Source of the DNA: a bacterium
Lineage (GTDB): Bacteria; Armatimonadota; UBA5829
Assembly (NCBI GenBank): GCA_021373255.1
Contig: JAJFTD010000076.1
Coordinates: 1 to 64,000, forward strand
Direction of reading: 5' to 3'
Length of the DNA: 64,000 bases
The position numbers were made by a program, and so were the translations under genes. Below, in pieces: positions 1 through 64,000 of this stretch; positions within the stretch are counted from its first letter, which is position 1, and every line of letters starts with the position of its first letter. The notes beneath the pieces were generated by a model. That model saw only the letters and a program-made list of their open reading frames with translations. It did not search any database and was not told where the DNA came from.

Positions 1-534
1 GACCGCTATATGTCTCCAGCGGGTGCATTCATCAATGGCAGTGTATTGGTAGAGTCTTTTGCCGGCAAGAGTCCCCATAAGGCAATTCCTGGGTACATGC
101 TTAACATCTATCTGGAATCGCTCCCCAGGCATCAGAATAGGCTCATAAGGCTTGTTCTTTCGCCGCTTACGCTTCTTTGGTGCGGCAAGAACACCTTCTC
201 TTCTTAGCAACTTGTAAAGAGCAGGTATGCTCCGGGAGTAGCCAAAGTTCTTTTGCAGGTGGACCCACAGGCATACCAGCCCAAGTCTCTTGTTGTGGCG
301 CTGGACCCTTAGGACCAACTCGATCTCCTTCTGAGTCTGCTGGGACGGGTGTCTCTTTGGCCTATGAGATCGGTCCATCAAAGACTCCAAGCTGCCGTTC
401 CACCTCGCGATCCATCGGTGAACACTCTGGCGACTGACACGGTGGAGTCTTGCTGTGGCACTGATGTTACCACTTTTCATTGCTTGCTTAACTACACGCT
501 GACGAAACTGGGCTATCTGTCGTATACTTAGCAT
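1..534 (-). CDS. IS481-family-type transposase, 3' end cut off by the window
   Basis: Reading the minus strand from an ATG at 532-534 gives 178 codons with no stop before the window edge. The N-terminus (residues about 1-60) is a helix-turn-helix region containing SATARLHRVSRQSVHRWI. It is followed by a basic stretch with DRSHRPKRHPS and then the start of a DDE integrase core with FQIDVKHVP and YTAIDECTRW. This order (HTH, basic linker, rve-type core) is that of IS481 transposases. The first catalytic Asp is in QIDVKH; the other two acidic residues lie outside the window. An AGG-rich Shine-Dalgarno-like stretch (GGAGG) lies about 13 nt upstream. Whether the element is intact cannot be judged. 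Confidence 0.85.
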   Translation of the reverse strand, partial: MLSIRQIAQFRQRVVKQAMKSGNISATARLHRVSRQSVHRWIARWNGSLESLMDRSHRPKRHPSQQTQKEIELVLRVQRHNKRLGLVCLWVHLQKNFGYSRSIPALYKLLRREGVLAAPKKRKRRKNKPYEPILMPGERFQIDVKHVPRNCLMGTLAGKRLYQYTAIDECTRWRHIAV

Positions 535-603
535 TGCGGATAAGGAACCTCCGGTGATTGTTCTGGACAAACAACCTATACCAGAGATAACCCCTTATCC
601 GCA
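535..603. repeat. 11-bp inverted repeat upstream of the transposase
   Basis: TGCGGATAAGG at 535-545 is repeated in inverted orientation at 593-603 (CCTTATCCGCA), with 47 bp between. It directly precedes the transposase start. It may be part of the element end or a regulatory hairpin. The actual terminal inverted repeat of the element cannot be fixed because the other end is outside the window. Confidence 0.45.
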
Positions 604-659
604 ACCTGGTAATCTGTACCACATCAATGGTAACCCCACACATGTCCTAAGTCGCACGA

Positions 660-688
660 TTGCAAGCAGGGCGGAAAAGTGGTATCCT
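660..688 (+). promoter_or_regulatory. Candidate promoter of the metYXW operon
   Basis: TTGCAA at 660-665 and TATCCT at 683-688 are separated by 17 bp. Transcription would start near 695 and leave a leader of roughly 95 nt before the metY ATG at 790. The match is moderate and untested. Confidence 0.4.
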
Positions 689-691
689 CTC

Positions 692-789
692 AGTTGAAAC
701 TAGCGCGCTGTCCGCAACTCCTCCCCGCATTATTGGTCGCCGTGGGAGACGGCGGCCGCTGCCACAAGTCGCGATCAGGAGGATGTAAT
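692..789 (+). promoter_or_regulatory. Structured 5' leader of metYXW
   Basis: A strong GC hairpin, GGTCGCCGT (735-743) against ACGGCGGCC (749-757) with a 5-nt loop, sits 30 nt before the start codon. A smaller stem pairs 692-696 with 715-719. The Shine-Dalgarno AGGAGG follows the hairpin. Methionine operons are often controlled by SAM or cobalamin riboswitches, but no SAM-I core motif is visible. A stretch at about 704-720 (GCGCTG then CCGCAACT) only loosely resembles part of the cobalamin core. The class is unknown and a riboswitch is not established. Confidence 0.3.
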
Positions 790-2070
790 ATGCCGGATAG
801 TTATCACTTTGACACACTTGCCCTTCACGCCGGACATGAGGTCGACCCCACGGGATCGCGTGCGGTGCCGATCTACCAAACAACCTCCTATGTCTTCCGC
901 GACACCACACACGCCGCCGAGCTGTTTTCGCTAGAGACACCAGGGTTTATCTACACCAGGCTACAGAACCCTACCCTGGATGTGCTAGAAAAGAGAGTTG
1001 CGGCACTTGAGGGTGGAGTCGCCGCTGTTGCTACTGCATCCGGGCAGGCAGCCGAGACGCTTGCAGTACTTAACATCGCCAAAGAGGGTGACGACATCGT
1101 AGCGTCGTCTGCGCTATACGGCGGCACCTACACACTTTTTAATAACACCATTCGCCGGATGGGCGTAAATGCAATATTCGTCGATGCCAGAGACCCTGAG
1201 AACTTCCGCAGGGCGCTGACACCGAAGACAAAACTGCTTTATGTAGAGACACTAGGAAACCCTAAACTTGACGTTGCTGACCTCAAGGCTATTTCGGATA
1301 TAGCCCATGAAGCTGGTGTACCGTTGATAGTGGACAATACAGTGGCGACATCGTACCTCTGCAGACCGTTTGAATGGGGAGCGGATATCGTCATATATTC
1401 ACTTACAAAGTGGATGAGCGGTCATGGCAACTCCTTGGGCGGGGTAGTGATAGACTCTGGCAAATTCGACTGGCGCGCAAATAAGTTTGAAGACTTGGCA
1501 GAACCGGACCCAAGCTACCATGGGCTCTGTTATGTTGACGCATTCGGCGAAGCTGCTTATGCCGCCAGATTGAGAGTGACTGCTCTCAGGGATCTGGGAC
1601 CTGCAATGAGCCCACTAAACGCATTTTTAATTTTGCAGGGACTAGAGACTCTGTCCTTGCGGATGGACCGACACTGCTCCAATGCTCTTGCAGTTGCACG
1701 TTTCCTGGAAGGACATGATGCCGTGAGCTGGGTGACCTACCCAGGTCTGCAGAGTCATCCTGATTATGAGCTTGGCAAAAAATATTTGCCCAAGGGCTGC
1801 AGCAGTATGATAGGATTCGGTATCAAGGGAGGCTTTGAAGCCGGTGTAAAGTTTATAAACTCGGTCAAGTTGCTTTCTCACCTTGCTAACATCGGAGATG
1901 CGCGGTCACTGGTAATCCATCCCGCAAGCACTACTCATCAGCAGCTCAGTCCCGAGGAGCGCGTGGCGGCAGGCGCAACGGATGATTTTATCAGGCTTTC
2001 GATAGGCCTTGAGGATGTAAGTGACATAATCGCCGATATGGATCAGGCGCTGACAGAATCGAATAAGTAG
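790..2070 (+). CDS. metY: O-acetylhomoserine sulfhydrylase (aminocarboxypropyltransferase)
   Basis: PLP-dependent Cys/Met-metabolism enzyme that makes homocysteine from O-acetylhomoserine and sulfide. The start is the ATG at 790, seven nt after an AGGAGG; the in-frame GTG at 679 lies further upstream without a ribosome site. The 426-residue product begins with [20 protein letters not shown] and has the substrate loop SYVF, the family segment [20 protein letters not shown] and the PLP lysine K207 in [11 protein letters not shown]. The C-terminus has the [11 protein letters not shown] block typical of MetY rather than MetB/MetC. It is the first gene of metY-metX-metW and makes the product of the next gene's substrate step useful. 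Confidence 0.95.
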
Positions 2071-2072
2071 AA

Positions 2073-3236
2073 ATGATCACTCAGGACGAAGGCTCGGTAG
2101 GCATAGTAGAGACCGAATACATTACATTCGCAGCACCGCCCAACGAGATGCAGCTCGAGTGCGGGCGGACGCTGGGGCCGATTGCGCTTGCCTACGAAAC
2201 CTACGGCACGATGAATGCCGATAAAAGCAATTGCATACTGATCTGCCATGCGTTTACGGGGGATGCGCATGCAGCCGGGCGAAACCATCCCGATGATCCC
2301 AAACCGGGTTGGTGGGATAATATGGTCGGTCCCGGTAAGGCGCTGGATACTAACAAATACTTCATCATCTGCTCTAACATCATTGGCGGGTGCAAGGGAA
2401 GTACAGGGCCAGGGTCGATTGACCCGTCCACCGGCGAGGCTTATGGCCTTAATTTCCCTATGATCACCATATCAGACATGGTGAATGCGCAGAAAGTACT
2501 TATCGACTATATGGGCATTAAGAAGCTGCTTTGTGTAGTCGGTGGCAGTATGGGTGGAATGCAGGTGCTGCAGTGGACTGTATCATATCCTGAGATGGTC
2601 CGCCTTGCCATTCCTATAGCGACAACAGCCAGGCAGTCTCCACAGGCGATTGCGTTTGATGCCGTTGGCCGGCATGCTATCATGGTAGACCCAAATTGGA
2701 ATAACGGGAATTATTACGGCAACCCGGTCCCGAGCGGCGGACTGGGTATCGCGCGCATGATCGGGCATATTACTTATCTATCAGACAAGTCCATGCACGC
2801 GAAATTCGGCCGCAACCTGCAGGACAAGACTGAGCCGGAATACGACTTTGTAACAGAGTTCCAGGTGGAAAGCTACCTGCACTACCAGGGTGATTCTTTC
2901 GTAAAGCGATTTGATGCGAACTCGTATTTGTACATTACAAAGGCGATGGATTACTTCGACCTCGCGCAGCCCAGCGGTGAATTGAAACGCGAACTTGCCA
3001 GAGCGAAAGCTGCATTTCTGGTTGTATCGTTCTCGTCGGACTGGCTGTTCCCGCCTTATATGTCCAAAGAGATCGTATCAGCACTGCGGCGAAACAATGT
3101 AGATGTTAGCTACGCTGAGATACAATCCGACTACGGCCATGATGCGTTTCTGCTGGAAGTGGAGTCTCTAAGCCGACTGATAGTGAACTTCCTTGAGTAT
3201 GCAACCCCACGCGGTGAGGATGCCGATGAGTACTAA
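2073..3236 (+). CDS. metX: Homoserine O-acetyltransferase
   Basis: Alpha/beta-hydrolase-fold acyltransferase that acetylates homoserine with acetyl-CoA, supplying MetY. It has 387 residues, normal for MetX. The nucleophile elbow is GGSMGGMQ (Ser159), with Asp323 in SSDWLFPP and His356 in DYGHDAFL completing the triad. Other family blocks are SCHAFTG-like [19 protein letters not shown] and GRNLQ. It starts two nt after the metY stop, so the two are probably translationally coupled. Acyl specificity (acetyl versus succinyl) is not proven by sequence alone, but the adjacent metY favours acetyl. Confidence 0.95.
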
Positions 3237-3873
3237 TGCTTCGGTCATAAAACCAGGACACGAAGGGCTGGCGCTTATCAGGCCTGAGCTCAGGTATATT
3301 GTAGATATGGTGAAAGCGGGCAGTAAGGTGCTCGACCTCGGCTGCGGTGAGGGACATCTACTCAAGGCTCTGCAGCAGGAAAAACGAGCTCGTGTACAGG
3401 GCATCGAGCTATCTGAAACCGCCATTCAAGAATGCGTGGCGAAGGGGCTTTTCGTCTACCACGGTGACCTTGACGAGGGTCTCGCTGATTTCAACGATAA
3501 GAGCGTTGATTATGTGATTCTAACCAACGTACTGCAAGTCTTGCATAGACCGAACTTCCTCATACAAGAGGCTGCAAGAGTAGGCAAGCAATGCGTCGTG
3601 TCAATCCCGAACTTCGGCTATTGGCGGATTAGATTCCAGCTCATGTTCTACGGCACCATGCCAAAAACAAGCAACCTGCCATACGATTGGTATGACTCAC
3701 CGAACATCCACCTTACAACTCTCCCGGACTTCAGGCGGTTCTGCCGGTCTAACAATCTTGAAATCGTGAAAGAAATCGACCTCGTGCTTGGTGACGCGGT
3801 CTGCAAGGGAGTGAACGCATTCCCAAACTTCTTCGCAGATTATGGTGTGTTCCTGCTTCGCCAGAGCGATTAA
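3226..3873 (+). CDS. metW: Methionine biosynthesis protein MetW (SAM-dependent methyltransferase fold)
   Basis: The ATG at 3226 overlaps the last 11 nt of metX and follows GTGAGGA; the earlier ATG at 3193 would add 11 residues buried in metX. The 215-residue protein has the class I methyltransferase motif [13 protein letters not shown], then [12 protein letters not shown] and [11 protein letters not shown], the MetW signature. MetW is usually encoded next to metX and assists homoserine acetylation, with an incompletely understood biochemical role. The gene ends four nt into the convergent gene that follows. Confidence 0.93.
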
Positions 3874-4877
3874 AGCGAAGGATAGAAGATCAGGAATGCG
3901 TTGGTCTTTGGTACCAAACCATCATCCGGCTTGATCAAGGGGTAGTTCACGCCAACTCCAACAACGAGACGCCCAAAGACTTTAGCACGTATACTCGGGT
4001 TGAGATATAGTGTAGTGCCGTGCTCGGTCGTTCCTGCAAGTAAGGGAGATTCAACGCCAGGCGCAGGTGCATTCGGGTATGAATCATCCTGTTGTGAACG
4101 CACGACCAATCCCAATGCAGCCGCCATATTCCTACCAATGCCGTATGTTCCATTTATGCTGCCGATGAATATGTCTCCAATCTTTGAGTCATCAAATCCT
4201 GAAGAGTGTAGTTTGGTAGCTACAAGCGCAACATATGATAATCTGTGCCCTGCCCGACCGTAAGATAGCGCCAGATAGCCGTCAAAGCTCCCACTGCCTG
4301 GCTGCCAACTTATAGGGAGACGTTGCGTTGAACCACTGTAATAACCGTTGGTAGCAGGATTAGCTTGGTCAAATATAGCGTCGTCTTTGCCGGTTGGTAA
4401 TTCTATACCAGCGGTTGCCACCAGCGTATTGCCATTATTATCGTTCCAAAGCAGTTTTTTTCCTAATAACGCAATATCACCAAGTGTGCTCGGGGTGGAT
4501 GTAGCCGGAAAACCACCAATTTCCCCTCTTACTTTTGTTCGCTCGTAGGGTAAAGAAATACCTCCCGCCCATCCGTTGTGCAGTCCGTAGAGCGCGCTGA
4601 CGCGGGTCGTTGTGGTCTTTACATCCAGACCGGGTTGAACGTTTGTGCCGTCTTTTCGAAAACCGTCTGAAGCAAGACTTGTAATATCGATATCCGGCAG
4701 CCCTAAACCGCCCTCAGGTACATATAGCCCCATACCCGTAAGTGGAAAATCATACTGATTATCTATAAACACGGGTGGTCTATCCAGGTAGCCTTGATCA
4801 TCCTCTCCGAACACCGGAGCCACCACTGTAAGTAAAACAGCCAAAAGAAAGTAAGGCAAGGATCTAAGCAAGTTCAT
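3870..4877 (-). CDS. Secreted outer-membrane-barrel-like protein (phenol-degradation MetA / transporter-like family)
   Basis: The 335-residue product has a signal peptide (MNLLRSLPYFLLAVLLTVVA, cleavage near residue 24) followed by alternating beta-strand segments rich in Gly, Tyr and Ser. Examples are RVSALYGLHNGWAGGISLPYE, GDIALLGKKLLW and ATAGIELPTG. The pattern SLPYE...GDI...P.G is that of the porin-like family near Phenol_MetA_deg, whose transport role is poorly defined. The last residues (FLIFYPSL) do not end in the classical terminal Phe. The 3' end overlaps metW by four nt in convergent orientation. Substrate is unknown. Confidence 0.6.
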   Translation of the reverse strand: MNLLRSLPYFLLAVLLTVVAPVFGEDDQGYLDRPPVFIDNQYDFPLTGMGLYVPEGGLGLPDIDITSLASDGFRKDGTNVQPGLDVKTTTTRVSALYGLHNGWAGGISLPYERTKVRGEIGGFPATSTPSTLGDIALLGKKLLWNDNNGNTLVATAGIELPTGKDDAIFDQANPATNGYYSGSTQRLPISWQPGSGSFDGYLALSYGRAGHRLSYVALVATKLHSSGFDDSKIGDIFIGSINGTYGIGRNMAAALGLVVRSQQDDSYPNAPAPGVESPLLAGTTEHGTTLYLNPSIRAKVFGRLVVGVGVNYPLIKPDDGLVPKTNAFLIFYPSL

Positions 4878-4974
4878 TGTGCACCTCCGACAAGTTTATA
4901 TACCCGCTTCCGGCCTTGAAGTAAGGTATTGATTTGAGTTAACATGCACGTGATAAGATGTACGGAGGTAAGTA

Positions 4975-5712
4975 ATGGGATTGCTGGACGGAAAAGTCGC
5001 GTTCGTTACCGGAGCGGGACGCGGTATAGGCAGGGCAATAGTTGAGGCTTTCACGGCGGAAGGCGCCATCATAGCAGCCGCTGCGCGCACTACCAAAGAA
5101 ATAACAGCTCTTTGTGCAGATATAAACGCATCCGGCGGACGCGCCGTGCCGATTACAATGGACATAAGGTCTGAAGAATCCATAAAAGAGGCAATAAGCA
5201 AGGCCCAGTCAGAACTTGGCCCGATTGATGTGCTTGTAAATAATGCTGCCATAATAGCCCTGGGAAAGATACACGAGATGGCAACCCAGACTTGGGACGA
5301 TGTAATGAGCACCAACGTAAGGGGCGTCTTTCTTACGTGCCGGGAAGTCCTTCCACAAATGATGGAGCGGCGCACGGGACGAATAATCAACGTTGGTTCA
5401 ACAGCCGGGCGCAGAGGTTATGACGAGCAGGGGGCGTATTGTGCTTCCAAGCATGCTCTGGCAGGGCTCAGTAAGGTGCTCGCTATTGAGACCAAGAAAT
5501 ATGGCATCAGGGTCCAGATGCTCAGTCCGGGTGGTGTTCTCACTGGGCTCTCCAGCGACCTGAGAGCATCTCGTGGTGAAGCAGAGGATTCCCCTGATTG
5601 GATGACCACTGAGGAGATAGCCCGCGCGGCTGTCTATCTCTGTTCACAGGATGGCGCAGCGTTTACCGATGAATTGGTTCTTCGCCGCTATGCCTCGGAA
5701 CCCTGGAGATAG
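4975..5712 (+). CDS. Short-chain dehydrogenase/reductase
   Basis: The 245-residue NAD(P)-binding SDR begins MGLLDGKVAFVTGAGRGIGRA (split here only as the GxxxGxG cofactor motif). It has NNAAI, the catalytic Ser in INVGSTAG and YCASK with the catalytic Tyr-Lys pair. Upstream GGAGGTAAGTA gives a clear ribosome site. The C-terminus ends soon after the usual TDELV-type segment (AAFTDELVLRRYASEPWR). Classical SDRs continue with a glycine-rich end, so substrate cannot be assigned. It stands alone between convergent or divergent neighbours. Confidence 0.88.
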   Translation: MGLLDGKVAFVTGAGRGIGRAIVEAFTAEGAIIAAAARTTKEITALCADINASGGRAVPITMDIRSEESIKEAISKAQSELGPIDVLVNNAAIIALGKIHEMATQTWDDVMSTNVRGVFLTCREVLPQMMERRTGRIINVGSTAGRRGYDEQGAYCASKHALAGLSKVLAIETKKYGIRVQMLSPGGVLTGLSSDLRASRGEAEDSPDWMTTEEIARAAVYLCSQDGAAFTDELVLRRYASEPWR

Positions 5713-5727
5713 CCGAATTTAGTCCAA

Positions 5728-5788
5728 CAGGTTACAGGCAGCAGAGATACGAACCGAGCCAATCACATACCTTGCAACCTGTAACCTG
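5728..5788. terminator. Imperfect inverted repeat between convergent genes
   Basis: CAGGTTACAGG at 5728-5738 pairs with CCTGTAACCTG at 5778-5788, and pairing continues inward for a few bases (GCA/TGC). It lies between the SDR stop and the stop of the thioredoxin-fold gene on the other strand. That position suits a shared terminator, although no long T-run follows. Confidence 0.4.
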
Positions 5789-5794
5789 AACTTC

Positions 5795-6337
5795 TTATAA
5801 TTCTTGTGGCCACGTTGGCACACCGCACTCCGGGCATTCCAACTCCACCAGGTCCAAGGTGCTGATGGCGGAGTTGAGAGTTGTGTCAAGATCACCGGAA
5901 ATTGGGCTCTGCATGCGCAGCGATCCAAACTTATCTACTACAAAGATGCTGCTCATAGTCACATTATAGTGGCGGTTTACTTCGCCTGATTCATCGCTCA
6001 TCAGCGGAAACGGAAGGTTCAAGCTGGCAGCACACTCATTAACTTCTTCTGTGGGTCCACTGCCAATCGCCAACACCTCCGCGTTCTCATCTGCTATTTC
6101 TGAATATCTGCGGCGAATCTCCGCCAGTGCTTCCAGATCGTCTGAATTCTCCGGATTAAAGAATAGAAGAATCAGGTTCTTCCTCTCTTTGTAATCCCAG
6201 ATTGAAATCATCTTCCCGTCAGTTGACTTAAGAGTGAAATTGGGCACCAGATGGCCCAGTTCCGGTTTAATGTGCACTTCTTGTTCCATAGATTCCTCGC
6301 CGATAGTAACCGGCGGTTCCCATAGCTCTTCCTCCAT
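5795..6337 (-). CDS. Thioredoxin-fold, AhpC/TSA-like protein lacking the peroxidatic cysteine
   Basis: The start is chosen at the ATG at 6335-6337, seven nt after GGGGAG, giving 180 residues. VPNFTLKSTDGKMISIWDY and LILLFFNPENSDDLEAL match the AhpC/TSA (peroxiredoxin/redoxin) fold. However the position where peroxiredoxins carry TxxC holds SDDL, so no peroxidatic Cys is present. A CPECG motif lies in the last 15 residues, preceded by a Cys in NECAASLNLP. It may be a non-peroxidase redoxin, a scaffold or a zinc-binding protein. It is divergent from lexA. Confidence 0.72.
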   Translation of the reverse strand: MEEELWEPPVTIGEESMEQEVHIKPELGHLVPNFTLKSTDGKMISIWDYKERKNLILLFFNPENSDDLEALAEIRRRYSEIADENAEVLAIGSGPTEEVNECAASLNLPFPLMSDESGEVNRHYNVTMSSIFVVDKFGSLRMQSPISGDLDTTLNSAISTLDLVELECPECGVPTWPQEL

Positions 6338-6450
6338 CTTAGTGCTCCCCAATATATTAAGATATATCTCGTTGAATTGATACGAGTTATTGCGTTCAAT
6401 AGGTATTTACCCAGTCTTTACTCAATAATACAGCCTTGAGGGTTCATCGT

Positions 6451-6498
6451 TTGACAGTAGACTGTAGTCTCGTATATACTGACGTCATATATAGACTA
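6451..6498 (+). promoter_or_regulatory. lexA promoter with candidate LexA operators
   Basis: TTGACA (6451-6456) and TATACT (6475-6480) are separated by 18 bp. The spacer holds AGACT-GT-AGTCT (6459-6470). A larger palindrome, TAGTCT (6465-6470) against AGACTA (6493-6498), brackets the -10 box. Three copies of the AGACT/AGTCT half-site within 40 bp of the promoter suggest LexA autorepression through an operator unlike the E. coli or Bacillus SOS boxes. Confidence 0.6.
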
Positions 6499-6508
6499 GA
6501 GGCAGCTA

Positions 6509-7147
6509 ATGGGAAAACAACTAACCGCGCGACAGCGCGAAGTGTTGAACGCCATCAAGAATTTCATCGCTGAGAATGGCTATCCGCCATCTATAAGGGA
6601 ACTGCGTCCAACGCTGGGGATATCTAGCCTGAGGGGTGTAACTATTCACCTGGATGCGCTTGAACGCAAGGGTTGGATACAACGGGCGAGAACATCTCGC
6701 AGTATTCGCGTGCTGTCGCCTGTGCTTCCGGGATATGATTATTCGCGAATGCGGTCGGTCCCAGTTCTGGGCACAATTGCTGCCGGTATTCCACTGCTTG
6801 CAGTTGAAAACGTCGAGTCTTATGTATCTGTTCCCGCTAATATAACCAACACTTCCTATGATCTATTTGCGTTGAGAGTGCATGGAGATAGCATGTGCGG
6901 GGATCACATTCTGGATGGTGATACGATTATCATTCGCAAGCAGGAATCGGCTGATCATGGTCAGATAGTTGCAGCGCTCATTAGTGATGAAGCCACTGTT
7001 AAGCGGTTGGATAGTATGTCTAGCCCTCCAAGGTTGCTGCCTTCAAACCCGGCTTACGATCCTATCGTGCCTGAAGAGGGAAGTTTGGTGATTTTGGGGA
7101 CTTTGGTGGGGTTGATACGCTCGTACGAGTCAGCCCTTGCCAGGTAA
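6509..7147 (+). CDS. lexA: LexA-type SOS repressor
   Basis: The 212-residue protein has an N-terminal winged helix (TARQREVLNAIKNFIAENGYPPSIRE) and a C-terminal S24 autoprotease domain. The self-cleavage site is Ala92-Gly93 in TIAAGIP, the nucleophile Ser128 in HGDSM, and the general base Lys165 in ATVKRL. The segment normally reading L(G)LxSxSxVxxHL appears as LGISSLRGVTIHLDALERKG, so the recognition helix is diverged. This agrees with the unusual operator proposed upstream. Length is normal. Confidence 0.92.
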   Translation: MGKQLTARQREVLNAIKNFIAENGYPPSIRELRPTLGISSLRGVTIHLDALERKGWIQRARTSRSIRVLSPVLPGYDYSRMRSVPVLGTIAAGIPLLAVENVESYVSVPANITNTSYDLFALRVHGDSMCGDHILDGDTIIIRKQESADHGQIVAALISDEATVKRLDSMSSPPRLLPSNPAYDPIVPEEGSLVILGTLVGLIRSYESALAR

Positions 7148-7174
7148 CCCGCACGAGCGGTTGTCTGCATATCC

Positions 7175-7531
7175 TTATGCGTTCTTTCCAGCCTCGATGG
7201 CTTCCGGGATACTTTCAAATGTCGCAAAAACGGTATTGAGCCGTGTTATGCGCAGTATGCGGTCAATGGCTCCGCTGCACTTCACCAGATTGACAGTGCC
7301 GCCCTGCGGACGCAGTCGCTTGGTGGCTGATAAAAGCGCACCAAATCCGCTGCTGTCCATATAGCTTACGTTTTCCATGTTGATTATCAGATGTTTCTGA
7401 CCCGAGGCAAGGACGTTATTTACCGCATCTTTGAACTGCGGCGCTGTGTAGACGTCAATTTCACCAGCGACGTCCAGAACCTGCATTCCGTCCATCTCTT
7501 TAACTTCGGTTTCTAATCGGATGCCTTCCAA
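7175..7531 (-). CDS. STAS-domain anti-sigma factor antagonist
   Basis: A SpoIIAA/RsbV-like single STAS domain. An earlier in-frame TTG exists at 7558, but the TTG at 7529-7531 has GGAGG seven nt upstream, so it is preferred and gives 118 residues. Key segments are VLDVAGEIDVYTAPQFKDAV and the phosphorylation loop YMDSSGFGALL, with the modified Ser expected in DSSG. Such proteins bind an anti-sigma kinase and are switched by phosphorylation. No kinase or sigma gene is adjacent, so its partner is unknown. Confidence 0.88.
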   Translation of the reverse strand: MEGIRLETEVKEMDGMQVLDVAGEIDVYTAPQFKDAVNNVLASGQKHLIINMENVSYMDSSGFGALLSATKRLRPQGGTVNLVKCSGAIDRILRITRLNTVFATFESIPEAIEAGKNA

Positions 7532-7594
7532 CGCAACGCCTCCTGTAATCGGCTGCAAAAGTATACACCCCCCTACAACAGTATGTCAACCGCA

Positions 7595-8287
7595 TCAATG
7601 ATGCGGGCGACTGGCAACCACAAGCATGTCAAATGTCATCGATGCCAACCAATGCAGCACAAAGCCGGGGACAAACGACTTTGCATTCAGGGCTATAATA
7701 CCTAGAATTACCCCAGCCCCAAACGATGCAATGACCTCAGTAGTTGGTTTGCCGAAATGTAATAGACCAAACGCCAGGGCTTGGATAATTACAGCCCACC
7801 AACCCATTGACCGCATCAGGCCTAATAGCAAGTAGCCGCGGAAGAAAAATTCCCAACAGAACATATACATCCCATAGCTCACTTCAGCATAGAGCATTTG
7901 CATTGGAGCCGAAGTCCATGGGCTATTTTGCGGATAGGTGTTAAATACGTTCCAGAACTCTGGGTAATGGCGGAAAAGTGGATAATATGCCTGATAGGCG
8001 GGCAATCTTGCTGCGTAGAGCATAATCGGCACAAGACACGCCATACATACCAGCAATACCGCCCATATTCGTTTCCATGAACCCAGGCAAAAGCCGAACT
8101 TCTCCGGCTCTTCCCTGAACATGAACATAATCGTGAGCATAGGCAACCAGAACAGCGCAATGAGGTTGCCGACTAGGTATTGGTTGTAGCTAATAGCGCA
8201 CTGATTGAACTTCCACAGCCCGCCAACTATTGCCGCTCCGACAATAAGCGTTATAACAGTTGTAAATTTGCTTTTTCCTTTACCCAA
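7595..8287 (-). CDS. CPBP-family intramembrane metalloprotease-like protein
   Basis: The 230-residue membrane protein has about six hydrophobic segments and the CPBP motifs CWEFFFRGYLL (motif 1), FGLLHFGKP (motif 2 FxxxH) and FVLHWLASMTFD (motif 3). Motif 1 normally reads EExxxR; the first Glu is replaced by Trp here, which could affect catalysis. The start is a TTG at 8285-8287 with GGAG ten nt upstream, overlapping the end of the amidohydrolase gene by eight nt, so the two are co-transcribed. Substrate is unknown. Confidence 0.82.
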   Translation of the reverse strand: MGKGKSKFTTVITLIVGAAIVGGLWKFNQCAISYNQYLVGNLIALFWLPMLTIMFMFREEPEKFGFCLGSWKRIWAVLLVCMACLVPIMLYAARLPAYQAYYPLFRHYPEFWNVFNTYPQNSPWTSAPMQMLYAEVSYGMYMFCWEFFFRGYLLLGLMRSMGWWAVIIQALAFGLLHFGKPTTEVIASFGAGVILGIIALNAKSFVPGFVLHWLASMTFDMLVVASRPHH

Positions 8288-9605
8288 CGCCTGATCGCTC
8301 CATATGTTCTTTTAATTCAGCTTCGCACGTGAGTTCATCTACCATCGTCGCACGCCCATTTCGGGATATTTCTACTCCATCCACCATTGTAAATATTACA
8401 TCAGATGGGCTTCGTGATATGATAGCCAGTTCTACGCACTCTCCTGGCAGCATCTTGCTTATATCCACAGCAACCATATCGGCGCGTTTTCCAACCTCAA
8501 GTGTACCTACGGACTCATCCAGCCCCAGGGTTTCCGCGCCCCCGATAGTCGCCATCCTGAGCACATCCTTCGCCATTAACATCGCGGCTTCCTGCCGCAC
8601 TGCCCTGGCTATTCCCAATGCGAATCGCATTTCTTCAAAGAAATCCAACCTCATGCAGCTTCCGGCGCTGTCGGTTCCAAGACTAACACGTGCTCCTTCG
8701 ATCAACAGTTCCGTCACTGGCGCTACTCCGGCTCCCAGGAATGCATTCGATCTCGGGCAGTGCACAATGCCAGCGCCGGAATGAGCGATAAGCTCTATCT
8801 CGTCCGACGCAAGATGCACACAGTGGGCGAGGCTCACGCCTTTGGTTAGAAGACCTACACTTTCAAGCAGCCGTGCTGGTGTCATTCCGCACACCATGGG
8901 CTCCCGATTCATCTTTCGCCGCATTTCGGCTATCGGCCCAGTGCCAAGTAGGGTGTATTGCGCTTCTGCTGCTGTCTCTGCGAGATGTAAGGCTATCGGT
9001 ATGTGCAACTCTGTGCAAGAATGAGCGCATAACTTTAACACATCTGCATTGGATGTATAAACAGTATGAGGAGACAACCCTACAAGAATATGTGGCGATG
9101 CATTCTGTTGTAGATGTGCTACCTTGTCTAACTTATCTTGATATTCTTCTACATACCTATTCGCCATACTCTGCCCGAAGAGCTCAAGGTAAGCCACACC
9201 TCTCAGTCCCACCCTGCTCATTGCATTGACAGCCGCACCAGTGAAAGTGCAATCGCCTAAACACGTGATTCCCGACCTTGCACATTCGGCTGCGCCCATG
9301 ATTGCAGAGAGAAGCACTTCATCATAATCAGGACGACGACTTGGGTTATATGCAACGGCTTCCAACCAATCCCATAAATTGAGCGCATCAACTCTGTTTC
9401 TGCTGGATGTGTAATCGATGTGTGAGTGGGCGTTTATAAACCCAGGAAGCAGAGCACATTGCTCAAGATTATTAACCGGTTCTCCTGGAAACGATGAGGA
9501 TAAATCCCGACCCACTCCACGAATCTCACCGTCTACCACCATTACCTCCCCGTGAGAAATTGGGGCATCAGATATTGGAAGCACATAGGCAGCTTTATAG
9601 ATCAT
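8280..9605 (-). CDS. Amidohydrolase-family deaminase (ATZ/TRZ / SsnA-like)
   Basis: Start at the ATG at 9603-9605, eight nt after GAGG; an ATG seven codons earlier has poor spacing. The 441-residue protein has the metal ligands His60 and His62 in FINAHSHID, His in ALHLAETAAE, His in LAHCVHL, and the catalytic Asp in SLGTDSAGS. It ends with TLEVGKRADMVAVD, typical of cytosine/chlorohydrolase-type enzymes. Relatives deaminate S-adenosylhomocysteine, methylthioadenosine, aminodeoxyfutalosine or guanine. The neighbours do not decide between these, so no substrate is given. It overlaps the downstream CPBP gene. Confidence 0.85.
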   Translation of the reverse strand: MIYKAAYVLPISDAPISHGEVMVVDGEIRGVGRDLSSSFPGEPVNNLEQCALLPGFINAHSHIDYTSSRNRVDALNLWDWLEAVAYNPSRRPDYDEVLLSAIMGAAECARSGITCLGDCTFTGAAVNAMSRVGLRGVAYLELFGQSMANRYVEEYQDKLDKVAHLQQNASPHILVGLSPHTVYTSNADVLKLCAHSCTELHIPIALHLAETAAEAQYTLLGTGPIAEMRRKMNREPMVCGMTPARLLESVGLLTKGVSLAHCVHLASDEIELIAHSGAGIVHCPRSNAFLGAGVAPVTELLIEGARVSLGTDSAGSCMRLDFFEEMRFALGIARAVRQEAAMLMAKDVLRMATIGGAETLGLDESVGTLEVGKRADMVAVDISKMLPGECVELAIISRSPSDVIFTMVDGVEISRNGRATMVDELTCEAELKEHMERSGVG

Positions 9606-9738
9606 TAGACCGTCCTCTACGGGCATAAACCTTATTGAGATTAATCGAAATAGCTTCAGATTCCTTCGCTTGTCGGGCAGTGCTGGCTAATATGAGGCTC
9701 TAATAGTCACCATACTACGATCAGATCCGCTCTCGACT

Positions 9739-9767
9739 TTGCCAAAGCACGTCTTTTGTGCTATCCT
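9739..9767 (+). promoter_or_regulatory. Promoter of the hisC-aroF-tyrA-cmk-plsC operon
   Basis: TTGCCA (9739-9744) and TATCCT (9762-9767) are spaced by 17 bp. The spacer holds an inverted repeat, AGCAC (9746-9750) with GTGCT (9758-9762), which could be a repressor site. The regulator is not identified. Confidence 0.45.
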
Positions 9768-9803
9768 TTTTGCAGAATATGATTCTAAGGTATGGCCTGA
9801 AAA

Positions 9804-10892
9804 ATGAGTATCTGTAGAAAATGTATCCTTAACCTTAAGCCATATGTCCCCGGCAAGCCGATTGAGGAAGTCAAACGGGAGCTGGGAATAGATGACGTAA
9901 TCAAACTCGCGTCCAACGAAAATCCGTTCGGCCCATCGCCCAAAGCGGTGGAGGCGATCAAGAATTACGCTGAACAGATATCCTTGTACCCGGATGGGAG
10001 TTGCTTTGACCTCAGAAAAGAATTAGCTAATCATCTGGGTGTTGAACCTGATATGCTCATCTTTGGAGCTGGCGGGGATGAAGTCATCTTTTATCTTGGC
10101 ATGGCGTTTCTGGAAGACGGCGATGAGGTAGTACAGGCCGACCCCAATTTTGCAGAGTATAAGGCTGCAGCAACTATCATGGACTGCCGCACAAACATGG
10201 TTCCGCTTCAAAACTGGACCCACGATCTCGATGCAATGCTTGAGAAGGTCAATGAGCATACTAAAATATTCGTGATTACAAATCCGAACAACCCTACCGG
10301 TACATTGGTTTCCGCTGATGATGTAGAACGGGTGCTGGATGCTCTACCTGAGCGTTGCATATTGTTCCTGGATGAGGCGTATTACGAATATGTCGACGAT
10401 CCTAAATACACGCGCTCTGTACAGTGGGCAAAAGAAGGGCGCAATGTGTTGGCTTTACGCACGTTCTCCAAGGTGTATGGGCTCGCTGGTCTTAGGGTTG
10501 GATATGGCATTGGTCCGAAGCACATCATCGAGTCTATGGAACGAGTAAGAGCGCCATTCAATGTGAACAGCGTCGCTCAAGTGGCTGCCATTGCCAGTTT
10601 GAACGATCAGAACCAGGTAAAGCGAAGCCGCGAACAGAACAATCGATCAAAAGAGTATTTATACAAAGAGCTTGATACAATGGGCGTTGCTTATACTCCC
10701 ACACAGGCAAATTTCCTGTGGGTCGATACAGGGCAAGACTGCAAAAAAGTGTTTAGCGACCTCATGAAGCTGGGAGTGATAGTGCGCACGGGCGACATTT
10801 TCGACTGTCCGACCCACATCCGTGTTACCACTGGCACGGACGAACAAAACGAAAGATTTATTAACACGCTCAGGCAGGTGCTGGGACTATGA
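9804..10892 (+). CDS. hisC: Histidinol-phosphate / aromatic aminotransferase
   Basis: A 362-residue class I/II PLP aminotransferase with the HisC opening LKPYVPGKPIEEVKRELG and LASNENPFGPSP. It also has NPNNPTG (160-166), FLDEAYYEY and the PLP lysine K223 in TFSKVYGLAGLRVGY. It is the first gene of an aromatic amino acid operon and shares a four-nt ATGA overlap with aroF. This context suggests it also, or mainly, transaminates phenylpyruvate and hydroxyphenylpyruvate, as HisC paralogues often do. Sequence alone cannot separate the two roles. Confidence 0.93.
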   Translation: MSICRKCILNLKPYVPGKPIEEVKRELGIDDVIKLASNENPFGPSPKAVEAIKNYAEQISLYPDGSCFDLRKELANHLGVEPDMLIFGAGGDEVIFYLGMAFLEDGDEVVQADPNFAEYKAAATIMDCRTNMVPLQNWTHDLDAMLEKVNEHTKIFVITNPNNPTGTLVSADDVERVLDALPERCILFLDEAYYEYVDDPKYTRSVQWAKEGRNVLALRTFSKVYGLAGLRVGYGIGPKHIIESMERVRAPFNVNSVAQVAAIASLNDQNQVKRSREQNNRSKEYLYKELDTMGVAYTPTQANFLWVDTGQDCKKVFSDLMKLGVIVRTGDIFDCPTHIRVTTGTDEQNERFINTLRQVLGL

Positions 10893-11911
10893 TTATTATA
10901 CTTTCACCAACAGCATCCAAGAGCGATCTTGATGAACTACTTACCAATCTGAAAGACCGTGGATATGGCGTGCACCTTTCGCAGGGTGTGGAGAAAACCA
11001 TTGTCGGCGTAATCGGCGCTCATGATGAAGTAAAGCCGATGATGGCCGAACAGTTGTCTTCACTCGCCTATGTTGAAGGCGTTGTGCCCATTCTAAAGCC
11101 TTTCAAGGTGGTAAGCCGCGAATTTCATCCTGACAAGACCATTGTGCGGGTTCGTGGCGTAGATATCGGCGGCCAGAAACTGGTTGTGATGGCTGGGCCA
11201 TGTTCTATTGAAAGTGAAGAGCAGACTATTCAAGTTGCACAAGCTGTTCAGGCCGTTGGAGCAACTATCCTTCGCGGTGGCGCATTCAAACCGAGCACAT
11301 CACCCTACAGCTTCCACGGTCTGGGGGAAGATGCTCTGAAGATGATGGCGGCGGCGCGAGAGGTCACCGGCATGCCTTTCATTACGGAGGTTATGGACAC
11401 ACGGGATGTGGAATTGGTGTCGAAATATGCAGATATCCTCCAGATCGGCACACGAAATATGGCTAACTATTCGCTTCTGCAAGAGGTTGGCAATGTAAAG
11501 AAGCCGGTAATGCTCAAGCGAGGTATGGCTTCCACCATTGAGGAATGGCTGCAGGCTGCAGAGTATATCGCGAACCGCGGCAACTATGACATAATCCTTT
11601 GTGAGCGCGGGATACGCACATTTGAGACGTTTACTCGTAACACATTTGATGTGAGCGCCATTCCAGTCGTAACGGGCCTCAGTCACCTGCCTATCATTGC
11701 TGACCCCAGTCACGGCACAGGCCGGTATCAGTTGGTTTCGCCGGTATCCAAGGCTGCTATAGCCGCCGGTGCTGATGGGTTGATGATCGAAGTTCACCCG
11801 AACCCGGCAAAGGCGCTAAAAGACGGCCCCCAGTCGCTTACACCTGAGAACTTCTCCAAGATGATGAGTGAACTCGGCAATGTGGCTCGTGCGGTCGGTA
11901 AATACGTTTGA
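10889..11911 (+). CDS. aroF: 3-deoxy-7-phosphoheptulonate (DAHP) synthase, type I beta
   Basis: Catalyses the entry step of the shikimate pathway from PEP and erythrose 4-phosphate. The 340-residue protein has an N-terminal ferredoxin-like regulatory segment (about 1-70), a linker (KPFKVVSREFHPDKTIV) and a TIM-barrel. The barrel carries MAGPCSIES, RGGAFKPSTSPYSFHG, QIGTRNMANY, LKRGM, ILCERGIRTFE and DPSHGTG. The N-terminal domain is the one that carries feedback control in the Thermotoga-type enzymes. Overlapping start and stop with its neighbours show translational coupling. Confidence 0.95.
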   Translation: MIIILSPTASKSDLDELLTNLKDRGYGVHLSQGVEKTIVGVIGAHDEVKPMMAEQLSSLAYVEGVVPILKPFKVVSREFHPDKTIVRVRGVDIGGQKLVVMAGPCSIESEEQTIQVAQAVQAVGATILRGGAFKPSTSPYSFHGLGEDALKMMAAAREVTGMPFITEVMDTRDVELVSKYADILQIGTRNMANYSLLQEVGNVKKPVMLKRGMASTIEEWLQAAEYIANRGNYDIILCERGIRTFETFTRNTFDVSAIPVVTGLSHLPIIADPSHGTGRYQLVSPVSKAAIAAGADGLMIEVHPNPAKALKDGPQSLTPENFSKMMSELGNVARAVGKYV

Positions 11912-12804
11912 TGTCGACAAGTGGTGAGGACAACTTTATCTTCGATACCATCGCGATAGTTGGTGTAGGACTCATTGGCGGATCGCTTGGAATGGCGGCA
12001 AAAAGGCGGCATATCGTTCGACGGGTTGTTGGTATCGGCCGTACTGAGCAAAAGCTGATGCAGGCCAAGCTGCTTGGCGCTATCGACGAATATTCACTAG
12101 ACCTTGAGACAGGTGCATCAGAAGCTGATTTAGTGTTTGTCTGCCCTCCTGTAAGGAATATCATACCTACCATCGAGCAGATGGCTTCAGGGTTAAAACC
12201 AGGCGCTATCATCACTGATGTAGGAAGTACCAAAAGTGAAATCGTAGGTCTGGCTCCCGTTGCTATCCCCGAGAGTTGCAGCTTTATCGGTGGGCATCCA
12301 ATGACAGGGTCCGAGCAGGGCGGTGTAGAAGCTGCGTTTCCTGACTTGTTTGTGGGGGCCAGATACGTGCTCACCCCTGATTCGGAAACAGACCTTATGG
12401 CTCTCGGCAAGATGACGGAATTCGCTGAGGCGATAGGGTCGGAAGTTCTGCTTATGAGCCCTGAAGAGCACGACAAGGCTGCTGCGATCATCAGCCACCT
12501 TCCGCACGCAATGTCCGGCGCTTTGCTGGAAGTGGCGGAAATCGCTCAACGTGAATCCGGAAAAGTCTTCCCAATGGCAGCAGGAAGTTTCCGAGACCTA
12601 ACAAGAATCACTGATAGCACACCAGAAATCTGGCGAGATATATGTCTTACCAACGCTGGCCCACTTTGCGAGGCCATAGATGCGCTCCGGGACCACCTGG
12701 AGATTTTCAAGAATATCGTCGCCGCTCACGATGAAGAAGGCATCCTGCGTTTCTTCGAGCGCGCGAAAGCAATAAGAAGTACATATTTGAGAATTACTAA
12801 ATGA
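11911..12804 (+). CDS. tyrA: Prephenate dehydrogenase
   Basis: The start is the ATG at 11911, overlapping the aroF TGA by one nt. The 297-residue enzyme oxidatively decarboxylates prephenate towards tyrosine. The Rossmann motif is AIVGVGLIGGSLG. Further blocks are VFVCPPV, TDVGSTKSEI, FIGGHPMTGSEQGGVEAA, HDKAAAIISHLPH (catalytic His) and GSFRDLTRI. No C-terminal ACT domain is present. The four-nt overlap with cmk continues the operon. Confidence 0.94.
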   Translation: MSTSGEDNFIFDTIAIVGVGLIGGSLGMAAKRRHIVRRVVGIGRTEQKLMQAKLLGAIDEYSLDLETGASEADLVFVCPPVRNIIPTIEQMASGLKPGAIITDVGSTKSEIVGLAPVAIPESCSFIGGHPMTGSEQGGVEAAFPDLFVGARYVLTPDSETDLMALGKMTEFAEAIGSEVLLMSPEEHDKAAAIISHLPHAMSGALLEVAEIAQRESGKVFPMAAGSFRDLTRITDSTPEIWRDICLTNAGPLCEAIDALRDHLEIFKNIVAAHDEEGILRFFERAKAIRSTYLRITK

Positions 12805-13493
12805 ATAAACCAATAATCGCCATTGACGGCCCTGCGGGAGCCGGCAAAAGCACCATTGCACAGATGGTTGCTGATCGGCTTGGATATCTTTATATTGATA
12901 CTGGCGCTATGTATCGTGCAGTTGCATTGATGGTGATCCGTGAGGGGATTCCTCTCTCGGAACACGGCAAAATTGCTGCTCTTACAAGTCGGCTTGATAT
13001 CAAATTCGAGTTTGTAGACGGCATTCAGCACATTTTTGCTGATGGCGAGGATGTCTCCGACGCGATTCGCAGCCCCGAAGCTACCAGATTATCATCGCCT
13101 GTGAGCGCCATTCAAGGTGTACGCAAGCGTCTTGTTGAGCTTCAACGCCGGATGGGAGAAGAAGGCGGAGTTGTTATGGAGGGTCGCGATATCGCGACAG
13201 TCGTGTTCCCCAATGCAGAGGTAAAGGTGTTTCTTACCGCGTCGGTAACAGAGCGAGCACGGCGCAGAGCTGAGCAGATGCATCAAATGGGCATCGAAGC
13301 CGATGTAAACCAAATCGCTGAGGAGATACGCGAGCGGGATCTCAGAGATAGCTCGCGCCAGCACGCACCTCTGAGAATGGCCCAAGGCGCCACACTTCTT
13401 GAGACGGATAATATGACTATCGAACAGGTTGTGGATGCGGTCATTGCAATCCATAACGAAAAGACAGCCGATCCTGAGTCGGCTGAAGGATAG
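12801..13493 (+). CDS. cmk: Cytidylate kinase
   Basis: Phosphorylates CMP and dCMP with ATP. The 230-residue protein begins with the P-loop AIDGPAGAGKST and has YIDTGAMYRAVAL, MEGRDIATVVFPNAEVKVFLTAS, and RDLRDSSRQHAPLR, all Cmk hallmarks. It overlaps tyrA by four nt. A cmk gene next to aromatic genes and plsC is a common bacterial order, but aroA (EPSP synthase), which often lies just before cmk, is absent here. Confidence 0.96.
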   Translation: MNKPIIAIDGPAGAGKSTIAQMVADRLGYLYIDTGAMYRAVALMVIREGIPLSEHGKIAALTSRLDIKFEFVDGIQHIFADGEDVSDAIRSPEATRLSSPVSAIQGVRKRLVELQRRMGEEGGVVMEGRDIATVVFPNAEVKVFLTASVTERARRRAEQMHQMGIEADVNQIAEEIRERDLRDSSRQHAPLRMAQGATLLETDNMTIEQVVDAVIAIHNEKTADPESAEG

Positions 13494-13500
13494 GCAGCTT

Positions 13501-14121
13501 ATGCTTTATTGGATAGGCGCATCGCTCTCAGCGATGATATGCAGAATATTCGGCCGGTGGCAGGTCATAGGACACGAGAATATTCCTAACACCGGTGGCG
13601 TATTGCTTTGCGGTAACCACGTCAGCTACATCGACCCACCCGCTCTTGGCGCAAGAACCGGGCGTCCAGTCCATTTCATGGCCAAATTGGAACTCTTCCA
13701 GATCCCTGTAATGGGTCCGGCGATAAGAGGTGTTGGAGCGTTTCCAGTGAAGCGAGGGACTGCTGACCGTGGCGCGCTCAAAAAGGCCATAGAACTGCTT
13801 CAAAGTGGCGAGGTAGTCGGCATGTTCCCTGAGGGTCAGCGAACTATGGACGGCAAGCTCAAGGCAGCCGAAGCAGGGGTAGGAATGATCGTGCTGCGCT
13901 CCAAGGTACCTGTTATTCCTGTAGCGCTGGTAAACACTGAAAAGCTGCTACCCCCGCATTCATTCCTTTTCCATTTCAGCAGAGTTAAAGTAGTGTATGG
14001 CAAGCCTATCCATCTGGATGACCTCTACGACCAGGGCGGGCGCGAGGCTGTCGAGGAAGTAGGAAGACGTATCATGGCTGCAATAGGGCAGATCCTTGAC
14101 GAGTATAGAGGTAAGTGCTAG
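13501..14121 (+). CDS. plsC: 1-acyl-sn-glycerol-3-phosphate acyltransferase
   Basis: Start at the ATG at 13501, eight nt after the cmk stop; the in-frame ATG at 13429 lies inside cmk. The 206-residue protein has an N-terminal hydrophobic segment and the LPLAT motifs GNHVSYIDP (HxxxxD), FPVKRGTADR, MFPEGQRT and VPVIPVALV. It makes phosphatidic acid from lysophosphatidic acid at the inner membrane. It is the last gene of the operon and overlaps the convergent GH78 gene by four nt. Confidence 0.92.
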   Translation: MLYWIGASLSAMICRIFGRWQVIGHENIPNTGGVLLCGNHVSYIDPPALGARTGRPVHFMAKLELFQIPVMGPAIRGVGAFPVKRGTADRGALKKAIELLQSGEVVGMFPEGQRTMDGKLKAAEAGVGMIVLRSKVPVIPVALVNTEKLLPPHSFLFHFSRVKVVYGKPIHLDDLYDQGGREAVEEVGRRIMAAIGQILDEYRGKC

Positions 14122-16991
14122 ACTCCTACTTCGGACAAAGACTCGGTTCTGGAGTTTTTAGGATCAATATCTGCAGTCACTTCCATATATTGCTCCGTGC
14201 TATTAACAACCACAACACCTGAACGCGGCAGGCGAACACGTATTATAGTGGACTCAGGAGCTTTTACCCTCATGACAAACGGTTCTCCAGCAATATTTTC
14301 CCACTGAACTTCTACATCACCTGCGAGAGTCGGCATAGTTCCTCGTGCCCATGTAAGATCTGCCGGATGTGGTTCTATGGCACACACCGAGAAGCCAGGT
14401 TCTTCTGGTCGAATACCCAATATAAAGGTGCTAAGGAAGTATGTAGGAGCTGCGGACCACGCGTGGCAGTGGCTGCGAGTAAGGCGCCCTTCCCTGCCGG
14501 ACCACATCTCCCAGAACGTCGTAGCACCCATATCGATCATAAAACCCCAATCACGGCGTATGGTATCGAGTAAATCTTGATCTTTTCCTTCTCGCTGATA
14601 TGCCTCTAATAAGAAAAACTCAAAGAATGGGCTGCCTGCTTTTACAAACCCATCAGGTGGGCGACGGACTATCTCCTTGCATCTCTCTGATCGCTCGCCT
14701 GTGGCCACTCCTGACATATACGCCAAGGTCTGCGTCTGCTGGCTGAACACTTCGCTTTTTACATCGCCGCGCAGGCAATCAATGTAGGCATTCACACCAT
14801 CGTTCCATAGATACACATTGATGGAATCTGCAAGCACATCGGCCAACTCACTCCACTCATTAGATAGATCATTACGACCCAGAAGCTGCGCAAGGCGGCT
14901 GGCATCACGCAGACCTAGCACTGCGAAGCAGTTCTGATGAGTTACTACACCTACTGCGGGGGTGTCCATCGGGGCCCAGTCGAACATATTCCATGCGTGA
15001 ATATTAAACAACCCGTGGTGGTCCAGATGCTGCCGGATTCCCTCTATATTCTGCTTAACAAAATCAAGGAGAAGCCTGCCACCATTCGTATCACTTGTAA
15101 AGTATAAGTATTCAAAGCACGAACGCATCCACAGGAACGTCCATGCAGGCAGTATGTTGTCCCATGAGCTGGGGACTTGCGATTGAGTAATCGGAAACCT
15201 CTCCAGGCTTTGGCCGGTTAGTTCCAAGCACCTGAACCAGAGTCGCGGGTCGCCGTTCACTACCCAATCGACCAATGCCTCGTTCCGCGCATCACCCACC
15301 CACAAGGTCTGCTCGTAGGTTGGACAATCGGTGTATGTGTCTTCAGAGCAGCACCTGACACTCTGCGCGCCTGCTTGCCATATTTGCCCTAGTTTCGCAT
15401 CTGAGCATATAAAGCTGCCCTTCCGTGTCTGGGGGTAGCTGTGGAATAGCGCCTGAAGTGAACGCAGCTTCACGGGGCCGGTCATATTGCGTAATATGAC
15501 ATAGCTGTATCTGAACCCGCGGTGGACTATGGTCTGATAAGATTGTTTTCCATCCCGGCAGATGTATCTGAAGCTGTTGTTCATACCCTCTGCTAAGTTA
15601 TAGCGACCATCCGGCTGTATGAACTCGAAGTTGTGGAAATCTATAATGGTGCCTTTGGAAGCTACAACCTCAAACTTGTGAAATGCAAGCAATTCATCGC
15701 CAAAGTCAACAAGCACCCGTATGTCGTTGCCATTTGGGTCCGGGTTTATGGTAGTCCAACCGCTTCCTGACAACAGATTCTCTTCATTTTGTATCAGGAC
15801 CTTGCCCTCGACAGGTTTGTCGGTGTATGCTTGGGCATAAGTGTTGCTGTTCCATAGTACGAGATCAGCTTGCAAGGGTTGGAAATATGGCTCGTTTACG
15901 ATCCGCGCAACATCGCCATTCTCCCAGAATTCTTGGCCTGTGTGGTTATCTGCCAGCGAAGCGGCTATAATCGGATTAGGGTCCATAAAGGTTGCGGCTT
16001 CATTTGCAACCTCATCTTGCAGCTCAAATGGGCCGACAAGTGCCCACGAAGCTCCACCATCCCGTTTGCATTCGAACTTCAACCCCTCTGGTCCATCGAT
16101 ACAAAAGGCGTATTCGACCAATGCTCCCCATGTGCCTATTTGCATTACCAGGCTGTTCCACCCCGCGCGTAGTGAGCCGCAGCCGTCTTCTGAGATACAA
16201 CCATTTATAGTCACAGCATATCGTTGACCGTGGGGCTGGATAATCCTAATGGGATGTTTATGCGTTGACCAAATCTGTGTGGCTAGATACCCATGCCGAA
16301 ATATCATATTGCTCGTGAAATCATCTGGCGCTAGATATGGCCTGAGGTCTATTGTAAAATTATAGGGAACCGACTGCACCAGTTCTTTACAGACGATGCG
16401 CTTTGGCTGTACTGGTTCAAGTGTAAGGAATGGAATGTCTCTAGGGGCATAATTGTTGTGAACACTATCTGCAGCGTCTCGAAGTTCGAGTGCAGTATCC
16501 CACCCGCTGTCATCGTAATCACAGCGCACCCAGCCGTCATCATGCCTTGCATCAAACTGCTCTTCGAATGCTTGCTGTATGCTTACGCGCGGCACATGTG
16601 TAGTATAGGCCGAACAAGGTCTCGCTCGCCAGCTTGAATCTGTGGGGATAATTTGATCTGAAAGCTCGATTTGTGCAAGCAAACCCTCAGGTGCGGACAC
16701 ATATTGCATCGTGCCGGTGCCGTAGTAGTTAACCAGAACAGCAATTGTGTTCTTTCCTCGGACTAAGTACGGTTCAATATCGTAAGTATCGAACTTCCAA
16801 TGATTGGGCCAGGCTTTCACCGGCCCCTGCCCCACATATTCGCCATTAACCCAAAGCACGTATCGGGAATCAGCAGTAACGTGAAAAAGGCAGCGGCCTT
16901 TAGTATATATAAAACTTTTCCTAAAGCTTACATACGCATTGGTCCTGGATAGCTCTTCAGCAGTCCAAATCCATTTGCTCAACCACTCCAT
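14118..16991 (-). CDS. GH78-family alpha-L-rhamnosidase-like glycosidase
   Basis: The start is the ATG at 16989-16991, eight nt after GGAG, giving 957 residues. Beta-sandwich domains fill the first half: FRKSF, VLWVNGEYVGQGP and a second one near FTSNMIFRHGY. An (alpha/alpha)6 barrel follows. DCPTYEQTLWVGD reproduces the GH78 acidic pattern, with Asp555, Glu560 and Asp567 at the family's spacing of 5 and 12. Glu828 in ATTFWEMW matches the second catalytic acid. No signal peptide is visible, so it probably acts on imported oligosaccharides. Other alpha-linked deoxy-sugar or uronide specificity is possible. Confidence 0.85.
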   Translation of the reverse strand: MEWLSKWIWTAEELSRTNAYVSFRKSFIYTKGRCLFHVTADSRYVLWVNGEYVGQGPVKAWPNHWKFDTYDIEPYLVRGKNTIAVLVNYYGTGTMQYVSAPEGLLAQIELSDQIIPTDSSWRARPCSAYTTHVPRVSIQQAFEEQFDARHDDGWVRCDYDDSGWDTALELRDAADSVHNNYAPRDIPFLTLEPVQPKRIVCKELVQSVPYNFTIDLRPYLAPDDFTSNMIFRHGYLATQIWSTHKHPIRIIQPHGQRYAVTINGCISEDGCGSLRAGWNSLVMQIGTWGALVEYAFCIDGPEGLKFECKRDGGASWALVGPFELQDEVANEAATFMDPNPIIAASLADNHTGQEFWENGDVARIVNEPYFQPLQADLVLWNSNTYAQAYTDKPVEGKVLIQNEENLLSGSGWTTINPDPNGNDIRVLVDFGDELLAFHKFEVVASKGTIIDFHNFEFIQPDGRYNLAEGMNNSFRYICRDGKQSYQTIVHRGFRYSYVILRNMTGPVKLRSLQALFHSYPQTRKGSFICSDAKLGQIWQAGAQSVRCCSEDTYTDCPTYEQTLWVGDARNEALVDWVVNGDPRLWFRCLELTGQSLERFPITQSQVPSSWDNILPAWTFLWMRSCFEYLYFTSDTNGGRLLLDFVKQNIEGIRQHLDHHGLFNIHAWNMFDWAPMDTPAVGVVTHQNCFAVLGLRDASRLAQLLGRNDLSNEWSELADVLADSINVYLWNDGVNAYIDCLRGDVKSEVFSQQTQTLAYMSGVATGERSERCKEIVRRPPDGFVKAGSPFFEFFLLEAYQREGKDQDLLDTIRRDWGFMIDMGATTFWEMWSGREGRLTRSHCHAWSAAPTYFLSTFILGIRPEEPGFSVCAIEPHPADLTWARGTMPTLAGDVEVQWENIAGEPFVMRVKAPESTIIRVRLPRSGVVVVNSTEQYMEVTADIDPKNSRTESLSEVGV

Positions 16992-17103
16992 GAGCATTAC
17001 TCCTCTTTCATGCACACAACAATCAGTCACTCACACCAAAGTGTTTGACACACTTCTATTTTTGCACGAATGAGGTTGCTTGTCAACGAAATGCTTTTGT
17101 TTA

Positions 17104-17142
17104 TGCAGCACAAGTATATCTTTTATGTACACTTGTGCTGCA
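17104..17142 (-). terminator. Hairpin downstream of the GH36 gene
   Basis: A perfect 12-bp inverted repeat, TGCAGCACAAGT (17104-17115) with ACTTGTGCTGCA (17131-17142), lies 17 nt past the GH36 stop on the minus strand. It probably ends that transcript before the GH78 gene. Confidence 0.5.
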
Positions 17143-17158
17143 GGTCAATGGTATTAAT

Positions 17159-19147
17159 TTAGGATTTTGGCTTATAGCGAACCATCAGACTGCTATTCGT
17201 GTTCAAAATGGTTAGCTTCAGCCCTTTGCAAAGCTGTTCGCCGCTTATTTGCTGCACTGACTTGTTCAGCTCACCATCCACAAATTCAACATCGTAAGTT
17301 TTGGCAGCATCTACGTCTCTCAGAGATACAAGGAGATCAGGGCTGGCGCATTCCGCACGCCGGAACGCCATAATAATGCCCTCATCTAGATCGGGGCGGT
17401 GCCACTGATAAGCCATGAACTGGTCGGCTGAAGTTGTTATCGGTGTCAATGTGTAGAGATCACCGTACCAATATTTGCCGTTCTCTTTTACCTCAGCCAG
17501 CAGCTTCTGCGCAAGGCTTTTATTGAATGCGGGATCAAGATATGCAAACTGGCAGATCAATCCGCCTGTAGTCGCGCTTCTCAGCGTATAGGAATCGGCG
17601 TCCCACGCGCATGATGTGTTGAGTGGAACAAACTGAGACAACGCCGCGTTTTGCATTTGCTTGAGTTCGGGATTGCCTGCCCAACAGTTTGAATCACTCC
17701 GCCACAGCGGCACGGAGCGCATGCAGGTTTCGAGGTCGATTCTTCGACCGCCGCTCGCACAGTTGTCTATCCACAGCCCCGGATGCCTCTCGCGAAGCGC
17801 ATCCCACATTGCGTAATGACCTTCTACGAAGCGTATCTCAGTCATGCCCTGCCGGTCTGGAGTGTCATTCCCACGCCAGTGCTCAAGCGGATCAAGATTA
17901 TAATCCTCGCGGTAAACCGTGACCCCATAATCGCCAATACGCTCGGAAAGGAGATCGGTCAGCCATTTCAAAGCATCTGGATTGCCCAGATTAAAGAGCC
18001 CACCATCTTCACTGCCGAGAAGCCAATTCTGATGCTCGCGTGCAATCCATGTGCCGGGAGCAACTCGACACGGCTCGAACCAGAGTATGAAATCCATTCC
18101 AATTTTCTTGCAATGCTCTCCTACCGGTTTTAGGCCATTAGGGAACTCATCGGGCTTGGTATACCAGTTACCTGCACCATCTGGGAAATCGCCTGGGAAC
18201 CATGCCGCATCGAACCAGTAAGCGTTACAGCCCAGTTCACGAGCGGCATTAGCAGCTTCGATCTGTCCCTGTTCAGTTGCCCATCCCGGCTCTGTCTTAT
18301 AACGGTCATATGTCTGGAGGCAGATAGGCAAGCGCAGGGCAGCGCCGTCTTTCTGCGGAACGTATTTTGACAGCATCAGCCTGCGGAACTGGTTCTGCGA
18401 ATCCTGTATGTTACCTTGCCAGAACATGAGAAGAACTCTCGGGCTGCGGATTTTTTCACCGGGGTGAAGCAGGAGATGCGTCTTCTCCATTCCGGCTTTG
18501 CACGTGGTAACACCCTCATTGGACCTATCAAATGCCGCCGCCCACTGCCCGGACCAGCCTATAGCAGTTACGATGCCCCGATCTTTATACTGCATGTTCC
18601 AGAAAGGAAATGCGGTCAGACTCGACGGCCGCCCACCTGTCGGTGCCAGAGAATGGCTATCATCGGGCATTAAGTTTATATCATAAGGTTCGAAGCTGTC
18701 GTTTCTGAACGCCTCATCACCGTGCAGTTGATGCAACACCACGGCATTGCCTGCATCGAGCGTATTAAGGCGAATATCCAACGCCTGTATGTTTTCGATA
18801 ATTGGAGTGTCGCTTGCTCCCTTGTTTTCGAAGTACAGCAGCCAATCGACCGCCGGGTAACCCTTGAATGCAGTCAAATCAGCGGTGACTGCTAACCCAG
18901 TGTCGGGATCATTCCACGTGATGCTGTAGCACACGCGGTCTTCCCGGTCATCTTTCTTCACACTGCGATTCCATTTACACAGGATATCTGAAGACGGCGA
19001 CCCACCATATACAAATGAGAAGGGTATGCCTGTTGAGGCAAGAAATCTACCAGCATCTTTTCCACATTCCTGCTCAGCGGTGTTTCCAACAAAGCAGGAC
19101 TCGGCCCAATCCGTAACTTGCTTTACTACTGCATCATTGCTAATCAT
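17159..19147 (-). CDS. GH36-family alpha-galactosidase-like glycosidase
   Basis: The 662-residue protein has an N-terminal beta-supersandwich and a TIM barrel from about residue 270. The probable nucleophile is Asp415 in VYREDYNLDP, corresponding to the GH36 KxDxN motif, and the acid/base is Asp485 in LWRSDSNCW. DNCASGGRRID is the GH36/GH-D signature; WFDAAWFPGDFPDG and LWFEPCRV match conserved barrel strands. No signal peptide is visible. It lies downstream of a Gfo/MDR gene pair and has its own promoter. Other GH36 activities (raffinose synthase-like, N-acetylgalactosaminidase) are less likely. Confidence 0.88.
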   Translation of the reverse strand: MISNDAVVKQVTDWAESCFVGNTAEQECGKDAGRFLASTGIPFSFVYGGSPSSDILCKWNRSVKKDDREDRVCYSITWNDPDTGLAVTADLTAFKGYPAVDWLLYFENKGASDTPIIENIQALDIRLNTLDAGNAVVLHQLHGDEAFRNDSFEPYDINLMPDDSHSLAPTGGRPSSLTAFPFWNMQYKDRGIVTAIGWSGQWAAAFDRSNEGVTTCKAGMEKTHLLLHPGEKIRSPRVLLMFWQGNIQDSQNQFRRLMLSKYVPQKDGAALRLPICLQTYDRYKTEPGWATEQGQIEAANAARELGCNAYWFDAAWFPGDFPDGAGNWYTKPDEFPNGLKPVGEHCKKIGMDFILWFEPCRVAPGTWIAREHQNWLLGSEDGGLFNLGNPDALKWLTDLLSERIGDYGVTVYREDYNLDPLEHWRGNDTPDRQGMTEIRFVEGHYAMWDALRERHPGLWIDNCASGGRRIDLETCMRSVPLWRSDSNCWAGNPELKQMQNAALSQFVPLNTSCAWDADSYTLRSATTGGLICQFAYLDPAFNKSLAQKLLAEVKENGKYWYGDLYTLTPITTSADQFMAYQWHRPDLDEGIIMAFRRAECASPDLLVSLRDVDAAKTYDVEFVDGELNKSVQQISGEQLCKGLKLTILNTNSSLMVRYKPKS

Positions 19148-19226
19148 TAATCCAGCGGGCTTGTCACTTATTGCCCGTCCCCCCTATCCGTTTTGCCGAT
19201 CCATTCAATGAGATCAAGCAGTGTCC

Positions 19227-19255
19227 AGTATACATACTGCTCAGTATAGGGTCAA
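19227..19255 (-). promoter_or_regulatory. Promoter of the GH36 gene with palindromic spacer
   Basis: On the minus strand TTGACC (19250-19255) and TATACT (19227-19232) are spaced by 17 bp. The spacer contains the palindrome ATACTG-CT-CAGTAT (19234-19247), with a further CAGTAT overlapping the -10. This layout suggests repression by an unidentified DNA-binding protein. Confidence 0.5.
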
Positions 19256-19338
19256 TACACTTTGTGAATTGTTTTTATCACTTCATCCCTGTCGCGTCTA
19301 GTTGCCTCCTAATCACTGCTACTAATACAATTGTGTTA

Positions 19339-20385
19339 TTATCTGTCTCTCCATATCATCGGGCACACAGTTTGTGTTTGTGCTGATTTTGTGATTTGTG
19401 AGATCAATTCATCAACGACATAACCATCCCAAGCGGATGGTGATCCAGGTTCACCACATTCAAAGCGGCGCACTACTTCTGCCATTTCAATATCAAACGG
19501 GTTCAGAGCCGGATAACGATACTCCGTGGTGCGGCCAGTGGCGGCATCCTGATGTACGAGTAATGCACCATTGCTGGTGGGTTTGTTCCACATAGGGGTT
19601 GCCAGGTCAAGGCGGCCCTTTGCGGTGTTAATCTCTATTCTTTCATCCCAACCATTGCGTTCGTAGCCTGCATACGACATCGGGTGCCAGCATGCTTCCA
19701 GGTTGGCTATTCCACCATCTTTGAGCCACATCATTGCATTTGCTCGAGTGTCGAAATCAAGTCCTTCACGGATGTACATCTGGCCACAGACATTTGTTGG
19801 TCTACCCGCCAGGAAGTGCAGCAAGTCCAGTATGTGACTTCCGCCGGCTACGAGTATACCTCCGCCGTTCGTATTAATAACTCCTGATGGATGGTTTCTG
19901 TATTCTTTTGGAATTTCACAATTCCACCAGTCCCACGCCTGCCACGTACGTGCATGGATACTGATGATCTGCCCCATATCGGTAAGCAATGTCTTTGCCT
20001 GTTGGACTGCCGGAAAATATCGCTTCATATAGCCGATAGTGAAGAATGTTCCGGCCTTGTCCGCCGCTGTAGCCAACTCTGCTGAGGATCCTGCGCTATC
20101 AGTAAGTGTCTTTTCGCATACCACACCTTTTCCTGCAGCAATTGCTGCCAGAGCGACTTCTTTGTGCAGCTTTGAGTATGTAGTCACGCTGACTATTTGA
20201 ACTTCGGGATCGTCTATAAGCGTGCGGTAGTCCGTGCTCACTCGCGCACCATAACGAGTTGCAACACTTTTTGCTGCGTCAATGTTCAAATCACATACGT
20301 GGACAACCTTCGCTCCAGCCCGCTCATAGCCTTCATAATGAAACTTTGATATTGTGCCACAGCCTACAATTCCAACCTTTGTCAT
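19339..20385 (-). CDS. Gfo/Idh/MocA-family sugar oxidoreductase
   Basis: The 348-residue NAD(P)-dependent enzyme has the Rossmann motif KVGIVGCGTISKFHYEG, the family segment VVCEKTLTDS (in place of EKP) and GGSHILDLLHFL, which holds the catalytic-region His. It starts by ATGA overlap with the upstream MDR gene. It probably oxidises or reduces a sugar derivative in the cytoplasm together with that dehydrogenase. Specific substrate is not deducible. Confidence 0.88.
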   Translation of the reverse strand: MTKVGIVGCGTISKFHYEGYERAGAKVVHVCDLNIDAAKSVATRYGARVSTDYRTLIDDPEVQIVSVTTYSKLHKEVALAAIAAGKGVVCEKTLTDSAGSSAELATAADKAGTFFTIGYMKRYFPAVQQAKTLLTDMGQIISIHARTWQAWDWWNCEIPKEYRNHPSGVINTNGGGILVAGGSHILDLLHFLAGRPTNVCGQMYIREGLDFDTRANAMMWLKDGGIANLEACWHPMSYAGYERNGWDERIEINTAKGRLDLATPMWNKPTSNGALLVHQDAATGRTTEYRYPALNPFDIEMAEVVRRFECGEPGSPSAWDGYVVDELISQITKSAQTQTVCPMIWRDR

Positions 20386-21422
20386 CGACTACCCTCACTT
20401 TCAAACCTCGCATCTGGAACCACAACAACCTTACGAGCCGTGTCTCTCTCCTCACGCACTGTCCTCAAGGCCTCGCTAATCTTGCTCAGCGGGAATACAT
20501 GGCTGACTATCTCCTTGGCCGGAACCGCACTCGTCCTTAACATGTGCAGTGCCTGCGGCAGGTATAGTGCCGGTGAGGCGAACGACGATCGGAGTTGCTT
20601 TTTACCAAAGTGCAGCGCGTGTGTATCAATGGGTACCACGCCCCCACCCCCAAAATCCGACCCTATATACACGATATACGCTCCGTAAGCAGCGGCAGTT
20701 ATACAATCGGGTATTACCTGCGGGGGAGCTGTAATCAATATCTTATCGAACCCGCCATAAGGCTCTCCACATTTTTTTAGTGGTGTCTCGCGCAACGCAA
20801 CTACAGCATCAACCCCCACACGTTTTGCCGCTTCCAATCGACCCGGTGTGCGGTTTGCTGCGACTACAGGACCAGTCGTTTTATGGCGGGCAATCGCAAG
20901 CGCCATTAATCCAATTGCTCCGGTTCCAACTACCAGCACACGGTCGGTAAGCCCTATCTCGGCGGTTACGACCATATCAATAGCTACACCACAAGGTTCC
21001 GCAAGTACTGCCGCCATAGGGTCAATATCGGGTGCAGGTACAACAGCTCTTGCTGGGGCTATCATAGCTTCAGAGAACCCAAGTGCAGATTCACCCCAGA
21101 AGTTCCGGCCTTTTGCGCACAGATCCACTCTCCCGTTGCGACAGTCGGCACAATCACAGCAAAAAGAGCCGGATTCCAGTACAACCTGATCGCCTGGTGC
21201 TACATGCGTTACACCCTCTCCGACCTCACGAACAATGCCTACAATTTCGTGTCCAAAGGCCTGGGGCTTATCGGCGAGATATTCAGCCATCTCCATATCG
21301 TAACCGCAGATTCCACAACCAAGCACATCAATCAATACCTCGCCAAGGCTGGGTGGTCTAAGTTCAACGTCTTGAAAGCTCACCTGAAACGGCTTTTGAA
21401 CATACGCGGATGCTACATGCAT
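20382..21422 (-). CDS. Zinc-dependent medium-chain alcohol/polyol dehydrogenase
   Basis: Start at the ATG at 21420-21422, preceded by AGAGGT; an earlier in-frame start at 21500 would add 26 poorly supported residues. The 346-residue MDR protein has catalytic zinc ligands in GCGICGYD (Cys39) and FGHE, and structural zinc cysteines in CCDCADCRNGRVDLC. The nucleotide motif is VVGTGAIGLMAL. Relatives include sorbitol and threonine dehydrogenases. It heads the MDR-Gfo pair and is divergent from a GntR-type regulator. The shared intergenic region carries GATATATC palindromes. Confidence 0.88.
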   Translation of the reverse strand: MHVASAYVQKPFQVSFQDVELRPPSLGEVLIDVLGCGICGYDMEMAEYLADKPQAFGHEIVGIVREVGEGVTHVAPGDQVVLESGSFCCDCADCRNGRVDLCAKGRNFWGESALGFSEAMIAPARAVVPAPDIDPMAAVLAEPCGVAIDMVVTAEIGLTDRVLVVGTGAIGLMALAIARHKTTGPVVAANRTPGRLEAAKRVGVDAVVALRETPLKKCGEPYGGFDKILITAPPQVIPDCITAAAYGAYIVYIGSDFGGGGVVPIDTHALHFGKKQLRSSFASPALYLPQALHMLRTSAVPAKEIVSHVFPLSKISEALRTVREERDTARKVVVVPDARFESEGSR

Positions 21423-21444
21423 GTCGCTTATACCTCTGTTTATG

Positions 21445-21582
21445 TATGATATATCTACAGCACATAATATAATGCAAACGCAGTATATCACGCTGAACAA
21501 TAGTATGCAACGGCTATTATTGAGTTTGCAAACACTTGCTGTCTATGATTTGACAAGGGACATTATATATGATATATCATAT
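21445..21582. promoter_or_regulatory. Divergent control region with GATATATC palindromes
   Basis: A perfect 16-bp palindrome, ATATGATATATCATAT, lies at 21567-21582. It overlaps the likely -10 of the regulator's promoter (TTGACA 21550-21555, then TATATC 21573-21578 after 17 bp). A near palindrome, TGTATGATATATCTACA, with the same GATATATC core, lies at 21443-21459 in front of the MDR gene. A further half-site (TATATCATAC) lies near 21590-21599. The GntR-type regulator at 21624 is the obvious candidate to bind them. Confidence 0.6.
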
Positions 21583-21623
21583 CAGTAGTTATATCATACG
21601 CAGCCACTGACTGGGAGTTTAAC

Positions 21624-22709
21624 ATGGCAACGGACAAGACTATTTCAAAGCACAGATCAGTATTAGTTCAGCGAATGATTTCTGAGATAACTGATAAAAT
21701 ACGCTCAGGCTCGCTTCGTCCCGGAGATCCATTGCCAGGAGCACACGCTCTTGCCATGGAATACGGAATCGGTTATTCTACGGTAATCCACGCCTACAAA
21801 ACATTGTCCGATGCTGGGTTGATCACCACCATCAGGGGCAGTGGGGCTTTTGTTAAATCATCTGCTAGAACCAGCCTTACAGATATTTTGGTATGCATCC
21901 CGCGTCAGACATATAACCCCCACAGTGAGTGGACAACTCATGACTTGCTGGCAGGAATGAGCACAGCCGCGCTTGCCGAAGGCATACGAATGCAAGTGTT
22001 GTTCGCTGACGCCATAGGAGACAAGTGGCGTTATACAATTGATAGTCTTGGCGAGAACGTCGGTTTGATCTTTTGCTGGGAAGCCGCTCCTGCGTGGGTA
22101 TTGCGGCTGCAACGGATGGCTATTCCCTACGCCTTGATTATGCCGAGTATCATGGGTGACTGGGAAAGTGAGCTGCCGACCGTGTTTCCCGATTATTATG
22201 GAGGAGTAAAACTAGCCGTTGAACATCTTTTGGAGCATGGCTTCACACACCTCGCGTTCCTGGGAAACCCCCATGATTCCCATGAGGGACCCAGGTATGA
22301 TGGTTATCACGATGCGTTGGAAAGCCGAGGTATCCATGAAATTGATATCATCCCATGCCCGGACATCAGCAGACACGCCGGACAGGTTGCGATGGCTCAA
22401 TACTTGACTACACACAAAAAGCCCAAATTTGATCTCCTTGTATCTGCTAACGATCTACGTGCACTTGGTGCGATGGACGTGTTATCAGCCCGAGGAATCA
22501 ATGTGCCAGGTGATCTCGCTGTGCTCGGGTTCGATAACATCCCCGCTGCCGCTGAAGCCGGGCTCTCCACAGTGCAGTTAAATATGCATGAACTGGGAGA
22601 ATCAGGCATTCATTGGTTCCTTAATAATGTTGCTGGGAAACAGGACTCGGATATTCCTAAGCTAAAGATGGATTGTCCGCCGATCTGGCGTAAGAGCACA
22701 GAGAACTAA
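21624..22709 (+). CDS. GntR-headed transcriptional regulator with LacI-type sensor domain
   Basis: The 361-residue regulator has an N-terminal GntR winged helix (SEITDKIRSGSLRPGDPLPGAHALAMEYGIGYSTVIHAYKTLSDAGLI). A C-terminal periplasmic-binding-protein-like sensor follows (HLLEHGFTHLAFLGNP, DLLVSANDLRALGAMDVL and GDLAVLGFDNIPAA), as in AraR. It is divergent from the MDR/Gfo/GH36 genes and probably represses them and itself until a sugar binds. Ligand is unknown. It is more distant from the two GntR regulators at 32497 and 37473 than those are from each other. Confidence 0.9.
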   Translation: MATDKTISKHRSVLVQRMISEITDKIRSGSLRPGDPLPGAHALAMEYGIGYSTVIHAYKTLSDAGLITTIRGSGAFVKSSARTSLTDILVCIPRQTYNPHSEWTTHDLLAGMSTAALAEGIRMQVLFADAIGDKWRYTIDSLGENVGLIFCWEAAPAWVLRLQRMAIPYALIMPSIMGDWESELPTVFPDYYGGVKLAVEHLLEHGFTHLAFLGNPHDSHEGPRYDGYHDALESRGIHEIDIIPCPDISRHAGQVAMAQYLTTHKKPKFDLLVSANDLRALGAMDVLSARGINVPGDLAVLGFDNIPAAAEAGLSTVQLNMHELGESGIHWFLNNVAGKQDSDIPKLKMDCPPIWRKSTEN

Positions 22710-23699
22710 TTATTTTGCTGCAAGTTCACTGTATTCTCTCAGCAGCTTGATGTATAGTTTGTAGTCTTCTATAGACACCTCAGGCGGGGTCTGGTGATCC
22801 ACACCAAGTATATAGCCGCCCTGCCGCATAACCGGTAGAAGCCGCTCGAACTCAGTACGCATCGCGTTCTCGCCTTTATTCATGCAGAGTTTATCGAACC
22901 CGCCAAGGAACAGGAACTTCGGGTGCTTTTGCCTGTACTTCAGTAGGTCAACTCCAGCCTGCTTTTCAAGCGGTAAGAACCCATTGCACCCTACCCCTGC
23001 GTACCAATCTACCGGCTCATCAACCAATCCGTCGCTGTCTACAAAGCCTTTTATGCAGTGTGCTTTTAGGATACCGAAAGCCTTAACGTAAAAATCTGCC
23101 AGTTGTTCATCAAAAATAGATTTTGAGATCATTGGGCCGTGATTATAAGACATATCCTCGGCCAGTGCAAGAAACTGAGGTTTTACGAAACTGCATATGA
23201 AATCCACTGTGCGCTCGAAGAACTCCAGCAGGTCCTGGTTCATTCGTCGCATCAGTGCAGGATGATCATAAAATGCGTAGAGGTGTTCTTCAATGCCGAA
23301 GAGTTCCCTGGGGTGCCAGAAGAATCCCTCGAACCAACCCCACAGCCCCGCTCCCTGCTCACAACCTGCAGCTATTTCCTCAAGGGCGCGTGGATCGTAT
23401 GGTTCCTTTGGGTAGAGGTATGGCAGTATGGCATCGTAATCTTCTTCACAGCTAACAATCCCTGCACCGTGAGAACTGGGCACCGGGCACCCTGGGCTTT
23501 TAGCACGAATCCACACATCGAGCATTGGGTCCAACCCGAAGTACTCTCTTATCTGGGTGTATGTCTGGATGTTGTCTGGAAGACCTTCAGATCTCCATCG
23601 CTCAATAGTCTTGTCCCAGTAGGGAGCCCATTCGATAATCGGCAGCCTGTCCGGCTTTTGAAAATCTAGTACTGCTTGTATTCTTTCGCGCGACTTCAA
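22710..23699 (-). CDS. Uroporphyrinogen decarboxylase-fold protein
   Basis: The 329-residue protein starts MKSRERIQAVLDFQKPDRLPI, the URO-D family opening (RvxxalxxxxpDRvP). It contains EDMSYNHGPMISKSIFDEQL and a terminal GYILGVDHQTPPEVS, as in the MtbA/CmuA-like methyltransferase-type relatives. It is not hemE: the heme-type arginine motif is absent. Members of this group occur often in carbohydrate gene clusters, with unknown role. The start is a TTG with AGGAGG eleven nt upstream. It is convergent with the GntR gene, the two stop codons being adjacent. Confidence 0.82.
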   Translation of the reverse strand: MKSRERIQAVLDFQKPDRLPIIEWAPYWDKTIERWRSEGLPDNIQTYTQIREYFGLDPMLDVWIRAKSPGCPVPSSHGAGIVSCEEDYDAILPYLYPKEPYDPRALEEIAAGCEQGAGLWGWFEGFFWHPRELFGIEEHLYAFYDHPALMRRMNQDLLEFFERTVDFICSFVKPQFLALAEDMSYNHGPMISKSIFDEQLADFYVKAFGILKAHCIKGFVDSDGLVDEPVDWYAGVGCNGFLPLEKQAGVDLLKYRQKHPKFLFLGGFDKLCMNKGENAMRTEFERLLPVMRQGGYILGVDHQTPPEVSIEDYKLYIKLLREYSELAAK

Positions 23700-23785
23700 G
23701 GTTATATTGACCTCCTGCGTTACGGACTCTCTTTTGAGTTACGAATATGATAACATGTTTCCTGCACTGATTTAAGATTGACGGC

Positions 23786-23820
23786 AAAAGCCCCGGATGA
23801 ACAATCCATCCGGGGCTTTT
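23786..23820. terminator. Rho-independent terminator
   Basis: AAAAGCCCCGGATG (23786-23799) pairs with CATCCGGGGCTTTT (23807-23820) around a 7-nt loop. A-tracts and T-tracts on both sides make it usable from either strand; it lies 30 nt beyond the stop of the triple-repeat protein gene. Confidence 0.88.
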
Positions 23821-23849
23821 GATTTAGCAACAAGATACGTTATGAGGTT

Positions 23850-25715
23850 TTAGTCGCTAAGTTTCACTACATCTGATGCCTTGGCATTTAGTACGCGGGT
23901 GCCGGACTGATCGGTCAGTGTTCCAACTACGGACACGTAGTTGCCGTTGGCAATTCCAGTGTAGCTCGGCGCGATAACGGTTACGGGCACGCCGGAGCCG
24001 TCATCAACGGTGAACGAATTCGTGGAAAGGATGCTCACTCTACCCCAGACTTTGAACTGATAGTTCGCTGATGCCGGAGCAATTATCGAATCATTGACTG
24101 CCTTGTTGTTGATACCTACAACCGGTGCGGTTGGAGTAGGCTCACCAGGGGTCACGTCGTTGTAGCTCACACCGTAATATACAGACAGTGCATAGTCAGA
24201 AGAATTGCTGAAATCGTCGACATTTACAGCAAAGGAGTTTACGCCACTCACTGTGCCCAGCTTGTATTCACAAATTGGGTTGGTGCCGTCGAATGTCAGC
24301 ATTGTATCGGTCGAGTTTCCGAGGTAAAGATACTCGCTCGGCTTGCCGGCAAGGTTAGCATATAATGACCAGTTTCCACCGTAGCCGGAATAGAACTGTG
24401 CATAAATGTCGTAGGTTTTCGATGAATCCAGTCCATTAACGGTGGTAGTAAGCTGAGGGCAGTCCTCACCAGTACCGCTTGCAGGATCAAACTTGGCGAA
24501 TGAACGATAAGCAGTGTCCTTGCCCCAATTAGTAAGGTCCCACTTTTGATCGTATCCGTTCCAATCTGTACCCGTTAAGGCGTCAGCCGGAGTAGTGTTG
24601 GTGGTATCAGCATGTACGAACACTCCGGTGATTCCGCCATAATTCGTGCCCGCAGGGACTTCTTTGTAGCTTACGCCATAGTAGACAGATAGTGCATAGT
24701 TGGTGCTGTCGTTGTAGTCATCAACATTCACAGAGACTGTGTTTGTACCGCTTACAACACCCACTTTATACTCGCAGATCGGATTGGTGCCATCGAATGT
24801 CAGTCCGGTCTCTGTTGCATTACTTACAGTGACCAATTTCTTGGGCTGCCCAGGCATATTTGCATAGATACCCCAGTATCCACCTTTAGCAGCGCAGAAT
24901 ACAACATAGACCTCATAGGTCTTCGTCGGGTCCAGTGTGTTGACTGTTGTAGTGATCTGAGAGCAATCTTCTCCGACTCCATTTGCCGGGTCAAATTTGG
25001 CATAAGATGTCAGGACATCGGTGAGGTTACCCCTATTCCAGGGAGTCCACAGCCCGTCGTAACCATCTTCATATGTCTTTACGGCAATAGCGTTGGAGGG
25101 ACCGGTATTGCTTGTAGTAGCCTTCACGAATGTGCCGGAGATACCTGCAGGCTTGGTTGGGACTTCCTTGTAACTAACGCCATAATAAGCAGAAATTGCA
25201 TAGTTTGATGAATCACTGTAGTCGTCGACGTCCACAGAGAAAGATGAGACACCGGTGACTGTGCCGAGTTTCACCTCGCATATCGGGTCAGTTCCATTAT
25301 ACATAATACCGGTCTTAACAGAGTTGTGAAGGGTGTAAAGCTGCTTGGCTTGACCAGACAGGTTTGCATACACACCCCAAGACCCGCCGATGACTGCAAA
25401 AAACTGAACATAGATCTCATAAGTCTTTGTGGGGTCCAGGGTATTGACGGACGTGGTAAGTTGCGGGCAGTCTTCACCAATGCCATTCACGGGGTCAAAC
25501 TTGGCATAGGATGATAGAGCGGTGTAGCTGCCCCACGGCAGCGGTGACCACTGGGCATCGTAGCCATCTGCATAATCTTTTGCAGCAATAGCACTGCCCG
25601 GGCTGGTATTTGTAGCATCAGCCTTTACGAATGTACCGGAGATGCCTGCTATCGCAGCGCTTCCGGCGAAAGCTGTAATACATACGGCGAAGATTAGCTT
25701 TCTTAACAATGACAT
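23850..25715 (-). CDS. Secreted protein with three tandem beta-rich repeats and OB-like C-terminal domain
   Basis: The 621-residue product has a signal peptide (about 1-23, cleavage after AIA). Three repeats of roughly 170 residues follow, starting near 24, 191 and 365. Each opens with GI(S/T)G(T/V)FV(K/H)A and contains SYAKFDP..G.GEDC.Q, Y(E/D)(I/V)Y and SVYYGVSY. The end (about 535-621) carries FKVWGRVS, FTVDDGSG and YVSVVGTL, an OB-like domain shared with two propeller proteins downstream. No enzyme motif is seen; a carbohydrate- or surface-binding role is a guess. It stands as a single gene before a strong terminator. Confidence 0.75.
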   Translation of the reverse strand: MSLLRKLIFAVCITAFAGSAAIAGISGTFVKADATNTSPGSAIAAKDYADGYDAQWSPLPWGSYTALSSYAKFDPVNGIGEDCPQLTTSVNTLDPTKTYEIYVQFFAVIGGSWGVYANLSGQAKQLYTLHNSVKTGIMYNGTDPICEVKLGTVTGVSSFSVDVDDYSDSSNYAISAYYGVSYKEVPTKPAGISGTFVKATTSNTGPSNAIAVKTYEDGYDGLWTPWNRGNLTDVLTSYAKFDPANGVGEDCSQITTTVNTLDPTKTYEVYVVFCAAKGGYWGIYANMPGQPKKLVTVSNATETGLTFDGTNPICEYKVGVVSGTNTVSVNVDDYNDSTNYALSVYYGVSYKEVPAGTNYGGITGVFVHADTTNTTPADALTGTDWNGYDQKWDLTNWGKDTAYRSFAKFDPASGTGEDCPQLTTTVNGLDSSKTYDIYAQFYSGYGGNWSLYANLAGKPSEYLYLGNSTDTMLTFDGTNPICEYKLGTVSGVNSFAVNVDDFSNSSDYALSVYYGVSYNDVTPGEPTPTAPVVGINNKAVNDSIIAPASANYQFKVWGRVSILSTNSFTVDDGSGVPVTVIAPSYTGIANGNYVSVVGTLTDQSGTRVLNAKASDVVKLSD

Positions 25716-25871
25716 CTGTTCAATCTCTCCTCTTCTTTATTTCAGTATTTTGGTGACAACGGACCATCTCTTCCGCATTGTTCACTTTAACCTGGATAAT
25801 GCGGCAGTCTCAAATAATGTGGGTTAGCGTATTCTCCGGTGATACAGATGTTCAACCACCCCCAACAAAAA

Positions 25872-26013
25872 CTGGATTAGTGGGTCACATAACATCTAGG
25901 CACCTCGTTACAGGTCGTTTTGTTAAGAGGGAAAATCCGGCCACGTAATCGCCCCTCCTGTACGGTGGTTCAAAGGTGCTATAATATTGATGGTAAATGA
26001 CCCACTAATCCAG
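25872..26013. mobile_element. MITE-like element, 142 bp, with 16-bp terminal inverted repeats
   Basis: CTGGATTAGTGGGTCA (25872-25887) is repeated exactly in inverse at 25998-26013. Pairing resumes further in (CATC..CACCT against the inverse of AGGTGC..GATGG), so the ends are longer, imperfect inverted repeats. The interior holds no gene. No clear target duplication is visible at the edges. It lies in the 439-bp gap between the ABC permease stop and the secreted repeat-protein start, which otherwise shows no gene. Confidence 0.7.
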
Positions 26014-26154
26014 GATGGCTGCACAATGCCGGGTATATTTGCCCATCATTGATTAGCACACCGTAGGTCATTACTACTATTTGTAATATGCCACAGGTTG
26101 TTGGGTTTGTCAAGTTAATTGTAGTATACAGACAACTCAATCATTGAGTAATGA

Positions 26155-27003
26155 TTAGCCTTTGACTGCACCGAGCTGGATTCCCTTGACCAGGAACTTC
26201 TGCCCCGCTACAAAAATAGCGATTAGAGGGACTATGTTCATTACAGATGCCGCCATTATGAGGTTTGTCTGCCTGCCGTATGCACTATCGAAGTAGAGCA
26301 TACCAATAGGAAGCGTTCTCAGGTGCTGGCTTTTCACAAGAATCAATGGCCAGTAAAAACTGCCGTATGTCCCCAGGAAAGTGAAGATCGCAAGGGTTAC
26401 AATGCCAGCCCTGGATAAAGGCAAGATAATCTCCACGAATATCTGCCAGAAGCTGGCACCGTCTATAGTTGCAGCTTCGTCGAGAGCAGGTGGTATGCTC
26501 ATCATGAACTGCCGAAGCAGGAATACTCCGAATGCCGTGAACGCGGCGGGGAGTATCAAACCAGTGAATGAGTCGAGCATATGCAGCTTGACCATCAGCG
26601 TATAGTTCGGAATCATAGTCACCACGCCGGGAATCATCATCGTTCCGAGGTACAACTTGAAGATTGTATCCCGGTGCTTCCACTTCAACCTGGAAAATGC
26701 GAACGCTGCCATGCTACTTGTGAAACATGTAAGGACCGTCACCCAGATGGCTACGAAGACGGAGTTGAAGTAGTATCTTGCAAACGCAACTTGCTGGAAC
26801 ACCTGAGCATAATTCTCAGGGTGCCATATACTCGGTAGTGGTCTTAGTTGTTCTACTTCTTCAAGAGACTTAAAGCTCGCTAATACCATCCATATAAATG
26901 GTGTGAGCATAGTTAACGCTATAATAATCAGCACGAGATGGCTTATGATCAAGCTAGCCTTTTTGCGACGGTTAGTTCGTTTTTTTGCAGTTGCACCCAT
27001 CAA
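26155..27003 (-). CDS. Sugar ABC transporter permease, MalG-type
   Basis: The 282-residue inner-membrane protein has about six transmembrane helices. The EAA loop DEAATIDGASFWQIFVEIILPLSRAG contacts the ATPase. N-terminal LTPFIWMVLASFK and the C-terminal GIQLGAVKG ending are typical of MalG-like CUT1 permeases. It overlaps the upstream permease gene by four nt. No ATPase is encoded here, so a shared MsmK/MalK-type protein elsewhere is probably used. Confidence 0.92.
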   Translation of the reverse strand: MMGATAKKRTNRRKKASLIISHLVLIIIALTMLTPFIWMVLASFKSLEEVEQLRPLPSIWHPENYAQVFQQVAFARYYFNSVFVAIWVTVLTCFTSSMAAFAFSRLKWKHRDTIFKLYLGTMMIPGVVTMIPNYTLMVKLHMLDSFTGLILPAAFTAFGVFLLRQFMMSIPPALDEAATIDGASFWQIFVEIILPLSRAGIVTLAIFTFLGTYGSFYWPLILVKSQHLRTLPIGMLYFDSAYGRQTNLIMAASVMNIVPLIAIFVAGQKFLVKGIQLGAVKG

Positions 27004-28034
27004 TAGCTGACCTCCTTATTGCCGAGTTTCCAGTTGACAAGTGTAATTGCAAAGATTATCGCAAAGAGCACCCAGGATACCGCCGATGCATAACCTATCT
27101 GGAATTGCTCGAATGCCTTGGTGTATATGTAATATGAGATTGTGGTCGTGGTGCCCGCGGGTCCGCCGTTGGTCATAACGCGTGCCTGCTCGAACCCACC
27201 CTGGAGGCCTCCGATGAAGCTCATCACCACGATGAAGAATGTGGTGGGAGCGAGCTGCGGCCAGGTAACGTTTTTGAATACTTGCCATTTCCCAGCTCCA
27301 TCGAGCTGTGCGGCTTCAACAAGTTCTTCAGGCAAATTCGTAAGGGCCGCTATATACAGAAGCATATTGCTTCCACCGATTGCGGTCCAGATGCCCATAA
27401 TGATAATCGCATCACGTGCTCCAAGGCCCCACTGCTGGATCACCAACCTCACCTGTTCGACATCTATTCCAAGCAGGTTCCTCGTGGAAATGAGCCACTG
27501 TGGGCCGTGTATGCCGAGCTGTAGCACTCGGGAAACTTCTTCTATTACAGCGTTAATCGGGCCGAACTCGGGATTGTACAAGTTCTTCCATAGGATCATC
27601 AACGCCACTCCAGCAGTAAAGCTGGGGAGGTAGAACAGGGTCCTGTATATCGTCATTCCTTTGAGGTTTTGATTCAAAAGGATTGCCAGAGCCAGTGAAC
27701 CCGCGATGGATACTGGAATTCCGATCAGGAAGTAGCCTGTGTTCACCATGTACACCCAGAACTGCTGGTCATGGAAAAGGTGCACGAAGTTATCAAAGCC
27801 TACCCACTGGAATGTAACAGTCCTCTGCAGGTTCCAGTTGGAAAATGCTATTACAAGTGAAAATAATACAGGCCCGGCTGTGAATATCAGAAACCCGATA
27901 AAGTTCGGGGTAAGAAATCCCAATGCCGAAAGCAACTGTGTCTTGCGTGCTTTCACCCGCATTATTCGTGATAAGATTGCGGTTACGCCAGTAGTGCTTG
28001 TCGTATCCGCATTTTGTGAATAATTCGGGTTCAT
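27000..28034 (-). CDS. Sugar ABC transporter permease, MalF-type
   Basis: The 344-residue protein has a cytoplasmic N-terminal stretch of about 35 residues and six transmembrane helices. The EAA loop is VEAAQLDGAGKWQVFKNVTWPQLAP. FLTPNFIGFLIFTAGPVLFSL and LFYLPSFTAGVALMILWKNLYN are typical of the MalF/UgpA partner in CUT1 importers. Four-nt overlaps on both sides link it to the binding protein and MalG-type permease. Confidence 0.92.
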   Translation of the reverse strand: MNPNYSQNADTTSTTGVTAILSRIMRVKARKTQLLSALGFLTPNFIGFLIFTAGPVLFSLVIAFSNWNLQRTVTFQWVGFDNFVHLFHDQQFWVYMVNTGYFLIGIPVSIAGSLALAILLNQNLKGMTIYRTLFYLPSFTAGVALMILWKNLYNPEFGPINAVIEEVSRVLQLGIHGPQWLISTRNLLGIDVEQVRLVIQQWGLGARDAIIIMGIWTAIGGSNMLLYIAALTNLPEELVEAAQLDGAGKWQVFKNVTWPQLAPTTFFIVVMSFIGGLQGGFEQARVMTNGGPAGTTTTISYYIYTKAFEQFQIGYASAVSWVLFAIIFAITLVNWKLGNKEVSY

Positions 28035-29383
28035 TGTCGGTGCCTCTTCATTAGTGCCGTGTATCTTGCTCCAAGAACAGGGTCCTTGCTTACATTATTG
28101 CGGATCTCCGCATTTATCAGCCTCGCGGCTGTTTGCATCGCCTTTGCGGCAGACTTTTGATTGGTCTTAACCAGGTCAAGTTGCTTGTAGAATATACGCT
28201 CCTCAACTCCGCCTTCAATAAATGGGCTGGATGGCATCGCTACTGCGAACTTCATTGCATCACGCCACACTGCATTGAAGTCTTCCTTTGGATACGCGGG
28301 ATCGTGCAGATACTTGTCAGTATATGAATAGCGGATCATAGGGGCAAGAGCATCCGCCTGATGATTGTTGAGCTCGTTGTAATCTTTGCTTGTCACGTAC
28401 TTAATAAACTGTAGCGCTTCATATCTTCTAGGGCTGGTCTTGTTTAGCAGCGTAGCCTTGCCGTATCCCCAGAAAATGTGAAGTGGACCATACGGGCACT
28501 CAACAGCTCCGAGCCGAAGCCCCTTATAGTTGCGCAAGGTGCACAACCACCACCGGCCGCCCATGCCCATTGCCGCCTTCCCGCCTCCAAAAAGACTTAT
28601 AGTGCCCGATCCCCAACCGCCCTGGGTCGCCATCGCGTTTTCGTCCACTGGTGTGGGAGAAACATGATATTTATAGACAAGATCGTGTATGAACTGAATA
28701 CCGGCAATTGATTCAGGGCTGTCCAGGGTGCACCGCGTGCCGTCGCTGTTATACATTTTTCCGCCGTGCTGGAGGACGAACGTCTGCCAGTTGTCCCAAG
28801 CTCCGATCAGGCCATAAACTTTCACGCGGCCGTTCTTGTCCCTAATGGTCATCCGCTTGGCCACAGTGAGAAACTCGTTCCACTTCCATGGTCCCTTGGG
28901 ATATGGCACGTGCTGCTGATCGAAGATGTCTTTGTTAATCCAGAATGCACAACTGCCTGCGTTTGTCGCAAAACCGTATACACGTCCGTTATACGTTACG
29001 AATGGGCGAACGCAGGACCACATATCCTTGTTGATATCCACACCCATCTTTATGAGTTCGTCCGTGATGTCCCAGGCAATGCCTGCCTTGACATATGAAT
29101 TTATTTGCGAATTATAGCTGTCGTATATATCCGGCCCCACACCGGCTATGGACTGGACAATAACCTTCTCCATGCCGCTGTTGCTGGGATCGATTTTGAG
29201 GCTGTATCGAGGATATAGCTTGTTAAACAGGGATGTCTGCTCACGACGCGCTGGGTTGTCATCAGTCGACCATATAAGTTGGACTTTACCATCCTCGACC
29301 GGCTTCGGCTGAATTCGCCACGCCACCAGCGTTATTGCGATCAGGCCGCAGCACACCCACGCACAGAATTGTTTTGTGTTCAT
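28031..29383 (-). CDS. ABC transporter extracellular sugar-binding protein, family 1
   Basis: The 450-residue protein begins with a hydrophobic segment (residues 5-22) that serves as signal peptide or membrane anchor. The SBP pattern follows: VQLIWSTDDNPARREQTSLFNKLYPRYSLKIDPS, GVGPDIYDSYNSQINSYVKAGIAWDITDEL and GKAAMGMGGRWWLCTLRN. It captures a sugar for the two permeases downstream. No lipobox is obvious. It follows the ADP-ribosylglycohydrolase-family gene by 13 nt. Sugar specificity is unknown. Confidence 0.9.
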   Translation of the reverse strand: MNTKQFCAWVCCGLIAITLVAWRIQPKPVEDGKVQLIWSTDDNPARREQTSLFNKLYPRYSLKIDPSNSGMEKVIVQSIAGVGPDIYDSYNSQINSYVKAGIAWDITDELIKMGVDINKDMWSCVRPFVTYNGRVYGFATNAGSCAFWINKDIFDQQHVPYPKGPWKWNEFLTVAKRMTIRDKNGRVKVYGLIGAWDNWQTFVLQHGGKMYNSDGTRCTLDSPESIAGIQFIHDLVYKYHVSPTPVDENAMATQGGWGSGTISLFGGGKAAMGMGGRWWLCTLRNYKGLRLGAVECPYGPLHIFWGYGKATLLNKTSPRRYEALQFIKYVTSKDYNELNNHQADALAPMIRYSYTDKYLHDPAYPKEDFNAVWRDAMKFAVAMPSSPFIEGGVEERIFYKQLDLVKTNQKSAAKAMQTAARLINAEIRNNVSKDPVLGARYTALMKRHRQ

Positions 29384-29396
29384 GTTGCGCCTACTT

Positions 29397-31433
29397 CTAT
29401 TTGTGTGTTATCTCCGACACTTCCAATACGGATATTTCTTTGATCAGTTTGCCGTCGAGTTCCGGAGTATCATTCTTCAGATCCGACAGCCGTATATTTG
29501 AATAATCCACCAGATGCTGTTCTTTGTGCCAGTGCTGATCATTATGCTCTTTAAGCGCAAAGCTGTAGTCGAAATTAGCACCACTTCTTACGACCTTGAC
29601 CAGAATGGTGTTGACACCCTGATTAAGTTTCACCTCAGCGGAGTGGTGGCCTGGGAATGTATACATGCGGTCTATGCTGCTAAGGCATTCCACCCCATTG
29701 ATCCACACTTTTATGCCGTCGTTCGCGCCTATCACGATCCAGGCTTTACGCTCCTGAGGAGAATCTATCTCTCTGTAGAGATATAATGTCTGAGGACCTT
29801 GCAGCGTGAAAATGTTGTCCAGGTCTACTTTGTCCTCATGAGAATTGATCACGACCCTTTCCAGGTGTGGTGTGTGTGGCGGCAAGTTGTCGCGATCCCA
29901 ACCCTGCACCGGCTCTGGAATGTATTCCTTGTCGAGATAAGCCGTATTTAACACCATCACTTCGTATGGAGGCAGCGAAAGTGATTGATGTGCTATATAT
30001 CTGCATGTTTTGATAGCAGAATTGGGAAGCGGTTCCCAGAATGGTCCCATTACCAGCCACTGTGAAGCTCCCGAGAAGCCGAACCACCCCTCGCTGCTCT
30101 TTCCATCATATGTGCAGATGTGCTTTATGCGGTTCACCACCGGCAATTGCATAACCCCGGATTTCAATGAAACCTTAACGTCGATCTGAAACACACCCAT
30201 CGCCTGTACGAAAAAGTCTACTTTTGTGAAGCTGGAGACCATGATTTCAGGGACAAAAAGCTCAAGCGTTCCTTTTATATCGTGCCCTGTGTGGTTCCGC
30301 ACGAAAAGCCTTGCGTTTCCAGAGTCGGAAAAAGATATGGACGACATACCAAGGTACTCAACATCAATACTGATTTCTCTCTTAGGCTTATCGAGTATTC
30401 CGTCAGCAGCAATGACCAGCACCTCAGGCGCATTATCGATCAGCCAATCTGTCTTTCCAGCCATCGACACAGCCATGCCTATTTCGCATGTCTCACGGCT
30501 AAGGCAGTTGATCGTTGGCTCGTCCAATAAGGCGTTGATATCCAGCAAACTGATGATCTTGTTGCCTATTGGGTCCACCCATTTCTTAGGTAGGCTGCTC
30601 GCTCCTAAGGTAATCCCAAGAATGGCTCCAACAGTTGCCCCGGTGCAGTCTGTATCAAATCCACAGTTCACTGCGCTGAGAAGTGACTTCTCAAAATCAC
30701 CCATCCCATAAAGTAAGCCAATGACAATAAAGCCAAGGTTCTGCAGGGAGGATGTGAAATCAGGATGACCAAACCTATTGAGCATCAACCCCCTGGCCTC
30801 TACCAGTGGTATACGGTTGTTGAAGCATTCTGTTATATAATTTATGCACTGAGCAAGCCTGGAGTCTGCAGGTATAACTGACAACCCAATATCCAACAGT
30901 TTACATATGTCGTTCTCGACAAACGCCGCTGCTTCTATTGCCGCAAGGAACCTCTCGGCATGTATGGAATTGCCGAAATGGTCTAGTGATGCATCATTTT
31001 CAGCATAGTCGGCAGCCAGTTCGGGATTTCCAGGGCATATCATTCCCCAGATTTCAGACCGTATCGGGCATCCCATGCTCTCGCCATAAAATGAGTTGTT
31101 GAATCGCCCAGATTCAGGCGGATGAATGCCTGTTCTGAAGTTGCGCAGAGCATAGCCATATTCGCTCCATGGGAACGTGACATGCTCGACCCATTCTTCC
31201 ATCAGGTCGCTGGCGGTTATCTCAACTCCTCGCTGCTTTAGCGCATGAATCCATACAAGCTGAATATCAAGGTCGTCATTTGCAATTTGGGCCTTATCAC
31301 AACTCGTGTAGAATTTCACGTTATTGCTGGCTTTAATTCCTTCAGTTGGAGCACCAAGTGAGCCACCGACGCACTTGCCCAACCATCCGCCAAGGACCTT
31401 ATCGCAATAACTACCATACTGCAGTCTTTTCAT
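29397..31433 (-). CDS. ADP-ribosylglycohydrolase-family protein with C-terminal sugar-binding-like domain
   Basis: Residues about 1-300 form an all-helical ADP-ribosyl-GH (DraG) domain: DKVLGGWLGKCVGGSLGAPTEG, the metal ligands in NDDLDIQLVW, and NCGFDTDCTGATVGAILG. Residues about 450-650 read as a beta-sandwich of the galactose-binding type (SQWLVMGPFWEPLP, YLYREIDSP, GANDGIKVWINGVE, GVNTILVKVVRSG). The fusion and its place in front of a sugar importer suggest it acts on a glycoside rather than on ADP-ribosylated protein. This is an inference. Confidence 0.82.
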   Translation of the reverse strand: MKRLQYGSYCDKVLGGWLGKCVGGSLGAPTEGIKASNNVKFYTSCDKAQIANDDLDIQLVWIHALKQRGVEITASDLMEEWVEHVTFPWSEYGYALRNFRTGIHPPESGRFNNSFYGESMGCPIRSEIWGMICPGNPELAADYAENDASLDHFGNSIHAERFLAAIEAAAFVENDICKLLDIGLSVIPADSRLAQCINYITECFNNRIPLVEARGLMLNRFGHPDFTSSLQNLGFIVIGLLYGMGDFEKSLLSAVNCGFDTDCTGATVGAILGITLGASSLPKKWVDPIGNKIISLLDINALLDEPTINCLSRETCEIGMAVSMAGKTDWLIDNAPEVLVIAADGILDKPKREISIDVEYLGMSSISFSDSGNARLFVRNHTGHDIKGTLELFVPEIMVSSFTKVDFFVQAMGVFQIDVKVSLKSGVMQLPVVNRIKHICTYDGKSSEGWFGFSGASQWLVMGPFWEPLPNSAIKTCRYIAHQSLSLPPYEVMVLNTAYLDKEYIPEPVQGWDRDNLPPHTPHLERVVINSHEDKVDLDNIFTLQGPQTLYLYREIDSPQERKAWIVIGANDGIKVWINGVECLSSIDRMYTFPGHHSAEVKLNQGVNTILVKVVRSGANFDYSFALKEHNDQHWHKEQHLVDYSNIRLSDLKNDTPELDGKLIKEISVLEVSEITHK

Positions 31434-31442
31434 CTCACTCCT

Positions 31443-31549
31443 TAGAAAATGCAGAGCATTTTCGTTCCCTTCGTAACGAACTCGACAGCGCTGCGGAGCA
31501 GTCGCGAGAGAGTTCGCTGCGATGCCCTAGAAAATGCAGAGCATTTTCG
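31443..31549. repeat. Two direct copies of a 22-bp hairpin repeat
   Basis: The palindrome-containing unit with core GAAAATGC-AGA-GCATTTTC occurs at 31443-31464 and again at 31528-31549, with 85 bp from start to start. It lies in the 278-bp gap between the pseudopilin stop and the DraG-family start. It may be a REP-like repeat or act on mRNA stability. Confidence 0.55.
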
Positions 31550-31645
31550 CTCTCATCGGAAATATATACCGTAAACCCATCCACAGTGGGAATAATCTGC
31601 AGGCATATCCCTTGATTCCGCTTGTAACGGTATTTCTGGTCTGGA

Positions 31646-31683
31646 ATCATCAGCCTGCTACAGGATCGCGGCAGGCTGATGAT
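31646..31683 (-). terminator. Hairpin downstream of the pseudopilin gene
   Basis: ATCATCAGCCTGC (31646-31658) pairs with GCAGGCTGATGAT (31671-31683), 13 bp with a 12-nt loop. It lies 28 nt past the pseudopilin stop. No T-run follows, so it could be a processing or partial-termination site inside a longer operon. Confidence 0.5.
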
Positions 31684-31711
31684 ATTGCACAAATATCTTT
31701 GTGATTGAAGC

Positions 31712-32452
31712 CTACGGAAGCGGTGTAAGGTCGAGTTTTGATCTCTCTGCAGCGGTCATCTCCATGACTTTCCAACTGCCTGGTTTGATAAATGTCGTGT
31801 GGCCATCACAGAGCACGGTGTTTGTACCATTACCATGTCTCTTGACATCCATAAAGTTGTCTACATAGTCTTTCTTGTAGTAAAGCCAAGTCATAGGAAT
31901 CTTGCATTCTGCAATCATCATACAGTTCGCTGGTGAGTTTACCTTTTCAACTTTGAGTGGTGATGCGAGCTTGCCGGCGTCATCAATCGGTGATGAAATG
32001 AAACCGTTCATCGAATAACTGGTTCCGCACTGGACCTGGATTCCATCATCGTCCAACATAGCAGTGTACTTAGGACTGTCGTCAGTTCCAGTGTTTACAC
32101 TGGCCAATGAATCGAAGTAGGTTCCGCTGCCACCATTGTCCACAGGGCACTTGTAAACCTGCTTGGTTTTTACATAAGGCTCCACCAACCAGAGAGGATG
32201 GGGCTGCTGACCACCACTGCCGGATTTTGGTGTAGCTACAATACATCTGGGTGCAGGATAAGTCTGATCATATTCGTTAGCATACATGCTCACGGCTGTC
32301 CAAAGTTGTTTTAAGTTGTTAGCACATGAACTGGTTTTAGCAGTTGCTCTTGCTTTAGCAAATACTGGAAATAGAATAGCTGCTAATATAGCAATGATCG
32401 CTATAACTACCAACAGTTCGATTAATGTGAATCCTTTTTTACTGGGTCTCAA
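31712..32452 (-). CDS. Prepilin-type N-terminal methylation protein (H-X9-DG pseudopilin-like)
   Basis: The 246-residue protein starts with a TTG seven nt after GGAG. It opens [20 protein letters not shown], with the class III prepilin cleavage site G/FTLIE and a long hydrophobic helix. The C-terminal part has [23 protein letters not shown], the H-x9-DG motif of DUF1559-type proteins. Such proteins are exported through type II or type IV pilus-like machines. The neighbours are a GntR repressor and a sugar uptake operon, so a role in presenting or binding glycans is possible but unproven. Confidence 0.88.
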
Positions 32453-32496
32453 TGTAGTTCTCCGCTTTTCTGATGAGTTTTTATGGCTTGATATAT

Positions 32497-33609
32497 CTAT
32501 GCTTTTCGCCGTCTTATCGGAACCGGAAGCATGTTGATGTAAACTGATGATCTCGATAGGTCACCTCCTGTAGCCTGCTCTATAGCCATTTCAGCCGCCA
32601 GTGCACCTGCTCGTGTGAAATCCGGTGCGGTAGTTGGGAACGATGGTTTGAATAACCGGGCAATGCTCAGATTATCAAACCCCACTACTTTGAACTGTTC
32701 AGGCACGTCTATGCCAAGCTCCTGAGCTATGTTGATTGTGTAGATGGCTGTCCTGTCCTCCACTGCTACAGCGGCGGTGGGGTGGTCTTTACTCTCATGC
32801 CAATTCATGAGCTTTGGCTTTATGTTCTTCTGAACATCGTCCTGGGGACTGCTGTAGATTGATTTAGCTGCGCTGAGAACCCACCTGTCTTCGTCCCTGA
32901 ATTCAATGCCGTGCTCTCTCAGTGCTTCACGGAAGCCCCTGTACCTGTCTTCTACAGACCTGACCTGTAGATTGCTGTCTTGCATCATGAATGCTATGCG
33001 TCTGTGGCCTTCTTTGATCAACATCTCCGTCATGTCGCGGCCTGCCTGGCGATTATCGAAGACTACCTGCGATATACGATGCTCCGGGTAAGCATTGTCA
33101 ATCAGGACTATTGTGAAGTCCCTGAAACTTGTTTTCAGATAGTCGTTGCGAAGTTGCTCGGCTGTCCGAGGCACGGGGTAGAGAACTACAGCCTGGCAGC
33201 CCATATCAACCATCCGTTTGATCTGCTCTTGTTCGGCATCGTAATCGTCCTGGGTGCTGGCAACTATCATGTGGTAGCCATTCTTCCTGCAGACGTCTTC
33301 TATGCCTTCATAGATATGGATGGCAATGTCGTTGTCTCCGAAAGATGATATACAGCCGATCATCTTTGTTCTCGGAGCACTGTGGACGGAGTCGGGCTCG
33401 GAAATGTAGCTGCCGCTTCCATGGCGCTTTTTCACAATGCCCCACATTTCGAGTATGTTCAAAGCGTGCTGAACAGTAGTATCAGAGGTTTTGTATATTT
33501 CTTTCAGTTCTCGAACTGTAGGAAGTTTATCCCCTGCTTTCAATTGGCCGCTGTTGACATAATCAGCGATAATTAGATTTGCAACTCTAAGCTTTACTGA
33601 TTCATTCAA
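32497..33609 (-). CDS. GntR-headed repressor with LacI-type sensor domain (copy A)
   Basis: The TTG at 33607-33609 is taken as the start, with GGTGG nine nt upstream. It aligns exactly with the ATG of the paralogue at 38585 and makes both proteins 370 residues; the ATG at 33744 precedes the promoter. The GntR helix region is [20 protein letters not shown] and [30 protein letters not shown]. The sensor domain contains [31 protein letters not shown] and [15 protein letters not shown]. It probably represses its own promoter and the local carbohydrate genes. Its effector is presumably a sugar. Confidence 0.9.
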
Positions 33610-33650
33610 TCTCGTATACCACCTAGCTTGCGTAGTAACTACTCTAGTCC

Positions 33651-33692
33651 TTACTACACTTGGAGTGTACCATGGTCGAGGTTGTTTGTCAA
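33651..33692 (-). promoter_or_regulatory. Promoter and operator of GntR copy A
   Basis: On the minus strand TTGACA (33687-33692) and TACACT (33664-33669) are spaced by exactly 17 bp. The -10 runs straight into ACACT-CCA-AGTGT followed by AGTAA (33651-33669). A further GTAGT-T-ACTAC palindrome lies near 33631-33643. Four other promoters in this region have the same layout. Confidence 0.72.
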
Positions 33693-33846
33693 TGAGTATA
33701 TGAATAATTTTTTCGAGGAAGATATATTGCAGAAACAGTGGCATTGATTACTACTCTAATGTCAGCAATAGCATGCGAGAAGGGATTTAATCGCGACAGC
33801 GCGAAGGAGCGAAAACGCGAAAGGAGAAGAAGAGATAACGCAGGTT

Positions 33847-33870
33847 ACTTCGGCATCCTGATGCCGAAGT
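33847..33870. terminator. Strong hairpin in the gap before the metallophosphoesterase stop
   Basis: ACTTCGGCATC and GATGCCGAAGT form an 11-bp stem with a 2-nt loop. Part of a 237-bp stretch (33765-34001) without a gene. Function uncertain; a T-run is lacking. Confidence 0.4.
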
Positions 33871-33928
33871 CGCCGGATGCACTATGTTTGTGTCCCCAGA
33901 ATCGTTGAATGGATGAATGAAATGAAAC

Positions 33929-33990
33929 GCTGAAGGGACTAACGCCGCACACTTGTACATTCTCATTCAGCGTCTTCATATCCCTTCAGC
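33929..33990 (-). terminator. Inverted repeat after the metallophosphoesterase gene
   Basis: GCTGAAGGGA (33929-33938) pairs with TCCCTTCAGC (33981-33990). It lies 11 nt beyond the stop codon at 34002 on the minus strand, where a transcript end is expected. The loop is 42 nt and may itself fold. Confidence 0.4.
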
Positions 33991-34001
33991 ATCTCAGCGA
34001 T

Positions 34002-36140
34002 TCAGATTTTAAGTGCAGTGAGCACACCGTCCGTTCCTGCGACGAACACGCAGTTACTCGATGTCCCAATACCTGAGAGGACGAACGATTGAGGAGAGAC
34101 GCGGTATTGCCAGAGCACCTTGCCGTCTGTTGAGGACACTGCGCTCACGAGCCCGGACCTTGAGCAGACATATACAATTCCTCCCGCTTCACTGGGGGCT
34201 GCAGGCAGATGGTCCATGGATACTGACGCGGTCCAGACTTCTTTTCCGGCATCATCAACCTTTACGAGGGCTCCGTCAGTCTTGCGAAGGAATACGTCAC
34301 TACTCCCAATCGCAAGGCCTACTGCAGACACGGCGTCTTTGTAACTGGTCAGGCTTCCTGTAGAAGCATCTATCACGGATAACCTGTACTTGCGATCCGC
34401 CACATACACCTTTCCCTTGCACACAACTGGACCGCAGTCTGCCGGGCTATAATATGCAGGAGCAGTGCCTTCGGAACTGCCCTTTCCTACACATTTCCAT
34501 ACAAGGCTTCCGTCAGAGGTATTAAGACAATACAGATAAGCATCCCAGCACCCGTAATAGATTCTGCCCTCGGCTAGGAACGGCTTGACCTCGATGTTAT
34601 ACGTAGCATCAGTGTTCTTCCATGCCAGCTTACCCTGAGATACAGAGACACTGTAAAACGCACCGTCAGCGGCTCCGAAGTAGACATGAGTGCCATCAGA
34701 CACGGGGCTGGAGTAGATCGGGCTGCCGGCAATAAACTTCCATATGAGCTTGCCTGTTGATGCCGACACGCAGTACAGCGACGTATCCTCGCTGCCGAAA
34801 TATACATTGCCACCCACAACGAGAGGCTCTGATGTCACAGCGCCACCTGTCCTAAAGCGCCAGTTCAGCTTGCCGGTTTTTATATCGTAAGCACGAAGGG
34901 AACCATCGTTTGTTCCTACATACACAGTGTTTCCCGCCGCAGTTGGGCGTGACTTGCTTGCCGCACCCATATATGCTCTCCAAAGCGCTCTGGGTCGCGC
35001 GGAATCTGTATAGAAGCTGGTAGAACGGTGGTAGGTTACGCCATCCTGCCCGGCAAAGCATACCCGGATGTAATGAGCGCCAGGCGATAGCTTGCTCACA
35101 TCGATTTCTGTCTCAAAGCTCCCTTTGGGTTGGCGTGTCAGGTTGACCTTTTGATCGCTGTCTATCTCAACATACGCATCCTTAACTTCGCCTGCCTTGA
35201 TATCTACCCATGCCTTCACGGGCATACAGTCAGTGAATGATGCACGTTCCACAGGAGATTGAATGGAAATTGATGGATAACGAGCCGCAGATGGTGCAAG
35301 TGGCTTTTCAACCATTGCGTGAGCCGCAACTGGACTTCCCTGTTCCTTAAAAGCGACTCGCAGTTTACCATTCAATACTGATATTACCTGATAGCCCGGT
35401 TTACCTGGTCCAAAAGCAGATCCGCCTTCAACCATATCGATCCCGTCGTAGTTGCTGTGCCTCACATTGTGCCCGTGGCCGACAAGGACAAGTGCAATGT
35501 TATATGGGTGAAGGATATCGACTAGGCGATCCACCTCGTATATGCCGGAGAATTCCTGGCAGTCCAGTGGGTGATGCATTGCTACAAACACAGGGCACTC
35601 CCGCCCCACCCGCGCAAGATCTTTTTTGAGCCAGTCAAGTTCTTCAGGAGACAAAACAGGCCGTGGGTCTTGAAGACCGGCGGAATCCAGAATCACAAAA
35701 TGGCAGCCAAACTTATCGAAAGAATAATAGGAAGCGCCGTATAGTTTTGTCATTTCAGGAGAAAGCGAGCGCCATGTTGAATCGTGATTGCCCAGAGCAC
35801 GGTATCTGGTCAACTTACAGGACGAATACCAAGTGTTGAGCAGGTCCCATGCGCCGTTCTTAGGGCCGAACTCTGTCATATCGCCTGTTTCTATAACGAA
35901 TGACGGTGTGATGGCATTCACTCCATAGGGCTCAAGTGTCACAGACGATAACGCTGAAAGATCCGCGATTGTGGCGGCAGTGGTCGGTCCGGAGTTTGTG
36001 TGTTCGTCACTTACGTGTATGAAGGTAAAATCTGGAATTGCTGCATAGGCACATGAGATCAAAGCCACAGTGGCAAACACTACGGCAGCCGCAGTCATAA
36101 GATTTTTCTTTAATATCAGATTAAAAGATTGCCGGTACAT
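34002..36140 (-). CDS. Secreted metallophosphoesterase fused to a PQQ-type beta-propeller
   Basis: The 712-residue protein has an N-terminal signal peptide (about 1-33). A calcineurin-like phosphoesterase domain (about 37-260) carries the metal-site motifs FIHVSDEH, ETGDMTEFG, GNHDSTW, VAMHHPLD and VGHGHN. After a short beta-domain a propeller follows (about 385-712) with repeats such as GNTVYVGTNDGSLRAYDIKTGKLNWRF, VYFGSEDTSLYCVSASTGKLIWKF and HVYFGAADGAFYSV. It starts one nt after the DUF4380-like gene and shares its promoter. Substrate is unknown; extracellular phosphoester hydrolysis is likely. Confidence 0.85.
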   Translation of the reverse strand: MYRQSFNLILKKNLMTAAAVVFATVALISCAYAAIPDFTFIHVSDEHTNSGPTTAATIADLSALSSVTLEPYGVNAITPSFVIETGDMTEFGPKNGAWDLLNTWYSSCKLTRYRALGNHDSTWRSLSPEMTKLYGASYYSFDKFGCHFVILDSAGLQDPRPVLSPEELDWLKKDLARVGRECPVFVAMHHPLDCQEFSGIYEVDRLVDILHPYNIALVLVGHGHNVRHSNYDGIDMVEGGSAFGPGKPGYQVISVLNGKLRVAFKEQGSPVAAHAMVEKPLAPSAARYPSISIQSPVERASFTDCMPVKAWVDIKAGEVKDAYVEIDSDQKVNLTRQPKGSFETEIDVSKLSPGAHYIRVCFAGQDGVTYHRSTSFYTDSARPRALWRAYMGAASKSRPTAAGNTVYVGTNDGSLRAYDIKTGKLNWRFRTGGAVTSEPLVVGGNVYFGSEDTSLYCVSASTGKLIWKFIAGSPIYSSPVSDGTHVYFGAADGAFYSVSVSQGKLAWKNTDATYNIEVKPFLAEGRIYYGCWDAYLYCLNTSDGSLVWKCVGKGSSEGTAPAYYSPADCGPVVCKGKVYVADRKYRLSVIDASTGSLTSYKDAVSAVGLAIGSSDVFLRKTDGALVKVDDAGKEVWTASVSMDHLPAAPSEAGGIVYVCSRSGLVSAVSSTDGKVLWQYRVSPQSFVLSGIGTSSNCVFVAGTDGVLTALKI

Positions 36141-36141
36141 A

Positions 36142-37188
36142 CTACTTCCCCTTCTTTGTTGACACCACTGATTGTAGTCTTAAAAAGCCCTTCTCGCGAA
36201 GTTGCTTTATTGCTGCAAAGATCGAATTCTCATCTCCAATCGGCTGAGATAACTCGATAATGCTCCATCTCTCCACCAACTCAGCGCGCTCACCCGGGCG
36301 GAGTTTACGTATTGGGCCGAGTAGTTCCATTTCCATGTATGGATATGTTGGATCGGCATATACTTCCACAGAGCAGCCGCTATGTGGATATTGAGCGCTT
36401 TTAGCCATTGGGCTGAATGATTTTATGTAGGCTAAGTTATCTTTGAGCCAGAGCAGCCATGTCCCGTCGGTATCAGCGCCGATCTTGCATCCCTCACTGG
36501 TGAACTTCGTTATGCACAAGCCGTCTTTTATATCAACTTGGCCTTTCTTCCTCCCGATGCCTTCCAGATCAGTGATACCGCCGGGGAGTTTCGTTTTCTG
36601 CCCTATCGGAAACACAACATAACACGGTGCGTTTACCTGAGTTACATTCCAGATTCCATAGGTAATGAGGTGTGAGCTGATATTTGTCAACGATTGCCTG
36701 ACAAGTGCTTCGCCGGAATCATCCAGAGAGATATCTTTAGTGAATATGACTCCACTCTTTATACTCGCGGCACCGGTAACTCTCAATAATGAACCGCCGG
36801 AAGAATCTTTGATAACTTCCACATTGGCTTTTCCATAATCAAGCATAGTGTCTGGGGGCCAGGCATATTTGTCTTTTTGAGCCAGCCAGGTTTTGTATCC
36901 GCCAAAGTTGTACCAATCTCCTGAAACTGGATATGTGCGGCCGAACTGCTCAGGATTCTCCCATATAACGTTCTTGCCACTGATCGAATACTCCATGATC
37001 CGGCCGCCGATCTCCGGCACAACAACCAGGCTTCTCGATCCAAGAGTAAGTCTATACGAGTCCTGCCACCCACGATAGTTGATCCTCTCAACTGTCGCAT
37101 TTGCGTATGCAGTCGCAGATATTGCCATCAGGAGCACAAACATGCTTAATCTTACGAGATGGAGTGCCTTTCGGAGAGTGGAGATCAT
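36142..37188 (-). CDS. Secreted DUF4380-like protein, mutarotase-type fold
   Basis: The 348-residue product has a signal peptide (about 1-29, ending ATAYA). SRSLVVVPEIGGRIMEYSISGKNVIWENP and NFGGYKTWLAQKD resemble the galactose-mutarotase-like beta-sandwich of DUF4380 proteins. This assignment rests on pattern memory, not a search. It is the first gene of a two-gene unit with the metallophosphoesterase, behind a promoter of the GntR-operator type. It may bind or isomerise a sugar outside the cytoplasm. Confidence 0.65.
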   Translation of the reverse strand: MISTLRKALHLVRLSMFVLLMAISATAYANATVERINYRGWQDSYRLTLGSRSLVVVPEIGGRIMEYSISGKNVIWENPEQFGRTYPVSGDWYNFGGYKTWLAQKDKYAWPPDTMLDYGKANVEVIKDSSGGSLLRVTGAASIKSGVIFTKDISLDDSGEALVRQSLTNISSHLITYGIWNVTQVNAPCYVVFPIGQKTKLPGGITDLEGIGRKKGQVDIKDGLCITKFTSEGCKIGADTDGTWLLWLKDNLAYIKSFSPMAKSAQYPHSGCSVEVYADPTYPYMEMELLGPIRKLRPGERAELVERWSIIELSQPIGDENSIFAAIKQLREKGFLRLQSVVSTKKGK

Positions 37189-37273
37189 TGGCAGTTCCTA
37201 TCCGGCATTTCGGATTTATGGCTTGGTATTCGTAATAGTTATCTTAAATATGTGTAGGAGTCACACAGCTCAT

Positions 37274-37316
37274 CACTACAATCCACAGTGTAGCACCGCT
37301 GTTTGTAGTTAGTCAA
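37274..37316 (-). promoter_or_regulatory. Promoter and GntR-type operator of the DUF4380-like gene
   Basis: On the minus strand TTGACT (37311-37316) and TACACT (37287-37292) are spaced by 18 bp. CACT-N9-AGTG (37274-37290) overlaps the -10 and continues as TGTAGTGAT in the transcript direction. The 44 bp at 37254-37297 match the GH2 promoter region at 42402-42445 in 40 positions. Confidence 0.72.
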
Positions 37317-37472
37317 GGAGTAAGCTCCGGGTGCGGGTCAGAAGGTCTTAAAGTCAAAAAGTCATAAGGTTGGGGAAGATATGCGTAATCTGGCCACGTA
37401 TGCTTTGGGAACGAGGGTGGCGTGCAGCCATAGAATTTACAAGTTACCGAAGCTGGGTATTGGTCTATGGAC

Positions 37473-38585
37473 TTATGCTTTTCGTCGCTTGATAGGAACT
37501 GGTAGCGTGTTTATGAAAACGGATGATCTTGCCGGATCACCCCGCTTAGCTTGTTCAATGGCCATTTCGGCAGCTATAGAACCTGCTCTTGCAAAGTCCG
37601 GGGATGTAGTCGGGAACGATGGTCTGAACAGTCGCGCCACGCTGAGGTCATCAAAACCTACCACTCTAAGTTCATCGGGCACTTTTATTCCGAAATCTTG
37701 AGCTACATTGATTGTGTAAATAGCAGTCATATCCTCAACAGCAATAGCCGCAGTAGGATGATCCTTGCTTTTACGCCAACCAGCCAACTTTTCTTCTATG
37801 TTCTTCTGAACACTCTCTTGAGGGCTGCTGTAGACTGATTCCGAAGAGCTGATGATCCAGTGGTCTTCCTCTTTGAACTCAATTCCATGATCCTGCAACG
37901 CCTCAAGGAAACCCTTATGCCTGTCTCGAACCGACCGTACCTGCAAATTGTTATCCTGAGACATAAAAGCAATGCGTTTGTGGCCTTCTTTGATCAGCAT
38001 CTCAGCCATATCACGACCAGCCAATCGATTATCGAAAACTACTTGTGATACACCCTGCTCAGGGAAAGCGTTGTCTATCAGGACTATTGGGAAATCCTTA
38101 AAGCTATTCCTCAGATAATCATTACGAAGCTGCTCTGCAGTGCGGGGTACGGGATATAGCACTATTGCCTGACAGCCCATATCAACCATCCGCTTTACTT
38201 GCTCGCGCTCGGATTCATAGTTGTCCTGGGTGTTGGCAACTATCATACAATAGGCATTTTTTCTGCAAACCTTTTCAATACCCACGTACATGCGAACGGC
38301 TATATCGTTATCGGCAAACGAGGATATGCAGCCGATCATTTTAGCTCGCTGGCCATTCTGCATACTGTTGGGTTCACATAAATAGCTTCCGCTGCCATGA
38401 CGCTTCCTCACCAACCCCCAGAGCTCAAGGATATTAAGCGCGTGCTGAACGGTAGTATCCGATGTTTTATATATATCCTTAAGTTCGCGAACAGTGGGAA
38501 GTTTATCGCCAGGTTTCAGTTTTCCGCTATCGACATAATCAGCAATTATCTGGTCTGCGACTCTGTGCTTTATAGATTCGTTCAC
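37473..38585 (-). CDS. GntR-headed repressor with LacI-type sensor domain (copy B)
   Basis: The 370-residue protein starts with ATG (NESIKHRVADQIIADYVDSG) and is strongly similar along its whole length to the repressor at 32497. The shared segments are [46 protein letters not shown] and FDDLSVARLFRPSFPTTSPDFARAG. It lies upstream of the DUF4380/phosphoesterase pair and downstream of the GH2 gene. The two copies probably recognise related operators and may sense related sugars. Confidence 0.9.
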   Translation of the reverse strand: MNESIKHRVADQIIADYVDSGKLKPGDKLPTVRELKDIYKTSDTTVQHALNILELWGLVRKRHGSGSYLCEPNSMQNGQRAKMIGCISSFADNDIAVRMYVGIEKVCRKNAYCMIVANTQDNYESEREQVKRMVDMGCQAIVLYPVPRTAEQLRNDYLRNSFKDFPIVLIDNAFPEQGVSQVVFDNRLAGRDMAEMLIKEGHKRIAFMSQDNNLQVRSVRDRHKGFLEALQDHGIEFKEEDHWIISSSESVYSSPQESVQKNIEEKLAGWRKSKDHPTAAIAVEDMTAIYTINVAQDFGIKVPDELRVVGFDDLSVARLFRPSFPTTSPDFARAGSIAAEMAIEQAKRGDPARSSVFINTLPVPIKRRKA

Positions 38586-38616
38586 CCTACTATCTCACCC
38601 GCCTATTGTAGGAATA

Positions 38617-38658
38617 CTACAGCATTAACACTGTAGCACACAAGCCAACAGTAATCAA
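38617..38658 (-). promoter_or_regulatory. Promoter and operator of GntR copy B
   Basis: TTGATT (38653-38658) and TACAGT (38630-38635) on the minus strand are spaced by 17 bp. The palindrome CTACAG-N8-CTGTAG (38617-38636) overlaps the -10, consistent with autorepression. Confidence 0.7.
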
Positions 38659-38706
38659 GCGCCTTAGTGAATATTCCACAAGAGGTTAGCAGTCCAACGT
38701 TAACAA

Positions 38707-38753
38707 ATAGTGAAAGCAGCCCATTAAATAGTCAAATTGGCTGCTTTCACTAT
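38707..38753 (-). terminator. 15-bp inverted repeat after the GH2 gene
   Basis: ATAGTGAAAGCAGCC (38707-38721) pairs perfectly with GGCTGCTTTCACTAT (38739-38753), seven nt after the GH2 stop on the minus strand, followed by TTTGTT. Confidence 0.65.
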
Positions 38754-38759
38754 TGCGAG

Positions 38760-41700
38760 CTATTTTCTTCCAGTGACTGCCACCAGAATTGGCATAGCAC
38801 TATTACCATCAGATGAGAAGTCTATGCTAATTATTCTCTTCGACGGATTCGGGTTGTCCCATGCGAGAACCCAAAGCCCTACATCCGCGCCGGAGCGATG
38901 CTTTGCTGTTATTCCGACCAATGCTTCCTTAAGATCGCCGGGGTTGTACCAATCCGCCACGTTTATGCCGTCTTTGAGAGCTACTATCTCAAAAGTACCA
39001 TCATCATAATTTACACGATACTCGCCGACTTGCCTTCCATCTCCACCACCCCATGCGAGAGCGTGGAGGAAGAAAAGCTGCTGGAGGTTGGCGTCAACCC
39101 TGATACCGTTGATCTTACCAGGGAAGTATGTTCTAAACGGACCTTTGAGGATCAGGCAGCTCTTGCCGCCGTTCTTTGCAGGATCGATGATCTCAAATGG
39201 AACTCCATTTACCATTCTCTCACCAAGCGGGATCATCCTGAAGTCATTGTCACCCTGATCAGTCCATCCACCTTTCTGGTCACCTGATACTTCATCGGAA
39301 AAGCCCTTGTTGGCGTAGGGTCTGAGGTTAATGAGTTTGACCTGGTCTTTGCTCATCTCAATATCCCTTCGATTTGCAGACCACGGCCGAACGTTGGGAA
39401 CCAGATTGTTTCCAAACGCATAAGAGAAGAGATTGTACAGATATGTGGTCGCGACGCTGTCTACATTCCACAGCTCGGCAGCATTCAACTGGCTGGCGAT
39501 TATCCTGCCATTGCCATAGGAACCCTCGGCGGTCGCGTTGAGGACCCCACGGCTTCCGCAGAACGGCCCTCTAGCTGCGAGCGCATTAACGGTAAATGGT
39601 GCCAGGCCATAGTTGATCACGTGCCCATAGCTCGGATTGCTGCTCCATGTGTCGAAATTCTCCGCTGTAAGTCCGTTGAATATGGGATGCTTCGGTATTA
39701 CAACATCAACAAAAGTATTCTCGCCTGACTGCAAGCTGCTGCCCAACCATACTTTATCTCCATAATTCTGTTCAAGCGACAGGAGAAGCCCACCGTTGGA
39801 GACCCATTGCATGAGAGTATTGCGTTTTTCCTGGGTGCTCAACAACGGATTGCGCGATGTTGCAGGAGGGACGACTATTACATCGTATCTCCCTAACGAA
39901 TTGAGATCAGATATCTGTGCAGCAGTTATACCGAGATCAGAGAAAACTTTTAGAATCCTCTTGCCCGGCTCGTCATCCTGCTTCAGTACACCTATCTTTT
40001 TCGTACTGAGCACAGTCGATGTGGCTACGGACGGGTTCTGAACAAAGATGTTATAGAAATTGCGGCTGACTTCAGACTTGCCGTTCATGAGAGTCAGGCG
40101 TAGTTGATAGTTGCCCGGCACCAGCCCATTTGGTAACTGCATGCTGATATTTTTTTTGTATTTCTCCCATGCAATTACTTTTGCCACCTTGAAGCTGCCG
40201 ATTTGCTGCTGTTTCCCGTCGGAGCTTACAAGAGTCACATTAAGGTCTAGGTTCTTCCAGTTCTCATTTCTGCTGTTCATGATAAACAGCATCGGTTTGT
40301 ACACCCTGCCGGTGAAGAAACTCGTTGGAGGAACACCATTCGCCTCGCGCAGGCCGCAGTAAGTAGGTTGATTCCATATAGTCGCGGCGTTCAGGTTAGG
40401 ATTAATGAACCACGGAGCAGCTCCCTGCACCCTATCGTTATAACGGATGATTTCCATTATCCGTTTGCCATAGACTTCCTGACCGTAAGGACACCCGAGG
40501 CCGGGATTGAGTGCGGCGGCCATTCCTATGGTCCCTGCAAAACCGACACCATTCGGCGCGCCCCAACTGGAAGCCTTGTTAGCATAAGCGGCATAAGCAT
40601 CCACATCGCCTATAGTAAAGCTCGGGTCTTCATATTGACCCCAGGAGAAACCAATGCATTCCCACACGATAAAGGGCTTATCGAACTTGCCTTTCTCGGC
40701 GTAAATGCTGCTGTCGTAGTTGATGACTCGGTTTACATCTTCTTCCCAGTGAGTCCAGGCAGGGGCGAGGAGTCCGAGATAGGTGTGATAGTCAACCAGG
40801 TCAGTATTTAGCTTCCACTTTCCAAAGAAGAACGCGGAACCGGAGAAGCTGCTGACAGGTCGACCAGTGGCATCCAGGCTTCGGACCAGCGGCACCTGCT
40901 TGTTTAGCTGTTCATAGACTGGTTTGTTGCCGTCGTAGTTAACCTCATTGCCACAGGACCACATAACTACTGATGCATGATTGTAATCACGATAGACCCA
41001 CTGCTTCAGTTCCTGCAGGTTAGTCTTTTCGAATGACTTGTCCAGAGTGTTCGAGAACGCCCATGCCCATTCGTCGTAGATCAGCAGTCCTATTTCGTCA
41101 GCTACATCAAGTACTTCAGGAACAATGGGCTGGTGAGCAGTGCGGATTATATTATAGCCACGGGATTTGAACCCAAGCAGGGAGTTGCGGATGTGGGCGG
41201 ATTCGTCCTTAGCTGATCGTTTACTGCCGCCATACCAGATCGAGGGAATGTTCTCTCCAAATAGATATATGCGCTTACCGTTGAGGTAGAAGTTGGGCCC
41301 CTTGGCTTTGAAACTGCGATACCCGAACCTCTCAGCATGGGCTGACACCATTTTCTTGCCATCCCGCAAGGCCAGGACGAGATAGTAAAGATGAGGATTC
41401 TCAGGACTCCATAGCACAGGATTCTTCAGCTTTATCTGCACCTTGCCCAGGTTTTCGCCGGGCAGTAACTTGATTTTGCCAAGATTGATGTTGGCTGGTT
41501 GGTCTTTGGAGATCATTACTGCCGATTGGACAATTCCCTGTAAACTCATATATTGAGTTTTCCCGGTGACATTGGCTATACAGTATTCCACTGTAACCTT
41601 TGATGTGGTTATATCAGGAGATATCAGTGCGCGCTTTACATAAATCTTCGGTACATAGGTGAGCCATGCACTCTGCCAGATGCCTGCCTTGATATCACCT

Positions 41701-42365
41701 ATGCCCCACTGATCTCCATAGGCATGCTTTGCTGTCTTTACACCAAACGAAGGGCCAAAGTCGGAAAATACGCGCAGTGCGATGGTATTACTCTTACCGA
41801 ACTTAATCCACTTGGTGATATCAGCGTCCCAGGGGATAAAATCGCCGTGATGGCTGGATGCAAGTTGGCCGTTTATAAACAGGTCGGCCTGGTATCCTAC
41901 CACTCCAAAATGGATTAATACGTTCTTTCCATTTCCTGAGGCCGGGATAGTTATGGTTTTCCTATACCATGCTTTCACATATGGCGCTTCATACTGGCGT
42001 GCTTGTGGATACTGCTCATACCAGTTCAGGGGAACCTTTATGCTGTCCCATGCTTTGTCATCGTAGTTTGTGCCTGCGTAGCTTTTGTCCAAATCTACGT
42101 TAATAGCAAAGGGCTCCTGGCTGTTAACTGGAGGCAGTATCTTCCAATCTCCATCAAGTGAAACTATCTTTTCATAGTTTGCCAGGCTAAAAGACGCTAT
42201 ACCATTGATCTTGCTGCTGAGTTGGTCCTTTGGTATAATCCGTGCTGAATATGTTATGGGTTTAGCCTGTGGGTAATAGGGGGCAATAGTTGCTCCCTGT
42301 GCACTACTAAACATGCAGCCGCACGCTACCGCAAGTACAGCCAGCCGACACCATATCTTTATCAC
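38760..42365 (-). CDS. Secreted GH2-family beta-galactosidase-like enzyme with C-terminal amidotransferase-like domain
   Basis: The 1201-residue protein has a signal peptide (about 1-24). The GH2 sugar-binding domain (VSLDGDWKILPP, YVKAWYRKTITIP, DLFINGQLASSHHGDF) and immunoglobulin-like domain come next, then a TIM barrel. The acid/base is Glu474 in VVMWSCGNEVN and the likely nucleophile Glu569 in PFIVWECIGF. RTAHQPIVPEVLDVADEIGLLIYDEW matches GH2 barrels. About residues 780-1000 look like a ThuA/class I amidotransferase-like fold (RYDVIVVPPAT, QWVSNGGLLLSLEQ, GNGRIIASQLNAAE). Exact sugar specificity is unknown. Its promoter carries the GntR-type operator. Confidence 0.86.
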   Translation of the reverse strand: MIKIWCRLAVLAVACGCMFSSAQGATIAPYYPQAKPITYSARIIPKDQLSSKINGIASFSLANYEKIVSLDGDWKILPPVNSQEPFAINVDLDKSYAGTNYDDKAWDSIKVPLNWYEQYPQARQYEAPYVKAWYRKTITIPASGNGKNVLIHFGVVGYQADLFINGQLASSHHGDFIPWDADITKWIKFGKSNTIALRVFSDFGPSFGVKTAKHAYGDQWGIGDIKAGIWQSAWLTYVPKIYVKRALISPDITTSKVTVEYCIANVTGKTQYMSLQGIVQSAVMISKDQPANINLGKIKLLPGENLGKVQIKLKNPVLWSPENPHLYYLVLALRDGKKMVSAHAERFGYRSFKAKGPNFYLNGKRIYLFGENIPSIWYGGSKRSAKDESAHIRNSLLGFKSRGYNIIRTAHQPIVPEVLDVADEIGLLIYDEWAWAFSNTLDKSFEKTNLQELKQWVYRDYNHASVVMWSCGNEVNYDGNKPVYEQLNKQVPLVRSLDATGRPVSSFSGSAFFFGKWKLNTDLVDYHTYLGLLAPAWTHWEEDVNRVINYDSSIYAEKGKFDKPFIVWECIGFSWGQYEDPSFTIGDVDAYAAYANKASSWGAPNGVGFAGTIGMAAALNPGLGCPYGQEVYGKRIMEIIRYNDRVQGAAPWFINPNLNAATIWNQPTYCGLREANGVPPTSFFTGRVYKPMLFIMNSRNENWKNLDLNVTLVSSDGKQQQIGSFKVAKVIAWEKYKKNISMQLPNGLVPGNYQLRLTLMNGKSEVSRNFYNIFVQNPSVATSTVLSTKKIGVLKQDDEPGKRILKVFSDLGITAAQISDLNSLGRYDVIVVPPATSRNPLLSTQEKRNTLMQWVSNGGLLLSLEQNYGDKVWLGSSLQSGENTFVDVVIPKHPIFNGLTAENFDTWSSNPSYGHVINYGLAPFTVNALAARGPFCGSRGVLNATAEGSYGNGRIIASQLNAAELWNVDSVATTYLYNLFSYAFGNNLVPNVRPWSANRRDIEMSKDQVKLINLRPYANKGFSDEVSGDQKGGWTDQGDNDFRMIPLGERMVNGVPFEIIDPAKNGGKSCLILKGPFRTYFPGKINGIRVDANLQQLFFLHALAWGGGDGRQVGEYRVNYDDGTFEIVALKDGINVADWYNPGDLKEALVGITAKHRSGADVGLWVLAWDNPNPSKRIISIDFSSDGNSAMPILVAVTGRK

Positions 42366-42421
42366 GACTTTTCACCTCCATGTGGAGCTTAAGCGCCAAT
42401 TGTAGGAGTCATCAAGCTCAT

Positions 42422-42463
42422 CACTACAATCCACAGTGTAACACCACAATATGAAGTAGTCAA
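42422..42463 (-). promoter_or_regulatory. Promoter and GntR-type operator of the GH2 gene
   Basis: TTGACT (42458-42463) and TACACT (42435-42440) on the minus strand are spaced by 17 bp; CACT-N9-AGTG at 42422-42438 overlaps the -10. The site is identical in sequence to the one at 37274-37290. Confidence 0.72.
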
Positions 42464-42515
42464 GATGCAATATTGGTGGAAATATGGCACAGCCAGAATA
42501 TATCCAGCATCGATG

Positions 42516-42557
42516 TTGACAAGCTCAACAGCCCATGCTAACCTACTAATGTAGTAA
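42516..42557 (+). promoter_or_regulatory. Promoter and GntR-type operator of the Gfo/Idh/MocA gene
   Basis: TTGACA (42516-42521) and TAACCT (42539-42544) are spaced by 17 bp. CTAC-TAAT-GTAG (42543-42554) overlaps the -10 and continues as TGTAGTAAT, like the four other sites of this group. Confidence 0.68.
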
Positions 42558-42660
42558 TCACGGGATTGTTTACTATCTGGTGAGATGCATCAGTGGTTCG
42601 TTATTTTACTCCCTCAACTCCATCGAGCGAACGGGAGATCAGTAGCCTTGGAGGAGTATT

Positions 42661-43908
42661 ATGAAAAAGGTTTCTTTTGTGCTTGTTGGTGCCGGATGCA
42701 GAGGATGGTGCTACAGCAAGTACATTGAAGAGTATCCCGAAGAGGGAGAAGTAGTTGCAGTGTGTGAGCCGATTGACGCAGAGCGCAAAAGGTATGGGGA
42801 TGCTTTCAACATACCCGAAGAGATGAGGTTCCGTGACTGGCGAGACATCCTGGACAAGCCAAAGATGGCTGATGCAGCGATTATATGCACCCAGGACGCC
42901 GACCACCGCGACCCCGCGATTGCATTGGCAAATAAAGGCTATCACCTATTGCTTGAGAAGCCAATGGCACCAACCCCCGAAGACTGCAAAGCAATCTGTA
43001 AAGCCGCAAACGACAACAACATCATGCTGGCGGTATGCCATGTATTACGATACACAGCGTTCAACCGCAAGCTCAAAGAAATGATAGACAGCGGAATAAT
43101 TGGTAAAGTCCACACTATCCAGCAGTTGGAACCAGTCGGCTATTGGCATCAGGCGCACTCTTTCGTTCGTGGTAACTGGAGAAACGAGGAAGAATCTTCC
43201 CCGATGCTCCTGGCGAAATCCTGCCACGACATCGACCTTATCAACTATTTCATGCCTGCCAAGTGCAAAGCAGTATCATCATTCGGCAACCTTTCATACT
43301 TCAACCGTGCAAATCAACCCAAAGGCGCAGCCGATCGCTGCACTGATTGTCCGAAGGATATCGAATCGAAGTGTCCCTACTCTGCATTGAAGATATATAC
43401 CAGAGATAGAACAAATCTGGAAGAGTGGCCAGTGGTTGTTCTATCGCACGAAGGGACCCCTGAAGCCATAATGAATGCGCTCAAGACCGGACCTTACGGG
43501 CGGTGCGTGTTTGCGTGCGATAATGATGTTGTCGACCATCAAGTGGTCAATATGGAGTTTGAAGACAACTCCACTGCTACATTCACTATGACAGCGTTCA
43601 ACTTTAGTGCAGGTCGTGAGACTTTGATCATGGGTGACCAGGGAATGCTCAGATGCACGGACGATGGCATTGTGCATTCGGACTTCCTTTCCGACACCAA
43701 GACCACGATCCCGTTGTATATGGGTGATGGTCAGATAACATCAGGCCACGGCGGGGGTGACTTTGGACTGATGCAGAGCTTCCTTGCCGCGGTTCGTAAC
43801 AACGATCCTTCACTCATTTCATCGGGCTATGATGTATCTCTTGAAAGCCACCTGATCGTTTTTGCCGCAGAAAAAGCCCGCCTTAACAAGACAGTAGAAG
43901 TGATGTAG
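42661..43908 (+). CDS. Gfo/Idh/MocA-family oxidoreductase with cysteine cluster (copy 1)
   Basis: The 415-residue enzyme follows GGAGGAGTATT. It has VSFVLVGAGCRGWCYSKY (Rossmann motif), LLLEKPMAPTPEDC (EKP motif) and SCHDIDLINYFMP. CTDCPKDIESKCPYSALKIY puts three cysteines in a CxxC-x7-C pattern, unusual for the family and possibly a metal site. GHGGGDFGLM lies near the end. It probably oxidises a sugar or cyclitol derivative. It is very similar to the copy at 61243 but sits behind a different operator. Confidence 0.88.
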   Translation: MKKVSFVLVGAGCRGWCYSKYIEEYPEEGEVVAVCEPIDAERKRYGDAFNIPEEMRFRDWRDILDKPKMADAAIICTQDADHRDPAIALANKGYHLLLEKPMAPTPEDCKAICKAANDNNIMLAVCHVLRYTAFNRKLKEMIDSGIIGKVHTIQQLEPVGYWHQAHSFVRGNWRNEEESSPMLLAKSCHDIDLINYFMPAKCKAVSSFGNLSYFNRANQPKGAADRCTDCPKDIESKCPYSALKIYTRDRTNLEEWPVVVLSHEGTPEAIMNALKTGPYGRCVFACDNDVVDHQVVNMEFEDNSTATFTMTAFNFSAGRETLIMGDQGMLRCTDDGIVHSDFLSDTKTTIPLYMGDGQITSGHGGGDFGLMQSFLAAVRNNDPSLISSGYDVSLESHLIVFAAEKARLNKTVEVM

Positions 43909-43916
43909 ATACGACT

Positions 43917-43953
43917 CAAAAGGGCAGCGCCAGTCTTGAGCGCTGCCCTTTTT
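43917..43953. terminator. Bidirectional rho-independent terminator
   Basis: GGGCAGCGC (43922-43930) pairs with GCGCTGCCC (43940-43948), flanked by AAAA and TTTTT. It separates the convergent Gfo/Idh/MocA gene and the triple-propeller gene. Confidence 0.9.
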
Positions 43954-43973
43954 GTATTCATATTGGAATATGA

Positions 43974-46900
43974 TTAGTATGTCTTATATGACAGTGTCCA
44001 GAAGTAGCGGGTATTTACGCCGTTTATCTTCTTAACTCCCATGATTCCTGTTACAGCCGCATAGCTTCCATTGGCTGGCACAGTGATCTCCCAGGTATTC
44101 TCGTCCATAACCGGACGGCATTTTATTCCAGCGACGGGGGAGCCATATTCCATAGTTCCACCATCAATCAATCCTGACCCATCATCAACATTGAAATAGC
44201 CATTGAAGTCACCGGTGGATTTTGCACCCTTAACGGTTCCCCATATAGTCATGAGCATTCCAATGTTGTTAGGTCCCATGCTCTCGACGACAGGATCAGC
44301 TAGTGCATTGTCTGCAACAGCTCTCTGAAGTCCATATACACCACCTGCTGTGTTCTTTCCAGTCATTCCAAGCGCAGCGATTTTGACATTCGGCTTGGTA
44401 GAATCAACTACTACATTTGTGGCGGTTATTACTCTCTCGCCGTCAACAGTATCTACCGAACCTTCTACATTTACGCAGTCGCCTGTGCTAAGAATCGGAA
44501 GATATGCATATGAATCGCTCCAGACTACTCTAATTCCACTGGTGCGATTGGAGTCCTCGACTGCGAAGCCGATTGATTCCGCCCACTCGTTGTAGAATTG
44601 ACCAGTCACATATTGCCCTGTGAGGTTCACTGCTGTTCCGTTCGATGCTTTCTTCACAGCATCAATACTGGCTGCTGTAGTGGTCTCGGCGGCAGGCGCA
44701 AAGATCATACATCTGGCATCGTTACCCAGGCCAAGTGTGTTAAGGTTGGCATGGACGCGTATGAACTTGCCCTCGTTTGGCTTACCGGGTCCAACGAATC
44801 TGCAAAGCGTTGAACCATCTTGCGCGAAGAGGTCGCCGGATATCGGGTCAAATAATATGAAGCTGACACTCGTCATTGGGCTTCCGGCGAGATTAATGAA
44901 CTGACCAATAAGCTGGCCAGGGTTTTGACCCATCGGTCCTTGGTAGCGGTTTACACCGATATAGAGGTTGCCGTCAGGGCCGAATACCGGCTGAACATAA
45001 CCAACCGGAGAAACAAAGTTTCCTTTATCAGTATTAGGCTGAGAGGGACCGCCCCAATGCCGGATAGCACCCCATCCGCCATAATCAGGACCATCATTAA
45101 CATACAGATCACCATCAGGACCAAAGCCGATGTAATAAGGCTGGCGGAGAGCTGTTGTATAGTTAGGGCTAGGATCAGCTACAGTGTTCGGCGCGATTAA
45201 TGGAGTCTTCTCTTTGAAAGCGTCGATCTTCATCGGGCCTGCAAAATGAGCTACTTTTCTGTAATCATAGGAGCCATTCAAGCCCATAAACGCAACGTAA
45301 ATATCGCCATCAGGCCCAAATGCCATTCCGAATGGAAGATCCTGACCGGCATCCCATACCATTTGGGAATCACCAGTCTGCAGGTTCAGGCGCTCAATTC
45401 CGGTTTTCCCAGGGTTAGCGTCAGATGTCAAAGCATAAAGGTAACCATCGGGGCCAATTTCAATCTGCGCGCAGTTGGCATTGGTATTGTACACCATTAC
45501 CTGACGACCATTGTTATCAATCCGCATTGTGCCTTTTGCACTGAAACCTGCAATTATGATGTCATTAACAGGGGTCGGCGGTTCTATAGGCGTAATATCG
45601 CTGGGAGCAAATACCATCTGGCATGCTCCGCTCCAACCTTGATCGGTAAGGCTGGCGAAATTGCTTACGAAGTGTCCCTCATTTGACTTTCCGGGGCCAG
45701 CAAAGCGTGCGATTTTGTTGTTGTCGTGAGCGTACAAATCGCCATCGACCGGGTTGAATGTGATTTCAGCTATTGAGGTCATGCCACTGCCGGTAAGATC
45801 GATAAACTGCCCGATCAACTGCCCGGGATTATTGCCGTAAGTCCCCTGGTATCTGTTGACACCGGCATAAATATTATTATCCGGCCCGATAGTCGGCTGG
45901 AAGCTGCCTGTGTTCTGAATCTCGAATATCAGGTGATCAGGATCGCCAGGTCCACCCCAGCACTGTATGTTCATCTTATCGGAATTGGCTTGGCCAATGT
46001 AGAGATGTCCATCAGGCCCAAAAGTCATGCGATTGGGTTCGCCAAGAAGATATCCCGTGGTAGGCCCAACGAGATTGTCAACATATTGAAATGCATTAGG
46101 CTTATTGGGACCTGCGTAGTGTTTGATGCCCCTGTTGTTCCAATCGGTGCTGCCATCCGCGTTGCCGGTTGCTCTGAACGCAACATAAATGTCCCCATCA
46201 GGGCCGATAGCCATTGAATAAACAGCATCACCGGGTATGCTTTCAATTACATAACCCTTGAAGCCGCCATTTACGCCGTCAAACCTAGCGATAACACCCT
46301 TACCATTACTTCCAAGGGCATATATGTCCCCATCGGGGCCGAAAGTTACGTGTGACGTGTTGTAGAGATGTCCAAGGTTCTGAATTGCCACGCCATTGGG
46401 ACTATATTGACCGACACTACTGGGCCATGTTGCAACATAAAGCCCTGCAGTAGGCTTCTTGTGAGACAGTGTGAACTCGCCTGGAGTGAAAACCATATAC
46501 CTGGAGCCGCCGATTCCGGCTGCGCCCAGATCTGAAATAATTGTGCTTACATATTTGCCTTCGTTTGTCTTGCCGGGGCCACCAAACCTGCACAGCTTGG
46601 TTCCATCGCTGGCATAAACATCACTGTCAGCAGGGTTAAATGCAAGCATTGTCGGGTTGGTCATTCCACTTCCGGTGAGGTCAAGGAACTGGCCTATCAG
46701 CTTGTCTGGAGTAGCTCCAGATGGTCCCTGGTAGCGGTTGGCACCAACGTAGATATTATCATCCGGTCCAACAAAAGGATTGATCTTCTGTTGAATATAA
46801 CCCACAACGCCAGTTCCGTGCCAGTGCTGAATGCTGCCGTTGTAATCATTATAGTCATAGATGTAGAAATCACCATTCGATGCAGATGCTAACGTTCCAG

Positions 46901-47363
46901 GGTTCCACAACGGCCAGACATTGTCTATCGCCGGAGTGAGCTCTGTAAAGGCGTTCGCCTTTGTGGGGCCAGCGATATGCACGAGCCTCCTGGTATTCCA
47001 GTCACCATTAACCGCTGCAAGCGCAACGTAAATATCGCCATCCGAACCAATGGTCATACCACCCATTGCACTGCTTCCGGCGTTGTAGACATCGCCCATG
47101 TCTTCCATGGTTGTTGGATTTAGCTTTGTGACTGTGTTATGGTTCGTGTCGTTGACATAGAGATTGCCATCAGGTCCAAACGCCAATTGGCTGCAAGTAC
47201 CTATGCCACCATTACTGTTTATGAGGGTTCCAGTATCAGTAAGGTGGTAGACACCTCCTCCCCAGAACGTGCCGATGTATAAATCGGCATTCGCTACTGA
47301 GCCCAGCAAGCCGCTGAGTATGATTGCTGTGACAAGAACGAGCAGTATCACCCTATGTTTCAT
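43974..47363 (-). CDS. Secreted protein with three beta-propeller-like domains and two OB-like domains
   Basis: The ATG at 47361-47363 is chosen because GGAG lies ten nt upstream and a signal peptide follows at once, giving 1129 residues. Three domains of nearly 300 residues (roughly 27-295, 306-600 and 605-890) each hold four to six FGPDG(N/D)(L/I)Y(V/A) blades. Each also has NRYQG..G..P..LIGQF(L/I)DL and ends in MVF(T/A)P. The C-terminal part (about 895-1129) has ESIGFAVEDSNRTSGIRVV, DTVDGERVI and FNVDDGSG, two OB-like modules. It resembles NHL/lyase-type propellers and may bind glycans. No catalytic motif is evident. Confidence 0.75.
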   Translation of the reverse strand: MKHRVILLVLVTAIILSGLLGSVANADLYIGTFWGGGVYHLTDTGTLINSNGGIGTCSQLAFGPDGNLYVNDTNHNTVTKLNPTTMEDMGDVYNAGSSAMGGMTIGSDGDIYVALAAVNGDWNTRRLVHIAGPTKANAFTELTPAIDNVWPLWNPGTLASASNGDFYIYDYNDYNGSIQHWHGTGVVGYIQQKINPFVGPDDNIYVGANRYQGPSGATPDKLIGQFLDLTGSGMTNPTMLAFNPADSDVYASDGTKLCRFGGPGKTNEGKYVSTIISDLGAAGIGGSRYMVFTPGEFTLSHKKPTAGLYVATWPSSVGQYSPNGVAIQNLGHLYNTSHVTFGPDGDIYALGSNGKGVIARFDGVNGGFKGYVIESIPGDAVYSMAIGPDGDIYVAFRATGNADGSTDWNNRGIKHYAGPNKPNAFQYVDNLVGPTTGYLLGEPNRMTFGPDGHLYIGQANSDKMNIQCWGGPGDPDHLIFEIQNTGSFQPTIGPDNNIYAGVNRYQGTYGNNPGQLIGQFIDLTGSGMTSIAEITFNPVDGDLYAHDNNKIARFAGPGKSNEGHFVSNFASLTDQGWSGACQMVFAPSDITPIEPPTPVNDIIIAGFSAKGTMRIDNNGRQVMVYNTNANCAQIEIGPDGYLYALTSDANPGKTGIERLNLQTGDSQMVWDAGQDLPFGMAFGPDGDIYVAFMGLNGSYDYRKVAHFAGPMKIDAFKEKTPLIAPNTVADPSPNYTTALRQPYYIGFGPDGDLYVNDGPDYGGWGAIRHWGGPSQPNTDKGNFVSPVGYVQPVFGPDGNLYIGVNRYQGPMGQNPGQLIGQFINLAGSPMTSVSFILFDPISGDLFAQDGSTLCRFVGPGKPNEGKFIRVHANLNTLGLGNDARCMIFAPAAETTTAASIDAVKKASNGTAVNLTGQYVTGQFYNEWAESIGFAVEDSNRTSGIRVVWSDSYAYLPILSTGDCVNVEGSVDTVDGERVITATNVVVDSTKPNVKIAALGMTGKNTAGGVYGLQRAVADNALADPVVESMGPNNIGMLMTIWGTVKGAKSTGDFNGYFNVDDGSGLIDGGTMEYGSPVAGIKCRPVMDENTWEITVPANGSYAAVTGIMGVKKINGVNTRYFWTLSYKTY

Positions 47364-47419
47364 TCTTGCTTCTCTCCTTTGCTTCAGTATCCGCATTTTT
47401 ATTAACTGCCATCCATAGC

Positions 47420-47459
47420 TGCTGAACTGCCGGGCTTTTGCGTTACCGGCAGTTCAGCA
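47420..47459 (-). terminator. 14-bp inverted repeat between propeller genes
   Basis: TGCTGAACTGCCGG (47420-47433) pairs with CCGGCAGTTCAGCA (47446-47459), 12 nt beyond the stop of the single-propeller gene on the minus strand. It probably ends or attenuates transcription before the triple-propeller gene. Confidence 0.65.
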
Positions 47460-47470
47460 AAATCAAGAAT

Positions 47471-48436
47471 CTATTTCTTCCGCCGGTAAATTGCACCAGC
47501 ACCAAAGAGCCCAAACACAAGAGCAACAATGCTGCCCGGCTCTGGCACTGATGGCGTAAAGACCATATACCTGGAGCCACCGATTCCGGCTGCGCCCAGA
47601 TCTGAGATAATTGTGCTTACATACTTGCCTTCGTTAGCCTTGCCGATACCGCCAAACCTGCACAGTCTGGTTCCATCGTTGGCATAAACATCGCCATCAG
47701 CAGGGTTAAAAGCAAGTATTGACGGAGTGCCCATTCCGCTGCCGGTAAGATCAAGGAACTGGCCTATTAGCGCATCAGGGCTAGTTCCATTCGCTCCCTG
47801 GTAGCGGTTTACGCCAACATAAACATTGCCATCAGGCCCTACGACAGGATTAAATTTCTCGTAAATATAACCTAATACTTCAATCCCGTGCCAGTGCTGG
47901 ATGCTGCCGTTGTAATCATTATAGTCATAGATATAGAAATCACCATTAGGTGCAGCAGCCAATGTTCCAGGGTTCCACAGTGGCCAGACATTGTCTACCG
48001 CCGGCGCTAATTCTGTAAAGGCGTTCGACTTTGTGGGGCCAGCGATATGCACTAGTCTTCTGGTGTTCCAATCGCCATTAACTGCAGCAAGCGCAACATA
48101 GATGTCTCCATCTGAGCCGAATGTCACGCCACCCATTGCACTTGATCCAGCATTATAAACATCGCCCATGTCTTCCATTGTTGTCGGGTTCAGCTTTGTT
48201 ATCATGTTGTGATTCGTGTCATTTACATAGAGATTGCCATCAGGCCCAAATGCTATTTCGCTGCAAGTACCAATACCACCGTTGCTGTTTATCTTCTGTC
48301 CGGTATCGGAAAGGTGATATACGCCACCTCCCCAGAACGTGCCGATATACAAATCAGCATTCGCGACTGAGCCCAGCAGGGCACAAAGAGATACGGCCGT
48401 TGCACAAACAATATTCAAACCAAGTTTCATTTTCAT
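47471..48436 (-). CDS. Secreted single beta-propeller protein with PEP-CTERM sorting signal
   Basis: The 321-residue protein starts after GGGAGGAG with seven nt spacing. It has a signal peptide (about 1-27) and one propeller domain nearly identical to the first domain of the next gene. The tail is VPEPGSIVALVFGLFGAG followed by AIYRRKK, the PEP-CTERM arrangement of a PEP motif, a hydrophobic helix and basic end that exosortases process. It is thus likely surface-anchored, unlike its larger relatives. Its promoter region carries the LacI-type palindrome at 48567. Confidence 0.83.
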   Translation of the reverse strand: MKMKLGLNIVCATAVSLCALLGSVANADLYIGTFWGGGVYHLSDTGQKINSNGGIGTCSEIAFGPDGNLYVNDTNHNMITKLNPTTMEDMGDVYNAGSSAMGGVTFGSDGDIYVALAAVNGDWNTRRLVHIAGPTKSNAFTELAPAVDNVWPLWNPGTLAAAPNGDFYIYDYNDYNGSIQHWHGIEVLGYIYEKFNPVVGPDGNVYVGVNRYQGANGTSPDALIGQFLDLTGSGMGTPSILAFNPADGDVYANDGTRLCRFGGIGKANEGKYVSTIISDLGAAGIGGSRYMVFTPSVPEPGSIVALVFGLFGAGAIYRRKK

Positions 48437-48566
48437 TGTAATTCTCCTCCCGTTTATTTACGGATGCGGTAATTTAGGATCTGTAGTCCTTTTGATAACA
48501 CTGTGTATACTAATACCTCTTACACTGCCCCCTTTCAGACTTTTTATGATCTAACCTTACGAGCAC

Positions 48567-48587
48567 TGTTCACGTGAACACTTTATA
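48567..48587 (-). promoter_or_regulatory. LacI-type operator in front of the PEP-CTERM propeller gene
   Basis: The perfect palindrome TGTTCACGTGAACA lies at 48567-48580. On the minus strand it directly follows TATAAA (48582-48587), a plausible -10, though the -35 is weak. The remaining 275-bp gap up to 48711 holds no gene. Confidence 0.68.
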
Positions 48588-48711
48588 CCAAACAAATATG
48601 CAGTCTGATATAGAAGGGGTTGTCAATTTGGATTATTCCATGCATTGCTGCCATTGTCAACCGTTATTAGATAGATACTCGTAATAATACCTATAGTTAA
48701 TGATAATTCGC

Positions 48712-51453
48712 TTAATCCGCTTTCTCAAGAACAAACAACAATGCGCTGTAAGCCGGAATGCTCACATTGAGATGTATTGCCCCATCAGTTACTGTCTTGA
48801 CACCATCATCAATTGGAACAAGCTTGCTTGCATTGTTAATGCTATCAATAAGTGAAGAATCTCTTGCACAGTCAGCCTGTGTTAACGATCTCTGGTTTGC
48901 CAGATACCAGGAGTTTGCCTGCGTTGATGACAAGACATACCTCTGGACCCTGAAACTGCTGCCGATTCCCGCAGGATTAACGGATACCGCTACGGATGTG
49001 GTGTAGCTTGCAGCCGGATTTTGATCGAAGCTGTAGCATAGGACATTGATCTTGGTATCTGTTGCAGTCGCCAATGTGTAGATAGGTTCTTTATCGGCTG
49101 ACGCATTAACCAGGTTGCCACCGTTAAGCATCGACATCATCTGGCTGGCACGTGATAACGGCGTAAATATGCCATGGAATGTCACGCAGGTGCTCTGACC
49201 GGTGAACTCCGGAACGTCAGTCATCGGGACGCCATCGTAGTAGACAGTAGCATTTGGCGCTTCAAGGAAGAATATCAGCAGATTTACTCCCAGCCTATAC
49301 GAGAAATTGGCTGCATGCATCGTCGCTATCGCTTGTATGTGATTATCATTCTCATGAGGAATGTTATTCAGGTTTGTATAGCCGTCACTGTGAATCGGCG
49401 CGAATTCCGTATTGAAGAGTGGCAGCCTCTTGCCAGTCTTCTGATAATAACTGTCAAGGTAGCCCTGGTACTTCAGAATTTGATCCTCGGATGGCCTCCA
49501 ACTGATATCCAGGCTGGACCCCCCCATATAACCGTGGTAACTCATAGCGTCTATCTGTGTCCCAACCTGGCCGGTATAATAGTTGACTCCAGTGGCGCAA
49601 TGCGTGAGCATCGGTTCCATCCATGTGTCAGGTGGACCGCTGGGTCCTGAGATGAATATCTCCGGCAGCGCTCTCCTTGCTCCATGAATGGAGTAATCCT
49701 GCAGCTTAAAGAAGTCATTCATCATGTTATCCGGGTTATCAGGATCACCCCAGAAGGTTGCTCCGCTGCTCGGTTCGTTGCCTGTTTCAAATATCCAGGT
49801 CAGGATCTCATCCTTACCGTAAGTGTCCACAAGATATTTAACAAACTGGTAGTTCAACTCTTCCCATAAGTTCCAGCAGTTTTGGTCACGGGGGATATAG
49901 CGCCAATCATAGTTTTTAGCCAGCATCATAGGAACCGGCCAAAATCCGAGGATCGGCTTACAACCTGATTGAAGCACTGCCTTATCTATGACCTGCTTGA
50001 TGCCTGAAAAATCGTAGTGCGGAACGCCATTAGAGTAAATTGTGTAGAATGTAGGGAAAGCCTCGCTGCTTTCAGGGTATTTTGTTCTTGATTGACCAGT
50101 GGAAAGTAGCCATTTGCCATTGCCATCGCTATTCATGGCATAGACGTGTGTCCCATACACATCGTGAAGGCGTACATATTTGAACCCGAGCTGAGTTCGC
50201 TGCGTATACCACCTGCCAGGACCCTCGACCCACTTACCTGCAGTCCCAATGGTCGGCGAATAGGCATACCAAAAGCCTCCGGTGTCAAAGGCGTTGAGAG
50301 GACTATTGAACGTCTGCATTCGGGCTGTACAATCAACTGTAACTGCGGCTTGCGCTGTGTCCTTGCTGCGAATCGGCATAGCTTGATATACCGACGGCGT
50401 ATTCACCTGCAAATCATCGAAATACACGGTTCCTGCAGAGCCTGGTTTCATACCAAACTCCCACTGCGCGTAACGTGTCTCTATCCTGGTCGTGTTCAGA
50501 TCAACATTGAATACCTGCCAATCACTCGTCCCTGCCAGTGCGGCAACATCGCGGATTCCAATTACTGCCCCGCTCATGCTATAGAAAACAAGACGCGCGT
50601 AGGCTCCATCACCTGTTATTCCCACGGTCTTGATAGATATTTTTGCGTTCGCCTGATTGGTATTTAAGTATCCTTTGTTAGATGTGAGGGTGCATTCACC
50701 ATTCATCATCATAGAGACAGCACCCTGGCGCTTAACATCCGTCACGCAACTCGCGTGGCTGTTATAGGTGTCATACATGCCTTCCGGTGCCTTGATGGCA
50801 AATCCATTTGCATGCATGCCCGATGCATCACGTATTTCAAATGACCCGTTCTCTGTAACATTAGCTAAAATCTGAAGCGTGCGATCAGGAAGCGGTTCTT
50901 TCCACACACGAATATCATCAAACCAGACCTGCGAGCCTGCATCAGCCTGAATGAGAATGAAAGGCCTCAGAGTCGTTGTTGTTTCCTTAGGTGTCCATCG
51001 ACGCTCCGCATACACCCAGTCCGAGTTCCCCTCAGCGTATTTGATATAGGTCTGCATGTCATACCAATTGCCGTTAATGACGTTGTTCGCGTTTCTCTGC
51101 TCTAATCCAAAGCCTGCTCCATAGAGGCCATTTGATATAAACTTTAGGTTGTTGAATTTCCCCCATGCAGATATACAATAGGCATAGCCCGGTTCGACAG
51201 TGATAGTATTACTCGAATAAATCTTGGTGCTATTGCCACACAATAGACTGCGGCTGCCTGTATGATATGTATCACTCACCACACTGGCGGTTCCATAAGA
51301 CTTCGACCAACTGGGGATGCCGCTGCCGGTTACCTCGAACCCTGGATTATAGCTGTCGAGTAGATTATCCTGCGCAGCACAGCCCGTTTGTATGGCTGCA
51401 GCCATAACCAGTGCGAAAGCTATATAATAATTTCTCGTCACCTTGTTTTTCAT
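48712..51453 (-). CDS. GH39-like secreted glycosidase with two carbohydrate-binding-like domains (copy B)
   Basis: The 913-residue protein has a signal peptide (about 1-27). Two beta-sandwich domains follow (about 34-186 and 197-352; PGFE...SWSKSYGTASV, WFDDIRVW, ENGSFEI, YFDDLQV). A TIM barrel of clan A starts near 390. The acid/base is Glu560 in WIFETGNEPS and the nucleophile Glu683 in PLFNTEFAPI, as in GH39 beta-xylosidases and iduronidases. The closing beta-domain has LFVLEKAD. It is the last gene of a four- or five-gene operon and a paralogue of the gene at 53139. Substrate is not known. Confidence 0.82.
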   Translation of the reverse strand: MKNKVTRNYYIAFALVMAAAIQTGCAAQDNLLDSYNPGFEVTGSGIPSWSKSYGTASVVSDTYHTGSRSLLCGNSTKIYSSNTITVEPGYAYCISAWGKFNNLKFISNGLYGAGFGLEQRNANNVINGNWYDMQTYIKYAEGNSDWVYAERRWTPKETTTTLRPFILIQADAGSQVWFDDIRVWKEPLPDRTLQILANVTENGSFEIRDASGMHANGFAIKAPEGMYDTYNSHASCVTDVKRQGAVSMMMNGECTLTSNKGYLNTNQANAKISIKTVGITGDGAYARLVFYSMSGAVIGIRDVAALAGTSDWQVFNVDLNTTRIETRYAQWEFGMKPGSAGTVYFDDLQVNTPSVYQAMPIRSKDTAQAAVTVDCTARMQTFNSPLNAFDTGGFWYAYSPTIGTAGKWVEGPGRWYTQRTQLGFKYVRLHDVYGTHVYAMNSDGNGKWLLSTGQSRTKYPESSEAFPTFYTIYSNGVPHYDFSGIKQVIDKAVLQSGCKPILGFWPVPMMLAKNYDWRYIPRDQNCWNLWEELNYQFVKYLVDTYGKDEILTWIFETGNEPSSGATFWGDPDNPDNMMNDFFKLQDYSIHGARRALPEIFISGPSGPPDTWMEPMLTHCATGVNYYTGQVGTQIDAMSYHGYMGGSSLDISWRPSEDQILKYQGYLDSYYQKTGKRLPLFNTEFAPIHSDGYTNLNNIPHENDNHIQAIATMHAANFSYRLGVNLLIFFLEAPNATVYYDGVPMTDVPEFTGQSTCVTFHGIFTPLSRASQMMSMLNGGNLVNASADKEPIYTLATATDTKINVLCYSFDQNPAASYTTSVAVSVNPAGIGSSFRVQRYVLSSTQANSWYLANQRSLTQADCARDSSLIDSINNASKLVPIDDGVKTVTDGAIHLNVSIPAYSALLFVLEKAD

Positions 51454-51492
51454 AACAGAATGAAATCCTCAGGTTCTATTATCACTCGATAG

Positions 51493-53121
51493 TTAAAGTG
51501 CTTTCCAGGATACAGTCCAGAAATATCGTGCATTGTGGCCATTTACTTTTTGAACTCCCACAACCCCCAGAGCAGTTACGTATGTATTTTCCTGTGGCAT
51601 CGGCCCAGGGAGACCGTTAAAGGCTTGCGCAGGTCGGCATCTTACGCCACTGATTGGCGCGCCTGAGGCATCTACACTGCCATCCCATAGGCCCGATCCG
51701 TCATCCAGGTAAAAGTAACCGCTATAGTTCCCGGTATTTGCCACGTATGTTACTCTGCCGAATATCTTCGCGTATAAACCGACGGTGTTCAGCCCTGTGC
51801 TTAGCGTATCCGGAGCGTTGTCTACAACAGCCGGCTGAGCGCCAAAGGCACCACCACAAACAGCTTTGTTATTAAGATAAAGGGGAGATGCTGCAGTATT
51901 GCCTTTTGAGATTATTGTCACTGAGCTATCAGGACCACTGGTATCAATAACACGCTCGCCATCCAAGGTCACTGCCCTACCCTGCACGCTTACTTTATAT
52001 CCGCGAAGGACACTTGCGGTTGATATCACTCGAACACCGGATGTTCTTTCCGGGTGCTCTATCGAAAACCCGATTATGGACCCGGTATCTCCCATGAACC
52101 TGGCTGTAACTACCAGGTCATCAATTTTCACCATTGAGTAGCTGGGAAGTGACTTGGCGTTGCTCATCCCAAGCGATGGAGTAGGACTAATGGGCGTGAA
52201 AACAATCTGGCGAGGAGAATTTATCTCTGTCGAGCTAATGGTCGCGAAAGTGCTTACATACTTCCCAGCATTTAGCTTATCTGGGCCGTTGAACCTCGCA
52301 ACCACACTTCCATCGTGAGCATAGACATCACCATCAACCTGATTGAATGCCAAAGACACCACTTTAGTCAGGCCACTGCCTGATAGGTCAATGAATTGAC
52401 CAATGAGTTGCCCTGGATTTTGGCCGTATGGCCCCTGATAGCGATTAGTGCCAACGTAGAGGTTGTTGTCAGGACCAAAAACTGCCATCCCTGTGGTGCC
52501 CGCAATGAAATCGCCTTTGAAAAGATTGGGCTGACTCGGGCCGCCCCATCGTTGGATAGTAAGCAGCATTCCGTCGGAAATATAAAGGTCACCATCAGGA
52601 CCGAATGTCATCGTGTATGGTCCATATAGAGGCCAGACTGAGTCGATCAAAGGCGACTGTGCAACAAATGGATCATCCGCTGCCGGACCGGATAAGTGGG
52701 CAATCTTTCGATGGCCGAAGTCTCCATCTACACACGTATATGAGACATATAAATCTCTGTCAGGACCGAATGCCATTGCGGAGATATAATCGTCAGGGTC
52801 GGCAGTGAATACAACGCCTTTCACAGCACCCGTCACGGTATTGTATCGCCTGACACATCCCCCAAATCCAGCGAACATTGCATATAGGTCACCATCGGGG
52901 CCGAATGCGAGCTGTGTGCCGGTGGGTTGGCCGTCGAGGGTCTTCACATAAGTTCCGGCAGAATTGAACCAGCCTACTCCGGGTCCCGACCAACTGGCGG
53001 CATACATATCAGCACAGACGGGAGAGGCAAGCATGACTATTGCCAGAATTACAGCAATACCAACCGCTGCTCCTGAATTATGGGGCATCCGTATTCGTCT
53101 CTTCAAGCCATAAATGGACAT
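51493..53121 (-). CDS. Secreted single beta-propeller protein with two OB-like domains
   Basis: The 542-residue product has a signal peptide (about 12-38). One propeller domain follows (about 38-325: LAFGPDGDLYAMF, MTFGPDGDLYISDG, GTNRYQGPYGQNPGQLIGQFIDLSGSG split by variable loops). Two C-terminal OB-like modules match the end of the triple-propeller protein (IIGFSIEHPERTSGVRVI, FYLDDGSG, ARYFWTVSWKAL). It lies between the two GH39-like genes with gaps of 17 and 39 nt, which shows co-transcription and suggests a shared glycan target. Confidence 0.76.
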   Translation of the reverse strand: MSIYGLKRRIRMPHNSGAAVGIAVILAIVMLASPVCADMYAASWSGPGVGWFNSAGTYVKTLDGQPTGTQLAFGPDGDLYAMFAGFGGCVRRYNTVTGAVKGVVFTADPDDYISAMAFGPDRDLYVSYTCVDGDFGHRKIAHLSGPAADDPFVAQSPLIDSVWPLYGPYTMTFGPDGDLYISDGMLLTIQRWGGPSQPNLFKGDFIAGTTGMAVFGPDNNLYVGTNRYQGPYGQNPGQLIGQFIDLSGSGLTKVVSLAFNQVDGDVYAHDGSVVARFNGPDKLNAGKYVSTFATISSTEINSPRQIVFTPISPTPSLGMSNAKSLPSYSMVKIDDLVVTARFMGDTGSIIGFSIEHPERTSGVRVISTASVLRGYKVSVQGRAVTLDGERVIDTSGPDSSVTIISKGNTAASPLYLNNKAVCGGAFGAQPAVVDNAPDTLSTGLNTVGLYAKIFGRVTYVANTGNYSGYFYLDDGSGLWDGSVDASGAPISGVRCRPAQAFNGLPGPMPQENTYVTALGVVGVQKVNGHNARYFWTVSWKAL

Positions 53122-53138
53122 CTTACATACCCCTGAGA

Positions 53139-55985
53139 TCAGTCAACTTTCTCCATCACCAATACTGTCACGCTGAATGAAGGCATACTGAGGTTCACAT
53201 GTACCACTCCATCAGTTACCTCATGGATCCCTGCATCCTCAGCTTTAGGTTCGGTTTCTGCGTTGATTCTTTCGACGATTGAAATATCCTTATCGCAGTC
53301 AGCTTGCGTGAGGTTCATTTGCTGCGCCAGATACCAGGAATTAGCTTTGGTTTCTGAGAGTTCGTATTTGGTAACCTTGAACTTCCGGCCCAACTCGCCC
53401 ACTTTTACAAGGACATCAACCGATGTTGTATACTTCGCCCTTGGGTCCACATCAAAACTGTAACAAAGCACCTTGATCTGGTTGCCTTTCATACTGGCGA
53501 GGACCCAAATCGGCTCTTTATCTGCATCTGCCTGCACTTCTTGCCCGCCATTGAGCATCGACATCAACTGAGCAGAACGACAGATAGGCTTAAATATGCC
53601 GTGATACGAGATGCATGTGTTCATACCTGCAAACTCCGGTACTTGATTACGCGGCTCATCGTATTTCAAATCTCCGTAGCTGGGATTTTCAAAGAAGAAC
53701 GTCACTGTCTTCAGCCCGAATTTCCATGCGAGGTAACCATAATGCATTGCGGCTATTGCGGTAACGTGATTTTCCCTTGCGGGGGTGATTGCGGCTATAG
53801 GTGGAACTCCATCCATACATATCGGAGAAAACTCGGTATCAAGCATATCCATCTTGTATCCGGTTACTTGCTCGTATCGCTTCACATAACTCAAATAGGT
53901 GAGAATATACTGCTCCGCGGGTCTCCAGCTCAGGTCAGACGCCCCGCCGCCCCAATAATTATGTATTGTCAGTGCTTCAAGCTTTGTGCCTCGCTTACCG
54001 TTGGCGTAGTTTATGCCGCTTGAACAGTGATCGATCATCTCCGGTGTCCATGACCCACCACTCGGGCCTGAGATGTATATGTCTGGAAGCGCGCGCCTGG
54101 CGCCTTCGATGGTATAGTCCTGGAACTTGAAGAATTCGTTCATGGCATCTTCGCGCTTGCCAGGCACTCCAATCCATTCCGGCTCAGTGCCGGGCTCGTT
54201 GCCGGTCTCGAACACCCACGTTCGTATCTCGTCCTTGCCGTAGGTATCAACCAGGAACTTGATAAATTGATAGTTCAGCTCTTCCCACTTTTTGTAGTCT
54301 TTCGGGGCATAATGGCGGTAGTCCCAAAGGCTCGCAGGATTTCCATGCAAGCCCAGATCATAAGGTATCCCATACAGGCCGATTATAGGCTTGCATCCAG
54401 ACGCTAGAATACTTTTGTCCAAGAGATACTTTATGCCTGAGAAGTCATAATGCGGATTTCCATCTTTATCTTCGATGTATGCCGGCTTTACAAGCTCGTT
54501 GCTCTCTGGGTAATATGTCCGCGCCGCATGATAACTCAGCTTCAGTGCTTTGTTGAATGGATAGACATATCCCTCAGGCGCGTGTAACTCTTCTTCTGTA
54601 GGCGCTACAGCACACATATACTGAGGGCTATAAACATCATGCATACGCACGTATTTGAACCCCAGGCGGCGTCTTTCTGAGAACCACTTTCCTGGTCCCT
54701 CTATATATTTGCCTGCTGTTCCGATCATCGGAGAATATGCGAGGTGTTCGCCCGCACTGTCAAATGCGCATAAGGGGTTATCGAATGTGCTCCTTTGTAC
54801 GGCACAGTTTACGTTTACAGTCGCATGAGCAGTATCTTTATCCCGCCTCGGCAGAGGCCTCAAGGTGGAGAGAACATTCACCTGCAGGTCATCGAAGTAA
54901 GCCACGCCTGTGGAGCCTTTATCCATCCCGAATTCCCATTGTGCGTAGCGTATCTTCTTTTTATTGATATCCTTGAGGTCAACTCTGTAGACTTTCCAGT
55001 CCAGCGTTCCCTTTTGTGATAAAACACTGCGCGTCTTCACAACCCTGCGCGCGTTATCATAAAGTACAAGTTTTGCGAATGCGCCTGAGCCTTTGCTCTT
55101 CACGCCAACGGTTTTCACAGCTATCTGCGCAGTGGCGTTATTTGAAGCTAGATATCCAGCGTAGGAGATAACGGTGCACTCACCTGCTATTTTCATTGAG
55201 GCTACGCCGTTATACTTGGTATCCTCAACACAGGTCATTCTGTTGTTATAAGTATCAAATAACGATTTGGGAGCTTTAATATCAAACCGGTTCGGCTTTG
55301 CGCCACCTACTGCGTATCGGACTTCAAACGACCCGTTTTCTATTACATTCAGCTTTGTGTCGACTGTTTTCTCAGGCAGTTTTTCTTTCCAAACACGGAA
55401 CTCATCGAACCAGATTTGCGAACCATCATAAGCCTGAACTAGAATGAATGGCCTCAGATATACTGTGGTGTCTTTGATAATCCAGGTTCGGGTGGCAACG
55501 GACCAATCCGTATTACCCTCTCCGTATTTGAGGTAGGTCTGCATGTCATACCAGTTACCGTTGCAGACTTTATTGGCGTCCACCTGTTCCAGTCCGCAAC
55601 CGACTCCGTATTTGTCGGGTATGAACTTCAAGTTCTTATACTTGCCCCATGCTGCTATATGGTAACTATAACCCGGCTCCACTTTTATAAGCTGATCATT
55701 GTACACTTTTACATCAGTCGAGCACCATAGGGATTGTTTGCCTGAGTATTTAGTATCCGTAACGACTTTGGCATTACCATAAGCTACAGTCCAGCCCGTT
55801 ATTTTTCCATCTTTGATAGGCTGCTCAAAGCCGGGGTTGCTTCCAGACATCAGATTTTCTGCGGTGTTCGTCTTCTTCACAGAAGCCGATGCACACACCG
55901 TCATAGAAAAGAGAATCAGCACAGCTAGAGCTATTGATGGACTCAATACGTTCACCGAGACTTTATGCTTCATCGCTACAGACAA
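53139..55985 (-). CDS. GH39-like secreted glycosidase with two carbohydrate-binding-like domains (copy A)
   Basis: The 948-residue protein starts with TTG six nt after GAGGAG; an ATG four codons later has poor spacing. A signal peptide (about 5-35) precedes two beta-sandwiches (about 45-200 and 212-370). The catalytic barrel has Glu597 in WVFETGNEPG and Glu718 in DMLDTEFSPI. It aligns with the gene at 48712 throughout, with an extra loop around 455-500. GH39 fits best; another clan-A family close to GH39 is possible. It probably acts outside the cytoplasm on xylose- or uronic-acid-containing glycans, which is an inference. Confidence 0.82.
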   Translation of the reverse strand: MSVAMKHKVSVNVLSPSIALAVLILFSMTVCASASVKKTNTAENLMSGSNPGFEQPIKDGKITGWTVAYGNAKVVTDTKYSGKQSLWCSTDVKVYNDQLIKVEPGYSYHIAAWGKYKNLKFIPDKYGVGCGLEQVDANKVCNGNWYDMQTYLKYGEGNTDWSVATRTWIIKDTTVYLRPFILVQAYDGSQIWFDEFRVWKEKLPEKTVDTKLNVIENGSFEVRYAVGGAKPNRFDIKAPKSLFDTYNNRMTCVEDTKYNGVASMKIAGECTVISYAGYLASNNATAQIAVKTVGVKSKGSGAFAKLVLYDNARRVVKTRSVLSQKGTLDWKVYRVDLKDINKKKIRYAQWEFGMDKGSTGVAYFDDLQVNVLSTLRPLPRRDKDTAHATVNVNCAVQRSTFDNPLCAFDSAGEHLAYSPMIGTAGKYIEGPGKWFSERRRLGFKYVRMHDVYSPQYMCAVAPTEEELHAPEGYVYPFNKALKLSYHAARTYYPESNELVKPAYIEDKDGNPHYDFSGIKYLLDKSILASGCKPIIGLYGIPYDLGLHGNPASLWDYRHYAPKDYKKWEELNYQFIKFLVDTYGKDEIRTWVFETGNEPGTEPEWIGVPGKREDAMNEFFKFQDYTIEGARRALPDIYISGPSGGSWTPEMIDHCSSGINYANGKRGTKLEALTIHNYWGGGASDLSWRPAEQYILTYLSYVKRYEQVTGYKMDMLDTEFSPICMDGVPPIAAITPARENHVTAIAAMHYGYLAWKFGLKTVTFFFENPSYGDLKYDEPRNQVPEFAGMNTCISYHGIFKPICRSAQLMSMLNGGQEVQADADKEPIWVLASMKGNQIKVLCYSFDVDPRAKYTTSVDVLVKVGELGRKFKVTKYELSETKANSWYLAQQMNLTQADCDKDISIVERINAETEPKAEDAGIHEVTDGVVHVNLSMPSFSVTVLVMEKVD

Positions 55986-56026
55986 CTTATACTCCTCTTA
56001 AGATGTGACAACAGAAAACGCGAGAT

Positions 56027-56791
56027 TTACCAGGGCATCAGGTAGGTGCTGAACATATAATCTCCACCATTACCCTTAATGGTCGATGCATTTACGAACT
56101 TAACGTGCCCATCCCAGAACGCTACGCTGAATCCACCTGTTTTGCGATGATCAACTAGGTTGTATCTGTCTTTATCACTGGTAGCAGAAAAATACTCGTT
56201 CCTGTCACTACCATGCCTGAGCTCATACTGATGCGCCCACCAGGGTCCCCATCCCCACCAGGGATTGATAACCTCACCCCACATTGCAGTACGATTAGTT
56301 GATTTTATTTTTGCGGTGACTCCACCAAGCAACTTCATCCACTCCGGCCTACCAGATTGGTAATAAGGGCGCAAACTTACACAACCGTTCCAACCATATC
56401 CACGACCCACAAACTGGTCAGGGGATGCTCCTCTCGGTACAGGATGCTTCAATCCCGAAGGGCATACGAAAACGCTTAAATACTGGCCATATGGCCTTCC
56501 TCTTGAATCAACTTCAGTGGAAATCACTTTTGCTTTAGTTATATACTTTCCAACCAATAACATAGCATCTTGCCCGAAGTTGCCATTGGCATCATCGATC
56601 ACAATGCGTCCGTTATTGTTGTCCACATACATGAGTGTCGCCTGTGCGATTTGCTTCATATTGGACTGGCACTGACTCTGGTAGGCGCTCTGACGGACAG
56701 ATACAAAAACTGGAAATAGAATTGCCGCCAGGATTGCAATTATGGCGATGACAACCAATAGCTCGATTAGTGTAAAGCCTCGTCTACTCAT
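56027..56791 (-). CDS. Prepilin-type N-terminal methylation protein (pseudopilin-like), first gene of the GH39 operon
   Basis: The ATG at 56789-56791 is chosen (GGG nine nt upstream), giving 254 residues; an ATG two codons earlier is possible. It opens [18 protein letters not shown] with the G/FTLIE cleavage site. Then comes a variable globular part with [10 protein letters not shown] (the H-x9-DG-like end). It shares its N-terminus and layout with the gene at 31712. It is the promoter-proximal gene of pseudopilin-GH39-propeller-GH39, so its export or assembly appears tied to the secreted glycosidases. Confidence 0.87.
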
Positions 56792-56907
56792 TTTCATTAA
56801 CCCTTTCAAAACACATGTCCCACCCAGTCTGTACTTGCGTAGGTTGCACTATATTAATATCGGATAAGCTGCTTTGATTTGGTCGCAGCAAAGCTCTTCA
56901 ATCAGAT

Positions 56908-56949
56908 TGTTCACGTGCACAGTGTAGCCCAGTATTCGGTCTCTGTCAA
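56908..56949 (-). promoter_or_regulatory. Promoter and LacI-type operator of the GH39 operon
   Basis: On the minus strand TTGACA (56944-56949) and TACACT (56921-56926) are spaced by 17 bp. The palindrome read from the plus strand as TGTTCACGTGCACA (56908-56921) abuts the -10. Confidence 0.75.
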
Positions 56950-57083
56950 TGGGTTATTCATGCATTTTTTCCAGAATCCGGTAAAACTGAAGTATCACAT
57001 CAGCGATCTATGTTCATTTATCTTATGCCACTAATAGACACTACAGCACCAACGAGAGATTGAAAGAACGCTTATCTCTCCTA

Positions 57084-57125
57084 TTGACAAAGCACAGCCT
57101 TTGAGGTAACCTGTTCACGTGAACA
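57084..57125 (+). promoter_or_regulatory. Promoter and LacI-type operator of the deacetylase-like / beta-mannosidase genes
   Basis: TTGACA (57084-57089) and TAACCT (57107-57112) are spaced by 17 bp; TGTTCACGTGAACA (57112-57125) starts at the last base of the -10. The 366-bp gap 56810-57175 holds this and the divergent promoter, with no gene. Confidence 0.77.
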
Positions 57126-57175
57126 CATTTGTTTTGAAATGCCACCTCTCACCAGCTTTTTAGGAGGACTTTTCT

Positions 57176-58765
57176 GTGTCAAACGCAAGTGGCCATAAAA
57201 CCGAAATATCACCACGTATTGTAAACCCAATTTTCTTTATTCGGGGCGTGGAACCGCGAGAACAGATCGATCTTCTAGAGCCGATTGTTAATGCAGTTGA
57301 GCTGTTGAATAAGCATAATCTACCTGCAACATTTCTTCTTCAATACGATGCACTTCAGAATGGCGAGTTTCTGAAACTCATAAATAAGTTGGATATACGT
57401 CCCGACATAGGTATATGGCTAGAGATTGTTCAGCCACTTGCGGAAAAGGCCGGGCTAGAGTGGCGCGGTCGATGGTCTTGGGATTATGAGTCACATGTCG
57501 ATATGCTTGTTGGTTATGCGCCAGATAAACGAAGAGAGATGATAGACATATTTATGGAGGAATTCAAAAGCGTGCTCGGCTATTACCCCAGATCAATTGG
57601 ATCTTGGGTTCTGGATGCTGTCACGCTTGATTACCTCGCTGAAAAGTATGGCGTCATTGCGGCATGTAACTGCAAAGATCAGTGTGGTACTGACGGTTAT
57701 ACGCTCTGGGGAGGCTACTGGAACCAGGCGTATTATCCAAGCCGATCCAATGCACTAATGCCCGCTCAAGATAAATCGCATCAGATTCCCATTCCGATAT
57801 TCCGCATGCTCGGAAGTGACCCTATTTACCAGTATGATCATAACCGCGGAGAATCGCAGCAGGGGGTTGTTAGCCTTGAACCTGTCTACCCTGGTGGTGG
57901 AGGATGCGATGAGTGGGTGGATTGGTTCTTCGGTACAAACTTCAAATCGCCTTGCCTCGCCTTTGCCTATACACAAGCAGGCCAAGAGAATTCTTTCGGC
58001 TGGGAGAAGATGAAGAAAGGGCTTATTTATCAACTCGGTGAGTTGGAAAGACTGCGCGACGAACACTTAGTCCGCGTTGAAACTCTTGCTGATTCGGGAG
58101 CATGGTTCAAGAATCAATTCGATCTCACACCCGCGACCGCTGTTACAGCACTCACGGATTGGAAAGATGAAAACCACAAAACCGTGTGGTATAACAGCCG
58201 ATTCTACCGGACTAATTTGTTTTGGGAAGATGATCAGTTCTGGATACGTGATATTCACCAATTCGATCAACGCTATCAGGAACGCTATCTCGAAGATACC
58301 TGCAAGGTGCCATTATCTATTTATGATACACTGCCGGTTATGGACGGTTATAACTGGAGCACGCGTGATGAGATTGCAGGGATTAGGGCAGTATCATTGG
58401 CTGATAGTGGTTGCAAACCACTGAGCGGCACTGCACCTGGTGTTGAGGAGAAGTCAGCAACAGACCTTGCAGTCTCTTGGCTTTTAACTTCTGGGGAAAG
58501 CCTGGAAGTTCTATGCAGGGAAGATAGCCTGGAAATATCTCTAAACATGGATAACTGGGCACTTGCAATGAGCTGGAGCAAGGATAAGCATATCGACTTG
58601 ACCGGTATAACAGATAAATCGCTATGCTATCAACATGAAGGATTTACTTATAAAGTAAACTGCTCTGTTGGCAGTATTAAACAGAATGGTGATCAATCGG
58701 TTCTGATATTGCCTGAGAACGGGCGGATCATCTTCAATATGAATTGTATGGCACAAGAGCAGTGA
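57176..58765 (+). CDS. Polysaccharide-deacetylase-fold-like protein of unknown function
   Basis: The 529-residue protein starts with GTG, seven nt after TAGGAGGA. The N-terminal half has LLNKHNLPATFLLQYDALQN and DIGIWLEI, similar in arrangement to NodB-type deacetylases or GH57-like barrels, and GSWVLDAVTLDYLAEKYGV. The C-terminal part (about 340-529) is beta-rich. The usual deacetylase HxxxH metal motif is not visible, so enzymatic activity is unproven. No signal peptide is seen. It is 24 nt upstream of the beta-mannosidase-like gene and under the same LacI-type operator. Confidence 0.55.
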   Translation: MSNASGHKTEISPRIVNPIFFIRGVEPREQIDLLEPIVNAVELLNKHNLPATFLLQYDALQNGEFLKLINKLDIRPDIGIWLEIVQPLAEKAGLEWRGRWSWDYESHVDMLVGYAPDKRREMIDIFMEEFKSVLGYYPRSIGSWVLDAVTLDYLAEKYGVIAACNCKDQCGTDGYTLWGGYWNQAYYPSRSNALMPAQDKSHQIPIPIFRMLGSDPIYQYDHNRGESQQGVVSLEPVYPGGGGCDEWVDWFFGTNFKSPCLAFAYTQAGQENSFGWEKMKKGLIYQLGELERLRDEHLVRVETLADSGAWFKNQFDLTPATAVTALTDWKDENHKTVWYNSRFYRTNLFWEDDQFWIRDIHQFDQRYQERYLEDTCKVPLSIYDTLPVMDGYNWSTRDEIAGIRAVSLADSGCKPLSGTAPGVEEKSATDLAVSWLLTSGESLEVLCREDSLEISLNMDNWALAMSWSKDKHIDLTGITDKSLCYQHEGFTYKVNCSVGSIKQNGDQSVLILPENGRIIFNMNCMAQEQ

Positions 58766-58789
58766 GAGTATCGGAGATAAGAGTTAGTC

Positions 58790-61186
58790 ATGTCTACAAT
58801 TACTGAGGAGATGGGGCTTGTATCCGGCGGAGTAGCCTCTTTAATAGACCTATCTAAAGGCAATTGGCGCTTGGGCGAAGGGGTTTCTCCCGATAGCTGG
58901 ATTCAAGCGCACGTACCGGGAAATATTCAGGATGATTTGTGGCGCGCAGGACTAAAGCCGGACCCTTATGTAGGCGATAACGCAAATGAGTATAGGGATA
59001 CTGAGAGCAAATTCTGGACCTATTCACTGCTTTTCGATGTGTCCCTAAATGATTGCCTGGCGGATTGGGATCTTGTCTTCGATGGTGTAGATTATAAAGC
59101 TGAGTTTTTCCTCAATAGTCATAGGCTGGGCATGCACGAGGGGATGTTCGGCGAAATTATTTTCCATGTGTCCAATTATCTGAGCGAAGGACAAAATGAA
59201 CTTCGCGTGATTATCCATCCGCTTGAACTTGCACCGCATGACAGCAGAGCCTTAACGGACGATTCTTCATTGCTCAGGAATGATGGTCGGTGGATGGTAA
59301 AGTCACTCATGAGCTTTTTATGGGATTTTGCCCCTCGTCTTGTTCCTACAGGTATCTGGAAAGAAGTGAAACTAGTCCCCAATCTGGGCGTGCGAATCTC
59401 AGCCCCCAGGATTGACTGCGATTTATCTGATGACTATACCCGAGCTGATCTTCGCTTTACAGCATGCATTGAATCTGCGTCAAACATTCCCCTAACCCTC
59501 GATCTGGAGCTTTATGAGGATGGACAGTCAAATACCCCTGTGATGGCTCTTTGCAAGGATCTGCATTTGCCTGTTGGTATAAGTGAGGTAACACTTACCG
59601 GAACGCTTGCAAATCCCAAACTGTGGTGGCCAAACGGTATGGGAGAGCCTTATCTTTATACCGCCTATATGACTGTGAGATCAAACGGGTCAGTTATTGA
59701 CACGATTCAATTCAGTGTTGGGATCAGATCGTTTGAGATAGTGCGCACCCCAAAAGATGCAAATGAACAGCAGCCTCTTCCCTCTGGAGCACTGAACAAC
59801 GAAACTATGTTCGTTGTTAATGGAAAGCCTGTTTATTATCGCGGAGCCAACTTCGTGCCGGCAGATATTCTTTTCGGCCGCATTGATGATGAGCGCATTG
59901 AAAATCAAATGCGGTTGGTTCAAGATTGCAACATCAACCTCCTTCGCGTATGGGGTGGAGGCATAGTCAATAGAGATAAGTTTTATGAATTGGCTGATAG
60001 CTACGGGATTATGATCTGGCAGGAGTTTCCGCTGGGCTGCGCGGACCATTCTGGGAACAAGCATTATCAGGACGTATTGTACGATGAAGCCAGTTCGATA
60101 GTGCGAAGGCTTCGCAAGCATCCATCGATCGTTATGTGGTGTGGCGGAAACGAACTTTTCCAACCTCATTCCGGTATGGGACCTCTTGATTCTCTGCTGA
60201 GAATGCTGAATGCGATATGTTATAATCTTGACCCGCAGCGAGTATTCCTTCCAAGCTCGCCTTACCCGGGAGCATATCATGGGCCTTATACATTCGATTG
60301 CTGCGGGCAGGATGATTCAACCGAACCGGTCGACTGGGTGCAGTTCTGTAACAATGCACCCGATGGCGCTTACAACGAATTTGGAGTTGCTGGGACAAAT
60401 CATTCTTCGGCGATACGTGAGTTTATTCCGAAAGATGAATTATGGCCGCCTGCTTGCGGTGGTAATTGGGAGTTTCACAAGGCTTTTGGAGCCTGGGGGG
60501 ATGGCGAATGCTGGCTGAATCCGCAGATGATCGAGAGTTATTTCGGGTCACTGGATGATCTTGATGATCTTTGCAGAGCCGGGCAATTTCTTCAGGCAAT
60601 AGGCATACAGTATCTTTGTGAGGAAATGCGCAGACGCTGGCCCGATGTTCCCGGGACAATGCCGTGGTGTTTTAACTACCCTTGGACGACTGCAGCCGGG
60701 AATTGTATAGTTGCTTATCCCGACGTGCCACTTCCTGCATATTATACGCTTCAAAAGGCATATCAATTGAAGAGTGTCTCGGCAAGATTAGAGCATTTCG
60801 TACTGCTGCCAGGCGAGACAACTAGCGTTCAAGTCTTTCTTTGCAACGATTCTCCAGAGCCTGTCGACGCAGGGAAAGTTACCATATCCATAGGTAGTGT
60901 TGACTGCGATTCTCGTTGGCATGAGATTGTCAGCGATGTGCCCGGAATCGCCGCATTGGGACGCTATTCAGCCGAGCCGATCTCTTTCACAGTTCCTGAG
61001 GACTTCTCGGGAGTGGTTCAAGTGTACTTGTCGTGGCAGCACGACAGTGTTTCCGTGGAGAATGAATACTGGATGGGCATTGGCAGCGAAAGTGTGGTTG
61101 CTTATAGAAATCCCTCACACGGCTTCCAGCGAATGCTTGATCTGTGGCGGCAAGACGCAGCTTCCCGGCTACAGGGGATGGAATAG
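58790..61186 (+). CDS. GH2-family beta-mannosidase-like enzyme
   Basis: The 798-residue cytoplasmic-type protein (no signal peptide) has the sugar-binding domain (NWRLGEG, AHVPGNIQDDLWRAGL, PYVGDN). An Ig-like domain ends in LWWPNGMGEPYLYTA, and the TIM barrel follows. RGANFVPADILFGR and LLRVWGGGIVNRDKFYELADSYGIMIWQEFPLGC are beta-mannosidase blocks. The acid/base is Glu455 in MWCGGNELFQ and the nucleophile is likely Glu530 in AYNEFGVAG. It probably cleaves oligosaccharides brought into the cell and follows the deacetylase-like gene in one operon. Confidence 0.88.
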   Translation: MSTITEEMGLVSGGVASLIDLSKGNWRLGEGVSPDSWIQAHVPGNIQDDLWRAGLKPDPYVGDNANEYRDTESKFWTYSLLFDVSLNDCLADWDLVFDGVDYKAEFFLNSHRLGMHEGMFGEIIFHVSNYLSEGQNELRVIIHPLELAPHDSRALTDDSSLLRNDGRWMVKSLMSFLWDFAPRLVPTGIWKEVKLVPNLGVRISAPRIDCDLSDDYTRADLRFTACIESASNIPLTLDLELYEDGQSNTPVMALCKDLHLPVGISEVTLTGTLANPKLWWPNGMGEPYLYTAYMTVRSNGSVIDTIQFSVGIRSFEIVRTPKDANEQQPLPSGALNNETMFVVNGKPVYYRGANFVPADILFGRIDDERIENQMRLVQDCNINLLRVWGGGIVNRDKFYELADSYGIMIWQEFPLGCADHSGNKHYQDVLYDEASSIVRRLRKHPSIVMWCGGNELFQPHSGMGPLDSLLRMLNAICYNLDPQRVFLPSSPYPGAYHGPYTFDCCGQDDSTEPVDWVQFCNNAPDGAYNEFGVAGTNHSSAIREFIPKDELWPPACGGNWEFHKAFGAWGDGECWLNPQMIESYFGSLDDLDDLCRAGQFLQAIGIQYLCEEMRRRWPDVPGTMPWCFNYPWTTAAGNCIVAYPDVPLPAYYTLQKAYQLKSVSARLEHFVLLPGETTSVQVFLCNDSPEPVDAGKVTISIGSVDCDSRWHEIVSDVPGIAALGRYSAEPISFTVPEDFSGVVQVYLSWQHDSVSVENEYWMGIGSESVVAYRNPSHGFQRMLDLWRQDAASRLQGME

Positions 61187-61192
61187 TTCTAA

Positions 61193-61230
61193 TTAACCAG
61201 GTGAGACTTAATCAAGCCCCACCTGGTTAA
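61193..61230. terminator. Inverted repeat between convergent genes
   Basis: TTAACCAGGTG (61193-61203) pairs with CACCTGGTTAA (61220-61230) between the stop of the beta-mannosidase-like gene and the stop of the Gfo/Idh/MocA gene. It can serve both strands. Confidence 0.7.
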
Positions 61231-61242
61231 GTCACTAAGTAA

Positions 61243-62493
61243 CTACAGATGCTCTACAGTGTTGTCCCGTCGAGCTTTCTCAGCAGCAAAGACTATCAGG
61301 TGGCTCTCAAGGGAGACATCAGGCCCTGATGTTATATACGAAGGGTCGTTATTACGAACAGCATTCAGGAAGTTCCCCATCAACCCAAAGTCACCTCCAC
61401 CATGTCCTGATGTAATGAGACCGTCGCCTGTATCCAGTGGAATCGCTGATTTTTTGCCGCTGAGGAAATCATAATGGTCAATGCCGGTTTCCGTGCACTT
61501 GAGCGCGCCCTGATCCCCCATAATGAAGACCTCACGGCCTGCTGCAAAGTTGAATGCTGACATTGTAAACGAGGCAGTGGCGCCGCCCTCAAATTCTAGA
61601 TTGACTACCTGATGATCTACAACATCATTGTCACATGCAAACACGCAGCGCCCATATGGTCCATTTTCCAACTCCCGCATTACCGCTTCTTCGGTTGCTT
61701 CATGCGTTAATACATTCACAGGCCACTCATCCAGTGAATTGATTCTATCCCGAATGTAGATTTTAAGCGCAGAATACGGGCACTTCGACTCTATATCCCT
61801 CGGGCAATCAGTGCAGCGATCAGCCGCACCCTTTGGCTGATTCTCGCGAGTGAAGTATGAGAGGCTTCCGAATGATGAGACTGACTTGCACTTCGATGGT
61901 ATGAAGTAATTGAGAATATCCATATCGTGGCAGGATTTTGCCAGAAGCATCGAGGAGGACTCTTTCTCATTCCGCCAATTACCACGCACGTATGAATGCG
62001 CTTGATGCCAGAAGCCGACCTGTTCGATTAACTGAATATCGCGGATATCGCCAATTACTCCGCTATCTATGATCTCTTTGAGCTTGATATTCAATGCCGT
62101 GTATCGTAGAACATGGCATACAGCAAGCATCACTCCGTTTTTTATAACAGCGTCATATATAACCTTGCAATCTTCAGGAGTTGGGGCCATTGGTTTTTCG
62201 AGCATGAGGTGATAGCCCATACCCGCCAGAGCAACCGCTGGGTCGCGATGCTGTGCATCCTGAGTGCAGATAAGAGCTGCTTCAGCCAGTTTTGGCTTGT
62301 CCAGAATATCTTTCCAATCATGAAATCGAAGCTCTTCAGGGATGTTATATGTGTCTCCAAATCTATTGCGAACCTCATCAATCGGCTCACATACAGCTAT
62401 AACTTCCCCTTCATCTGGACTTGATTGTATATATTTTGTGTAGCCCGAACCTCTACAACCAGCGCCTACGACAACAAACGAAACCTTTCTCAA
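61243..62493 (-). CDS. Gfo/Idh/MocA-family oxidoreductase with cysteine cluster (copy 2)
   Basis: The 416-residue paralogue of the gene at 42661 starts with TTG, seven nt after GAGG, at the position equivalent to that gene's ATG. It keeps VSFVVVGAGCRGSGYTKY, LMLEKPMAPTPEDC, the CTDCPRDIESKCPY cysteine pattern and GHGGGDFGLM. Most differences are conservative, so the duplication is fairly recent. It lies downstream of the LacI repressor gene on the same strand, separated by a repeat-rich gap, and probably acts on the sugar that this regulon handles. Confidence 0.88.
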   Translation of the reverse strand: MRKVSFVVVGAGCRGSGYTKYIQSSPDEGEVIAVCEPIDEVRNRFGDTYNIPEELRFHDWKDILDKPKLAEAALICTQDAQHRDPAVALAGMGYHLMLEKPMAPTPEDCKVIYDAVIKNGVMLAVCHVLRYTALNIKLKEIIDSGVIGDIRDIQLIEQVGFWHQAHSYVRGNWRNEKESSSMLLAKSCHDMDILNYFIPSKCKSVSSFGSLSYFTRENQPKGAADRCTDCPRDIESKCPYSALKIYIRDRINSLDEWPVNVLTHEATEEAVMRELENGPYGRCVFACDNDVVDHQVVNLEFEGGATASFTMSAFNFAAGREVFIMGDQGALKCTETGIDHYDFLSGKKSAIPLDTGDGLITSGHGGGDFGLMGNFLNAVRNNDPSYITSGPDVSLESHLIVFAAEKARRDNTVEHL

Positions 62494-62645
62494 AATACTA
62501 CCTCTTATGAATCAAGTTGGATACTTGTTGGATTTACGGAAAGAGGTTGTTTCGGGATACCCCTATCCCGAAACCCCTTCGTATGCAGTGGGAGTATCGG
62601 GAAAGGGGTTTCCCGATACAACTTTAATACTACCTCTTATGAATC
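62494..62645. repeat. 20-bp direct repeats flanking twin hairpins
   Basis: The same 20 bp (containing TACTACCTCTTATGAATC) occurs at 62494-62513 and 62626-62645. Between them stand two 11-bp stem hairpins with 4-nt loops: 62549-62574 (GTTTCGGGATA, CCCC loop) and 62594-62619 (GTATCGGGAAA, GGGG loop). On the minus strand each copy supplies AAGAGGTAG, the Gfo gene's ribosome site in the proximal copy. This looks like an insertion or duplication in the lacI-Gfo gap. Confidence 0.7.
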
Positions 62646-62663
62646 GAGCAGGGTATCAGCGAA

Positions 62664-63704
62664 TTAATTAATCTTTGCGCAGGATTGTCTCTCGATAAGC
62701 CTAGTGGGCATGAGCCTAATTATAGGCTCATCGGTTTCTGATTGGAATTGGGACATCAGCAAATCTACAGCCGTTTTTCCCATCTCTTCAAATGGTTGGT
62801 AGATTGTTGTTAGTGGTGGAATGGAATATTCCGTGAGCGTATCTCCACTATAGCCGACAATAGAGATATCATCCGGGATTTTCATTCCATACTCATGTAT
62901 TGCCAGCATTGCGCCTAATGCGACATGATCACCAGCAGCAAATACAGCAGTGAAATCACGCGTTTTGGCCAGCAACTCACGCATTACCCTGTGACCACTT
63001 TCCAGCTTGTAATTCGTCTCAACAATCAGTTCTTCTCGAACCTCAATATTGTTTTCTCTAAGCACATCCATATAAGTCTGTCGTCGAACATCACCATGTC
63101 CTGTGCCTGGTGAACCTGCCAAGTGAGCGATTTTTTTATGTCCAAGCCCTATCAGGTAATTCATCGCCTCACGCGTGCCCGCTTCATCGTCTGTTGCGAC
63201 ACGTGAGAAAGGTCCGGCTGGAAACTCCACAATTACTGTAGGCACTCTCTGATTCAAGAGCAAATTGGTCAGATTCGGTGGCAATTGCGCATCTATCACA
63301 AGTCCATCACACTGCCTTTGTAGAAGGAATTCTAGTTTCTTCCGCTTTTCAGCTTCCGAAATAGCTCGTTCTTCCTGAATGACTACTATGTTGTAACCTA
63401 ACTCAGCGGTTCTTTCTTCTATACCGTTAACGAGGCGTCCAAAGATAGGAACATCAAGAACCGGAACAACCACGCCGATTGCAAGGCTTTTACCTCTACG
63501 AAGTGCAGAAGCTAAAAGATTGCACCTGTAATTGAGTTGATCGCATGCCTCAAGCACTTTGTGGCGGGTTTCAGGCTTTACCTGCGGGTGGTCTTGTAGA
63601 ACCCTTGTTACTGTCATATGTGAAACGCCTGCAAGACGAGCTACATCCAATTTTGAGACAACTCGTGGTTTGCCAGCCGATTTTGGTGTGTTCATATCTA
63701 CCAT
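62664..63704 (-). CDS. LacI-family transcriptional repressor
   Basis: The 346-residue regulator has an N-terminal LacI helix-turn-helix (KLDVARLAGVSHMTVTRVLQDHPQVKPETRHKV), the hinge region LASALRRGKS and a periplasmic-binding-protein-like sensor (IGVVVPVLDVPIFGRLVNGIE, FAAGDHVALGAMLAIHEYG, DISIVGYSGD). A LacI-type palindrome abuts its own promoter. Four matching sites occur elsewhere in the window, in front of propeller, GH39 and beta-mannosidase genes and at the window end. It is the best candidate for their regulator. Effector is unknown. No strong ribosome site precedes the start, and a second ATG lies three codons later. Confidence 0.93.
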   Translation of the reverse strand: MVDMNTPKSAGKPRVVSKLDVARLAGVSHMTVTRVLQDHPQVKPETRHKVLEACDQLNYRCNLLASALRRGKSLAIGVVVPVLDVPIFGRLVNGIEERTAELGYNIVVIQEERAISEAEKRKKLEFLLQRQCDGLVIDAQLPPNLTNLLLNQRVPTVIVEFPAGPFSRVATDDEAGTREAMNYLIGLGHKKIAHLAGSPGTGHGDVRRQTYMDVLRENNIEVREELIVETNYKLESGHRVMRELLAKTRDFTAVFAAGDHVALGAMLAIHEYGMKIPDDISIVGYSGDTLTEYSIPPLTTIYQPFEEMGKTAVDLLMSQFQSETDEPIIRLMPTRLIERQSCAKIN

Positions 63705-63843
63705 GCCGTTGTTATAATAATAAGGAAGTTAGGCTCGATGCGTAAGAAATCCTCTTTGAACGTCAAGATATGTATTTGTCTCTCCACTATTTACAGCCTA
63801 ACACATGCTGCGCATAGGAGACCTTATATCTAAATTATTCATG

Positions 63844-63885
63844 TGTTCACGTGCACAGTTTACCTTACGTATCTCATTTTGTCAA
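63844..63885 (-). promoter_or_regulatory. Promoter and operator of the LacI repressor gene
   Basis: On the minus strand TTGACA (63880-63885) and TAAACT (63857-63862) are spaced by 17 bp. The palindrome at 63844-63857 (plus strand TGTTCACGTGCACA) abuts the -10, consistent with autorepression. The 5' leader to 63704 is about 140 nt. Confidence 0.76.
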
Positions 63886-63946
63886 TGATATTCGTGCTGA
63901 ATGAGTGCATGAATACGATCTTGCATATTTAGCAACCTCTTGCGTA

Positions 63947-64000
63947 TTGACAAGCCGCCAATCTTGTGGGATCATAAAGAATGAAGCAACTGTTCACGTG
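63947..64000 (+). promoter_or_regulatory. Divergent promoter with LacI-type operator cut by the window end
   Basis: TTGACA (63947-63952) is followed by AT-rich candidate -10 sequences (GATCAT at 63970-63975). TGTTCACGTG starts at 63991 and runs to the last base, so the right half-site lies outside. It points to a further regulon member transcribed rightward beyond the window. The -10 is not certain. Confidence 0.55.

Follow-up and report, generated by a model that had tools for sequence, protein, structure and literature searches.

The closest described system is AraR of Bacillus subtilis, in which a GntR-type helix-turn-helix (HTH) is joined to a LacI-type sensor, and which controls the arabinose regulon through palindromic sites in its target promoters and at its own gene (PMC4218819, PMC4494728). 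The combination of a GntR winged HTH with a LacI-type sensor is the architecture of the AraR subfamily; the same paper tabulates the base-contacting positions in FadR and AraR, and describes further half-sites lying 7-12 nt away from the midpoint of GntR palindromes (PMC4494728). Two paralogous regulators acting in one sugar pathway are also reported, namely the AgaR pair of streptococci (PMC4694137). A literature search found no paper on GntR- or LacI-type regulation in Armatimonadota.

The DNA analysed here is a stretch of 64,000 nucleotides from an Armatimonadota genome (contig JAJFTD010000076.1, positions 1 to 64,000), referred to as the window. A first-pass annotation had described five promoters, each running into a GntR-type operator, in front of two paralogous repressors and three other genes. 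The simplest reading, which we consider probable, is that a duplicated and autoregulated AraR-type repressor governs a small local regulon for sugars or polysaccharides, acting by steric block at the promoters. The genes concerned are as follows.

32497..33609, minus strand, repressor 1, a GntR-LacI hybrid (Pfam GntR and Peripla_BP_3)
37473..38585, minus strand, repressor 2, a GntR-LacI hybrid (Pfam), 74% identical to repressor 1
36142..37188, minus strand, DUF4380 protein, candidate target (domain search)
34002..36140, minus strand, calcineurin-like phosphoesterase and PQQ beta-propeller protein, candidate target downstream of the DUF4380 gene (domain search)
38760..42365, minus strand, GH2 glycoside hydrolase of 1201 aa, candidate target (domain search)
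42661..43908, plus strand, Gfo/Idh/MocA oxidoreductase, candidate target (domain search)

Both repressors have an N-terminal GntR winged HTH (PF00392, E=3.7e-14 and 2.2e-14) and a C-terminal LacI/GalR-type effector domain (PF13377/PF00532), which matches the effector domain of AraR (3tb6, E=1.2e-17). The annotation was right to call them close paralogues, but they are not plain GntR proteins, as the LacI-type sensor makes them AraR type. The start of repressor 1 is taken as the TTG at 33609, because homology with its paralogue begins there (at LNESVK) and the longer frame, to the ATG at 33744, crosses the gene's own operator. The ligand-contact residues of PurR were mapped approximately onto the two pockets via the alignment from the 3tb6 search; this hints that most sugar-pocket positions may be the same in both proteins, with differences around WIISSSESV / WVLSAAKSI.

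The candidate targets are carbohydrate or cell-surface enzymes, and the window also holds two GH39-like genes, another GH2, a rhamnosidase, a melibiase-family gene and ABC sugar transporter genes. A second Gfo/Idh/MocA gene (61243-62640, minus strand) resembles the one at 42661 and adjoins a LacI-family gene (62664-63704); upstream of it there is no TGTAG operator, and there are two inverted-repeat stretches and a repeated GATTCATAAGAGGTAGTATT leader. Elsewhere, a perfect 14-bp palindrome, TGTTCACGTGAACA, lies at 48567-48580 (minus strand) shortly behind TTGACA-like promoter sequences and upstream of ORF 47471-48436, and looks like another LacI/GntR-type operator.

All five promoters can be read directly in the sequence with a -35/-10 pair at 17-18 bp, and all five have an extended -10 (TGn ahead of the hexamer). 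A putative operator of one family was located behind each of them, and thus precedes both repressor genes and the GH2, DUF4380 and Gfo/Idh/MocA genes, as had been claimed.

33664..33692, minus strand, P33609 promoter, TTGACA-17-TACACT, extended -10
33631..33658, minus strand, P33609 candidate operator, TGTAGTAAGGACTAGAGTAGTTACTACG, gap 5 bp from the -10
37287..37316, minus strand, P37188 promoter, TTGACT-18-TACACT, extended -10
37253..37280, minus strand, P37188 candidate operator, TGTAGTGATGAGCTGTGTGACTCCTACA, gap 6 bp
38630..38658, minus strand, P38585 promoter, TTGATT-17-TACAGT, extended -10
38607..38621, minus strand, P38585 variant compact candidate operator, TGTAGTATTCCTACA, gap 8 bp, 13 bp shorter than the others
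42435..42463, minus strand, P42365 promoter, TTGACT-17-TACACT, extended -10
42401..42428, minus strand, P42365 candidate operator, TGTAGTGATGAGCTTGATGACTCCTACA, gap 6 bp
42516..42544, plus strand, P42516 promoter, TTGACA-17-TAACCT, extended -10
42550..42577, plus strand, P42516 candidate operator, TGTAGTAATCACGGGATTGTTTACTATC, gap 5 bp

Four of the five (at 33.6, 37.2, 42.4 and 42.5 kb) have TTGAC(A/T), a spacer of 17 or 18 bp, the extended -10, and then TGTAGTRATSAC after 5-6 bp. The promoter at 38.6 kb is a variant, reading TACAGT-N8-TGTAGTATT. The first-pass annotation had given approximately TACACT-N5-TGTAGTRAT for all five sites. A TGTAG does stand behind each -10, but the N5 is wrong in three cases (the gaps are 5, 5, 6, 6 and 8), and TGTAGTRAT does not fit P38585. 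The fused promoter-operator observation is nonetheless largely real.

The left arm proposed by the annotation is present, but a second arm had been missed. Four operators form a bipartite 28-bp inverted repeat, TGTAGTRA-N12-TYACTACA, with the inverted arm 20 bp on from the start of TGTAG. The right arm at this fixed spacing reads CTACA (P37188 and P42365), CTACG (P33609) or CTATC (P42516). In P38585 the form is compact, TGTAG-N5-CTACA, as though 13 bp between the arms were lost. The dyad-symmetric GT...AC feature of the GntR consensus NyGTNxACNy is found, as TGT...ACA in P37188 and P42365 and TGT...ACG in P33609, and only partially in P42516. The right arm provides an independent test because the annotation had made no use of it. 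With 25 of 28 positions in common, the P37188 and P42365 operators probably arose by copying and do not count as two independent observations; P37188 was therefore left out and P33609, P42516 and P42365 were treated as independent sites. The summed match of their right arms at the best common spacing was reached in 0 of 100,000 shuffles (joint p<1e-5).

Each arm might instead be a compact GntR box (GT-N2..7-AC), so that the operator would consist of two boxes in tandem, one for each of two dimers, and not of one wide repeat for a single dimer. This is possible, although we doubt it. It would account for the 11-bp palindrome GTAGTTACTAC in the right arm of the P33609 operator, for the compact form of P38585, and for boxes paired 17 bp apart in two homologues elsewhere, L023 (CTGTTCNGAACAG twice) and L095 (GTTNATAAC twice). 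The arms of P37188 and P42365, however, are not self-symmetric, and in a set of 19 sites including those of the window the direct-repeat signal is weak (z 2.4 at offset 17), whereas the inverted-repeat signal is higher at lengths 24-30 (z 5.1 at 26 and 3.6 at 28). A set of 15 regulators from outside the window does not establish a wide inverted repeat across the phylum (p=0.07), and taken one at a time the individual inverted repeats are not significant.

A fused element was defined as a promoter matching at least 9 of 12 positions, with TGTAGTRATSAC no more than 10 bp further on and no more than one mismatch in it. The window contains five (33658-, 37280-, 42428-, 42550+ and 26078-), and 60 first-order Markov copies of it contain none; two search patterns lacking the SAC extension found 2 and 1, against 0.06 expected per window each. 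Since the motif was derived from the sites themselves, these counts show that the set is extraordinary and do not show that its members bind protein. The promoters alone carry no weight, because their density in the region (25) is not above that in shuffles (25.9). In the 4.2-Mb genome the 28-bp pattern occurs seven times with up to two mismatches, and four of these copies are inside this 9-kb stretch. The literal motif of the annotation, TACACTN5TGTAGTRAT, is not enriched genome-wide (54+69 matches against 94+92 in the reversed control); the elements are local. TGTAG-N18-CTACA alone was discarded as too weak a signature (78 matches against 239 in the control), and promoter matches at L239 and L252, without the SAC extension and right arm, were judged to be chance.

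Of the three 28-bp copies outside the region, one (C168:23658-23685 in G000; L212 9659-9686) lies between two divergent SASA-type esterase genes and is flanked by outward promoters, TTGACT-17-TATACT and TTGACT-17-TACATT, which were not features of the search. It is probably a real, unlinked member of the regulon, to judge from this context. The other two have no promoter context and look like chance. Two further candidates lie in the window.

26051..26113, minus strand, additional fused element P26078, TTGACA-17-CATATT-N6-AGTAGTAATGACCTACGGTGTGCTAATC, before ORF 23850-25715
33728..33755, minus strand, possible auxiliary weak operator, AGTAGTAATCAATGCCACTGTTTCTGCA, 3 mismatches, 97 bp centre-to-centre upstream of the P33609 operator

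The weak site could conceivably allow looping, as with paired AraR boxes. P26078 had been missed by the annotation. Its left arm fits, but in its TTGACA-17-CATATT-N6-AGTAGTAATGAC the right arm does not, and it was set apart from the full TGTAG family: its right part, GTGTGCTAATC, recurs on contig C159 in front of a GH2 paralogue 52% identical to that of the window. The promoter there (C159:18370-18412) resembles P26078 and reads TTGACA-17-CATATT-N6-TGTAGGAATCAC. P26078 and the C159 promoter would thus have a putative operator in common that is akin to the TGTAG sites yet distinct from them. Behind the C159 GH2 lies a gene that starts like window ORF 23850-25715 (AGISGTFVKAD), and the C159 GH2 operon (L274, G000:C159:14137-18412) has the promoter and operator letters CTGTGGCATATTA...GTGTGCTAATCA in common with this ORF (window 23850-26113).

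The HTH regions of repressors 1 and 2 are equal at 58 of 71 residues, and the recognition helix and wing (KRHGSGSY) are identical; among their residues are those at which FadR and AraR are in contact with bases (table 1 of PMC4494728; the mapping is ours). Because of this identity, both repressors should bind all these sites, and shared binding with cross-talk is what one would expect by default. The sites themselves can be sorted into two classes, with right arm TCCTACA and gaps of 6-8, or with right arm TTACTA and a gap of 5. This would suit two sub-regulons, in which repressor 2 controls itself, DUF4380 and GH2 through the first class and repressor 1 controls itself and the Gfo/Idh/MocA gene through the second, cross-talk being weak or transitional after the duplication. 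The near-identity of P37188 and P42365 would fit, as would the TCCTACAATNGGCG shared by P38585 and P42365 and the 19 of 28 positions equal between P33609 and P42516. The identical DNA-contact residues argue against such a division, however, and the likeness of P37188 and P42365 may come from recent copying of a promoter cassette. We regard a division of this kind as rather unlikely.

A comparison with sister regulators strengthens the case that the TGTAG sites belong to this pair of repressors. The genome has 29 matches to this GntR-LacI protein type, and eight further paralogues show 39-47% identity along most of their length. For most of these eight, a near-consensus promoter of the TTGACA-17-TATAAT type lies immediately upstream, and in several cases an inverted repeat of the gene's own follows the -10. 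Three of the regulators (L006, L007, L008) share the helix SNSIIVHALGLL and the operator TGTCWGAA-N10-TTCWGACA right behind the -10, which L007 and L008 match with 2 and 3 mismatches. Two unlinked promoters, at C65:4824 and C16:9551, also have this TGTCTGAAC operator, one base after TTGACA-17-CATAAT. The helix nearest to that of the window pair is that of L005 (SGTTIVHAL), the third gene in an operon headed by the promoter TTGACA-17-TATATT and then GGTAGTGACACC. L009 and L010 share a helix, and no obvious common operator was seen by eye. A third hybrid in the window itself (21624-22709) has TGATATATCATATCA behind its own promoter. With the exception of L009 and L010, operator letters and recognition helix thus vary in step, so that linking the TGTAG sites to the window pair has more than position behind it, and the recurrence of one layout with a different operator and helix supports autorepression. 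At 21550-21600 (plus strand), at the third hybrid, TTGACA is followed by TGATATATCATATCAGTAGTTATATCA, its own differing operator. In G047 (L220 9794-9823), two perfect 13-bp palindromes, CTGTTCNGAACAG, stand 17 bp apart behind the perfect TTGACA-17-TATAAT of a related regulator.

With 29 proteins of this type in the genome, the sites could in principle belong to another regulator, such as the third hybrid or some other paralogue. We consider this very unlikely, since the promoter of the third hybrid is followed by other letters and it is the two repressor genes themselves that have TGTAG sites in front of them. That the shared sequence is a mere remnant of duplicated promoter cassettes with no operator role is hardly credible: P37188 and P42365 are nearly identical, but the spacers differ among P33609, P42516 and P42365 while both arms persist, and the same layout occurs with other operator letters at the sister regulators.

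No orthologous locus was found in 14 other genomes of the family. Within the genus the best match to the regulator is a distant one (E about 1e-15); elsewhere in the family no GH2 exceeds about 38% identity, and DUF4380 reaches 39% at best. A scan of the collection with a single repressor protein gave no match, while one with the repressor alignment gave named relatives from Armatimonadota (HR16, Capsulimonadaceae, Chthonomonadia).

Repression by a duplicated AraR-type protein might operate as follows. The regulated promoters would be of the sigma-70 extended -10 kind, with the operator 5-8 bp behind. The operator would be bipartite: a strong arm, TGTAGTRATSAC, next to the -10 and a weaker one, inverted, would together span 28 bp, shortened in P38585. 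From promoter anatomy, the start site is expected at the edge of the left arm or inside it, so that bound repressor would cover it and block RNA polymerase, and a sugar ligand on the LacI-type domain would release the repressor. If both proteins bind all sites, each would repress itself and the other copy. Counting against this reading, P38585 departs in length, and P26078 and the C159 promoter are without the right arm. A more far-reaching version is doubtful but worth stating: a wide bipartite operator (24-28 bp) behind an extended -10 may characterise an Armatimonadota AraR-type lineage and be re-lettered together with the helix after each duplication, and in this window two identical-headed repressors may compete for the same sites, possibly sensing different sugars, as a two-input switch.

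The analysis gives a concrete predicted operator, regulon and regulator pair for a phylum in which no work on such regulators was found. With at least two operator classes paired with recognition helices in one genome, it also offers a small natural data set for studying the GntR recognition code and the way in which repressors divide up their targets soon after duplication.

The window pair is like AraR in its two-domain architecture, in having carbohydrate genes as putative targets, and in its predicted palindromic operators at targets and own genes. The AraR box, however, is 16 bp long, At(T/A)tGTaCGTAcaa(A/T)T, whereas the window operators are 28 bp. A 16-bp operator with a GTACGTAC-like core is not present here; it is a trait of B. 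subtilis AraR itself and does not define the subfamily. AraR is described as a lone repressor whose boxes are single or paired, while here there are two near-identical repressors. The pair of paralogous sugar regulators in one pathway recalls streptococcal AgaR, in another organism and pathway (PMC4694137). With GntR operators of the form NyGTNxACNy the window sites have the GT...AC dyad in common, but their outer GT and AC are 22 bp apart, whereas in the FadR and HutC types they are close to the centre; among GntR subfamilies, GT and AC far from the centre are described only for YtrA. It is concluded that the predicted operator is new, and the proposed mechanism of an ordinary kind.

Follow-up and report, generated by a model that had tools for sequence, protein, structure and literature searches.

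ScyD/ScyE-like NHL propeller proteins in a putative LacI-type, beta-mannoside-linked regulon of an Armatimonadota bacterium

Three neighbouring genes of an Armatimonadota bacterium (contig JAJFTD010000076.1, assembly GCA_021373255.1) encode secreted proteins built from one and the same propeller unit, which raises the question of what this unit is and what it does in proteins that end so differently. We addressed it by comparing sequences and predicted structures, and by analysing genes and promoters in the window, that is, the whole 64,000-nucleotide stretch of DNA. The proteins are:

P0001, 43974..47396, minus strand: 1140 aa; signal peptide, three propeller units (~37-309, 314-597, 612-905), C-terminal OB-like pair module (906-1140)
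P0002, 47471..48436, minus strand: 321 aa; signal peptide, one six-bladed NHL-type propeller unit (~26-297), PEP-CTERM sorting signal
P0003, 51493..53121, minus strand: 542 aa; signal peptide, one propeller unit (~37-313), C-terminal OB-like pair module (316-542)

A divergent NHL propeller unit

The initial annotation had assigned a common propeller unit to the three proteins, and this was confirmed: the open reading frames lie where it placed them, and the five units (3+1+1), each of about 272-294 residues, align from end to end. Pairwise identities are 40-43%, except for P0002 and the first unit of P0001, which are 85% identical (dN 0.09, dS 0.88 in the analysis of selection). P0002 matches the other units with E-values from 5e-47 to 3e-170, which rules out chance resemblance. 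Six blade repeats can be read in the sequence, and NRYQG occurs once in each of the five units. Structure prediction of one unit, a check named beforehand, returned a six-bladed propeller: the AlphaFold2 model built from the five window units has a pLDDT of 93.3, a pTM of 0.91 and 23 strands, and its best structural matches are six-bladed YWTD and NHL propellers (LRP6, Z 25.0, 2.6 Å, 237 aligned residues; TRIM2 NHL, Z 21.3, 2.6 Å, 227 aligned). The unit is predicted with high confidence to be a six-bladed beta-propeller, and each of the five copies would form a closed one.

The same annotation recognised no established family, which proved wrong. The blades are NHL repeats, with two of the three proteins passing the 20-bit Pfam cutoff of PF01436 (P0001, 31 bits; P0002, 24.3 bits), and in the signature NRYQG..LIGQFIDL one recognises the c-d strand motif of the ScyD/ScyE-like PEP-CTERM NHL propellers. 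Profile-profile comparison matched cyanobacterial PEP-CTERM NHL propellers with a probability of 99.5 (E 3e-22), aligning NRYQG to their RYnGkTG strand. All five units match the ScyD/ScyE model NF033206 below its curated cutoff of 80 bits (P0001, 41.3; P0002, 25.1; P0003 unit, 20.4), as do the three cyanobacterial relatives tested (46.5-56.3). By sequence, P0001, P0002 and P0003 are a secreted, divergent branch of the ScyD/ScyE-like NHL beta-propeller group. They share with it a signal peptide, six FGPDGNLY blades, the RYxG..G..ig.F strand c-d motif and a C-terminal closing strand, and P0002 also the PEP-CTERM, but they differ in a longer c-d loop of blade 5 (NRYQGPxGxNPGQLIGQF), in the tandem units and in the OB-like module. 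With the NHL domain of TRIM2 they have in common the six-bladed fold and, for P0001 and P0002, the repeat score, whereas they are secreted bacterial proteins without RING/TRIM parts and P0003 has no NHL match at E<=1 in the Pfam scan. To our knowledge, environmental bacteria often have NHL PEP-CTERM propellers, most of which lack an assigned role; the function of ScyE was deduced mainly from a mutant.

The divergent unit was found in this genome only among 291 genomes of the phylum, 116 of which contain some unit match, the best one outside this genome (E 7e-18) covering just part of the unit. Scanning genome contigs with the P0002 sequence gave no close relatives, and scanning them with a unit profile gave 44 loci encoding generic NHL propellers of 26-36% identity in many phyla. 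Related NHL propellers, several with a PEP-CTERM, are widespread across unrelated phyla. Among the best 60 of 92 matched ORFs, NRYQG appears only in the two from this genome's own locus.

Sorting signal and C-terminal module

A modular secreted family with differing C-terminal parts, one of them a sorting signal, had been proposed and is supported; the genome encodes two exosortases. It also contains 29 PEP-CTERM stretches that exceed the cutoff. P0002, described as a single unit plus PEP-CTERM, lived up to this description, scoring 20.5 bits against an NCBIfam cutoff of 16; in the Pfam scan its signal remained under the cutoff (17.9 vs 20.7 bits), which it exceeded in the genome-wide search (22.8). 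It is the sole propeller protein of the three with the features of an exosortase substrate.

For P0001 and P0003, the proposal of propeller units followed by two OB-like domains stood in one part: the proteins share a C-terminal module of ~200 residues (38% identity). Two OB folds are so far hinted at by a match of the first half to PF01336 (E 0.0044; 17.4 bits, below the cutoff of 27) and by the similarity of the two halves to each other (hhalign probability 60.8, E 8e-5), whereas the structural model, built from two sequences, is of too low confidence to define a fold (pLDDT 41.8). Single halves stand alone in other ORFs of the genome. Of 15 distinct ORFs with the pair that were examined here, 13 have it at or near the C-terminus.

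An operator-like palindrome shared with mannoside genes

The propeller genes are surrounded by the following genes:

P0004, 48712..51453, minus strand: secreted GH39-like enzyme with an N-terminal CBM_4_9-like region, in the operon of P0003
P0005, 53139..55985, minus strand: secreted GH39-like enzyme (PF01229, E 4.7e-22)
P0006, 56027..56809, minus strand: DUF1559-type pseudopilin (N_methyl and PF07596 over cutoff), heading the P0006-P0005-P0003-P0004 operon
57176..58765, plus strand: 529-aa protein heading the GH2 operon, no family over cutoff (PF12979, E 0.045)
58790..61186, plus strand: GH2 enzyme with GH2 Pfam domains, nearest to beta-mannosidases
61243..62493, minus strand: Gfo/Idh/MocA oxidoreductase, downstream of the LacI-type regulator gene
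62664..63704, minus strand: LacI-family transcriptional regulator with LacI HTH and sugar-binding domains, presumed binder of the five sites below

P0004 and P0005 are paralogues (49% identity). P0004 matches PF01229 over cutoff (E 4.1e-19) and CBM_4_9 slightly below it (24.2 bits), and P0005 aligns with the GH39 beta-xylosidase 2bs9 (E 8.5e-17), including the acid/base NEP motif. The best PDB match of the GH2 enzyme is the beta-mannosidase 5n6u (E 1.8e-77). Beyond the window lies a GH130 gene (L135:1628-2629) whose nearest relative is the mannoside phosphorylase UHGB_MP (E 1e-163).

Upstream of these transcription units we found five palindromic, operator-like sites (no strand assigned):

48567..48580: TGTTCACGTGAACA, upstream of P0002-P0001
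56908..56921: TGTGCACGTGAACA, upstream of the P0006 operon, overlapping the -10 of TTGACA-N17-TACACT
57112..57125: TGTTCACGTGAACA, upstream of the 57176/GH2 operon, overlapping the -10 of TTGACA-N17-TAACCT
63844..63857: TGTGCACGTGAACA, upstream of the LacI-type regulator, overlapping the -10 of TTGACA-N17-TAAACT
63991..64000: TGTTCACGTGATCA, one mismatch, upstream of the GH130 gene, extending 4 bases past the window to contig position 64004

The 4.19-Mb genome contains four exact copies of the palindrome TGTKCACGTGMACA, all within the window and preceding both propeller operons, the beta-mannosidase-like GH2 operon and the LacI-type regulator; the reversed-pattern control gave 0 exact copies. 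When up to two mismatches were allowed, the window held 4 sites against 0.25 expected, with 0 of 100 shuffles reaching 4, and with one mismatch two more palindromes occur elsewhere in the genome. At 3 of the 5 sites TTGACA-N17-TANNNT ends at the first base of the palindrome, an exact overlap that the P0002 and GH130 sites lack; the promoter scan as a whole showed no excess (24 sites vs 23.3 in shuffles). A palindrome common to the target promoters and the regulator's own promoter is the arrangement of a LacI-type regulon, and judging from its neighbourhood the LacI-type repressor probably binds the palindromes. Given these sites and the identical promoter overlap at three of them, the propellers are therefore probably induced together with the two secreted GH39-like enzymes, the presumed inducer being a beta-mannoside.

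Beta-mannoside utilisation loci, such as the beta-mannan loci of Roseburia intestinalis, hold a GH130 phosphorylase, a GH2 beta-mannosidase and a LacI-type regulator. The present locus likewise unites a GH130 phosphorylase, a beta-mannosidase-like GH2 enzyme and a LacI-type regulator under one operator. It differs in also including the two GH39-like enzymes, the pseudopilin and the three NHL propeller proteins, and its five operator-linked transcription units showed no gene for a transporter. The families identified around the propeller genes are sugar-catabolic, so that their setting is probably a sugar regulon, where that of ScyD and ScyE is a pigment cluster. Literature searches gave no paper whose title or opening of the abstract describes an NHL/PEP-CTERM propeller as part of a glycan regulon.

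For the propeller genes and the GH39-like genes alike, close matches were confined to this genome: searching 61 genomes with P0005 gave some match in 22, this one included, and P0004 alone was close. Of 32 genomes that have a related propeller (32 of the 44 loci, those listed), 6 had GH39 matches (E<=0.001), a co-occurrence at the genome level. A regulator orthologue (E<=1e-60) and exact TGTKCACGTGMACA sites are both missing from the same 20 relatives. The G+C content of the region (0.46-0.49) is similar to that of the rest of the window and composition therefore gives no sign of foreign origin, yet unit and regulator are missing from relatives.

Possible roles of the propellers

We propose that the LacI-type repressor encoded next door would bind the palindromes at the promoters of a small local regulon, and that a sugar derived from a beta-mannoside would lift repression. 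The derepressed set would comprise the two GH39-like secreted enzymes, the three propeller proteins (as two transcription units), the beta-mannosidase-like GH2 enzyme and the GH130 mannoside phosphorylase. Once secreted, the propellers would be non-catalytic, binding glycan or enzymes and holding them together; the PEP-CTERM form would act at the cell envelope, and the forms with the OB-like module when released, or attached through that module. We consider the chances of this account as a whole, with ScyD/ScyE-like propellers as non-catalytic glycan binders or enzyme organisers in a LacI/beta-mannoside regulon, to be about even. Because the propeller genes appear to share an operator with mannoside-catabolic enzymes, the data suggest that the propellers help to handle a mannose-containing sugar outside the cell. 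The common operator makes glycan handling more likely, although no carbohydrate-binding family exceeded its cutoff in the Pfam scan of the propellers, and glycan binding or enzyme scaffolding is the most likely function. More tentatively, and with some doubt on our part, the units could represent a new type of glycan binder, a secreted NHL propeller under operator control. One beta-mannoside receptor would then be made in a sorted version with a single unit and a released version with several, which concentrate the polysaccharide and the two GH39-like enzymes, and the OB-like pair would serve as a second, so far undescribed attachment or targeting module. The propeller units would be the counterpart of the binding proteins of other polysaccharide systems.

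The propellers may alternatively be enzymes (a lyase, a lactonase or a ScyE-like oxidative/condensing enzyme) that use a product released by the GH39-like enzymes. Dimerisation of the scytonemin monomer requires ScyE (PMC12188702), which is related by its motif and PEP-CTERM, and because this is a chemical step a catalytic role is possible. The fold is likewise common to virginiamycin B lyase and SMP-30/gluconolactonase-type lactonases in the structural match lists, and polar residues are invariant in the five units (R102, H106, W156, N190, R191, Q193, Q206, D234, R240 and K246 in P0003-unit numbering). The initial annotation had named an unambiguous match to an enzyme family already characterised as evidence against its proposal, and none emerged: P0002 scores 17.5 and P0001 10.2 against a cutoff of 26.3 for SMP-30/gluconolactonase (PF08450), P0002 reaches 11.8 of 50 bits for the virginiamycin B lyase family, with no match listed for P0001 and P0003, and the ScyD/ScyE scores given above are also below cutoff. 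Virginiamycin B lyase has Glu/His catalytic sites and SMP-30 a Glu ligand, to which units with no invariant glutamate and one invariant histidine are a poor fit. Many of the invariant residues lie in the motif that recurs from blade to blade, where their role may be structural, and we consider an enzymatic function unlikely.

Somewhat less unlikely is that the propellers serve as protein-protein scaffolds, on which the two GH39-like enzymes or the pseudopilin would dock with no contact to glycan. The nearest NHL and YWTD folds include protein-binding domains, as in LRP6-Dkk1, the P0003 gene is flanked within its operon by those of the two GH39-like enzymes, and a protein with three units would present three sites; against this, the Pfam scan revealed no paired docking module in P0004 and P0005 besides the CBM_4_9-like and GH39 regions. 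Many PEP-CTERM proteins are assumed to be cell-surface or exopolysaccharide-matrix proteins, and the propellers could belong to this generic class, with no specific part in mannoside use, as the exosortases, the numerous PEP-CTERM stretches and the wide distribution of related propellers would allow. Considering that the exact operator is shared with mannoside enzymes in this cluster only, and that just one of the three propeller proteins has a PEP-CTERM, we regard this as improbable.

New here is the evidence from the genomic context, the operator-like palindrome shared with mannoside genes. This operator appears to tie the propeller genes to a defined catabolic set, which provides a testable substrate class, the beta-mannosides, and a testable role. 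If true, the role in the regulon would account for the existence of both a sorted and an unsorted form of one propeller.

Propeller units and their family

The three propeller reading frames lie where the initial annotation had placed them, and each starts with a hydrophobic, signal-peptide-like segment, as read from the sequence. Together they contain five copies of the unit, a propeller domain of about 275 residues carrying NRYQG..LIGQFIDL:

43974-47396 (minus strand), P0001: three units and a C-terminal module of about 200 residues
47471-48436 (minus strand), P0002: one unit and a C-terminal PEP-CTERM
51493-53121 (minus strand), P0003: one unit and a related module of about 200 residues

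An AlphaFold2 prediction from the five window units (pLDDT 93.3, pTM 0.91) was all beta, with 23 strands, and its top matches among solved structures were six-bladed propellers, as illustrated by LRP6 (Z 25.0, 2.6 Å, 237 residues) and the TRIM2 NHL domain (Z 21.3, 2.6 Å, 227 residues). Six blades are also discernible in the unit sequence itself, where motif order suggests that the last blade would be closed by the unit's first strand.

The initial annotation had recognized no established family for the unit, a view that we correct here. P0001 and P0002 exceeded the cutoff of Pfam NHL, a search of P0003 against this family gave no match, and all five units matched the NCBIfam ScyD/ScyE family, with none of the three proteins reaching its cutoff. 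Relatives from cyanobacteria, planctomycetes and other phyla show a similar plan with FGPDGNLY blades, several ending in PEP-CTERM. The strand c-d motif of these relatives, RYDGxTGAFLGxFV, aligned with NRYQG...LIGQF when profiles were compared (probability 99.5, E 3e-22); the signature is therefore a variant, with a longer loop, of a known NHL/ScyD/ScyE-like blade motif. Units of the type seen here are rare, with close matches in one of 291 genomes of the phylum, the source genome. A 2880-residue open frame on an Anaerolineae contig (L043) matched the propeller profile 13 times (score 340), forming a very large NHL array.

The units align over about 270 residues at 40-43% identity, except for P0002 and unit 1 of P0001 (85%). 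The differences between these two are mostly silent (dN 0.09, dS 0.88, NG86), suggesting that purifying selection acts on both. The sequence TGCTGAACTGCCGG ... CCCGGCAGTTCAGCA, a long inverted repeat in the gap separating the two genes (47397-47470), could cause their expression to differ.

The C-terminal module

The module of P0001 and P0003 may plausibly consist of two OB-like domains; its halves show a weak likeness to each other (probability 60.8, E 8e-5). Whole or as a half, it occurs in 15 distinct reading frames among those examined in the source genome (overlapping loci counted once; the upstream end of some is cut by the boundary of the fetched locus). It ends at most 34 residues from the frame end in 13 of the 15, and three carry roughly one half alone. 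Two neighboring frames at locus L120 (G000:C162 of the source genome) each terminate in one half, which suggests that the halves are independent domains. Locus L116 (G000:C80:8000-26000) is a second sugar locus, encoding a pseudopilin and two proteins with the OB-like pair.

A palindromic site and its local gene set

The propeller genes are accompanied by the following neighbors:

48712-51453 (minus strand), P0004: secreted GH39-like enzyme
53139-55985 (minus strand), P0005: secreted GH39-like enzyme
56027-56809 (minus strand), P0006: DUF1559-type pseudopilin
57176-58765: 529-residue protein of the GH2 operon
58790-61186 (plus strand): GH2 protein
62664-63704 (minus strand): LacI-type regulator

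Transcribed from right to left, P0006, P0005, P0003 and P0004 are separated by 17 to 41 bases, and a 275-base gap precedes P0002 and P0001. The paralogues P0004 and P0005 (49% identity) both exceed the GH39 cutoff. Aligned to a GH39 beta-xylosidase, P0005 matched the NEP acid/base motif, whereas its nucleophile was left unaligned; a TEF motif present in both paralogues is a likely nucleophile candidate. A family search with the 529-residue protein returned none above cutoff. Similar Gfo/Idh/MocA oxidoreductases flank the cluster (42661-43908 and 61243-62493), with an operator site ahead of the latter only.

In each of the two non-coding gaps 5' of the propeller operons lies TGTTCACGTGAACA, a palindrome, or a copy that differs from it by one base. 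Allowing up to two mismatches, the window held four sites compared to 0.25 expected, a number reached in none of 100 shuffles. All four exact genomic copies of TGTKCACGTGMACA fall within the window (reversed control, 0), and permitting one mismatch gave seven places in the genome, five here and two elsewhere (control, 2). The five operator-like sites (48567, 56908, 57112, 63844 and 63991) precede five transcription units: P0002-P0001; P0006-P0005-P0003-P0004; 57176-GH2; the LacI-type regulator with Gfo/Idh/MocA; and a GH130 gene just outside the window. At three sites, a TTGACA-N17-TANNNT promoter, a pattern occurring only five times on both strands of the 67.7-kb contig, terminates at the first base of the palindrome; the other two have TTGACA 44-46 bases upstream, without such overlap. 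The natural reading is that the palindrome would be a repressor site covering the promoter, with the LacI-type regulator as its putative partner and the five sites apparently forming a small LacI regulon. Among the 21 genomes searched, exact sites were confined to the source genome (0 of 20 relatives), and none of the 20 relatives had the regulator at E<=1e-60.

Substrate and role of the propellers

The best match of the GH130 protein (PF04041, 251.7 bits) was the mannoside phosphorylase UHGB_MP (E 1e-163), followed by the beta-1,4-mannooligosaccharide phosphorylase 5ayd (E 1e-150), and the GH2 protein most closely resembles beta-mannosidases (E 1.8e-77). Because of these affinities, the regulon probably targets a beta-mannoside, which could be plant mannan, an N-glycan-like core or another compound. 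A sugar of this class would probably also serve as the inducer.

PEP-CTERM is a sorting signal processed by exosortase, of which the source genome encodes two; the description of P0002 as anchored is thus not proven. The propellers might themselves be enzymes, as the motif-related ScyE is required for dimerization of the scytonemin monomer in Nostoc, according to two reports (PMC4870267, PMC12188702). However, the five units share no invariant glutamate and a single invariant histidine, and all enzyme-family scores were under cutoff. The regulation strengthens, without proving, the idea of a glycan-related function, and the best reading is that the propellers would be a secreted, non-catalytic set, co-induced with the enzymes, that may bind the glycan or the enzymes.
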